This document shows, one piece after another, positions 1 through 33,678 of a DNA stretch of 33,678 nt; position 1 is the first letter of the stretch; every line of letters starts with the position of its first letter. A program made the position numbers and the translations under genes. The notes beneath the pieces are model-generated. The model did not search any database. It saw only the letters and a program-made list of their open reading frames with translations, and had not been told where the DNA came from. Source of the DNA: Nitrospirota bacterium (lineage in GTDB: Bacteria > Nitrospirota > Thermodesulfovibrionia > Thermodesulfovibrionales > JdFR-88); assembly GCA_021813765.1 (NCBI GenBank), contig JAKAJM010000023.1, positions 1-33,678 of the forward strand, read 5' to 3'.

Positions 1-180
1 GGGCTGCGGCGTGGGCTGCGGCGTGGGATGCGGCGAGGGCTGCGGCTTGGGATGCGGCGAGGGCTGCGGCTTGGGCTGCGGCGAGGGCTGCGGCTTGGGA
101 TGCGGCGAGGGCTGCGGCGAGGGCTGCGGCTTGGGATGCGGCGAGGGCTGCGGCTTGGGATGCGGCGAGGGCTGCGGCTT
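1..180. repeat. Tandem 12-bp repeat, 15 units
   Basis: Fifteen consecutive 12-bp units of the form GGG(C/A)TGCGGC(G/T)(T/A), often alternating as a 24-bp higher unit. A degenerate sixteenth unit follows at 181-192. The array runs off the left edge, so its full length is unknown. All three forward frames are open through it, because 12 is a multiple of 3 and no unit contains a stop. It forms the 5' visible part of the gene ending at 344. Confidence 0.95.
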
Positions 181-344
181 GGGCTGTTGTGCAGGACCTT
201 TTGCCAGGGAAAAAGAATCCCTTCGAAGCTATTGTCGATTTGTGGCTTAAGGGATATTTTGTTTATTTCGATGGAAATAAGCTCATTGCGGCTTATTTTG
301 TGGAGGGCAACGGCGATGACAATGGCAAGGAGGAAGAAAAATAG
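3..344 (+). CDS. Partial protein with [AD]-A-A-[WR] repeats (5' end missing)
   Basis: This is the third forward frame, open from the window edge to TAG at 342-344; no start codon is visible, so the gene begins outside. The 12-bp array translates as tetrapeptides AAAW, DAAR and AAAR, fifteen in a row. A non-repetitive tail of about 54 residues follows, with hydrophobic and aromatic patches ([20 protein letters not shown]) and an acidic end (GKEEEK). I prefer this frame because the tail looks like a folded domain and the stop abuts the next ATG (TAGATG). The other two forward frames give Gly/Cys- or Arg-rich shadows. Function unknown. A W or R every fourth residue in an Ala background would suit a helix, but that is inference. 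Confidence 0.6.
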
Positions 345-659
345 ATGGACATGGACGTCATGAAGCTGCAGAGACTGCAGGAAATAAAAGACGACGCAAG
401 GGAGGCCCTGAAGATACTCCAGGATCTGAGAGAGGAAACCCTTGACGAACTGCGTTACCCCGCCGGGGAGCCTTTAACGGCCGTCATATTCCAGGGAATA
501 TTTGCCGAGGTCCGGAGCATCAGGGCTTCGCAGCATTTTGCGAGGGAAGTGAGCATAGGCATAGGCTCAGTTATGGACCGTATCCGGCACCAGCACCAGG
601 AGTTTACTCGCATGGAGGCAAACCGTAAAGAAGCCCCGGACGGCAATGGCGGCGAATAG
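345..659 (+). CDS. Small helical protein of unknown function
   Basis: 104 residues, starting at the ATG that directly follows the stop of the preceding gene, so the two are probably translationally coupled. The N-terminal half is charged and likely helical (LQRLQEIKDDAREALKILQD), and the C-terminus is hydrophilic. No catalytic motif is recognised. It is the first complete gene of the early cluster running towards the replication protein. I cannot assign a function; a coiled-coil accessory or regulatory protein is a guess from composition only. Confidence 0.65.
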   Translation: MDMDVMKLQRLQEIKDDAREALKILQDLREETLDELRYPAGEPLTAVIFQGIFAEVRSIRASQHFAREVSIGIGSVMDRIRHQHQEFTRMEANRKEAPDGNGGE

Positions 660-666
660 GGCACAA

Positions 667-888
667 ATGCCGACCGATTACGAGCTTGGACGGATATTCA
701 GGAAGAAGGGCCTGCCAGTGCTCCTGGAGACGGTCTTTAACAATTCCAGGGGGCTTTCCTCTGATAACGAATTTACCGCGCTCCAACTAACGATACAGAA
801 GGCCACGGGCATGCACATTGACTACCAAGAGCTGCAGCAGCTCTATTACGCGCACTGGAGGCGGGCATCAATAAGGTCCGCGAAATAA
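667..888 (+). CDS. Small protein of unknown function
   Basis: 73 residues from ATG 667, chosen over an in-frame ATG at 646 because AGGG at 658-661 is suitably spaced and the preceding gene ends at 659. The sequence begins MPTDYELGRIF and looks like a small helical domain (GLPVLLETVFNN). The last dozen residues (WRRASIRSAK) are atypical, while an overlapping frame continues with a well-formed coiled coil. A frameshift near 850-860 joining the two is therefore possible. No family recognised. Confidence 0.55.
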   Translation: MPTDYELGRIFRKKGLPVLLETVFNNSRGLSSDNEFTALQLTIQKATGMHIDYQELQQLYYAHWRRASIRSAK

Positions 889-1052
889 AGGACGAGCTGG
901 AGCGGGTGCACAGGGAAATGGGCGTGCTGTTCTGGAAGAAGGCGGACGGGGCTATGAGCGCCGGGGAATATGAAAAAGAGCTTGGCCGCCTTCAGGCCAG
1001 GGAGAAACAATTGGAGCTGTCTTTGCGGGGGGACATGGATGAGCGGGATTGA
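855..1052 (+). CDS. Coiled-coil small protein or frameshifted continuation
   Basis: An open frame ends at TGA 1050-1052 and encodes LEAGINKVREIKDELERV followed by a Lys/Glu-rich helix. Codon content and amphipathic periodicity look genuine. The start is unresolved: the frame has a stop just upstream, CTG at 855 is the first potential initiator, and GTG 906 and ATG 918 are others, none with a strong ribosome site. Either it is an independent gene of 44-65 residues or it is the C-terminal part of the gene at 667-888 after a -1 frame change. Its end overlaps the next start by 14 nt. Confidence 0.4.
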   Translation: MEAGINKVREIKDELERVHREMGVLFWKKADGAMSAGEYEKELGRLQAREKQLELSLRGDMDERD

Positions 1053-1230
1053 GGGGCTGGAGATAGGCAAACGGTACGAAGTCAGCATTAAATGGCGGGA
1101 CGCGGGAAGGGAAACTGTGCTCGGCGTCCTCACCAGGATGTTTCCAAACACCGGCGTTTTCATCTTTGAGGGGCCAAAGGGGATATACGGCCTGGGCAAA
1201 CATCACATCGAAGGGGTGAAAAAGATATGA
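1039..1230 (+). CDS. Small beta-rich protein of unknown function
   Basis: 63 residues, starting MSGIEGLEIGKRYEVSI. I chose ATG 1039 rather than an upstream in-frame ATG at 970 because the SD-like GGGGGGA at 1027-1033 is correctly spaced and the upstream part overlaps another coding frame. The alternating hydrophobic pattern (VLGVLTRMF, GVFIFEG) suggests a small beta-barrel or SH3-like fold, possibly nucleic-acid binding; this is inference. Its stop overlaps the start of the next gene by four bases (ATGA), typical of an operon. Confidence 0.65.
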   Translation: MSGIEGLEIGKRYEVSIKWRDAGRETVLGVLTRMFPNTGVFIFEGPKGIYGLGKHHIEGVKKI

Positions 1231-1505
1231 AGAAGGGACAGGCGGAAAATCAAGGATTCCAATTTATCGAAATCAAAAAACTTACGGAGTCTAAAAGCAA
1301 TTACAGAAAAACTTTTAACAAGGCTGGAATGGAAGAGCTCACGGCGTCAGTTAAGGCCAAGGGAGTCCTTCAGCCCGTTCTTGTGCGGCCCGTAAAGGGC
1401 AACGGCCGCTTTGAAGTCGTGGCTGGCCACAGGAGGCTCCGGGCGGCGATCGCCGCAGGGTTAAAGGAAATGCCCTGCATGGGCACCATTGCGAAAACTG
1501 CGTGA
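1227..1505 (+). CDS. ParB/Srx-like domain protein, apparently frameshifted near its end
   Basis: 92 residues. The ParB N-terminal signature is clear: NYRKTF, then ELTASVKAKGVLQPVLVRP, then the nucleotide-binding FEVVAGHRRLRAAIAAG. Members bind DNA sites for partition or act as phage nuclease/regulator domains; CTP binding by the GHRR box is known for true ParB. After EMPCM the reading degenerates to a stop at 1503-1505, whereas the -1 frame continues with CENCVIEQMAGEKHVPP to TGA 1556-1558. That stop overlaps the next ATG. The intact product probably ended at 1558. No helix-turn-helix domain follows, so this is a short ParB-domain protein rather than a full segregation protein. Confidence 0.7.
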   Translation: MKKGQAENQGFQFIEIKKLTESKSNYRKTFNKAGMEELTASVKAKGVLQPVLVRPVKGNGRFEVVAGHRRLRAAIAAGLKEMPCMGTIAKTA

Positions 1506-1557
1506 TCGAGCAGATGGCCGGCGAAAAGCATGTGCCTCCGGTGATAGACGAGGACTG

Positions 1558-1779
1558 ATGAACATCCCTTTGAAGGTCATTCCCCGGTGCGCATATAACA
1601 TCGAGTTGCTGATGAGGTTCAGAGAACACGTGGGCATTTTCGGCGTTCAATGCCTGGGGTGCAAAGCGGAGATCGGGGGCAAGCCTGCAAAAGATATCTG
1701 CCCTTTTTACGGGCCTCTGGACTGGCCCTGGAACCCAAAAGAGGTCGCAATGCTGAAGGAGGATGGCAACGATGCCTGA
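1558..1779 (+). CDS. Small Cys-containing protein of unknown function
   Basis: 73 residues from ATG 1558, which overlaps the TGA of the preceding -1 frame by one base. The sequence begins MNIPLKVIPRC and contains CLGCK and a later ICPFYGPLDWPW, so a small metal-binding site is possible with C20-type pairs, though only one CxxC is seen. Trp/Pro-rich middle. The last eight codons overlap the next gene. No family recognised. Confidence 0.6.
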   Translation: MNIPLKVIPRCAYNIELLMRFREHVGIFGVQCLGCKAEIGGKPAKDICPFYGPLDWPWNPKEVAMLKEDGNDA

Positions 1780-2041
1780 ATTTAGAAAAAGAGGCAAGCA
1801 TTACAGAGAAATTCTTGAGCATCAAATGCAGGAATGGCTTACGGGCAATTCCATCCACAATACGGAATATGGAGAGTGTTGCCCGGATTTTTCCTGCTGC
1901 GTCCCGGAGATGAAGGCCTCCGACGAGGAACGCCAGAAATTTGTGGATCACCCGGAGCTGCGCGACGAAATGCTGGCCATGTTTCTGGGCCGCATGCTGA
2001 GGCACGAAGGCTGCAACGTCATCACTTCAAGCGATCTGTAA
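1772..2041 (+). CDS. CCPDFSCC-motif small phage protein
   Basis: 89 residues from ATG 1772, nine bases after an excellent ribosome site (AAGGAGG, 1756-1762); an ATG at 1763 directly abuts that site and is less likely. The core is ECCPDFSCCVPEM followed by a helical segment (ERQKFVDHPELRDEMLAMFLGRML). Small proteins with this double-CC motif recur as hypothetical proteins in phage and prophage genomes, to my knowledge without an assigned role. Four closely spaced cysteines could bind a metal. It directly precedes the replication protein. Confidence 0.7.
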   Translation: MPEFRKRGKHYREILEHQMQEWLTGNSIHNTEYGECCPDFSCCVPEMKASDEERQKFVDHPELRDEMLAMFLGRMLRHEGCNVITSSDL

Positions 2042-2070
2042 AATTCACGTCCACGGGAGACATAGAGGTC

Positions 2071-5000
2071 TTGTCTGATTTCGAGAGGGTAAAGCAGGCG
2101 GTAGACTTACAGCAGCTCATAACAAAGGAAACCGGCGTCAAGATGGGGCGGCACTTCCTGGACGAGTGTCCATTTTGCGGCGGGCATGACTGCTTCAGGA
2201 TAAAGGAGGACCTTTTTAACTGCTTTCAGTGCAATCCGCCCCGGGGCGGCTCCGCTATCGATTTTCTGATGCATTTCCACCATGTGGACGAGGCCCAGGC
2301 GCTGGAGATGGCGGCCGCCTTTGCAGGCATCCCACTAACAAAGCAAAAGAAAAAGCTTTCCGTGCCGGACCGCATATTCATGGCGGCGGCCGATTATTAT
2401 CATTCCCTCCTTTCATGCCCTGAGGCAAAAGCGTATCTGGCCGAAAAGCGCGGCCACAAGGAAAACGTGATCAGTGCCGCAAGGGCAGGGTGGTCCGACG
2501 GGAAACTCCATGAGCAGCTTGCAAAAAATTTCAGCGAGGAAGACCTTATAGCCTCCGGCCTGGTCCGGAAGAAAAAGGGCGAAAACGGGGACGGGGGCCT
2601 TTATGATTTGCTTCCCGCCGGCGTGGCCATATTTCCGCATTTTGCGGGCGGAAGGGTTTTGCATTTCACCTTCAAGGACCCCGCCAGGCAAAAGGAATGG
2701 CAGCTGCCTAACGACTATCGCGCCAAAGAATGGCGGTTCTATGGCCAGGACGCGCTTAAGGGAGACGAAATATTCATAGTTGAAGGTGAGAACGACCGCC
2801 TTTCCTGTCTCGATGCCGGCATAAGGAGCGTTGCGGCCTTTATCGGCAAGCCCGCCGGGTACCAGATCAGCGCGATCGAGGCGCTGAAGGAAAAGAGAAT
2901 ATACCTCTGGCTGGACAATGACGCCGCGGGAGTGAAGAACACCCGCAGAATTTGCAAGGAGCTTTTTGGGCAAAATATTAAAATAATCCTTCATCCTTCG
3001 GGCCCGGAGGGGACTCCCGAATACCGGAAGGACCCGGACGAATACATTCAAAAGCTCGGCTGCCGGATAGACATCAAGGCCCTGAAGGAAAACGCCGTTG
3101 ATTACATCGGCTGGGAGCTGCTTCAGATATCGGCCGCTGAAAGCATGGAGGACCGCCTGGGGCTCCTCAAGGAGCGTGAGATATTCCGCCTCCTGGATAA
3201 CCTGCCCGAGGCCGAAATGCTTGCCTACGTGGACCGCCTGGTAAAGCTCGGGTTCACAAAAAAAGCTGTCCTGGAGCAGATAGAGGCCGCCACGGAGATC
3301 CGCGAAGAAATAAACAAGCATATGAACCAGGTGGAGGCCGAGAAAGGCGGCAAGTACAACGCGGACTATTTGGCGGACCTCGTCTTTAAATATTTCGGCC
3401 GCCGCGGCCGTTATTTCACCGAAGGGCAACGGGCCCTTATTTTTTACCACGACAGCCTGTACGAAGTGGGCAATAACCGGGAGTTCAACTCCCTCATGTA
3501 CGCGAAGACCGGGCGGCTGATCCCCACGCGGGAGCCCGGCCGGTCCATATGGGAGATTCTGGCCAGCAAGATATATCTGCACGGCTCGCCGCTAAAGATA
3601 CTCTCCTGGAAGACCACGGACATCTCAAAGCGCACCCTGTTTTTTAATTTCAACAGCCCCAACAAAAAAATAATCAAGCTGTCTCCCGCCGGGATAGAGG
3701 AAATAACCAACGCGCTCAACGATGACGGCGTGCTCCTGAAGGCCTCGGACGAAATGCAGCCCTTCACCTTCGACCCGGACGCGGACGTAACGGAGGGCCT
3801 GCGGCTCTTAAAGGAACTGGTGCTCGATAACATAGCCACGGAGCCAGAGCAGAGATATTTCATACTCTGCTGGCTGCTTTCCGGGTTCATGTTAGGCTTT
3901 TGCCCCTCGCGCCTGCTGCTTTACCTGTCCGGGGCCTCCAGCTCGGGCAAAACGGTCGTCTTTAAAATGGGGTCCATCATATATTACGGCACCATAGAGC
4001 TGGGGGAAATAACGACCGCCAGCCTATACACGATAAGCTCGGAGAACCCGCTGGTCATCCTCGACGATTTTGAGGAAGAGGACAGGACCAAAGGCTCTTC
4101 CAGGTTCATGCGCCTGTCCGCCACGGGCGGCCAGAAAAGGAAAAGAAAGGCCGGCACGGACCGCGATACGGTAAAGGAAAAGCCGGATGCGCTGATTGGC
4201 ATTACCGCCATAGACCCGTTCGAGCAGGTGGCGGAGCTCACCCGCATGGCCGACATCAGCGTGGACCGCCACAGATGGGGAAACGCAGCCTTTGTTGAAA
4301 GCGACGTTTACGAGAAGATTTTACAAAATAGAAATCTGGTCCTTTCTTCCATATTGAAGTTCATGGGCGCTGAGGTCCTGCCGCACCTTGACGATAGAAA
4401 AGTGTTCATGACCACGCTCAGGGAGGCCTTTAAGGGGCACTCCAAAAACCGCATGGATGAGCACCTGGCCCTTATGATCCTCATCCTCCGGAAGATACTT
4501 AAGTACATGCACGATGAAAATGACGCGCTGGCCGGCACGGAGATCGAGGACTGGGAGATATGGAAGGCATGGGTAGAGTATCAGGACAGGAAGTCCAAAG
4601 ACGCAGGGACGGCCTCAAGCCAGGTCGTGAAGCTCCTGGACGGCCTTGTGCGTGAATATCAGCTCAAGATGAAGGACGTCGAACCCCTGCCCCTGAGCAA
4701 CCGGGACTACCAGGAATACGAGGGCCAGAACCTTTTTGCCTACACGCACCAGGACTATTTTATAGAGATGATCAAAACGGTCCCCGATATCAAGACCGGC
4801 GAGAAGGGGGACCGCTGGAGCGAGTGCCGCATGGAGTTCGTGGCCACGGCCGGGGAGATCACAAGCGCCCTGGACAGGTACGCCAAAAACAACGGCATAT
4901 TCAACCCCATGAATACGGCCGCCAAGTTTGTGAACCGGCTCAAGAACGAGAGGCAGTTCCTGGAGAAAAGCGGCTGGGAGCTCGTCACACCAAAGGGGAA

Positions 5001-5073
5001 GGACCTGGGGGACTACTGGCGGATCGCCCGGGGGGAGCGCTTTTACAAATTCAGAAAGGTGATCCTCAGATGA
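2071..5073 (+). CDS. Primase-helicase fusion (CHC2 zinc finger, TOPRIM, P-loop ATPase)
   Basis: A 1,000-residue replication protein that should lay primers and unwind DNA at the element's origin. Numbered from TTG 2071, a DnaG-type zinc finger has C33, C36, C51 and C54. The TOPRIM catalytic core shows IVEGEND (~236-242) and LDNDAAG (~281-287). A C-terminal superfamily-3/D5-like P-loop ATPase has Walker A GASSSGKT at 621-628 and Walker B LVILDDFE with D665/D666. The reading frame is open upstream to 1834, but that part overlaps the CCPDFSCC gene, so TTG 2071 (after GGGAG) is the probable start; it is not certain. The gap after the CCPDFSCC gene is only 29 bases. The iteron-like region lies directly downstream. 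Confidence 0.9.
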   Translation: MSDFERVKQAVDLQQLITKETGVKMGRHFLDECPFCGGHDCFRIKEDLFNCFQCNPPRGGSAIDFLMHFHHVDEAQALEMAAAFAGIPLTKQKKKLSVPDRIFMAAADYYHSLLSCPEAKAYLAEKRGHKENVISAARAGWSDGKLHEQLAKNFSEEDLIASGLVRKKKGENGDGGLYDLLPAGVAIFPHFAGGRVLHFTFKDPARQKEWQLPNDYRAKEWRFYGQDALKGDEIFIVEGENDRLSCLDAGIRSVAAFIGKPAGYQISAIEALKEKRIYLWLDNDAAGVKNTRRICKELFGQNIKIILHPSGPEGTPEYRKDPDEYIQKLGCRIDIKALKENAVDYIGWELLQISAAESMEDRLGLLKEREIFRLLDNLPEAEMLAYVDRLVKLGFTKKAVLEQIEAATEIREEINKHMNQVEAEKGGKYNADYLADLVFKYFGRRGRYFTEGQRALIFYHDSLYEVGNNREFNSLMYAKTGRLIPTREPGRSIWEILASKIYLHGSPLKILSWKTTDISKRTLFFNFNSPNKKIIKLSPAGIEEITNALNDDGVLLKASDEMQPFTFDPDADVTEGLRLLKELVLDNIATEPEQRYFILCWLLSGFMLGFCPSRLLLYLSGASSSGKTVVFKMGSIIYYGTIELGEITTASLYTISSENPLVILDDFEEEDRTKGSSRFMRLSATGGQKRKRKAGTDRDTVKEKPDALIGITAIDPFEQVAELTRMADISVDRHRWGNAAFVESDVYEKILQNRNLVLSSILKFMGAEVLPHLDDRKVFMTTLREAFKGHSKNRMDEHLALMILILRKILKYMHDENDALAGTEIEDWEIWKAWVEYQDRKSKDAGTASSQVVKLLDGLVREYQLKMKDVEPLPLSNRDYQEYEGQNLFAYTHQDYFIEMIKTVPDIKTGEKGDRWSECRMEFVATAGEITSALDRYAKNNGIFNPMNTAAKFVNRLKNERQFLEKSGWELVTPKGKDLGDYWRIARGERFYKFRKVILR

Positions 5074-5377
5074 TTATGGCCGCTACCAATTCAAACCAGG
5101 CCGCAGGGCGGCTTTCCGATTGCCGCGCCTTACCCACTGCCCAGGGGCTTTCGGGCCGTCCTGGGGCAAATGGCTGCGTCATGGCCGGGGACAAAGGCGG
5201 ATACTCCGCCCCACGGCCATGGGCCGCAAGCCGGGATGTTCCCCACGGGAGGAAAATTTGGAAAAATGGGGCACAAAACCCCGGAGAAATGGAAACCCCG
5301 GCGGGCAATTTCACATTTTTACCACTCTGCTCAACAGTTTTTTCCTTTTTTTTAAACTCTTTTCTTTTTTTTCTAAA

Positions 5378-5760
5378 ACATCGTTTTGAAAAGTTTGAAG
5401 TCAGATCGCTAAAAATGCTGCACCACTGCACCACTTTTAATATAACTATTGGATATATATATATAAAATCGTGGTGCAGTTGGTGGTGCAGTTGGTGGTG
5501 CAGCGTGGTGCAGTTGGTGGTGCAGCAAAATGGATTTTTTTTGGACTGCACCACTCAAAAAAACACTATAAATCAAATACTTAATTTTTTCAAACAGAAC
5601 AGTAAAATAATACAACTGCACCACGATTTTTTTGTATTAAATCAATCACTTATATCAAAAAAACGCAAAAGTGGTGCAGTGGTGCAGTTGTTTTGCATTA
5701 AAAAAAGTTCCATTTTTCATGTCCAGAGAATTATAAAAATAAAAAGTTTAAAAACGATGT
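5378..5760. repeat. Outer inverted repeat bracketing the iteron region
   Basis: ACATCGTTTT at 5378-5387 and its exact reverse complement AAAACGATGT at 5751-5760. Both arms continue into a related AAAGTTT stretch on the inner side. The pair encloses every copy of the 9-mer array. With ten bases per arm in AT-rich DNA chance is possible, but the symmetry with the nested 17-bp repeat supports a functional locus boundary. Confidence 0.55.
5418..5687. repeat. Iteron-like array: 11 copies of GTGGTGCAG, probable replication origin or partition site
   Basis: Forward copies GTGGTGCAG lie at 5471, 5483, 5495, 5505, 5517, 5671 and 5679. Reverse copies CTGCACCAC lie at 5418, 5426, 5546 and 5616. The outermost pairs overlap by one base and form a perfect 17-bp inverted repeat (5418-5434 and 5671-5687). 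The central five copies are spaced 12, 12, 10 and 12 bases, near one helical turn. The array sits in AT-rich DNA directly after the primase-helicase gene, the classic setting of an iteron origin. A ParB-like centromere or autoregulatory operator is the alternative. Confidence 0.8.
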
Positions 5761-5802
5761 GTGCAATTTAAACGCGAAAAAACATAAAGGAGGGTTTTTT
5801 AC

Positions 5803-6012
5803 ATGTACGGGATCATAAGCAAAATCAGGGTGAAGACGGCGGCCAGGGAAAACGATCTGATTGTCCGGAGTGACGCTCTTCTTGAGATGGACAAGCTCGC
5901 GGAAAAGCTCATTGATGGGGCAATCCAGGAATGCCTGGCGGACCCGGCCGCCAGGGGATACCTCAAGCGGGAGCATGTGATCAGGGCCAGGAAGCGGATA
6001 TCTGCTTTATGA
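5803..6012 (+). CDS. Small helical protein of unknown function
   Basis: 69 residues from ATG 5803 behind a strong ribosome site (AAAGGAGGG, 5787-5795). It begins MYGIISKIRVKTAARENDL and is mostly helical with alternating charge (LLEMDKLAEKLIDGAIQECL). It resembles a small histone-fold or DNA-binding helical protein only in length and charge; no family is recognised. As the first gene after the iteron region it could be an origin-proximal regulator, which is inference from position. Confidence 0.7.
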   Translation: MYGIISKIRVKTAARENDLIVRSDALLEMDKLAEKLIDGAIQECLADPAARGYLKREHVIRARKRISAL

Positions 6013-6027
6013 AAGGAGGTGATGGGA

Positions 6028-6210
6028 TTGCTTAAAGAGCTGAAAATCGAGGACATGGGCAACGGCATAGCCATAAGTCCCCAGGGGGAAGAAGGCGACA
6101 AGGAGACGAGCCTGCAGGAGATTTCCCTTTTACTGCAAAAGGCGCAGCTTTTCGTTATGAACGAGATCGCGGGCAACAGCCGGATAATCCGGCCGGGAAG
6201 GCCGCACTGA
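6028..6210 (+). CDS. Small protein of unknown function
   Basis: 60 residues from TTG 6028. The ribosome site AAAGGAGG (6012-6019) is eight bases from this TTG but only two from ATG 6022, so TTG is the better start. The sequence begins MLKELKIEDMGNGIAISPQ and contains a helical segment SLQEISLLLQKAQLFVMN. The gene begins 15 bases after the preceding stop. No family recognised. Confidence 0.6.
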   Translation: MLKELKIEDMGNGIAISPQGEEGDKETSLQEISLLLQKAQLFVMNEIAGNSRIIRPGRPH

Positions 6211-6221
6211 AAAAACATAAG

Positions 6222-6244
6222 AGGGGACCTTGTTCAGGTCCCCT
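6222..6244 (+). promoter_or_regulatory. Perfect 9-bp hairpin between genes
   Basis: AGGGGACCT (6222-6230), loop TGTTC, then AGGTCCCCT (6236-6244), followed by CTGAAAAAAAGGA. No T-tract follows on the + strand, so it is not a canonical intrinsic terminator in that direction. On the minus strand the hairpin is followed by CTTATGTTTTTT and could terminate antisense transcription. It overlaps the nominal TTG start of the next frame and resembles the hairpin at 13141. Confidence 0.7.
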
Positions 6245-7141
6245 GAAAAAAAGGAAAAAATATGGTATACGGGCGTGCAAAAAGTGGGCACGGTGGCCAA
6301 GACCGGGCAGGCGAGCAAGGAGGGCTCCATAGTCTCCACCCTGACGGTGGAGCGCTTCCATGCGGTAGTGAACGGTTACGCGGATGACGGCTACGGCACA
6401 TACACCGGAACCCCCGGGGCGGTTATCGGCAGGCCGGATGCGGTGATAAAGCACATGCTTCAGGTGGCAAGCGGGATATTCGGGAGCGGAGACATTGAGG
6501 GGGACTCGTTTTCCGCCGCGGCCTCATTCTACGCGGCAAACGGCTACAGGCTGGCCTTCTGTCTGGATAAACTGATAAAGCCCAGCCAGTGGCTGAGCCA
6601 GCTGGCATGGGAGTCCCGCAGCACGCTGGTTTACAACGACGGCCTGTGGCGGCTGAATGTAGTGCCGGATTCCGCGCCCGCGCCGGTGAGGACCATTACC
6701 AAGGACGACCTGGCAGGCAAGTTTGGGGCCTTCGTCTTCGGGAAGACCGACTGGCGGAAGATCGCCAATTATATTGTGGCCTCCTACGACAGGCAGTACA
6801 CGACCATTCCGGGCAAAAGCCAGTCCGGCTGGCTGGGGACGGCCACGGCCCAGGACGCGGGCAGCCAGGGCGTTTACGGCGTGTTCCGGAAAGACATTCA
6901 GTTTGAGGCTGTGCGGCTGTCCGGCATGGCGCAGAGCGTTTTGGCCCATATGCTCATCGAGCGCAAAAACCCGACCCTCACCGTTCAATTCGATATTTTC
7001 TGGGAGAATTTTGACCTGAATGTGGGCGACACGATAGCCATCCAAAATGATACGTTTAACGGCACCGTCTTTTTCATCGAGGAGATCAGGCGTAAGGACG
7101 CCTTCCGGGCCACGGTGAAGGCCGTGGAGTGGTGGGCGTAA
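6230..7141 (+). CDS. Orphan phage tail-tip (J-like) protein fragment
   Basis: About 290-303 residues; start uncertain (TTG 6230 lies inside a hairpin, and GTG codons near 6273-6285 are alternatives). The order of features matches the central part of lambda J-type tail-tip proteins: a beta strand with GTYTGTPGAVIGRPDAVIKH, then a helical stretch, the KDDLAGKFGAFVFGKTDWRK segment preceding a beta domain, and a final LNVGDTIAI motif. The usual much longer N- and C-terminal parts are absent. In tailed phages this protein recognises receptors at the tail tip. No other tail gene is recognised here, so it may be a relic or a spike domain recruited elsewhere. Assignment is from motif memory, without a search. 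Confidence 0.55.
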   Translation: MFRSPEKKEKIWYTGVQKVGTVAKTGQASKEGSIVSTLTVERFHAVVNGYADDGYGTYTGTPGAVIGRPDAVIKHMLQVASGIFGSGDIEGDSFSAAASFYAANGYRLAFCLDKLIKPSQWLSQLAWESRSTLVYNDGLWRLNVVPDSAPAPVRTITKDDLAGKFGAFVFGKTDWRKIANYIVASYDRQYTTIPGKSQSGWLGTATAQDAGSQGVYGVFRKDIQFEAVRLSGMAQSVLAHMLIERKNPTLTVQFDIFWENFDLNVGDTIAIQNDTFNGTVFFIEEIRRKDAFRATVKAVEWWA

Positions 7142-7258
7142 AAGCCTTTTTTCTGCCGTAAAAAATATTTTTTCACCCCCTCAAAAACCTCTTGACAAAA
7201 CCTCCGATAACACTCGGGCTTTTTTATTGCCCGTAAATCGAAAACGTTGGAGGGTATC

Positions 7259-7523
7259 ATGAGCAAGAAAAAAGGACATCCTCAAGGAAAAAGTCAGGGA
7301 GCTTGCGCCGGAGGAAGTGCAGGAGCAGTGCGACAAGATAACGAAGGCCTTCCGCTTTGTGCTTTCCGTTAACGCGGTGATCGGCGCGTTGGCGGACTCC
7401 GGAGAGGACCTGAATGATTTATCCGGGGACATAAAAAACCTCTGCTACGAGGCGGAAACAAAACTTTTCCGCATGTGGGACCTTATGACGTCCATAGGCA
7501 AGGAACTTAAAAAAGCGGCATAG
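7259..7523 (+). CDS. Small helical protein with frameshift at an A-run
   Basis: ATG 7259 follows GGAGGG (7247-7252) and reads MSKKKG, then loses sense. The -1 frame from AAG 7272 reads DILKEKVRELAPEEVQEQCD, then ITKAFRFVLSVNAVIGALAD, and ends at TAG 7521-7523. Joined at the six-A run (7268-7273) this gives about 88 residues starting MSKKKDILKEKV. The A-run suggests an indel in the assembly or a -1 slip; GAAAAAAG is only partly canonical. The product is predicted all-helical. No family recognised. Confidence 0.6.
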
Positions 7524-7541
7524 ACAGCAAAAACGGACGCT

Positions 7542-7580
7542 AAAAGACCATGCTTGAAACGGCGGGGTCTTTTATTCTTT
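7542..7580 (+). terminator. Probable intrinsic terminator
   Basis: AAAAGACC (7542-7549) pairs with GGTCTTTT (7566-7573), with a 16-base loop, and is followed by ATTCTTTT. It lies 18 bases after the stop of the small helical gene and before the large structural module, so it may separate early from late transcription. The long loop lowers confidence. Confidence 0.5.
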
Positions 7581-7676
7581 TAAAACCATCCCCGCAAAAA
7601 AGCGTTTAAAAGAAAGGGCAAAATGTCTATTAAAATCGCTATTGATTTCAGGATTTTAAAAGTCCATTCTTGAAGC

Positions 7677-9137
7677 GTGGAAGAATTTGACGAATCGGGC
7701 ATTAACGATTCTCTTGAAGGTGCCCATATACTGGGCCTCCTTTCCCGCTGTCCCTGCACGGAAGGTTATTATTTCAAGCTCTACCGCGTGGAGCCTAATG
7801 GCAGGCGCTCTTTTCTCCAGGACATAAAAAATTATGAGACCTGGCAGGACATCGAAACCGAAATACACAAGATTGTGGAAGCAAACCCCTGGGGCCTGGA
7901 ATCAAGGACCGGCGAGTACCAGATTTTCATTTATCAGCAAGGGAAGCCCGGCATGGCCAAAGGGGTGACCCCGCTTACCTTCAACTTTTCGTTCCCTCAG
8001 GCCGCCCAGGCTGCGCCTCCCACTCCTACTATCGACTATCCGGGCATGATCAAAGCCGTGGGCGAGCTGGCCGCCAACCTCCAGAATATTCCAGGATTCA
8101 AAGCCCGGGAGGGCAGCAACGATACAGCTAAAATAATGGGGGAGGCTTTCTCCGCAGGCATAGATGTCATGAAAAATGCCATGCCCGCGCAAAGCGGACC
8201 AAGTTCTACAGACCGTCTACTTGAAAGGCTACTTGAAAAGCTGGATAGCAAGACCAAAGAAAAAAACGCTCTGGAAGACCTTGCGGAAAAAATGCTCCTG
8301 GCAAAGCTCAGCGAGCAGCCTGAAAAGTTTGATCCCATAGCAAAAATGAACGAGCTCAAGGAGCTGGCCGCCCTGGTGTTTCCGGGCGCGGGGCCCGCGG
8401 AGCCGCCTTCTGCCCTGAACAAGATAATCGAGACGGTCGGGCCGGCGATCCCGGGTCTCATAGACCGCATCGTAAAGCCCATAGACAACCTCATCTCTTT
8501 CCAGCGGGAAAAGCTTGCGTATATGCATAACGCTCCGAATCGGGGGCCTGTCCCTCCCCCAGCGAGGGAGGAGCTGAAGCAGCCGGTTTCCCCTTCTTCG
8601 GCCGGCGAGCTGGCCCCTCCCTCCCGCCAGGCGCAGCCGATATCTGTAACAGAGGAGGAAGATGTGAACTTTGGAGCTGCTATGAGCTTTTTGAAAAAGC
8701 TTAAAAAAATGATAGAGGTGGGGGACAAAAACTTCCAGAACGTGCTGGACGGCCTGCGGTTTGCTTTCGGCTCCGAGGTTGTGGACCAATACGCGGATGG
8801 CGCTATTACGCGAGAGTCCCTTATGGATACTCTTAAAAAATTCGACAGGTTTTTTGACTCTGGTCAGGCCGATGATTACATCAACGCCTTTTTTGACTGG
8901 GCTGATGCGGAGCTTAAGCCGCTTATGTATGTCTGCCCAGGATGCGGCGCAGAGGAAGAGCTTACGGCAGCCGAATTTAACGAGGATTCGCACTGCGGCG
9001 GCTGCGGGGAGCAGTTAAAGCCGAAGTCTGAAAGCGCGGCGGTGCCCGGGGGCCAGGCGGCAGAAGCCATTGCCGCGGAAAACGTCGCGGTAAAAAAATC
9101 CAACGGGAACGGAAAAGGAAAAGGAGGCTTGAATTAG
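7677..9137 (+). CDS. Large protein with C-terminal zinc ribbon, unknown function
   Basis: 486 residues from GTG 7677. The N-terminal ~100 residues look like a compact alpha/beta domain (GYYFKLYRVEPNGRRSFLQD). A Pro/Ala-rich linker (AAQAAPPTPTIDYPG) follows, then a long helical centre with many Lys/Glu, a second Pro-rich linker, and a C-terminal zinc ribbon CPGCG...CGGCG near 425-450. There is no P-loop. The start is weak. In the same frame an ATG at 7623 behind AAAGAAAGGG opens 16 codons, which end in TGA 7671-7673 just before this GTG. As the first gene of the late module it may be a scaffold or virion-associated protein; I do not recognise it. Confidence 0.75.
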   Translation: MEEFDESGINDSLEGAHILGLLSRCPCTEGYYFKLYRVEPNGRRSFLQDIKNYETWQDIETEIHKIVEANPWGLESRTGEYQIFIYQQGKPGMAKGVTPLTFNFSFPQAAQAAPPTPTIDYPGMIKAVGELAANLQNIPGFKAREGSNDTAKIMGEAFSAGIDVMKNAMPAQSGPSSTDRLLERLLEKLDSKTKEKNALEDLAEKMLLAKLSEQPEKFDPIAKMNELKELAALVFPGAGPAEPPSALNKIIETVGPAIPGLIDRIVKPIDNLISFQREKLAYMHNAPNRGPVPPPAREELKQPVSPSSAGELAPPSRQAQPISVTEEEDVNFGAAMSFLKKLKKMIEVGDKNFQNVLDGLRFAFGSEVVDQYADGAITRESLMDTLKKFDRFFDSGQADDYINAFFDWADAELKPLMYVCPGCGAEEELTAAEFNEDSHCGGCGEQLKPKSESAAVPGGQAAEAIAAENVAVKKSNGNGKGKGGLN

Positions 9138-9138
9138 T

Positions 9139-9417
9139 ATGGGCGTGAAAGGCGTATTTGCAAGCGAAGGCGGCAAGAGGGGCGTCAAAACGGCCGATGG
9201 CCATTTTTACCCGTATAAAGGCACCCTGCCCATGGGGGTGCTGGACGGCAATCCGTGCTCTATAGGCGAGGACATGCTGGACATCAGCGAGGAGGAAAGG
9301 GCCGCCATCATAAGGCAGCTCGGCATAAAGAACGGCCAGATAAAGCCCGAGGCGGAAAAACCCGCTGCTGCAAAGCCCGAGGCGGCATCCGGAGCTGATG
9401 CGGAGCCCGGGAATTAA
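9139..9417 (+). CDS. Small protein with Lys/Ala/Pro tail, unknown function
   Basis: 92 residues from ATG 9139, one base after the previous stop, with AGGAGG at 9121-9126. Residues 1-65 look like a small beta domain (GVFASEGGKRGVKTADGHF and YPYKGTLPMGVLDG). The last 25 residues are a low-complexity KPEAEKPAAAKPEAASG tail. No family recognised. The coupling implies that it works with the zinc-ribbon protein upstream. Confidence 0.65.
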   Translation: MGVKGVFASEGGKRGVKTADGHFYPYKGTLPMGVLDGNPCSIGEDMLDISEEERAAIIRQLGIKNGQIKPEAEKPAAAKPEAASGADAEPGN

Positions 9418-9428
9418 TTGAATTAAAA

Positions 9429-9956
9429 ATGCTTGCCGAGAGGATGGATATAGGGTACGGCGAAACCGCTATTAACCGCACCGTCAAAAAGATGGTGCAG
9501 CTCGCCCGTGAAGGCGGGCATGACCCTATGGTCATCCTCTCGGCTCAAAACATAGTTCGGCGCTTCCCTAACCGGCTGGAGCAGGCCAGGGCTATCTACC
9601 GATGGGTAAAAGAGCATACGGTCTATGTCAAGGACCCCGCCGGGCTTGAGATGCTTCAGACCCCTAAGTTCATGCTCATCCAGATAGCAAACGGGAACGG
9701 ACCGGCGGCAGGGGACTGCGATTGCCTTTCCACCCTGGCGGCCGCGCTTCTGGTGGCGGCTGGCTTCCCCGTCGGCTTCCGGGTGATAAACCGGCCGATG
9801 GATTTTTTAATGGGCGATCCTTACAACTTCGCCCATGTCTATAACATCGTGTGGTTTGGCGGCGTCCCGCTGCCCTTCGATCTGTCCGAAAGGAGCTTCC
9901 GCTTCGGGCAGGAGCATTTCTATGTGCTCAGAAAGGACATTCCAATCAATGCGTAA
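9429..9956 (+). CDS. Transglutaminase-like (papain-fold) enzyme
   Basis: 175 residues from ATG 9429. A bacterial transglutaminase-like triad can be read: Cys97 in GDCDC followed by helix LSTLAAALLVAAGFP, His136 in FAHVYN, and Asp151 in PFDLSE. Such enzymes in phage-like gene clusters act as cysteine proteases or cross-linking enzymes; substrate unknown. It lies in the structural module just before small membrane proteins, so capsid maturation or cross-linking is plausible but inferred. The region upstream of Cys97 (ARAIYRWVKEHTVYVKDP) is the usual helical front of the fold. Confidence 0.75.
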   Translation: MLAERMDIGYGETAINRTVKKMVQLAREGGHDPMVILSAQNIVRRFPNRLEQARAIYRWVKEHTVYVKDPAGLEMLQTPKFMLIQIANGNGPAAGDCDCLSTLAAALLVAAGFPVGFRVINRPMDFLMGDPYNFAHVYNIVWFGGVPLPFDLSERSFRFGQEHFYVLRKDIPINA

Positions 9957-9975
9957 CTTCCGGGAGGGCCGATAA

Positions 9976-10542
9976 ATGCTTGAGGGGCCGGAAAGCGACC
10001 TGATACAGTCCACAATCGGGATATTCCTTAACAAGGAGCTTTCGGACACATATACGAAGCTGCAGCAGGCCGGCGCGATGATCCGGAGCTTCCCGTACAC
10101 CAGCCCGGGGATAGACGTCTTGCAGCAGCAGTACAACGGCCTGAAACCCCTGGTGGAGCAGGCCCGGCAGCAGAGCCAGGCCGGAAACGAGATACAGGCT
10201 GAGATAGACGTTCAGATACTTCAGCCAGCTGTGGATAAGCTTTTTTCCGATGCGGAAAATTATGTGCGGCAGCAGCAGGCCTCCGGGAATGTGTATTACA
10301 AGGCCAAGCCGGACAGGGGCTCTTATTTTTCTCCGGGGCAGCAGGAATATTTCCCGGCGGGCTCCCCGCCCACTATCGTCCGGGAGCTCAAGCAATACCC
10401 GGTTGAAGGCGTGGGCATTCCCGCCTGGATGTGGATAATGGGCATTGCGGCGGCGGGCCTTTGGGCGTTCAGCCGGCATAGGAACCCGCGGGGGCGCAGG
10501 CCGGCGCGCAGGCGGAAAAACAGCAGGGGCAGGGGACGCTGA
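9976..10542 (+). CDS. C-terminally anchored membrane protein with basic tail
   Basis: 188 residues, ATG 9976 after GGGAGGG (9961-9967). Residues ~1-110 are helical and Gln-rich (LQQQYNGLKPLVEQARQQ). Residues ~147-165 form one transmembrane segment (GIPAWMWIMGIAAAGLWAF). About 23 very basic residues with RHRNP and RRRKN motifs follow. The topology suggests a virion membrane protein whose basic tail could face packaged DNA; inference. The stop overlaps the next ATG. It is one of at least five proteins here with this layout. Confidence 0.7.
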   Translation: MLEGPESDLIQSTIGIFLNKELSDTYTKLQQAGAMIRSFPYTSPGIDVLQQQYNGLKPLVEQARQQSQAGNEIQAEIDVQILQPAVDKLFSDAENYVRQQQASGNVYYKAKPDRGSYFSPGQQEYFPAGSPPTIVRELKQYPVEGVGIPAWMWIMGIAAAGLWAFSRHRNPRGRRPARRRKNSRGRGR

Positions 10543-11024
10543 TGTCTGGTCCTATTGTTAAATCCCTGGAGAATTTCGGCGGGAAGATATATAACGAGTT
10601 CCACCCGTTGCATAAGGCAATCTCCGGGCCTCCCATTATTGCCCGCGAATCCTACGACGTTTACATCAAGGGCAGCGGCCTTATGGGCTGGGCCTATCCC
10701 ACCAATGAAGACATACAGGCCTTCTTCAGAGGCAGGCTTCGGAACCTGATGCAGGTAAAAGGATTGTCCCACGATCCGTTAAGCTCAACTTTCAAAATAA
10801 CGGTAACTCCGCTAAAGCCAATGCCGAAGGACCAGATTGCCAACAGCCTGCTCACCGTGATGAACGCATACGCTGGGTTCTGGTTGCATTTCGGGAGCTT
10901 CAAGGTTACAGACATAGAAAAGGCCGGGGCGCTTGATGACTGGATGAGCAAAGCGGACAGCCTTCTGCCGCTCCTGGCCATCGGCGTGATCGGTTTTATT
11001 GCGGTGAGGGAACTGCGGCTGTGA
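10542..11024 (+). CDS. C-terminally anchored membrane protein
   Basis: 160 residues, ATG 10542 overlapping the previous TGA. The soluble part has a mixed alpha/beta look (YDVYIKGSGLMGWAYPTNED; FKITVTPLKPMPKDQI). The last ~20 residues (LLPLLAIGVIGFIAVRELRL) form a transmembrane segment ending in a basic residue pair. The next gene starts at GTG 11021 inside the stop. No family recognised. Likely virion membrane protein from context. Confidence 0.7.
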   Translation: MSGPIVKSLENFGGKIYNEFHPLHKAISGPPIIARESYDVYIKGSGLMGWAYPTNEDIQAFFRGRLRNLMQVKGLSHDPLSSTFKITVTPLKPMPKDQIANSLLTVMNAYAGFWLHFGSFKVTDIEKAGALDDWMSKADSLLPLLAIGVIGFIAVRELRL

Positions 11025-11236
11025 GCGAAAAGGTTTTCGATATGAAACGGAACGCACAGGGCGTCTACGAGGCGGTTTTTGCATCCGCGCAGCCCCGCCG
11101 GACGGCGGGGGCGTCAAGCGGAGCGCCGCAGAGAGGCTTCCTCGATGAAGCATTGGACGCCCTGGGCCGTGCTGCCGCCGACGCCGCGCGCAAAGAGCTT
11201 GAAAAACGAGGTTTGGGAGGTCTTTTGAATGTCTAA
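11021..11236 (+). CDS. Small protein of unknown function
   Basis: 71 residues from GTG 11021, overlapping the preceding stop as GTGA. The N-terminal part is MSEKVFDMKRNAQGVYEAVF. An Ala/Arg stretch follows, then a helical C-terminus (LDEALDALGRAAADAARKEL) that looks amphipathic. It ends in the start region of the next gene (eight-base overlap). No family recognised; translational coupling places it in the structural operon. Confidence 0.6.
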   Translation: MSEKVFDMKRNAQGVYEAVFASAQPRRTAGASSGAPQRGFLDEALDALGRAAADAARKELEKRGLGGLLNV

Positions 11237-12020
11237 GCAGACTGAAAAGCAGAAAAAGGCCCTTGCCGAAAGCCAGGCCATTATGAAGCTTACGCCAAAG
11301 TACCGCGCGGAAGGCATGAGCCTGAAAGAAGCGTGGAAGGCGGCGAAAAAGGAATATTTTAAGGGGAAGGATTCCGGACAAGCCGGAATGACAAATAAGA
11401 AAAACCCGCTGGCAAAGACGGTCTGCTACAAGCGGGGCGTGAATCCAAAAAGCCGCAAAACAGTCAATGGTTATGCGGTAAAGAGTTCAAGAGTATTTAA
11501 ACAGGGTGACTATTATCGCTGGAGGGTTGTAGATGTCAATGGCCGCGTATATACGGATGGGGGCAATTATACTTCCCGGCGAGAGGCTATGTCTGGTCTG
11601 CGGAAAGGATTAGATAAACATAACCCCTCTATCCCTAAAAAGGAGCTTGAGTTTCGCGAGGGCAAAAGGCGCGGGTCCATCATGAAGCCCGGGACGTTCA
11701 AAAAAATCGAGAAAAAGGCCAAAAAGGCCGGATATAAAGACCCCAAGGCCGTGGCCAGGAGGAAAAACCCTCCTGATAATATTCCTTCGATGGTAGAGAT
11801 ATACGGACAGGCGCTTGAGACGCATGCGCGGAAAGGCAACTCTTCCCTTTTTGCCGGCCAGGAGTTTGTGCATGACTGGGAAAAGGCCGGGACAAAGATA
11901 TTCGGCCTGCCGGCGGGAACCATCATAAGCCTGCCGGACGGGGATTCCGTGACGCTCGATCAGCGCACGGTGATAATGATCAATAAAAAGGAAGACCTTT
12001 GGGACCTGTTCAAACAGTGA
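11229..12020 (+). CDS. Basic protein with K/R-N-P motifs
   Basis: 263 residues from ATG 11229, with GGGAGG upstream (11215-11220). The N-terminal part is a Lys-rich helical domain (SLKEAWKAAKKEYFKGKD) ending in NKKNP. Residues ~65-140 look like a small beta domain with YYRWRVVDVNGRVY. A second basic segment with ARRKNP leads to a C-terminal domain (HDWEKAGTKIFGLPAGTI). Repeated K/R-N-P boxes are shared with the basic proteins nearby. Probably DNA-associated or proteolytically processed; function unknown. Confidence 0.7.
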   Translation: MSKQTEKQKKALAESQAIMKLTPKYRAEGMSLKEAWKAAKKEYFKGKDSGQAGMTNKKNPLAKTVCYKRGVNPKSRKTVNGYAVKSSRVFKQGDYYRWRVVDVNGRVYTDGGNYTSRREAMSGLRKGLDKHNPSIPKKELEFREGKRRGSIMKPGTFKKIEKKAKKAGYKDPKAVARRKNPPDNIPSMVEIYGQALETHARKGNSSLFAGQEFVHDWEKAGTKIFGLPAGTIISLPDGDSVTLDQRTVIMINKKEDLWDLFKQ

Positions 12021-12175
12021 AATCCATAGTGGGCAAGAGCGAGCTGGTGAATTACCTCTCCAGGCTGGAGAGGGACCGTTTCTATGGCGAGCTCACCCTG
12101 AAGATAGAGTCCGGAAACATCGTGCATGTCCGGCAGGACCAGGTGCTTAAGAAAGACGATCTTATGAAAGACTGA
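12017..12175 (+). CDS. DUF2292-like small protein
   Basis: 52 residues from GTG 12017 overlapping the preceding TGA as GTGA. The sequence LERDRFYGELTLKIESGNIV followed by HVRQDQVLK matches the DUF2292 pattern (YG-x-hydrophobic-T-x-K-I-E-x-G-x-I-V-H). These are short beta-hairpin proteins common in bacteria and phages; no role is known to me. A strong terminator follows 40 bases later, so this is the last gene of its transcription unit. Confidence 0.7.
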   Translation: MKSIVGKSELVNYLSRLERDRFYGELTLKIESGNIVHVRQDQVLKKDDLMKD

Positions 12176-12216
12176 GCTTTTTAGCCGCATATAGCTGACC
12201 GGCTGTTGAGCAAATC

Positions 12217-12258
12217 AAGGCCGGGTGACCTGTGAAAGGGTTGCCCGGCCTTTTTTTA
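12217..12258 (+). terminator. Intrinsic terminator
   Basis: AGGCCGGG (12218-12225) pairs with CCCGGCCT (12244-12251), directly followed by TTTTTTATT. This is a GC-rich stem and T-tract after the DUF2292-like gene. The next gene starts 34 bases later, so either read-through or a promoter within this short gap is needed. Confidence 0.8.
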
Positions 12259-12291
12259 TTCGCCTGCGGGGCGGAAAGGAGGTTTGAAAAA

Positions 12292-13137
12292 ATGGCGGTT
12301 TATAAACCGAAAGGCAATCAGGAGGCGTTCCTGGTGAACCCTCACGGCAAGAGGGTGGGCAGGAAAAAAAATAGCTGGAGCGGCCAGCGAGGCAAGCACA
12401 AGCGCGCCGCGCAGGTCGGATGGTCTTCAAGAAAAGCGGGGATAAAAGGATTCAAGTCTGCTGAAGGCGGCAGCTTTCCCTCAAACCCTGAAGGTAAGAA
12501 AAAAAATCCCCTTCTCATTCTGGGGAATTCGAAAGGAGAGGCAATGGCCAAGAAAAGGAACAGCAGCAAGAGGCGCAGCAAAAGACGCAGCAACCCTGTA
12601 ACGCATCACAGGAGACACAGAAGGAGCAACCCGGTTGCCAGGCACGCCAGGCGCCACAGGAATGCCAGGAGGCGCAATCCCGTCCTTATGGGCATAACGA
12701 TGGGCGATATCCTGGCCGGCGGCGCAAGCGCGCTTCTGACCGTCACCCTGCCCGAGTGGCTCAAGACGGAAAAGCCCTTGACCAGGTACGGCGTGAAGAT
12801 CGGCAACGCGATCGCCGGAAAGATCGTCCTGGATAAGATGCTCAAGACCGGCACCGGCGGCGCCTACCTGCTGGTGGGACTTGGCGTTACAGCGGCCGAC
12901 GCGGCCAAGGAGTTTATCTTTAAAAAGGTGGAGCTGCTTACCCATATGGGGCCCGTGCAGATACCGCAGGGCACTCCCCTTTTGCTCGCTCCGGAGACCA
13001 AGGCCAACGTGCAGAATGCGATAGCCTCGGCCCAGGCTCAGGGTGCGGCGCATCCGGCGGCCGCGAATCCGAATCTGCAGGGCTATCTCAGCGAGATGGA
13101 CCCCAATTACATGATGGGGACGATGTTCAACCAGTAG
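12292..13137 (+). CDS. Very basic protein with R/K-N-P repeats and hydrophobic C-terminal half
   Basis: 281 residues from ATG 12292 behind AAAGGAGG (12275-12282). Residues 1-84 are Lys/Arg/Gly-rich with VNPHGKR and KKKNP. Residues ~85-125 are extremely basic (KRRSKRRSNP, HRRHRRSNP, ARRRNP). A domain with GDILAGGASALLTVTLP and GGAYLLVGLGVTAADAA follows, probably one or two membrane-associated helices, then a Gln/Ala tail. An in-frame internal start with its own SD (ATG 12544) may yield a second, 197-residue product. It precedes the capsid candidate; a genome-condensing or vertex membrane protein is possible. Confidence 0.7.
   Translation: MAVYKPKGNQEAFLVNPHGKRVGRKKNSWSGQRGKHKRAAQVGWSSRKAGIKGFKSAEGGSFPSNPEGKKKNPLLILGNSKGEAMAKKRNSSKRRSKRRSNPVTHHRRHRRSNPVARHARRHRNARRRNPVLMGITMGDILAGGASALLTVTLPEWLKTEKPLTRYGVKIGNAIAGKIVLDKMLKTGTGGAYLLVGLGVTAADAAKEFIFKKVELLTHMGPVQIPQGTPLLLAPETKANVQNAIASAQAQGAAHPAAANPNLQGYLSEMDPNYMMGTMFNQ
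12532..12546 (+). promoter_or_regulatory. Internal ribosome binding site and in-frame start
   Basis: AAAGGAGAG (12532-12540) sits three bases before ATG 12544, in the frame of the basic protein. The spacing is short but the site is strong. Initiation here would produce a protein beginning MAKKRNSSKRRSKRRS, exactly at the start of the Arg-rich block. This suggests nested translation or a fusion of two once-separate genes. Confidence 0.5.
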
Positions 13138-13140
13138 AAA

Positions 13141-13161
13141 AGCGACCCGGTTGAGGTCGCT
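13141..13161 (+). promoter_or_regulatory. Hairpin upstream of capsid gene
   Basis: AGCGACC (13141-13147) pairs with GGTCGCT (13155-13161) with loop CGGTTGA, directly after the previous stop and 42 bases before the capsid ATG. Only a weak T-tract follows (GTTTTAAAAATTTT), so it may be an attenuator or RNA-stabilising hairpin. Its GACC-loop-GGTC core resembles the hairpin at 6227. Confidence 0.55.
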
Positions 13162-13202
13162 GAAGTTTTAAAAATTTTGCAAAAAAAGGAGAAAACAAAC
13201 AA

Positions 13203-13940
13203 ATGCAGACAAAGACTCTTTCGTCCTACCATCCTCTTACGGTAGCGGCGATCCAGAATGAGTTTCTGAAAAACCCCAAAGCCTTCGGCAGCGTTGTAAA
13301 AAACATGGCCACCTTCCAGAACCAGTGGGAGATCATATTCCAGCCCAAGTATGACAGGGTGGAATATCCGGCGGCCGGCGCGGCCACGCTTCAGTTCTTC
13401 AGCAAGCCCCAGGGCGGAAGCGACACGCTGATAACCGGCGGGTCTTCCGGCTCCAGGGTAAAGAACCTGAGGGACACCAACGCCAGGCAGGCCAACCAGC
13501 AGTCTGACGAAGCGTTCATAATAATGGGCGTGCAGCTCGGGTACCTGCCCCTTTCCACGGGCATATCTTCCACCGCGCTCCTCAACTTCGAGGACGACAA
13601 GGCGAAGATAGCCATGGGCAGCTACTTCCAGATGATCCTCATAAACAAGCCCTACATCCAGACGCCGGCTCTCTTCATCCCCTCCCCGTTCGAGAGCAAG
13701 GGCAGCAAGGCCATGGCGATGTACGACCAGAGCGCGGCCACGATAAACGTGATCGGCGGCCCCGGCGGCTACGGAGACGGGAAGATAACCAGCTCTTACC
13801 CGTGCGACCCGCCTTACCTGATAGAGGCCGGCGAGGGTTACACCATAACCCTCAACACGGACTCGACGGCGCTTTCCAGCGGCAACGACATGGACATCAT
13901 CTGCTGCCTGGTGGGCTATACCATAAGGCCCGTGCAGTAA
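13203..13940 (+). CDS. Probable major capsid protein
   Basis: 245 residues from ATG 13203, with AAGGAG at 13186-13191. The sequence is beta-rich with many Gly/Ser/Thr/Pro turns, no signal peptide and no membrane segment (VEYPAAGAATLQFFSKPQGG; FIIMGVQLGYLPLSTG; GEGYTITLNTDSTAL). It stands alone between a hairpin at 13141 and a 12-bp-stem hairpin at 13953, with highly regular coding, as expected for a gene made in large amount. A jelly-roll fold is plausible but not proven, and I see no HK97-fold hallmark or protease partner. One of the following beta-rich proteins could instead be the main shell protein. Confidence 0.5.
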   Translation: MQTKTLSSYHPLTVAAIQNEFLKNPKAFGSVVKNMATFQNQWEIIFQPKYDRVEYPAAGAATLQFFSKPQGGSDTLITGGSSGSRVKNLRDTNARQANQQSDEAFIIMGVQLGYLPLSTGISSTALLNFEDDKAKIAMGSYFQMILINKPYIQTPALFIPSPFESKGSKAMAMYDQSAATINVIGGPGGYGDGKITSSYPCDPPYLIEAGEGYTITLNTDSTALSSGNDMDIICCLVGYTIRPVQ

Positions 13941-13952
13941 GCCGTATGCGGT

Positions 13953-13980
13953 AGAAAGGGGGGCTCAGGCCCCCCTTTCT
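13953..13980. promoter_or_regulatory. Long perfect hairpin after capsid gene
   Basis: AGAAAGGGGGGC (13953-13964), loop TCAG, then GCCCCCCTTTCT (13969-13980): a perfect 12-bp stem 12 bases after the capsid stop. No T-tract follows (CAAAGAG), so it may act as a partial terminator or a block to 3' exonucleases, keeping capsid mRNA abundant relative to the downstream genes. Confidence 0.75.
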
Positions 13981-14004
13981 CAAAGAGAACTGTGAAATAA
14001 AATC

Positions 14005-14032
14005 GCCCTCAAGGGCAGGAGGTCTCAAGACC
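14005..14032 (+). promoter_or_regulatory. Twin TCAA-loop hairpins around a Shine-Dalgarno
   Basis: GCCCTCAAGGGC (14005-14016) and GGTCTCAAGACC (14021-14032) are two perfect 12-base palindromes with the same TCAA centre. Between and overlapping them is AGGAGG (14017-14022), 13 bases from ATG 14036. Folding the second hairpin would shorten the effective spacing but hide two SD bases. Likely translation control of the following gene; inference. Confidence 0.5.
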
Positions 14033-14035
14033 GGA

Positions 14036-14845
14036 ATGTACAAGCAATTTTTCATAAACAATTTCAACGCCCTCCCGCTGTCCGCGGGAACGGCGGACGC
14101 CCTTCCCACAGGTACGTATTTTACGGATGTGCCCGTCACAATGCCTATAGACGGGGACTTCGAAGGGCGGCGCCTGGTTTATGTGGCGACCGACCCGAGG
14201 GTGTATCTCAAAATTAAAAATTCCATGGGCTATTACTACAACGACGTGCCCGCCCTGGACGCCCGGCTTTCCTGCGGGCAGACGGTTAACCTGGGCGCGG
14301 GCGGCAATGCCCTGATATTCAAAAACCTGGCCAGGCGGATCCTCGCGCCGGCCAGCTCAATCCTCACGCTTGAGGCAGGAGATTTCTCCGGGGCGCAGAA
14401 CAATGTGCGCATAGCCATGCACGGCCTGAAGCTGGTGCCCGGCCTGGCGCCCTGGATAGCATCCAAAAGGAAATACATCGAGGAAATCCCCTGGCAGTCC
14501 CCGCAGTACACGGGGTCGCTCGTGGCAAACCAGACGGCTATCCTTTCAGTTTCTGTTCCGTCCGGTTACGATTTTTTCATCGAGCGGATCACGGCCACGA
14601 GGACCGGGGCTGCCACGGTGGAGCTTAACGCCGGCGGGGCCCAGCTTAACCTCCAGAACACAGCCACGCACATAGACAACTTCACGGGCAACGTGGCGGG
14701 GCATCTCATCCTGGACGTGCCCATCTACATCCCGGAAAACAGCATGCTGGTGGCAAAGATAACGGACATTTCCGGAGCCACTAACGCCGTTACCATGACC
14801 TTTGAGGGGACACTGCGCCGGTTCCAGAAAACCAGGGAGATATAA
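14036..14845 (+). CDS. Beta-rich virion protein candidate (two domains)
   Basis: 269 residues from ATG 14036. Residues ~1-150 contain strands such as GTYFTDVPVTMPIDGD and RRLVYVATDPRVYLKI. Residues ~165-269 form a second beta-sandwich-like domain (LSVSVPSGYDFFIERITATR; LILDVPIYIPENSMLVAKI; MTFEGTLRRF). No membrane segment or signal peptide is visible. The second domain resembles the next protein in style (surface strand pattern ending in an aromatic/basic strand). A second shell or vertex protein is the likely role. The family is not recognised. Confidence 0.6.
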   Translation: MYKQFFINNFNALPLSAGTADALPTGTYFTDVPVTMPIDGDFEGRRLVYVATDPRVYLKIKNSMGYYYNDVPALDARLSCGQTVNLGAGGNALIFKNLARRILAPASSILTLEAGDFSGAQNNVRIAMHGLKLVPGLAPWIASKRKYIEEIPWQSPQYTGSLVANQTAILSVSVPSGYDFFIERITATRTGAATVELNAGGAQLNLQNTATHIDNFTGNVAGHLILDVPIYIPENSMLVAKITDISGATNAVTMTFEGTLRRFQKTREI

Positions 14846-14848
14846 AGA

Positions 14849-15337
14849 ATGGCCGGCAAAAACAATAACGCGCTCACAAAGGCCCAGCTTGAGGGGGTGG
14901 AGATATATAACGCCCTTAATGCCATCCTGGATGATTTCAAGCGGAATTACCTTTATCTCCATTTCCAGCCGCAAGAGGCCATCCCCTTCGATGTGATCGG
15001 GGACTATGCCTTTTCGGCCTCGGGAAACACCGAGAAGACTGTGGTCACCTTCCAGGTGCCGGGCAACGTTATCGGGGTGCTCAAATGGGTGGGCATAGAC
15101 AGCGACCAGCCGAACCTTTTCGACAACTCCACATGGAACCTGCGGATAAACGGCAATGCCGTGCCCAACTGGGGCGGCATAGACGTGCAGAAAGGGTCTG
15201 TCCTCCAGCCTACCCCGGAGACGATATCCCTTCAGGCCAACGATGTGGTAGCAATGGGGTGCGTGCTTTCGGGCAGCACCGGAATAAATTTCAACGTCAG
15301 AGCGTTCGCCCGGCTTAAGGGCTGGTTCTGGTACTAA
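14849..15337 (+). CDS. Beta-rich virion protein candidate (single domain)
   Basis: 162 residues, ATG 14849, four bases after the previous stop. A short helical N-terminus (LTKAQLEGVEIYNALNAIL) is followed by a compact beta domain: VVTFQVPGNVIGVLKWVGID, WNLRINGNAVPNWGG, ISLQANDVVAMG, and a final strand NVRAFARLKGWFWY. This looks like a single jelly-roll-type domain with an aromatic last strand, a pattern I associate with hypothetical virion proteins; no precise family. The helix could anchor it to the capsid. Confidence 0.6.
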   Translation: MAGKNNNALTKAQLEGVEIYNALNAILDDFKRNYLYLHFQPQEAIPFDVIGDYAFSASGNTEKTVVTFQVPGNVIGVLKWVGIDSDQPNLFDNSTWNLRINGNAVPNWGGIDVQKGSVLQPTPETISLQANDVVAMGCVLSGSTGINFNVRAFARLKGWFWY

Positions 15338-15349
15338 GGGGGCCTGTAA

Positions 15350-15868
15350 ATGCCAAAACTGCCATTAGCGGTGCAGCTTGTTAACGGCCTCTCGGTGGGC
15401 TCCGTCAGCCTTTCCGGAAACATGACACCGGGAGACGCGGTTGCAAACCCATCCAGCCTTATCGGCTCGGAAGATTTCCTTCAGCTCTATGACCAGACGC
15501 AGGGCAAATGGTACATGGCCCGTTGCAACGAAGGGGTGCTGTTCGCCCAGGTGTTCAACAACCAGGCGGTGCTGGACTCCACAACGGCCTTCCTGGGGTC
15601 CGCTGGGACATATACCGGAGCCGCGAAGACCTGCGGGGCTTACGGACGTATAGTAGGCTCCATTTACTCCGACCAGGCCGGGACTGCATATATCGAGCAG
15701 TCCCAGGACGGAGCGAACTGGGACATATCCCAGAGCGTAGCGATCACGGCCGCGACCGCGGCCAACTTTTCCATCGAGGTCCAGGCCCCGAATTGCAGAC
15801 TGAGGATAGTAAACGGGGCGACGGCGCAAACGGTGTTGCGGGCCTACATGAACGGGAGGTCTATTTAG
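15350..15868 (+). CDS. Beta-rich virion protein candidate
   Basis: 172 residues, ATG 15350 with GGGGG at 15338-15342. The protein is rich in Ser/Gly/Ala and strands. The C-terminal ~80 residues (IVGSIYSDQAGTAYIEQSQD; FSIEVQAPNCRLRIVNG; TVLRAYMNGRSI) resemble a carbohydrate-binding-like or capsid-decoration beta-sandwich, of the kind found in phage head fibres. The stop TAG is directly followed by the next ATG. Role inferred from position only. Confidence 0.6.
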   Translation: MPKLPLAVQLVNGLSVGSVSLSGNMTPGDAVANPSSLIGSEDFLQLYDQTQGKWYMARCNEGVLFAQVFNNQAVLDSTTAFLGSAGTYTGAAKTCGAYGRIVGSIYSDQAGTAYIEQSQDGANWDISQSVAITAATAANFSIEVQAPNCRLRIVNGATAQTVLRAYMNGRSI

Positions 15869-16333
15869 ATGAAGATTTACGCGCGTAATCTCAGCACCAG
15901 GAGCGGAGCAAACCTTTCCGGGGTCACCGGAACGGTAGTGCAGGGCCCCGGCGGAACGGTGGGGCTTCAGGACATATTCGGGGATTTTTATTATTTCAAA
16001 AACCCGGCCACTGCATATCAATTCCCCGTGGGGAGCCGCCTGGACGTGGGCAACGATTATCTTTCCCCGTATAACCCGAACATACCCGGCAACGGCAACC
16101 CGGCCATTCCGGAGCCTGGACAAGAGCCGTACACGCTGCCCGGCTATTATGCACCGGGCCCCACGAGTGACCACAAGTGGGCCACGATAGACAAATTCGC
16201 CATCCTGGGCGGCCTGGGTGCACTTGGCCTGGGCTACCTGCTTGGCAACCATTATGCAAAGCCAGCGCCGGCATCGGCGCCGGGCTCTGCAAACGGCTTA
16301 AGCAGCAGGAGCAATTATGCCATACTCACCTAA
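15869..16333 (+). CDS. C-terminally anchored membrane protein
   Basis: 154 residues from ATG 15869, directly after the previous stop. Residues 1-105 are Gly/Pro/Tyr-rich with few helices. Residues ~110-128 (FAILGGLGALGLGYLLG) form one glycine-rich membrane segment, followed by an Ala/Pro/Ser tail. The gene overlaps the next start by 17 bases. The topology matches the other small membrane proteins of this module, so a virion membrane component is likely. Confidence 0.65.
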   Translation: MKIYARNLSTRSGANLSGVTGTVVQGPGGTVGLQDIFGDFYYFKNPATAYQFPVGSRLDVGNDYLSPYNPNIPGNGNPAIPEPGQEPYTLPGYYAPGPTSDHKWATIDKFAILGGLGALGLGYLLGNHYAKPAPASAPGSANGLSSRSNYAILT

Positions 16334-16730
16334 ACCTTTCCTGCCTTCAGGCTACATGGTAAACAGTGCGTTCCTGCCTACGGGATATACGCTCGAGGAA
16401 TGGCAAAAAAAACTCCGGAACGCCAGGTACATAAACGGCCCCGTGGCGGACCTGTTTAAAAGCGCCGCAGTCCTTCCTGGAGTGCGAGTAAGGGGGGCTT
16501 TCGTATCTGCCCAGGGACCGCAATGGATGCCCAGGGGCGCGCGCATCCCGGGGCAGCCATTGCCGGCCACGAAAGCCAGAAAAATAAACGCTCACCTGTC
16601 CGGCATGGCAGATGACGTTTTCAGCCAGGTGAAAGGGTTGTACGAAAAGGACCCTGCGGTTTTCCAGGTAGGGGCAGCGGTGCTTGCGGGCATCGCGCTA
16701 TTCGCTTTTTTGCCCGGAGGTAAAAGATGA
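16317..16730 (+). CDS. C-terminally anchored membrane protein
   Basis: 137 residues from ATG 16317, within the end of the previous gene; an SD-like AGCAGGAGC lies at 16303-16311. The N-terminal part is Pro/Gly/Tyr-rich (PKPFLPSGYMVNSAFLPTGY), with a repeated F-L-P-[ST]-GY element at residues ~8 and ~19. The middle is basic, and residues ~115-133 (VGAAVLAGIALFAFL) form a membrane segment ending GGKR. It overlaps the next ATG as ATGA. Probable virion membrane component. Confidence 0.65.
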   Translation: MPYSPKPFLPSGYMVNSAFLPTGYTLEEWQKKLRNARYINGPVADLFKSAAVLPGVRVRGAFVSAQGPQWMPRGARIPGQPLPATKARKINAHLSGMADDVFSQVKGLYEKDPAVFQVGAAVLAGIALFAFLPGGKR

Positions 16731-17902
16731 AAACAGTTTACGCGCGCGGCTCGAGGAGAGCGCAGAGGCGCATGACGGGGCTGGAGGGGCTGTCCGGAGT
16801 CAATGACCCGGTGGTGTATCCGGTGGACACCGGGGGGTCGCTCATAAACGAATGGCAGGGCCATATAGCGGAAGGCGGACCGGGCAGCATGAACGACTGG
16901 CAGACAAACCCATGGGAAGAACAAGGGCTTGGCTGCTTCATGGGATGTTTTTGGCGTGCCCCTGTGCACGCCATCAGCACGTTCGTGGGACATAACGCGC
17001 ACACGGTTGAGGGCATCGCAGCCGCAGCTGGTGCTACGCTTTTGGGTGGTGTTGGCGCGGCCCCTTTAGGGTTCGAAATAGGGCATGCCTCAAAACCGCT
17101 TAAAACAATGGCCAAACAAGCTGTGGGCGCGGTGGAAGGTGGAATAACAGGGCTCGAAACGGGGGGGCCAGTCGGAGCCGCGATAGGTGCCTATGGGGGC
17201 GCTGTTGGCTCTGGTGCATTTGGTGGAAAAATTGCAGGGCCTACAAACCTGGAAATCGGAGGAGCTGCAGGGGTAGCAGGTGGAACATACGGGGGGCTTA
17301 CCACCGGGCAAGGACTGATAGGCTCGCTTACGTCAAAGACCTACGCTGTGGCCCCAGGCACAGAGGGTGCGGCAACCGGTGAGGGCAGCGCAGCGGCCGG
17401 AGGATATTCGGCCGTCCCGGGGGCAAACAGCCTCTCTATCGGCACCATAGGGGCAAACGGGGCGGTATCTAGCAGTCCAGGCCTTTTGTCCGAGATCGGC
17501 ACAGACCTTCTTTCCGTGGGGAAATACGCGGCTGGGGCCGCGGCCACCCTCTTTGGCAGCCAGCTTGCGGGTGGAGCTTCCCCTTATGGATATGCGCCGG
17601 CGGCCTCATATGTCCCGGCGGGATACGCCACTCCGGACAATCCGATTGTCGGGGGCATAGGAAGCGGAGGGCCCGCGGGTGCATCCGACGAGGGCGGCAT
17701 ATCTTACCTGGGCGGCCCGGACACTTCCGGGGGGTCCTACGACACTACGGATTACGGCCAGGCGCAGCAGGCAAAATATCCCGCTATGCCAAACAAGGGT
17801 CTCAGCGCCGCCCAGGGCGTAATGGCAGGCGGTGGAGCCCTTGGTGTGCTATTGCTACTTAACCGCTTAAAAACCAGAACGAGCTCAAAGAGGAAGGCAT
17901 GA
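16727..17902 (+). CDS. Glycine-rich membrane-active protein with C-terminal anchor
   Basis: 391 residues from ATG 16727 (overlapping TGA). The N-terminal ~40 residues are basic. Residues ~95-300 are Gly/Ala-rich with glycine-zipper-like segments (AAAAGATLLGGVGAAPLGFE; GAAIGAYGGAVGSGAFGG). Residues ~366-383 (GVMAGGGALGVLLLLNRL) form a terminal membrane helix, with the tail KTRTSSKRKA. Glycine zippers are typical of membrane-penetrating or pore proteins, so a role in genome delivery is conceivable, but this is inference from composition. No tape-measure features (length, coiled coils) are seen. Confidence 0.6.
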   Translation: MKTVYARGSRRAQRRMTGLEGLSGVNDPVVYPVDTGGSLINEWQGHIAEGGPGSMNDWQTNPWEEQGLGCFMGCFWRAPVHAISTFVGHNAHTVEGIAAAAGATLLGGVGAAPLGFEIGHASKPLKTMAKQAVGAVEGGITGLETGGPVGAAIGAYGGAVGSGAFGGKIAGPTNLEIGGAAGVAGGTYGGLTTGQGLIGSLTSKTYAVAPGTEGAATGEGSAAAGGYSAVPGANSLSIGTIGANGAVSSSPGLLSEIGTDLLSVGKYAAGAAATLFGSQLAGGASPYGYAPAASYVPAGYATPDNPIVGGIGSGGPAGASDEGGISYLGGPDTSGGSYDTTDYGQAQQAKYPAMPNKGLSAAQGVMAGGGALGVLLLLNRLKTRTSSKRKA

Positions 17903-18360
17903 GAACGGTAACCTCGGACACTACCCTGCTTGAAAGTGACGACGTCATAAACTGCGACTGCACAAACGGGGACATAACAGTAACCCTTCCGTACGGCAAC
18001 AGCATCGCATACCTGCAGCAGTTTGCCGTCGTAAAGGTGGACCGGACTGCCCATGTGGTAAATATAGTCCCATCGTCCGGAGAGGCTATAGACGGGGCCT
18101 CCGAAATCATATTAAAAAAGGACCCCCTCTACAACGCCATGTTCCGCCTGCAAGCGGTAACAGGCGGTTGGCACAATCCGGCCAGCAAGACGCCCATCCC
18201 GGCCCCGGCCGGGACAGGAGTGGGCAGCATTTTGCAGCTTACGGCCGACCTTCCTGTGACAGCATCGAACGTGGGGAAGACCTGGTACAACATCACGGAT
18301 AAAACATACAAGAAAATAGCCCTCGACGGAAACGGCATCCCGAGGCTGGAGATATGGTAA
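17899..18360 (+). CDS. Virion/spike-associated beta protein, unknown
   Basis: 153 residues from ATG 17899 overlapping the previous stop (ATGA). The sequence is strand-rich (DGDITV-like repeats: INCDCTNGDITVTLPYGNS; FAVVKVDRTAHVVNIVPSSG). The C-terminal PIPAPAGTGVGSILQLTADL segment reads like a phage fibre or tail-fibre tip module. It precedes the beta-helix gene and overlaps it by a few bases. Probably a partner of that spike. The family is not recognised. Confidence 0.55.
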   Translation: MRTVTSDTTLLESDDVINCDCTNGDITVTLPYGNSIAYLQQFAVVKVDRTAHVVNIVPSSGEAIDGASEIILKKDPLYNAMFRLQAVTGGWHNPASKTPIPAPAGTGVGSILQLTADLPVTASNVGKTWYNITDKTYKKIALDGNGIPRLEIW

Positions 18361-20162
18361 TGAAACGTAATGTATTTTTGGCTTTTGCGCTTGCGCTGGT
18401 CCTTTTAACGGCGGTCCTTGCGATTGCGGCCCCGGGTGATTACTGGGTGGGCGGCAACGGCGATATCCACGGCTACAGCCTGGGCATCGTGAACTCGATG
18501 AGCCTGCGTGGCGGAAGCGTGGATTTCACAGGATCGACCGTTTACAACGGGACGTTTGAAGGCGGAACGTTTTCAAACATAAGCGGGACGTATGCTCACC
18601 TGGATGTGACGAACTCCGCAAATTTCACCGGCTCGAACATTTATAACGGGACGTTTGAGGGCGGCGTATTGGGCGCGCAGGCAAAACCCATGACGGATAT
18701 CATAACAAAGGGCCCCTGGGTGGACGTTCGGGCGTATGGGTCTATTAACAACGCCGTGGCCGCAGGTATAGTGAACGCCACCCTGGTTGTTACAAAAGCC
18801 CCTGGGGCTTCAAAAACGGTCTATCCTCTCACAGGCAGCGTCACTATACCGGCCAGCGATACCCTTGTGGTTGAAAACGGGGCCGCGATCAGCAACGGGA
18901 CCAGTCATAACATTCTCAATATTGACGGTCCATTTTCAGCCGGGCTTTATCAGGTGTTTAGCGGTTTTGGTACTCAAGATGTCCATTTGGAGCCAGGCTC
19001 TGTTTCCATGGCCCTCCCTGCATGGTGGGGCGCCGATGCTTCCGGGACTTTGGATAGCTCTACGGCCATTCAGTCTGCTATATACAGTATTGGCAATGGA
19101 GAAGTATTTTTCCCTGCCGGAAATTATAAAACAGTTAATCCTGTGTATGTCACATCCGGGGAAGCTGTGTCAATGGTGGGAGCGGGTAAAGGCGAAACTA
19201 TTATATCCCCCTCTGGTAATTTCAATGCCATCATATTTGAGGGAGGCGGTTCTGGAGGCGGGGTTTTCAATCTTCAGTTTAATGGGTCCGGGATGACGGG
19301 CGGAGCTTTTATTTCGATTTTTTCTTATAACAGGGCAACAATAAAAAATATCCTTATTAATGGAGGATATAACGGCATCTACGTACAGGACCAGAATGTA
19401 TGCTCTGTTGATGATGTCTGGATATATGGGCTGACGGGTCAGTATGCCATAAAAAACTATGGTTCCAGCGTCGGATCGGCAAACGTTTTTGATTTAAACA
19501 ACGTTGAAATAGGATTTACGACCAATACGTCCACCTCTCCGGTAGGCATCCTCCTGGATGGCAATGCTGCGACAGTTGACATAAGGCACGTAGGGGTGAC
19601 TAAAGGCAGTTACGGGCTAGAGATGACAAATTCGGGAAATCTTACGAATGGCCCAGAATTTGTGACGGCGTACGACTTTCAGTCGGATTACGCATACAAT
19701 GACGGCATAGCGTCCATCAGCGGGACGGGCTATAACGAAGTATTGCAATTCTCGGATATTTATTGCCAGGGAGCTGTCACAGGAAATGGTGTTTATCTGG
19801 ATGCCCATACATATGATACGACCATTTCCGGGGGATTCATCTCCAATAACTACCAAAGCGGAGTCTGGGACATAGGGCGCTATACAAAACTCATCGGTCT
19901 GCAAATATCAGATAACAGCATACAGGGCTCCGCAGCCTATCCCGGGGTAGAAGTGGGGGGAACGGCCTATGGAATATACATTGAAGGCTGTCTTATAGGC
20001 CAGTTTGTAGGTTATGCAAGCGAAAACCAGTCCTACGGCATAGTTCTGAATACAGGATGCAACAAAATCATTATCACGGGGAATGATCTTACCGGGAACG
20101 TCACGGGCGAAATGAACGACGGCAGCGGCTCCGTGACCAAAACTTTAACGAATAACCTATGA
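18354..20162 (+). CDS. Beta-helix (pectate-lyase-like) spike protein with signal peptide
   Basis: 600-602 residues; ATG 18354 or ATG 18360, which overlaps the previous TAA. A Sec-type signal or anchor (FLAFALALVLLTAVLAIAAP) occupies residues ~7-27. Two copies of a FTGS-x-hydrophobic-YNGTFEGG element follow at ~60-110. A segment GPWVDVRAYGSINNAVAAG then resembles the start of pectate-lyase-3 type beta-helices, and many short Gly/Asn-rich coils run to the end (NNVEIGFTTNTSTSPVGILL). Such proteins bind or cleave surface glycans. A cleavable signal is unusual for a spike built in the cytoplasm, so the protein may be exported or membrane-anchored. Confidence 0.7.
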   Translation: MVMKRNVFLAFALALVLLTAVLAIAAPGDYWVGGNGDIHGYSLGIVNSMSLRGGSVDFTGSTVYNGTFEGGTFSNISGTYAHLDVTNSANFTGSNIYNGTFEGGVLGAQAKPMTDIITKGPWVDVRAYGSINNAVAAGIVNATLVVTKAPGASKTVYPLTGSVTIPASDTLVVENGAAISNGTSHNILNIDGPFSAGLYQVFSGFGTQDVHLEPGSVSMALPAWWGADASGTLDSSTAIQSAIYSIGNGEVFFPAGNYKTVNPVYVTSGEAVSMVGAGKGETIISPSGNFNAIIFEGGGSGGGVFNLQFNGSGMTGGAFISIFSYNRATIKNILINGGYNGIYVQDQNVCSVDDVWIYGLTGQYAIKNYGSSVGSANVFDLNNVEIGFTTNTSTSPVGILLDGNAATVDIRHVGVTKGSYGLEMTNSGNLTNGPEFVTAYDFQSDYAYNDGIASISGTGYNEVLQFSDIYCQGAVTGNGVYLDAHTYDTTISGGFISNNYQSGVWDIGRYTKLIGLQISDNSIQGSAAYPGVEVGGTAYGIYIEGCLIGQFVGYASENQSYGIVLNTGCNKIIITGNDLTGNVTGEMNDGSGSVTKTLTNNL

Positions 20163-20680
20163 TCCGTGACATAGTCCTAAATGAGGCCGCCAGGTGGAAC
20201 GTTCCGCCTGCCTGGATATTCGCCATCATCAGGACAGAGTCCGGAGGCAACCCGGGCTCCATTGGGCGTGGAGACTGTGCCCGCGGTGAATGCTCCTACG
20301 GGCTCATGGGCATAAAGCTGTCCACCGCCCGGGGCCTGGACCCTTCCGTGACTGTCCAGGAGCTCATGACGCCAGAAAAAAATATAGAGATAGGCGCCAT
20401 GTACCTGGCGCAGCTCCGGAGGCGCTTCAGCTCGCCCGAGGACGTTTTCTCCTATTACAAGGGCGGCCATCCATGGGCCACATCCAGCCCGCAGGCAAAA
20501 AAGGAAGCCCAGCAGGCCATGCTGGCGGCCGGGCAAAGCGCTGTCATGGTGGCCACAGGCCAATATGACCGGCGGTCCACGTTGGCAGCCGAGGCGGGGA
20601 TGCTCTCCGGAATACCCAAACCTGTGTTTTATATCGCCGGCTTCATGGCGCTCATCGCTTTATTAAGAGGGAGCTTATGA
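20159..20680 (+). CDS. Lytic transglycosylase (SLT-like) with C-terminal membrane anchor
   Basis: 173 residues, ATG 20159 overlapping the previous TGA. The SLT core is clear: WNVPPAWIFAIIRTESGGNP with catalytic Glu27, then YGLMGIK (usual YGLMQI), then NIEIGAMYLAQL and FSYYKGG. It cleaves peptidoglycan glycan strands. Residues ~155-173 (FYIAGFMALIALLRGSL) form a C-terminal membrane segment. A membrane-bound transglycosylase is found in virions of tectivirus-like phages, where it opens the cell wall on entry; here either entry or lysis is possible. Confidence 0.8.
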   Translation: MIRDIVLNEAARWNVPPAWIFAIIRTESGGNPGSIGRGDCARGECSYGLMGIKLSTARGLDPSVTVQELMTPEKNIEIGAMYLAQLRRRFSSPEDVFSYYKGGHPWATSSPQAKKEAQQAMLAAGQSAVMVATGQYDRRSTLAAEAGMLSGIPKPVFYIAGFMALIALLRGSL

Positions 20681-20880
20681 CAGACAACGGAAAAAAATAC
20701 GTGACCTGGAAGGCGCTTTTAAGGATCCTCATCATGCTCGGTTTCGGAGTTATTTCCGCTTTTGGATATACGCTGAACCAGGTTGGAACAAAAGCGGATA
20801 AATCGGATATGTGCTATATCCGGGGCCGGGTGGACCAGATCTATAACCTGATGCTTGAAAGAGAAGGGGGGCGCAATTAG
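20677..20880 (+). CDS. Small membrane protein, possible lysis accessory
   Basis: 67 residues from ATG 20677, overlapping the previous TGA as ATGA. One membrane segment at ~11-30 (LLRILIMLGFGVISAFGYTL) is followed by a charged helix (RVDQIYNLMLEREGG). The stop directly precedes the next ATG. Size and place between two transglycosylases suggest a holin- or spanin-like helper, though the family is not recognised. Confidence 0.6.
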   Translation: MTDNGKKYVTWKALLRILIMLGFGVISAFGYTLNQVGTKADKSDMCYIRGRVDQIYNLMLEREGGRN

Positions 20881-21066
20881 ATGAGCGGGCAGATAATTAC
20901 CGCGGCCGCGAGGAAGGCAATGACCATTCTGCTTATGTTCGTTGCTTATTTTTTCTTCGACCGTTTCGAGCTTAAAAATTTCAAGACCAGGGAGATCCTG
21001 AAAAATGATCCGAAAGCTGTTGCTTTGCTGCTTGGCCTGCTGGCTATTGCTATCGCCCTTAGCTGA
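20881..21066 (+). CDS. Small two-helix membrane protein, holin candidate
   Basis: 61 residues, ATG 20881 directly after TAG. Two membrane segments (AMTILLMFVAYFFFDRF and AVALLLGLLAIAIALS) are joined by a short charged loop (ELKNFKTREILKNDPK). This is typical class II holin architecture, letting muralytic enzymes reach the wall. Its last 62 bases overlap the start of the next transglycosylase gene. Holin identity is inferred from topology and neighbours. Confidence 0.6.
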   Translation: MSGQIITAAARKAMTILLMFVAYFFFDRFELKNFKTREILKNDPKAVALLLGLLAIAIALS

Positions 21067-21544
21067 GACGGCCGGCGCGGGCAGCATCCGGTATGACCTG
21101 GCCTTCAGGCATTGGGGGCAGTTCTATTTTCCCTGGAACGACTGGCGGCATTGGAAGGCCCAGGGGCTGGCTGAAAGCGGCCTTAACCCTAAAGCGGTGT
21201 CCTGGTGCGGGGCCCGGGGGATCATGCAGCTCATGCCGTCTACGGCCCGGCTCATGGGCGTGAATCCGTTCGATCCTGACGGCAATATCCAGGGGGGCAT
21301 AAAGTACGACCATTCTCTTTCCTGTTTCTGGCCCATGGTGCCGGCAGGAAAGGAGAGGCTGGATTTTATTTATGGCTCGTACAATGCCGGCCCGGGGAAC
21401 ATCATAAAGGCCCGGCGGCTGGCAGACGGGGCGGTGAGCTGGCCGGCCGTCTCGATGAAACTGCCCGCGGTGACGGGTAAGAGCGCCGGGCAGACGATTG
21501 ATTATGTGAAGCATATAGGGGCCTTCTATGAAGCGATCAGATAG
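21005..21544 (+). CDS. Secreted lytic transglycosylase
   Basis: 179 residues from ATG 21005 with GGGAG upstream (20991-20995). A signal peptide (residues ~1-25, LLLCCLACWLLLSPLAETAG) precedes an SLT domain: AQGLAESGLNPKAVS with catalytic Glu57, GARGIMQLMPSTARLMGV, and the late YGSYNAGPGNIIKAR. This is the more canonical of the two transglycosylases here and would be exported, so it probably acts in lysis from the periplasm. It overlaps the next gene by 17 bases. Confidence 0.85.
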   Translation: MIRKLLLCCLACWLLLSPLAETAGAGSIRYDLAFRHWGQFYFPWNDWRHWKAQGLAESGLNPKAVSWCGARGIMQLMPSTARLMGVNPFDPDGNIQGGIKYDHSLSCFWPMVPAGKERLDFIYGSYNAGPGNIIKARRLADGAVSWPAVSMKLPAVTGKSAGQTIDYVKHIGAFYEAIR

Positions 21545-21731
21545 CCAGTACAGCATCCTCCCTGACGCCACGAAGTTTTACCATTTCGCAAATAAAAGGA
21601 TAGATGCCGGGACGTGCAAGGTGGGCTGTCCTCATGAGCACAGGAGTCCCAGCCTGGACAATCAGGATTGCCATGAATGTTTTTACCGGGAGCATCCGGA
21701 ATTAAGGCCAAAGGAGGAAAACGGCAAATGA
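21528..21731 (+). CDS. Small Cys/His-rich protein, probable zinc binder
   Basis: 67 residues from ATG 21528, inside the end of the transglycosylase gene. It contains CKVGCPHEH and CHECFYREH, giving four cysteines and several histidines in a zinc-knuckle-like arrangement. No family recognised. It overlaps the next gene by four bases (ATGA), so it is part of the same operon. Confidence 0.6.
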   Translation: MKRSDSQYSILPDATKFYHFANKRIDAGTCKVGCPHEHRSPSLDNQDCHECFYREHPELRPKEENGK

Positions 21732-22303
21732 AGTTTGGCCCCGGGTGGGTTTTCTTCGAATTTCAAAAAGGCTCCGTGATCTCCGATATCATTGCCGGCA
21801 TCGAACGCGTGGGCGCCCTGGACTTCAAGCCCGGATGGGTGCCGTCTCACACCTGGCTGGTCCTGGATGAGACCACCGGCATCGAGGCGGCCACGGAGGG
21901 CGTGGCCAGGTTTCCCTTAAGCAAATATTTAGATAATCCGGAATGCCAGCTTATGGCCTGCAGGCCTGCGGGGCTGTCTCCTGTTTCCCTCGATCAGATA
22001 CGTGTTGTGGCCAACAGGGTTGCCAGCGAGGACCTGGGCTATGACTATTCCGGGCTTGTCGGTGACGCTCTTGAGGCATGCACGTTCGCGGACCATATAA
22101 TCCCCGAGCTCAGGGGGATCGCGGACCCTCTGCATGACGGGCATGATTTATTTTGCAGCGCCCTTGTCTCGACGGTCCTTGAGGCAACGCAGCAGTATAG
22201 GGAACAAAAGCTTTTCAGGGAAAACACCGTAAGCAAGATATCGCCGCTGATGTTGCTTACAGGATTTCCCTGGGATATAAAAACCGGGCTTATCCAGCCC
22301 TGA
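21728..22303 (+). CDS. Permuted NlpC/P60-like (YiiX-type) hydrolase
   Basis: 191 residues from ATG 21728 behind AAGGAGG (21711-21717). The order His before Cys is that of permuted papain-like enzymes: His41 in PSHTWLVL, then Cys143 in HDLFCSALVSTVLE. The segment GIEAATEGVARFPLSKYL between them is typical of the family. Members cleave amide bonds in peptidoglycan or other substrates. Downstream of the transglycosylases, a wall-peptide hydrolase is likely; a role in capsid processing cannot be excluded. Confidence 0.7.
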   Translation: MKFGPGWVFFEFQKGSVISDIIAGIERVGALDFKPGWVPSHTWLVLDETTGIEAATEGVARFPLSKYLDNPECQLMACRPAGLSPVSLDQIRVVANRVASEDLGYDYSGLVGDALEACTFADHIIPELRGIADPLHDGHDLFCSALVSTVLEATQQYREQKLFRENTVSKISPLMLLTGFPWDIKTGLIQP

Positions 22304-22310
22304 AAAAAAA
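22286..22310 (+). promoter_or_regulatory. Hairpin followed by A-run and Shine-Dalgarno
   Basis: GGGCT (22286-22290), loop TATCC, AGCCC (22296-22300), then TGAAAAAAAAGGAGG. The TGA is the stop of the hydrolase gene. The order hairpin, CTGA, A-run, GGA recurs at 6222-6257 and in a looser form at 13141-13191. Confidence 0.4.
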
Positions 22311-22324
22311 GGAGGACATTTGAG

Positions 22325-22774
22325 ATGAGCTTGGAAGCAACGATTAAAACAATCGAGGGCGACGTGAAGGATGTCGCACTCAAAGTGGAGGAGTATTTTG
22401 AAAAGGGGCTCCAGTTTGCTGAAAAGTACGTGCTGCCCGTGGCTGCCGTTGCTGTCGCGGACATCCCGGGCTTGCCCGCTCCCGTTGCGGCCGCGGTTGC
22501 CGGGCTCAGCGCCTTTATGAAAGGCGCCCAGGCGGTCCTTCCGGCCAGCGGCCAGGGCCCCTTGAGGCTGCAGGCTGTGCAGGGCGCGGTCCAGGGCGTA
22601 TGCCAGGCCGTGGGGTATGATTACGGCAAAATACAGAAAACGGTCGTTGCTGCGGTAAACACTTCTATTGGTCTGGTGAACACGTTCAAACCTGATCCGG
22701 CGCCGGAGTCTGCGGCCTCAACAGCATCATCTGCCGCTGATCCCAGCCTCGGAAACGCAAGCGGCGCTGAATAA
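22325..22774 (+). CDS. Ala/Val-rich protein with possible amphipathic/membrane segment
   Basis: 149 residues from ATG 22325 after AAGGAGG (22309-22315). The N-terminal helix is amphipathic (IEGDVKDVALKVEEYFEKGL). A hydrophobic Ala/Val/Pro stretch follows (VLPVAAVAVADIPGLPAPVA), then a helical part, and the Ala/Ser-rich tail of the last 25 residues. A terminator follows, so it is the last gene of the late operon. Its function is not recognised; it may be a virion or membrane-associated protein. Confidence 0.6.
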   Translation: MSLEATIKTIEGDVKDVALKVEEYFEKGLQFAEKYVLPVAAVAVADIPGLPAPVAAAVAGLSAFMKGAQAVLPASGQGPLRLQAVQGAVQGVCQAVGYDYGKIQKTVVAAVNTSIGLVNTFKPDPAPESAASTASSAADPSLGNASGAE

Positions 22775-22795
22775 GCTTCCCCTGTCCTGACCTCC

Positions 22796-22822
22796 GGCCG
22801 TCCTTCGGGGCGGCCTTTTTTA
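22796..22822 (+). terminator. Intrinsic terminator at end of late operon
   Basis: GGCCGTCC (22796-22803), stable UUCG-type loop TTCG, then GGGCGGCC (22808-22815) with one G-T pair, followed by TTTTTTATT. It ends the + strand operon where it meets the minus-strand glycosyltransferase gene. Confidence 0.85.
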
Positions 22823-22839
22823 TTGGTTGCGGCAGGGCG

Positions 22840-23520
22840 TTAAATCAGAATTTTTTTCTCGTGGTCTATCTGAATGGCGGGGTCCACGTAAACCTTGAAT
22901 CCATGTTCCCTTGCCCTGATGGCGAAAGCCGAGTCGTCAGTGGTCATTTCCGCATAGGTTGCGCCGTTTTTCTCCCACTCCACGGTCCAGCTTGTGAACC
23001 ATGGATAGCTCATGGACTCGAATACTCCATGCTTCACAACCATAAGGCCCAGGCCTGCATAACCGGCCTCGATGAGAGATTCCTTTTGAGCGAACTTTTT
23101 CATCTCCGCAACCAGATAAGGGCGCGGGGCGTCCTTCCCGGCATCCCATAGGCCGCAGGACGTGAAATTCATGTCGTTTATCTCTCCGTAGCCGGCATGT
23201 ATGCGGTACCAGGCCGCGGCGATATCCACATCCCATGATATGAGTTTTTCTATTTGCCCGGCGGAGATCAGATTGTCGGCGTCTATCCATATCAGGCGGT
23301 CGTACTCGATCATCCCCTGGAAGGGCTTCTGGTCCTTGCGGCTTCCTCGACGGCCAAGACAGCCATTCCTGGAGAAATGGACCAGTCCGGATGACGCAAG
23401 GGAGACGATCACGGTCTTGCCTTTTGCCCGCAGTTCTTCGCGGGCCCTTTCAGCGTAGTAGGCCTGCATTCCGCTTGACGGGTTCCACGGCTGACAGAAA
23501 ATGTAATCAACCTTTTCCAT
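22840..23520 (-). CDS. Glycosyltransferase-like protein (GT-A fold, DxD)
   Basis: 226 residues, minus strand, ATG at 23520. A GT-A type core is visible: DYIFCQPWNPSSGMQAYY at the start, DRLIWIDADNLI with a DxD metal/nucleotide-sugar site, AAAWYRIHAGYG, and a late DDSAFAIRAREHGFKVYVDP followed by a terminal HEKKI. Single-domain transferases like this occur in phages and could modify host surface glycans, blocking superinfection. It is the only gene of the viral half on the minus strand and lies next to the tRNA-Arg end, a typical cargo position. The donor and acceptor sugars cannot be told. Confidence 0.65.
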   Translation of the reverse strand: MEKVDYIFCQPWNPSSGMQAYYAERAREELRAKGKTVIVSLASSGLVHFSRNGCLGRRGSRKDQKPFQGMIEYDRLIWIDADNLISAGQIEKLISWDVDIAAAWYRIHAGYGEINDMNFTSCGLWDAGKDAPRPYLVAEMKKFAQKESLIEAGYAGLGLMVVKHGVFESMSYPWFTSWTVEWEKNGATYAEMTTDDSAFAIRAREHGFKVYVDPAIQIDHEKKILI

Positions 23521-23525
23521 CGCGG

Positions 23526-23531
23526 ATTATA
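23526..23531 (-). promoter_or_regulatory. -10 element directly upstream of glycosyltransferase start
   Basis: On the minus strand TATAAT ends five bases before ATG 23520, and no ribosome site fits between them. The expected RNA start would fall on or next to the ATG, so the transcript may be leaderless. The hexamer 17 bases upstream is GACTTT, a poor -35. Confidence 0.4.
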
Positions 23532-23625
23532 GCACAAAAAGCCCCGGCAAAGTCCCGACACATAAATTTATATGTTTTCCCGCGGCACAACGCTAATATT
23601 CTGATTTTAAAGCGGATTTTAGGAG

Positions 23626-23698
23626 CGCGCCTGAAGGGATTTGAACCCCTGACCCTCGGCTCCGGAGGCCGATGCTCTATCCACTGAGCTACAGGCGC
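23626..23698 (-). tRNA. tRNA-Arg (anticodon CCG)
   Basis: The minus strand reads GCGCCTGTAGCTCAGTGGAT as acceptor stem and D-arm. The anticodon stem is TCGGC/GCCGA with loop CTCCGGA (CCG), then T-arm loop TTCAAAT, and acceptor 3' CAGGCGC with discriminator G. Acceptor, D, anticodon and T stems all pair. CCA is not encoded. The 3' end points towards the viral region. Frames reading GFEPLTLGSGG here are only the tRNA translated. Confidence 0.95.
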
Positions 23699-23747
23699 AT
23701 CCAGAAAAAGTACTTGTTGAAAAATGTAATTTTTTCTTTTTTCTTGG

Positions 23748-23821
23748 GGTGGGCGATGGGGATTGAACCCACAACCACTGGAGCCACAGTCCAGTGCTCT
23801 GCCAATTGAGCTACGCCCACC
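23748..23821 (-). tRNA. tRNA-His (anticodon GTG)
   Basis: The minus strand begins with the extra G(-1) typical of tRNA-His and GTGGGCG. The D-arm is TAGCTCAATTGGCAGAGC. The anticodon stem CTGGA/TCCAG has loop CTGTGGC (GTG), the T-loop is TTCAATC, and the acceptor 3' is CGCCCAC with C73 opposite G(-1). CCA is not encoded. It lies 49 bases upstream of tRNA-Arg on the same strand, so the two are probably cotranscribed. Confidence 0.95.
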
Positions 23822-23887
23822 ATTTCAAAAAATAATAATAAAATCCGGCCTGCCGGAAAACAGAGAAGCAATCAGGCGCGATAGTCT

Positions 23888-23917
23888 ATTTTACTAAGAG
23901 ATTGTTTTTTAAGTAAA
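23888..23917 (-). promoter_or_regulatory. Possible promoter for the tRNA pair
   Basis: On the minus strand TTTACT (plus 23912-23917) is followed after 18 bases by TAAAAT (plus 23888-23893), about 65 bases before tRNA-His. Both boxes are imperfect, but the AT-rich setting and position suit a tRNA promoter. Confidence 0.3.
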
Positions 23918-24009
23918 GTATAAAATTCAATTTTGCGCTGATGCTTTTTCGCCTATGGCCCCAGGGTCTTTTCATGCGCTGAAGCAAAAACTGGTTTAAA
24001 ATAGGGGTT

Positions 24010-25107
24010 ATGAAAAAATATGTTTTTTTTCTTGTCCTGGTGGTTCTTTTTGTGGCCTCCAGGCTTTTCTCCAGTTTGCCCGTTCACTCCTCTTCTTATT
24101 TGGTCATAATCGGGTTTCTTTTTCTTGGGATGCTCATAACGCTCGGAGGGTGTGAACTTTTTTCAAACGGCGTGGAGGGCCTGGGCGGAAGGTTCAACCT
24201 GTCACATGCCGCCACTGGAAGCCTGCTGGCCGCAATCGGCACCGCCCTGCCCGAGACGCTGATCCCGATCATAGCTCTTTTGTCCGGCAAGACCGGACAG
24301 AAGGAGGGCATCGCGGTGGGCGCCATCCTGGGGGCCCCATTCATGCTTGGCACGCTTGCCATGTTTTTCCTTGGCCTGACCGTGCTTGCCAGGGGGGCAA
24401 TTAAAAAAAGAAAGGCGGAGCTGGCCCCTAATATAATTTCCCTCAAGTTCGAGGCCGGCTATATAATCTTCGCCATGGCCGTGGTCCTGGCCGCCTCCTT
24501 GACCGTCAGCCGGATAGCCTGCGTGCTTGCCGCCTTTCTGCTCTTGGGCTCTTACGTGCTTTTCTTCAGCCGCGCGCTGAAGCACGAGGCCCAGGCGGAT
24601 GAAAAATACGATGAGGACTTCCATTTCGGTCTCTTTCTGGGGCTCCCGGCAAGGCGCAGGTGGCTTGCCTTCCAGACGGCGGTGGGGCTGCTGTTCATGC
24701 TGGAGGGGGCAAAACTGTTTGTCGAATATATCCAGGTCCTTGCCATAAGGTCCGGGGCTTCCCCTCTGATGCTATCATTTTTAATAGTCCCATTCGCAAC
24801 CGAGTTCCCCGAGAAGTTCAATTCCATATCCTGGACGCTCAAGGACAAGGACACCCTGGCCATGGCAAATGTGACCGGCGCAATGGTTTTTCAGGCATCA
24901 ATCCCCGTTTCAATAGGGCTCATGTTTACCCGGTGGGCCCTGGGCAGGGCTGAGCTGACAGCAATACTCATGGTCATCCTGATGATAATGATCATCAGGA
25001 TAACTGTTTCGCTTAGAAAGGGGATACCTTTCTGGGTGTTGCTGGCCGGGGGCGTCCTTTACCTTGTCTATCTAGCGCAGGCTGTCAGGCTCGGACCGGC
25101 CTTCTGA
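24010..25107 (+). CDS. Sodium/calcium exchanger family membrane protein
   Basis: 365 residues from ATG 24010, with about ten hydrophobic segments. The two alpha-repeat signatures of the cation/Ca2+ exchanger superfamily are present: GTALPET (77-83) with GAILGAPFMLGT after it, and VPFATEFPEKFNSI (260-273) followed by NVTGAMVFQASIP. These carry the ion-binding acidic residues (E82, E265). The N-terminal segment could be a signal anchor. It would exchange Ca2+ or another cation against Na+ or H+ at the inner membrane. It runs towards the lipoprotein gene on the other strand. It is the first gene of clear chromosomal type. Confidence 0.85.
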   Translation: MKKYVFFLVLVVLFVASRLFSSLPVHSSSYLVIIGFLFLGMLITLGGCELFSNGVEGLGGRFNLSHAATGSLLAAIGTALPETLIPIIALLSGKTGQKEGIAVGAILGAPFMLGTLAMFFLGLTVLARGAIKKRKAELAPNIISLKFEAGYIIFAMAVVLAASLTVSRIACVLAAFLLLGSYVLFFSRALKHEAQADEKYDEDFHFGLFLGLPARRRWLAFQTAVGLLFMLEGAKLFVEYIQVLAIRSGASPLMLSFLIVPFATEFPEKFNSISWTLKDKDTLAMANVTGAMVFQASIPVSIGLMFTRWALGRAELTAILMVILMIMIIRITVSLRKGIPFWVLLAGGVLYLVYLAQAVRLGPAF

Positions 25108-25130
25108 GGGCCCGTTTACGGTTCATTCTT

Positions 25131-25802
25131 TTACTCTTTTTTCCCGTGGGCGTGGTCCAGGAATATCCTCAGTCTTTTTGCCCAGAACTCAAACGCCTCT
25201 TTTGCGGAGCCGTATTTTGTGAACCCCGAGAATTTTGACCCTGGCCTCTTGTCGATCGCGGCGGCAAGCCGCTCGTTGGTCATCGAATCAAGGAACTCAG
25301 CTTCCATGCTTGCGCTTCCCACGCCGGGATATTGTCCTGTAGCGCCTTTTCTTATGACGCTCAGGGCAAGGCCTATTGGCACAACGGTGGTCACTCCGCT
25401 TTTTACCGGATTGCCAGGCTCAATGCCCGTGATCGCCACCCTGACCCTGAGGACATCCGGTCCCGGCTCTGCCACTATCGGATAGGCCCCTTTCATCTCC
25501 TTTATGGCTGCTCGAGCAAACGAGTCAGCCAGTTCCTTCATGTCCTCGGGCCTGATGTCCTTGTATTTTGCGTCCTTGGCCAGATAGAACACCACCTGGT
25601 CGAACATGACCTTGTTATATTTGCTGAAGTCGGTGCCTTTCTTGATGTAGACCAGGGCAACGCCGCCGCTTGGGCCTTTCTTGAATTTGGGATATTTCCC
25701 AAGAAAACCGGAGTACTTTATGTGCTCGCTGGCACAGCCCGCACTCGCGGCAAGGACAAAGGCCATTAATATCAAGAAAACTCTTTTCCCTGTGTTTTTC
25801 AT
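25131..25802 (-). CDS. DUF3313-like lipoprotein
   Basis: 223 residues, minus strand, ATG at 25802 with AAGGAGG upstream. The signal peptide FLILMAFVLAASAGC ends in a lipobox (ASAGC, lipidated Cys22). The mature part shows DUF3313 features: YSGFLGKYPKFKKG near the start, KVMFDQVVFYL, then LADSFARAAIKEMKGAYPIV, and VRVAITGIEPGNPV. Members are outer-membrane or periplasmic lipoproteins of unknown role in Gram-negative bacteria. It converges with the exchanger gene. Confidence 0.8.
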   Translation of the reverse strand: MKNTGKRVFLILMAFVLAASAGCASEHIKYSGFLGKYPKFKKGPSGGVALVYIKKGTDFSKYNKVMFDQVVFYLAKDAKYKDIRPEDMKELADSFARAAIKEMKGAYPIVAEPGPDVLRVRVAITGIEPGNPVKSGVTTVVPIGLALSVIRKGATGQYPGVGSASMEAEFLDSMTNERLAAAIDKRPGSKFSGFTKYGSAKEAFEFWAKRLRIFLDHAHGKKE

Positions 25803-26227
25803 GATCTCCTCCTTGATCGCAAATACCTTTTCTGTCCGAATGTGCCAGGATGGAATGGGCTCTCAGCTTTTTCTTTTTGTCCATGGCTGATCTGTGGCAT
25901 GTCTTTTATCCCCCTTTTTGAACTGAATTCTTTGCCAAATGGGGTTTTTTGTATGCCTGATGATAAAAATTTGTCGTTGCAGATTTTTTTTCTGCCGGTT
26001 GTGCGGTTTTTTAATACTTTTCAGTCGCCGGTCACGGGCCTGAAGTGGTATTCCGGGTTGAGATTTTTTTGGAACACGGCGCTTTGGTCAATCAAAGCAA
26101 GGCTGAGGCTTCTGCCTGCTTATCTGATTCCAATCTACTACAGGCATATGTCTTTTGCAACCGCAAGCAGTTGTCTTCAGGCTTTTTTTGCTTCCTTTGG
26201 TTGCGTGGTATCCTGTAGTTAGGAAAA
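25803..26227. other. Intergenic region, no convincing gene
   Basis: 425 bases between the lipoprotein start and the MlaE-like remnant. Open frames exist on the + strand but read as Phe/Leu/Cys-rich low-quality sequence without a ribosome site. T-runs at 25982-25989 and 26064-26070 break up the sequence. It presumably carries the promoter of the lipoprotein gene, and otherwise I see nothing. Confidence 0.5.
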
Positions 26228-26680
26228 GTGAAACCCGAAATGAGCTTCTCCAGACCAGATGAAAAAACATTGCAGGTCCGCCTTGCCGGGGACTGGACCC
26301 TCGGTGGTGACCTTTCCTGGACCGGGTGGTTCGCTGATGAGCTCCGCGCTTTCCCGGCTGTTGAGCGGGTAACGTTTGACACTGCTGGCCCCAGGAGCCG
26401 GGACACAGGGTTTCTGACCTTTCTGGTCAGGCTCGTTGGCGCATGCTTTTCAGGCACCAGTGTTGATAAACAAGGACTTCCCGTGGGCGTTCAACGGCTC
26501 CTTTTGCTTGCCTCCGCTGTTCCCCTGGCAAAAGGAGCTAAAAAAGAAGCTGCAAATATCTCTTTCCTTGAACGGACAGGGGAATTTGCGGTTTCATTCT
26601 GGAGGGGGCTTTTTGAAATGGCGGCTTTCATCGGCGAGGCGCCCAGCAGGGACATCGCGGGCGCGATCTTGTACCTTTGA
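26228..26680 (+). pseudogene. Truncated MlaE-type permease with N-terminal STAS domain
   Basis: 150 residues of an originally longer protein. Residues ~1-95 are a STAS domain of the kind fused to MlaE-family lipid-transport permeases (LQVRLAGDWTLGGDLSWTGW; FDTAGPRSRDTGFLTFLVRL). The linker GVQRLLLLASAVPLAKGAKK and FLERTGEFAVSFWRGLFEMA, then FIGEA, follow as in that family. The frame ends at 26680, where the permease's membrane part should begin. After the stop another frame shows TPLPSVQGLEIAFQSMAVL, perhaps a scrap of the lost part. MlaE permeases move phospholipids across the periplasm; this copy should be inactive. Confidence 0.65.
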
Positions 26681-26835
26681 AAAATCGCTGTCCGGAGGCA
26701 ACGTCACGCCACTGCCTTCCGTTCAAGGTTTGGAAATAGCGTTCCAGAGTATGGCAGTTCTCTCAAGGACAGGGCAGATTTCGACTCTACTCCTAGGACA
26801 TGCCGGTAGCGCAGGAATTCTTGGAGAGCCAACAA

Positions 26836-27714
26836 TTACTTCTTTTCGTATTTCCAGAAACTATTGTATGGAGTGAGTTTGGTGAGGAACCCGGCACCCG
26901 TTTTTTCCATATATCCGGCTATTTCCGGCCTTACGAAATCCTCAAGCATTATATAGACAGTTTTGCCTGATGCGATGAGAGCCTGTGCCCCTCTCAATAT
27001 ATCTTCCTCAGCGCCTTCAACATCCATTTTAAGAACAAAGGCATCAAAGGAATCCATGCGGTCTTTAAGGACTGTATCAAGTCTGGTTGTAATTATTTTT
27101 TCACCGCCTCCCGGGACCTTTAATCCGCTGGTGCCGGGCTTGTCTGGATTGAATCTGAAATCCAGCTCCTTTCCGTCTTGGCTCCAGAGGGCGGTGTTAA
27201 TTAGCTCGACATTCAATCCGTTCAAATCCTGCACATTTTGCTTCAGGAGCGCGTAATTCGATTTTGAAGGCTCGAACGCAATTGCCCGCAGTTTGGGGTT
27301 ATTTTTGAAGTGATTTCCAACGATAACGCTGAAAGTTCCGATATCGCTGCCGATATCGAGGAAAAGGACATTCATATCTTTCGCAAGCAGACCATCTATT
27401 ATTTTTAAGAGGTAGTTGACGTCCCTTCGTTCAAAAGCGGGCGAGGTGTTTACCATATCCGATGTGCCAGGCCTGATCCTGAAGAGGCCGAAGCGGGTTT
27501 CCACCTCGCTGATCCCCATCGGGGAGGGGATCTGTGATTCATAATCTTTAAATTTCATAAGCGAATATCTTATTTCATATAAGAACATCCCCAGCCTGGG
27601 CCTTTTAACCTCAAACCAGTTCAGAAGAACCTTGTGCAGGAAGTAACTGAAATAAAATGCTGCTTTTTGGCTGACTGGGAAACGGAATCGCATCTGGCAT
27701 TTTAATAGAAACAT
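26836..27714 (-). CDS. FkbM-family methyltransferase
   Basis: 292 residues, minus strand, ATG at 27714. The SAM-binding motif VLFLDIGSDIGTFSVIVG is followed by AIAFEPSKSNYALLKQNV, a middle VELINTALWSQDGKELDF, and the FkbM hallmark DAFVLKMDVEGAEEDILRG. FkbM enzymes O-methylate sugars or small metabolites, often on surface glycans. The N-terminal ~90 residues are an extra, partly basic extension. No SD is obvious. The substrate cannot be inferred from neighbours. Confidence 0.85.
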   Translation of the reverse strand: MFLLKCQMRFRFPVSQKAAFYFSYFLHKVLLNWFEVKRPRLGMFLYEIRYSLMKFKDYESQIPSPMGISEVETRFGLFRIRPGTSDMVNTSPAFERRDVNYLLKIIDGLLAKDMNVLFLDIGSDIGTFSVIVGNHFKNNPKLRAIAFEPSKSNYALLKQNVQDLNGLNVELINTALWSQDGKELDFRFNPDKPGTSGLKVPGGGEKIITTRLDTVLKDRMDSFDAFVLKMDVEGAEEDILRGAQALIASGKTVYIMLEDFVRPEIAGYMEKTGAGFLTKLTPYNSFWKYEKK

Positions 27715-27749
27715 TCAGAAAAATCAAAATAAAAGGAACAGCCCGGGCT

Positions 27750-28544
27750 CTAGTGCGAACCCCGCTTGTTCATGTAGTGCAGAAGCCTGCGCAAAGCGAA
27801 CCGTGGCGTGATCCGGATGAGAAAAGCCGTCAAAAGTCTGTATTTGAAACTATAAACAGCGATCGGCTTCCCGCGCTTCATCATCCGGTAGCCGTACCGT
27901 GCCACTTCGGCCGGCGTAGTCCTGGTTGCCGCCATAAAATTGGCAGGCGCGATTCCGGCCGTACGGCTGAACGCAGTGCTGACCGGCGGCGGACACAACG
28001 CGGTCACTTTGACTCCGCTGCCCCGCAATTCCTCGGCCAGCGATTCCGAAAAAGCCAGGACGTAATGTTTGGTGGCATAATATACGCTCATCAGAGGGCC
28101 GGGCAGAAAGCCCGCCACCGATGCCACGTTCAGAATATGCCCTCGCCTTCTCGCAAGCATTGCCGTCAGGAACAGCCTGGTAAGCGCGGTCAGCGACGTG
28201 ATGTTAACACCGATCATCCACTGCTGTCTGGCGAGGTCGGAAGCGGCAAAAGCGCCGTAGTCACCAAACCCGGCATTATTGATGAGACAATCAACCTCCA
28301 CGCCAAGCGCCCTGACCTGATAGCTCACCTTTTCCGCTGCTCCAGGCTGGCTTAGATCCTGGGCAATAATGTGCACCTTGACACTCCGTCGCAGCTCGCC
28401 GGCGGCCGCCTCAAGGCTGGGCACGTCCCGTGCCACCATAATCAGGTCATGTCCGTCGGCTGCTGCGTGCCGGGCCAATTCGAGCCCGATCCCGCTGTTT
28501 GCTCCCGTGATCAGCGTGAAAAATTTATGGTTGCCGGTTAGCAA
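27750..28544 (-). CDS. Short-chain dehydrogenase/reductase
   Basis: 264 residues, minus strand, TTG at 28544 with GGAGGAG upstream. Classical SDR features: the cofactor motif TGANSGIG (13-20), NNAGFGDYG, a serine in NVASVAGF, and the catalytic YYATK (Tyr/Lys). It then continues with PPPVSTAF. The enzyme would reduce or oxidise an alcohol/ketone with NAD(P)H. The C-terminus is basic and hydrophobic (FKYRLLTAFLIRITPRF), like membrane-associated SDRs. The substrate is unknown. Confidence 0.9.
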   Translation of the reverse strand: MLTGNHKFFTLITGANSGIGLELARHAAADGHDLIMVARDVPSLEAAAGELRRSVKVHIIAQDLSQPGAAEKVSYQVRALGVEVDCLINNAGFGDYGAFAASDLARQQWMIGVNITSLTALTRLFLTAMLARRRGHILNVASVAGFLPGPLMSVYYATKHYVLAFSESLAEELRGSGVKVTALCPPPVSTAFSRTAGIAPANFMAATRTTPAEVARYGYRMMKRGKPIAVYSFKYRLLTAFLIRITPRFALRRLLHYMNKRGSH

Positions 28545-28660
28545 GGGGTGTATTCTCCTCCAGGCTTACTCGCTCGATTTCGGCTGCATGGTCCCAAATA
28601 TTTTTTCCTCCAAGGATGCTTTCCCTATCGAGGAAGATTTAATTTGAACAGGAAAAGGCT

Positions 28661-28921
28661 TCATCCTTGATATCTACTATCAAAAGATACCTTGACTTTT
28701 ATGTTTGAATGTACGTTTTTTTGATTTCTGGGATATCCCCAGGCGGACAGCAACCCTATTATGCAACCTGCCTTAAGGCAAATGAACATGAGGAGCGCCC
28801 TTGCAACAGCAAAATCCCAGAAGAAAAACTTTACGCTGGCCATGGCAGTATTTCGAAGCGCAAAAACCGTAAAGACAATCAGGAGTCCTGTTATTGCAAT
28901 CGTTTTCAGGCGAGCCAGCAA
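28661..28921 (-). CDS. LapA-like small membrane protein
   Basis: 86 residues, minus strand, TTG at 28921 after AAGAGAG. Two membrane segments (IAITGLLIVFTVFALRNT and ALLMFICLKAGCIIGLLSAW) with VKFFFWDFAVA between them match the LapA/DUF1049 pattern. In E. coli LapA works with LapB in controlling lipopolysaccharide synthesis. The C-terminal part after the second helix is short and lacks the usual coiled coil. Standalone gene. Confidence 0.65.
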   Translation of the reverse strand: MLARLKTIAITGLLIVFTVFALRNTAMASVKFFFWDFAVARALLMFICLKAGCIIGLLSAWGYPRNQKNVHSNIKVKVSFDSRYQG

Positions 28922-29114
28922 ATGCTCTCTTAAGATCAGATATATCCGGGATTCAGATCAGAATTCACGAAAAAATTATAACATAATGAAAATGGCTTGC
29001 AGGGTCATTCATGGCCAAATCTCCATGGATAATGAGCTGGCCTTTATTTCAAGCGCTATACGCCATGATGTATGATCGACAACAACAATCGCCGGTTGAA
29101 ATTGCCATGATGAG

Positions 29115-29579
29115 ATGATAAAATACATGATGCTTTTTAAAGCCGGAAAACGTTTCGTTGGCGCAATCTTTCTGCTCTGTTTTCTCTTTTATACTGTCTC
29201 ACCTCTGTCTGCAAGTATTGTCCAAAACAGGCATGGTTTATGGGCGAGGCCCTCTAGCCTGTCTTTAAAGAACGTCCGTCTTTTTTTGCTTGAGATGTTT
29301 GTTTCCCAGTTTTCCGCCCCGCAATCGGACCCGAATGACGGCGCCCCGTCCATTACCTTTTATCTTCTACAGAAAAGCAAGCTGTTAATCCCGGCTAAAA
29401 GCTATGCATATTCGCTACACATGCCGGTGCTTGAAGGCCAAACGCCATGGGCCCATGCGGAAAAACCCTGGTTTGAGGTCTCTGAACTTTTGGTTTCTCT
29501 GAACGGGCCAAAAGCGGTCACCGGATTTCATCTGGTCCATTCCGGTCTTTCCCCGCCTCCTGCGCAGATTTTTGTTTAG
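29115..29579 (+). CDS. Possible exported protein, unknown
   Basis: 154 residues from ATG 29115; in-frame ATGs at 29127 and 29130 are alternatives and no ribosome site supports any of them. A hydrophobic segment (VGAIFLLCFLFYTVSPLSAS) could be a signal peptide. The remainder is unremarkable (LSLKNVRLFLLEMFVSQFSA; PPPAQIFV). It could be spurious or a decayed gene. No family recognised. Confidence 0.35.
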   Translation: MIKYMMLFKAGKRFVGAIFLLCFLFYTVSPLSASIVQNRHGLWARPSSLSLKNVRLFLLEMFVSQFSAPQSDPNDGAPSITFYLLQKSKLLIPAKSYAYSLHMPVLEGQTPWAHAEKPWFEVSELLVSLNGPKAVTGFHLVHSGLSPPPAQIFV

Positions 29580-29790
29580 GCTGCATCTGAATTTTTTTGG
29601 CGCGACCCATATAAAAGCTGCTGATAAAAATTAATTCCTGATCTGCTTAAAAAACGAAATCTGCACGCCGCCAGTCAGATGCAGCACAGGTCTGCTTTCT
29701 CTATTAACCATAGAAGAAAAAGGCCAACACCCGGTATATAAAAATAATTCAAGACCGGTTTTTTGGCCGCGATTGGAGGCGCAAAAATTA

Positions 29791-30453
29791 ATGCAGAAGT
29801 CAGAGGCGTTCGAATTCAAGCAGTGCATCACGATAGCCAGGGCATTGGGGAAGAAGGCAAAAAACCTGAAACAACTGAGGGACTCCATGGCGGTGGTGCA
29901 CCCCGCCTCAATTTATCATCATACCTATCAGTATTTCCTAAAAGGGCATACCATGGAGTATACGAACGATTTTGCCCAGTGGGCGGGCGAAAGTCTTGAA
30001 AACAGGGCGCTCTCCGAGCATCTGTCGATCGTGGACCCCTACGAATTCAAAAATGTGGAAGACTTAAGAAAAGAGCTGTTGAGCGTTATGGACGGCTATG
30101 TTGAGAAGTTGATCCAGAAAGACGCGGCCCCCGGGGACGAGTTTTTCTTTCACGAGGGATTTACGGTCGTTTTTCCGGCAGGCATAAGGGCAAGGGACCT
30201 CGCGGAGTTCCAGATAGCAATGAAGGTGCTCGAAAAAGGCGCGATCTATTATCACTTTTATGATGCGAGGGCGCGCCACGGAGTGGACGATTTTTCAACA
30301 TGGGTCCTTGAAACCCTCGGGAAGGAGAAACTTGCCGGGCAAATAAGGGCGGTTGACCCCTTCATGCTCAGCACCGAAGGAGTAAGGGCCCGTATCCTTA
30401 GGGCCGTCGAGGGCGAACTGATAAACGAAATAAAGGAAGGAGATGCGCTGTGA
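29791..30453 (+). CDS. DUF5752-family protein
   Basis: 220 residues from ATG 29791; TGGAGG lies at 29774-29779, and an upstream TTG 29773 is rejected because it overlaps that site. Two similar halves are seen, each with a helix and a YHHTYQYFLKG or YYHFYDARARHG signature followed by a VDPYEFKNVEDLR- or VDPFMLSTEGVR-type segment, so the protein is an internal duplication. Proteins of this type sit beside trehalose or sucrose-type glycosyltransferase genes, as here. It overlaps otsA by four bases. Its biochemical role is unknown to me; a regulatory partner of OtsA is inferred. Confidence 0.7.
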   Translation: MQKSEAFEFKQCITIARALGKKAKNLKQLRDSMAVVHPASIYHHTYQYFLKGHTMEYTNDFAQWAGESLENRALSEHLSIVDPYEFKNVEDLRKELLSVMDGYVEKLIQKDAAPGDEFFFHEGFTVVFPAGIRARDLAEFQIAMKVLEKGAIYYHFYDARARHGVDDFSTWVLETLGKEKLAGQIRAVDPFMLSTEGVRARILRAVEGELINEIKEGDAL

Positions 30454-32702
30454 AGATCACCCTCCGCCTGATCGTGTCCCTGGTCCTCGCTGTAACGTCC
30501 GTTACGGCCGGTTTTTCGTTGTACCAGGTGGACAAGGAGAAAAGCCGCATGGCAAGCAGCCTTGAGCGGAGGACCTCCATCCTTGCCGACAGCCTCCGTG
30601 AATCGGTGGCTTATCTTGTGAGGCGCGGGCTTTCAGCAAGGCTTGAAGGGCTTGTCGTCAGGTTCGGCAACCGGAAGCGGCTTGAGGGCATCGCCGTGTT
30701 CGACATGGACGGCAACATCATAACGGCCACGCCGGAGCTCGAGCCGGACATACCCCAGCCGTTCCCCGAAGCGGTCAAGACCATGCTGTCAAACAGCCCT
30801 TCAAGCAGGCTAAGGGACATAAACGGGAAAGAGACTTATATTTATGTCCTGCCGCTTAAGTCGAAGGGGAAGACCAACGGCGCGATGGCCCTTTTCAACG
30901 ATGCCTCCTACATAAACCTGAGGCTGAAAGAGATATGGAAATATAACCTGCTCAGGTTCCTCATCTATACTGTCCTCATCGTCCTCATAACGCTGGTCGT
31001 GGTGAGGTGGAGCATTACCGGCCCCATCGCCCGTATGGCCCAGTGGATGAGGGAGGTAAGGACCGGCAAGGACAAGGCCGACCTCTCCAGGTTCCCCAGG
31101 GGGGACATCCTTTCTTCCCTGATCAACGAGGCGTCCCATATGGCAAAGAGCCTCACAGCGGCGCGAGCCAAGGCGGAGGAAGAGGCAAAACTGCGTTTTA
31201 GGGCCGCCTCTTTGTGGACAGCCCACCGTCTGAAAGAGCACATGCGGGCGGAGTTGAACGGTAAGAAGCTCTTCCTTGTCTCAAACCGTGAGCCCTATAT
31301 GCATGAAAAAAGCGGCCGCGATATCAGGTGTATTGTCCCTGCCGGGGGGTTAGTCACCGCCCTGGACCCGGTAATGCGCATTTGCGATGGCCTGTGGCTT
31401 GCTCATGGCGGAGGGGACGCCGACAGGGAGACGGTGGACGCTTATGACAAGGTGCGCGTGCCTCCGGAAGAGCCGGCTTATACTCTGAGGCGGGTATGGC
31501 TTTCAAAGGAAGAGGAGATGGGATACTACTACGGGTTTTCAAACGAGGGGATATGGCCACTCTGCCATATCACCCATACACGTCCGGTCTTCCGTCTGGA
31601 GGACTGGGTCTATTATCAGAAAGTAAACCAGAAATTCGCTGAGGCCCTGCTTGAGGAGATCAAGGACGAGGAATGCCCCCTGATACTTATACAGGACTAC
31701 CATCTTGCGCTCCTGCCCCTGCTAATAAAAGAGAAGCGGCCCGATGCCAGGGTTGCGCTATTCTGGCACATCCCATGGCCGAACCCCGAGGCGTTTGGCA
31801 TCTGCCCGTGGCAGCAGGAGATACTGATGGGCATGCTCGGGGCAGACCTTGTGGGTTTCCACATACAGTTCCACTGCAACAACTTCCTGGACACGGTGGA
31901 GCGGTTCATTGAGTCCAAGACCGATTGGGAGCAGTTCTCTGTAACCAGGGGCGGTCATACCACCCTTGTAAAGTCCTTCCCGATAAGCGTGAGCTTCGAA
32001 AATTTCCCTGATACGGAGGCCGCCAGAAAGGAAAACAGGTCTTTAAGGGAGCAACTGTTCAGGGAAACGGGACTGCACGCAAAGTACCTGGGCGTTGGGG
32101 TGGACCGCATAGACTATACAAAGGGCATACCGGAGCGCTTCAGCGCGGTCGAGCGCTTTCTGGAAAAAAACCATGAGTTCATTGGGCAGTTCACTTTCGT
32201 AGAGCTTGGCGCGCCCAGCCGGACGCATATTAAAAAATACCACGACCTCATTGCGGAGGTTGAGGAGACCGTTGAGAGAGTGAACTGGCGCTTTCAGACC
32301 AAGGAGTGGAAGCCCATCCTGTTTTTGAAGGCCCACCACACGCATGAGGAGATAAGCCGTTTCTACAAGTCGGCCGACTTGTGCATGGTCACGTCCCTGC
32401 ATGACGGGATGAACCTTGTGGCAAAGGAGTTTGTTTCGGCGCGGGACGACGGTGACGGAGCCCTGATCCTTAGCCAGTTCGCAGGCGCATCAAGGGAGCT
32501 TACGGACGCGCTTATCATAAATCCATACGACATAGAGGAAATGGCTGATGCCATATACCGTTGCCTTACGATGGATGAAAATGAAAAAAAGGAACGGATG
32601 GCGCGCATGCGGCATGTGGTAAGGGAGAACAACATCTACCGCTGGGCTGGGGACCTGATCACGGCGCTCGCCCGTCTGAGGCCCTCAAGTTGCATGGAAT
32701 GA
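30450..32702 (+). CDS. otsA: Trehalose-6-phosphate synthase with N-terminal membrane sensor-like region
   Basis: 750 residues from GTG 30450. Residues ~5-25 and ~170-190 are membrane helices flanking an extracytoplasmic domain of ~145 residues (EGIAVFDMDGNIITATPELE; YIYVLPLKSKGKTNGAMALF), like the sensor domains of histidine kinases. A HAMP-like linker follows (SITGPIARMAQWMREVRTGK). From ~270 a full GT20 synthase begins: FLVSNREPYMHEK, GGLVTALDPVM, QDYHLALLPLL (415-425), HIPWPNPEAFGICPW, and VDRIDYTKGIPERF. It makes trehalose-6-phosphate from a nucleotide-activated glucose and glucose-6-phosphate. Standard OtsA is ~470 residues and cytosolic, so this version is membrane-bound. Confidence 0.9.
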   Translation: MKITLRLIVSLVLAVTSVTAGFSLYQVDKEKSRMASSLERRTSILADSLRESVAYLVRRGLSARLEGLVVRFGNRKRLEGIAVFDMDGNIITATPELEPDIPQPFPEAVKTMLSNSPSSRLRDINGKETYIYVLPLKSKGKTNGAMALFNDASYINLRLKEIWKYNLLRFLIYTVLIVLITLVVVRWSITGPIARMAQWMREVRTGKDKADLSRFPRGDILSSLINEASHMAKSLTAARAKAEEEAKLRFRAASLWTAHRLKEHMRAELNGKKLFLVSNREPYMHEKSGRDIRCIVPAGGLVTALDPVMRICDGLWLAHGGGDADRETVDAYDKVRVPPEEPAYTLRRVWLSKEEEMGYYYGFSNEGIWPLCHITHTRPVFRLEDWVYYQKVNQKFAEALLEEIKDEECPLILIQDYHLALLPLLIKEKRPDARVALFWHIPWPNPEAFGICPWQQEILMGMLGADLVGFHIQFHCNNFLDTVERFIESKTDWEQFSVTRGGHTTLVKSFPISVSFENFPDTEAARKENRSLREQLFRETGLHAKYLGVGVDRIDYTKGIPERFSAVERFLEKNHEFIGQFTFVELGAPSRTHIKKYHDLIAEVEETVERVNWRFQTKEWKPILFLKAHHTHEEISRFYKSADLCMVTSLHDGMNLVAKEFVSARDDGDGALILSQFAGASRELTDALIINPYDIEEMADAIYRCLTMDENEKKERMARMRHVVRENNIYRWAGDLITALARLRPSSCME

Positions 32703-33511
32703 AAGAGAGGGGCGGGCCGGTTTACTTCTTCGGCGCGGAAGCAAGCTCCGTTTCTGGGACGCTTCCGGGCCGAAGTATAGCTCTTTTTCTGGATTTCGAC
32801 GGAACTCTGGTGCCGATACAAAAAGATCCGGGCCGATGCGCGCTGTCCGGAGAAACAAAGAGTCAACTGCAATCTCTTGCGGGTTCAGACCGCCATTTTG
32901 TGGCCGTATTGAGCGGCAGGGCGCTAAGCGATATCAAATCCAGGATCGGCATTCAAAACATCTGCTATGGCGGAAATCACGGCCTCGTCATATCGGGCAA
33001 AGGCATGCGGTTTGTCCACCAGGAAGCATCGCGGGCCATGCGCGCCATTGACAGGGCAGCGCAAAAGCTCAATAAAGAGATCACGGGCTTTCCCGGTGCC
33101 TGGGTCGAACAAAAAAAATACTCCGTAAGCCTCCATTACCGTTTGGCTGACAAAAAGGCAATTCCGGAGCTGAAAAAGATTTTTCATGAAGTCTCGGCGG
33201 GTTTTCTCAGGAGTAAAGTGCTTGCGGTAATGAAAGGGAAAAAGGTCCTCGAACTGATGCCCGCGTCCTGGGACAAAGGACTGGCCGTCCTCTGGATATT
33301 GAACCGTTTGGAAGGCGGTTACCTGCCCATGTTCATTGGCGACGACGTGACAGACGAGGCGGCCTTCAGGGAGCTGAAAAAAAGAGGAATAACCATCCGT
33401 GTAGGCAAGTCGAAAAGCACCCTTGCCAATTTTTATTTGAAGGACCGTCAGGAGGTTTACCGTTTATTGGAGTCTATCCGGGTGCAGCCCAATAGCTTAA
33501 AAAAGGAATAG
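32699..33511 (+). CDS. otsB: Trehalose-6-phosphate phosphatase
   Basis: 270 residues from ATG 32699, which overlaps the otsA stop (ATGA); an in-frame TTG at 32690 is less likely. This is a HAD-superfamily enzyme: FLDFDGTLVP with nucleophile Asp32 and Asp34, VLSGRALSDIKSR, YGGNHGLVI, LELMPASWDKG, and GDDVTDEAAFRE as the C-terminal acidic motif. It dephosphorylates trehalose-6-phosphate to trehalose, completing the pathway started by OtsA. Translational coupling to otsA fits their joint role in osmotic or desiccation protection. Confidence 0.9.
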   Translation: MKERGGPVYFFGAEASSVSGTLPGRSIALFLDFDGTLVPIQKDPGRCALSGETKSQLQSLAGSDRHFVAVLSGRALSDIKSRIGIQNICYGGNHGLVISGKGMRFVHQEASRAMRAIDRAAQKLNKEITGFPGAWVEQKKYSVSLHYRLADKKAIPELKKIFHEVSAGFLRSKVLAVMKGKKVLELMPASWDKGLAVLWILNRLEGGYLPMFIGDDVTDEAAFRELKKRGITIRVGKSKSTLANFYLKDRQEVYRLLESIRVQPNSLKKE

Positions 33512-33611
33512 ACATTACCCGGCATTTACCGGATTTCTATCCATTTCTTGCCTGGACACGGTCGCGCCCCGGAGACGTTTCCCCATATTTCTTTCCCTGC
33601 CCCCATTCGGA

Positions 33612-33644
<33 letters not shown>

Positions 33645-33678
33645 ATTTTTGTATCTCTTTATTGGTATAAAATTTTTT

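Follow-up and report, generated by a model that had tools for sequence, protein, structure and literature searches.

The array and the element that carries it

The window analysed here, a stretch of 33,678 nucleotides from a Nitrospirota bacterium, encodes a primase-helicase (2071-5073, plus strand), and an array of 9-bp repeats, here called iterons, begins 345 bp past its stop codon on the 3' side. Exact matching counts eleven copies of GTGGTGCAG at 5418-5687, seven forward and four reverse. Iterons 1 and 2 (5418-5426 and 5426-5434, minus strand) form the outer left pair and are followed by a spacer with ATATAACTAT (5435-5470), in which 32 of 36 bases are A or T. The central array consists of iterons 3 to 7 on the plus strand (5471-5479, 5483-5491, 5495-5503, 5505-5513 and 5517-5525), with start-to-start distances of 12, 12, 10 and 12 bp, a spacing that is near-helical, not exactly helical. 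Two single copies on the minus strand come next: iteron 8 (5546-5554), at the place that is canonical in relatives, and iteron 9 (5616-5624), an extra copy, with extra sites here also in L026, L028, L033, L038 and L053. The outer right pair, iterons 10 and 11 (5671-5679 and 5679-5687, plus strand), closes the array; it repeats the outer left pair perfectly in inverted orientation, the 17 bp at 5671-5687 matching the 17 bp at 5418-5434 across an interval of 236 bp. No credible gene runs across the array, which is intergenic, and no Rfam family matches there. The number, orientation and near-helical spacing of the copies, the 17-bp inverted repeat and the AT-rich non-coding location are all as the original prediction had described them.

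The rest of the window (33.7 kb) has no further exact copy of GTGGTGCAG. If one mismatch is tolerated, the window holds 19 matches, against 5.85 in shuffled sequence (sd 2.25, maximum 12; 100 shuffles). Genome-wide there are 36 copies in 2.58 Mb; the 25 outside the array are dispersed across many contigs and about as numerous as those of a reversed-pattern control (27). The sign of the GC skew stays the same across the array; the skew is uninformative and is counted against the reading of the array as an origin.

The array lies in an element of about 28.7 kb integrated at tRNA-Arg(CCG). Its right end is the att site at 23626-23667 (minus strand), the 3' end of this tRNA gene, of which an exact copy lies beside the integrase gene of contig C106 (5076-5117); this contig also carries an S24-type repressor gene, and its integrase is of the tyrosine type. 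The first 180 nucleotides of the window and the start of C106 (L107) hold the same GC-rich repeat on opposite strands. Since both contigs open with this repeat, the assembly has split the element there, leaving its left end on C106. The repressor, the integrase and the tRNA-Arg(CCG) copy that also ends the element at 23626-23667 mark the element as temperate and give it its length of about 28.7 kb, with the integrase and its att site at the opposite end from the array. In genome G008 a relative lies next to the same pair of tRNA genes and has its genes in the same order. The element itself is not filed as a PICI, a term that denotes helper-packaged phage satellites with the PICI gene order.

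At 7677-22774 lies a long run of genes, most of them unrecognised, and for much of it G008 is the only one of the loci searched that has relatives. The run is possibly a module for the virion of a virus type not yet described; a candidate capsid protein (13203-13940) gives a low-confidence model (pLDDT 40) and has no relatives in viral contigs.

The primase-helicase

The protein combines a DnaG-type CHC2 zinc finger and TOPRIM domain (Pfam/PHROGs) with a fused AAA+ helicase similar to D5, SaPI Rep and Cch and with a C-terminal winged helix. Its AlphaFold model has a mean pLDDT of 86 and ends in a winged helix of ~75 residues. Foldseek matches include DnaG, SCCmec Cch (5dgk), the SaPI5 primase-helicase (7ola), D5-type helicases and poxvirus E5. 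The winged-helix domain, delimited by the secondary structure of the model (residues 927-1000; 4849-5070, plus strand), is the proposed reader of the iterons. The initiator would thus be a D5-like helicase with a predicted C-terminal DNA-binding domain, the covariation described below being what points to DNA binding. In the 41 loci compared, the primase is the sole protein family present in every one.

Arrays in related loci

Alignment-based searches of Nitrospirota, Desulfobacterota and IMG/VR gave a training set of about 30 usable distinct loci, the window included; these scans recovered the family in viral contigs where a scan with a single primase sequence had found no match. A de novo count of k-mers 3' of the primase gene found a dense array there in 30 training loci. 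The 22 held-out loci, which a later scan supplied, all have one as well, for a total of 52, although the held-out set is not fully independent, some of its members being closely related to one another or to training loci. One locus, L145, lacks an array within 1.5 kb, which is counted against the origin reading; nor is one seen in the sequence examined of a primase fragment (L035) and a partial relative (L060), and in L024, L025 and L096 the contig ends inside the array or at its start.

The iteron words differ while the layout stays the same. More than 12 words occur among the 52 loci, including GTGGTGCAG, GGTGCAGT, GGGGCAG, GTAGCAGT, GGGTGCAA, GGGGCACT, GGGTGGAG, GGGGGAACC and TAGGGGAA. Exact GTGGTGCAG was not found in the first relatives searched because their word is another one, and an exact count of the 9-mer in relatives would therefore have dismissed the array wrongly. 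The original prediction had staked itself on related elements with the same replication gene: the array is indeed present in them, with its word spelled differently.

After the arrays are anchored on the same core base, most loci share the geometry '< 8 < 51 > 12 > 11 > 10 > 11 > 23 < 51 > 8 >' (< reverse, > forward, spacings in bp), some with missing or extra sites. Compared with this core, the window has one extra '<' (at 5616) and a right spacer longer by about one turn (61). A motif-independent scan for the geometry in 1.45 Mb (101 loci) gave real matches only 3' of these or related primases, and none in shuffled sequence. It also found L058 and L059, downstream of two more distant primases and with the word TGGACA. 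The length of the AT-rich spacer falls into classes of 50-52, 58-61, 70-72 and 83 bp, that is, in steps of about 10 bp or roughly one helical turn (P = 0.003 for the distinct values; hand assignment was used for a few spacers whose sites are degenerate). Together with its composition, this quantisation (about 51/60/71 bp in relatives) is the basis on which 5435-5470 is proposed as a DNA unwinding element.

Covariation of iteron and winged helix

Once overall divergence is removed, the distance between iterons tracks the distance between primases most closely at residues 955-990 of 1000 (28 elements; partial r 0.44, with 0 of 2000 permutations as high), a peak that falls inside the modelled winged helix. 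The top of 4,980 residue/base tests pairs residue 985 with iteron position A-3; column-wise mutual information is mostly phylogenetic, and only this top pair was taken further. In the window the residue is Ile985, in the wing (codon 5023-5025, plus strand), and the base is T, which makes it the proposed specificity residue for this position.

The training rows are concordant throughout (28/28): Val, Ile or Cys at 985 goes with T in 16 of 16, and Lys or Arg with G or A in 12 of 12. On a tree built without the C-terminus, all six independent switches at residue 985 are concordant (sign test p = 0.031), the iterons of two loci used among them, L024 and L096, being read from truncated arrays. Widened to other non-basic residues, the rule holds in 20 of the 22 held-out loci (Fisher p = 0.006). 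The exceptions, L114 and L115, belong to a single lineage in which some sites have the other spelling, and they are counted against the origin reading. The wing residue 985 thus predicts iteron base A-3, a non-basic residue going with T and Lys or Arg with G or A.

Comparison with known origins

In the original prediction the sequence was not recognised. Its type can be, and it matches the origins of the P4/PICI kind. The known cis-acting replication sites of P4, PICIs and SaPIs occupy the matching place, 3' of the initiator gene (PMC6092414, PMC7581432). PICI origins have two iteron sets flanking an AT-rich region, a layout that, according to its authors, occurs in no other known bacterial replicon (PMC6092414). 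The pri-ori of EcCICFT073 (L101; PMC6092414), measured here as '< 9 < 51 > 17 < 11 < 9 < 36 > 11 > 17 < 51 > 9 >', has its iterons directly 3' of the primase gene and two sets around AT-rich DNA, as in the window, and its outer units '< 9 < 51 > ... < 51 > 9 >' show the same 51-bp spacing as the present arrays. It differs in its word, GGTAGA, and in its central cluster, '> 17 < 11 < 9 < 36 > 11 > 17 <', in place of five tandem copies.

Phage P4 (X51522, L100), whose initiator is the alpha protein, has 8-bp type 1 repeats and a crr site directly 3' of the alpha gene, as here. Its ori, measured as '< 10 < 46 > 19 < 11 < 10 <', corresponds to one half of the present arrays in reverse reading, and its word GGTGAACA resembles GGTGAAAG of L118 and L120. 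In P4, however, the sites are split, with ori and crr about 5 kb apart, whereas the present arrays are compact and two-sided. A unit of a tandem pair, about 46-51 bp and a divergent single copy is found in P4 and EcCICFT073 and bounds the present arrays. Comparison of the C-terminal domain with those of P4 alpha and the PICI primase by hhalign found no similarity (single sequences, a weak test), so that the likeness of the origins may reflect either common descent or convergence.

SaPI Rep uses its C-terminal domain to recognise iterons that lie directly downstream of the rep gene, and Cch2 of SCCmec behaves similarly in vitro (PMC7581432). These systems share with the present one a D5-type helicase, a C-terminal dsDNA-binding domain and iterons directly 3' of the gene, and the Foldseek matches to 7ola and 5dgk agree with this; the primase here, in contrast, is DnaG-type and fused. 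This comparison covers the proteins and the place of the iterons. ORF904 of pRN1 is likewise a primase-helicase-winged-helix protein with the origin region 3' of its gene (PMC4234260), but with a stem-loop instead of iterons and with an archaeo-eukaryotic primase.

Interpretation and alternatives

With high probability the array serves a temperate integrated element as its replication origin. The origin would be of the P4/PICI kind and very probably belongs to a new lineage and variant of it. The original prediction had left the choice between an origin and a centromere-like site. The first is strongly supported by the recurrence of the array in 52 loci, each time 3' of this replication gene, and by its covariation with the winged helix of that gene's product. 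The second is not supported: repeats with dyad symmetry and a ParB_N gene 4 kb away could suit a partition site bound by the ParB-like protein encoded at 1227, or by another partition protein, but this 92-aa protein consists of the N-terminal ParB_N domain only, with no recognised DNA-binding domain, and has hits in only 4 loci, whereas nearly all well-covered relatives have arrays. A conserved centromere-binding protein linked to the array, as in ParABS systems, is thus not seen, and the array covaries with the primase; of the readings considered, partition is the least credible. Arm-type sites of a tyrosine integrase in an attP region are scarcely more so. Most relatives have an integrase gene less than 6 kb from the primase, often downstream of the array, and attP and crr adjoin in P4; yet the integrase and att site of the present element are at its other end (C106), the array is still present where no related integrase gene is near it (the window, L037, L043 and L049), and covariation with the primase again speaks for the replication protein.

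It is also very unlikely, if a shade less so, that the array is a set of operators for a transcription regulator, or one through which the primase regulates itself, with the origin elsewhere. The array is intergenic, as an operator would be. Iterons can also serve copy control, as in iteron plasmids, which lends this reading some weight. Against it stand the origin-like traits of AT-rich spacer, helical phasing and covariation with the initiator, and the known replication sites of P4, PICIs and SaPIs at the same place (PMC6092414, PMC7581432).

For the array as an origin, the following mechanism is proposed. The primase-helicase encoded just upstream would use its C-terminal winged helix to bind every one of the 9-bp iterons. 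The five tandem iterons, at about one helical turn, could help to assemble AAA+ helicase hexamers, with the two flanking units (tandem pair, about five turns, divergent single copy) joining in the assembly, so that hexamers would form on both sides of the AT-rich spacer. The spacer would then melt, the TOPRIM domain would prime and a host polymerase would extend. Computation establishes that the array exists and where it lies, that its geometry is conserved, that spacer length is quantised in steps of ~10 bp and that protein and DNA covary; from these we infer iteron binding, melting, hexamer loading and origin activity.

An origin layout of this kind now extends to other elements, in at least 52 loci; several of these elements are phages that carry terminase or portal genes themselves. 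Constraints on the loading of D5-type helicases at an origin can be read directly from the conserved spacings. The paired changes yield a specificity rule open to test, which links residue 985 to base A-3, and a geometry scan can locate origins without prior knowledge of the repeat. There is perhaps an even chance that one blueprint, a tandem pair, five helical turns and a divergent single copy, mirrored around a core array, is common to P4, to PICIs and to a broad family of elements and phages from Nitrospirota and Desulfobacterota. It would be kept by the loading geometry of D5-type helicases, while origin identity drifts by paired changes of iteron letters and a few wing residues, and origin sequence would then be partly predictable from the initiator.

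Several smaller features of the loci may be added. A common order, seen in L018 and other loci, is primase, origin, tyrosine integrase and Mor-like regulator; in several loci terminase or portal genes follow further on. This order suggests temperate phages sharing a replication module. Small proteins are encoded just 3' of the origin (5803-6012 in the window; 8887-9171, minus strand, in L015); they have no significant Pfam match and look, by eye, vaguely histone-fold-like. In L019, L048, L057, L110, L113, L117 and L123, extra forward iterons overlap the stop codon of the primase gene or follow it directly; they precede the main array by about 100 bp and might serve as an accessory or autoregulatory site. 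L024/L025, L114 and L119 have mixed iteron spellings in one array, e.g. GGTAGCAA with GGGGGCAA, and are perhaps origins in transition between specificities.
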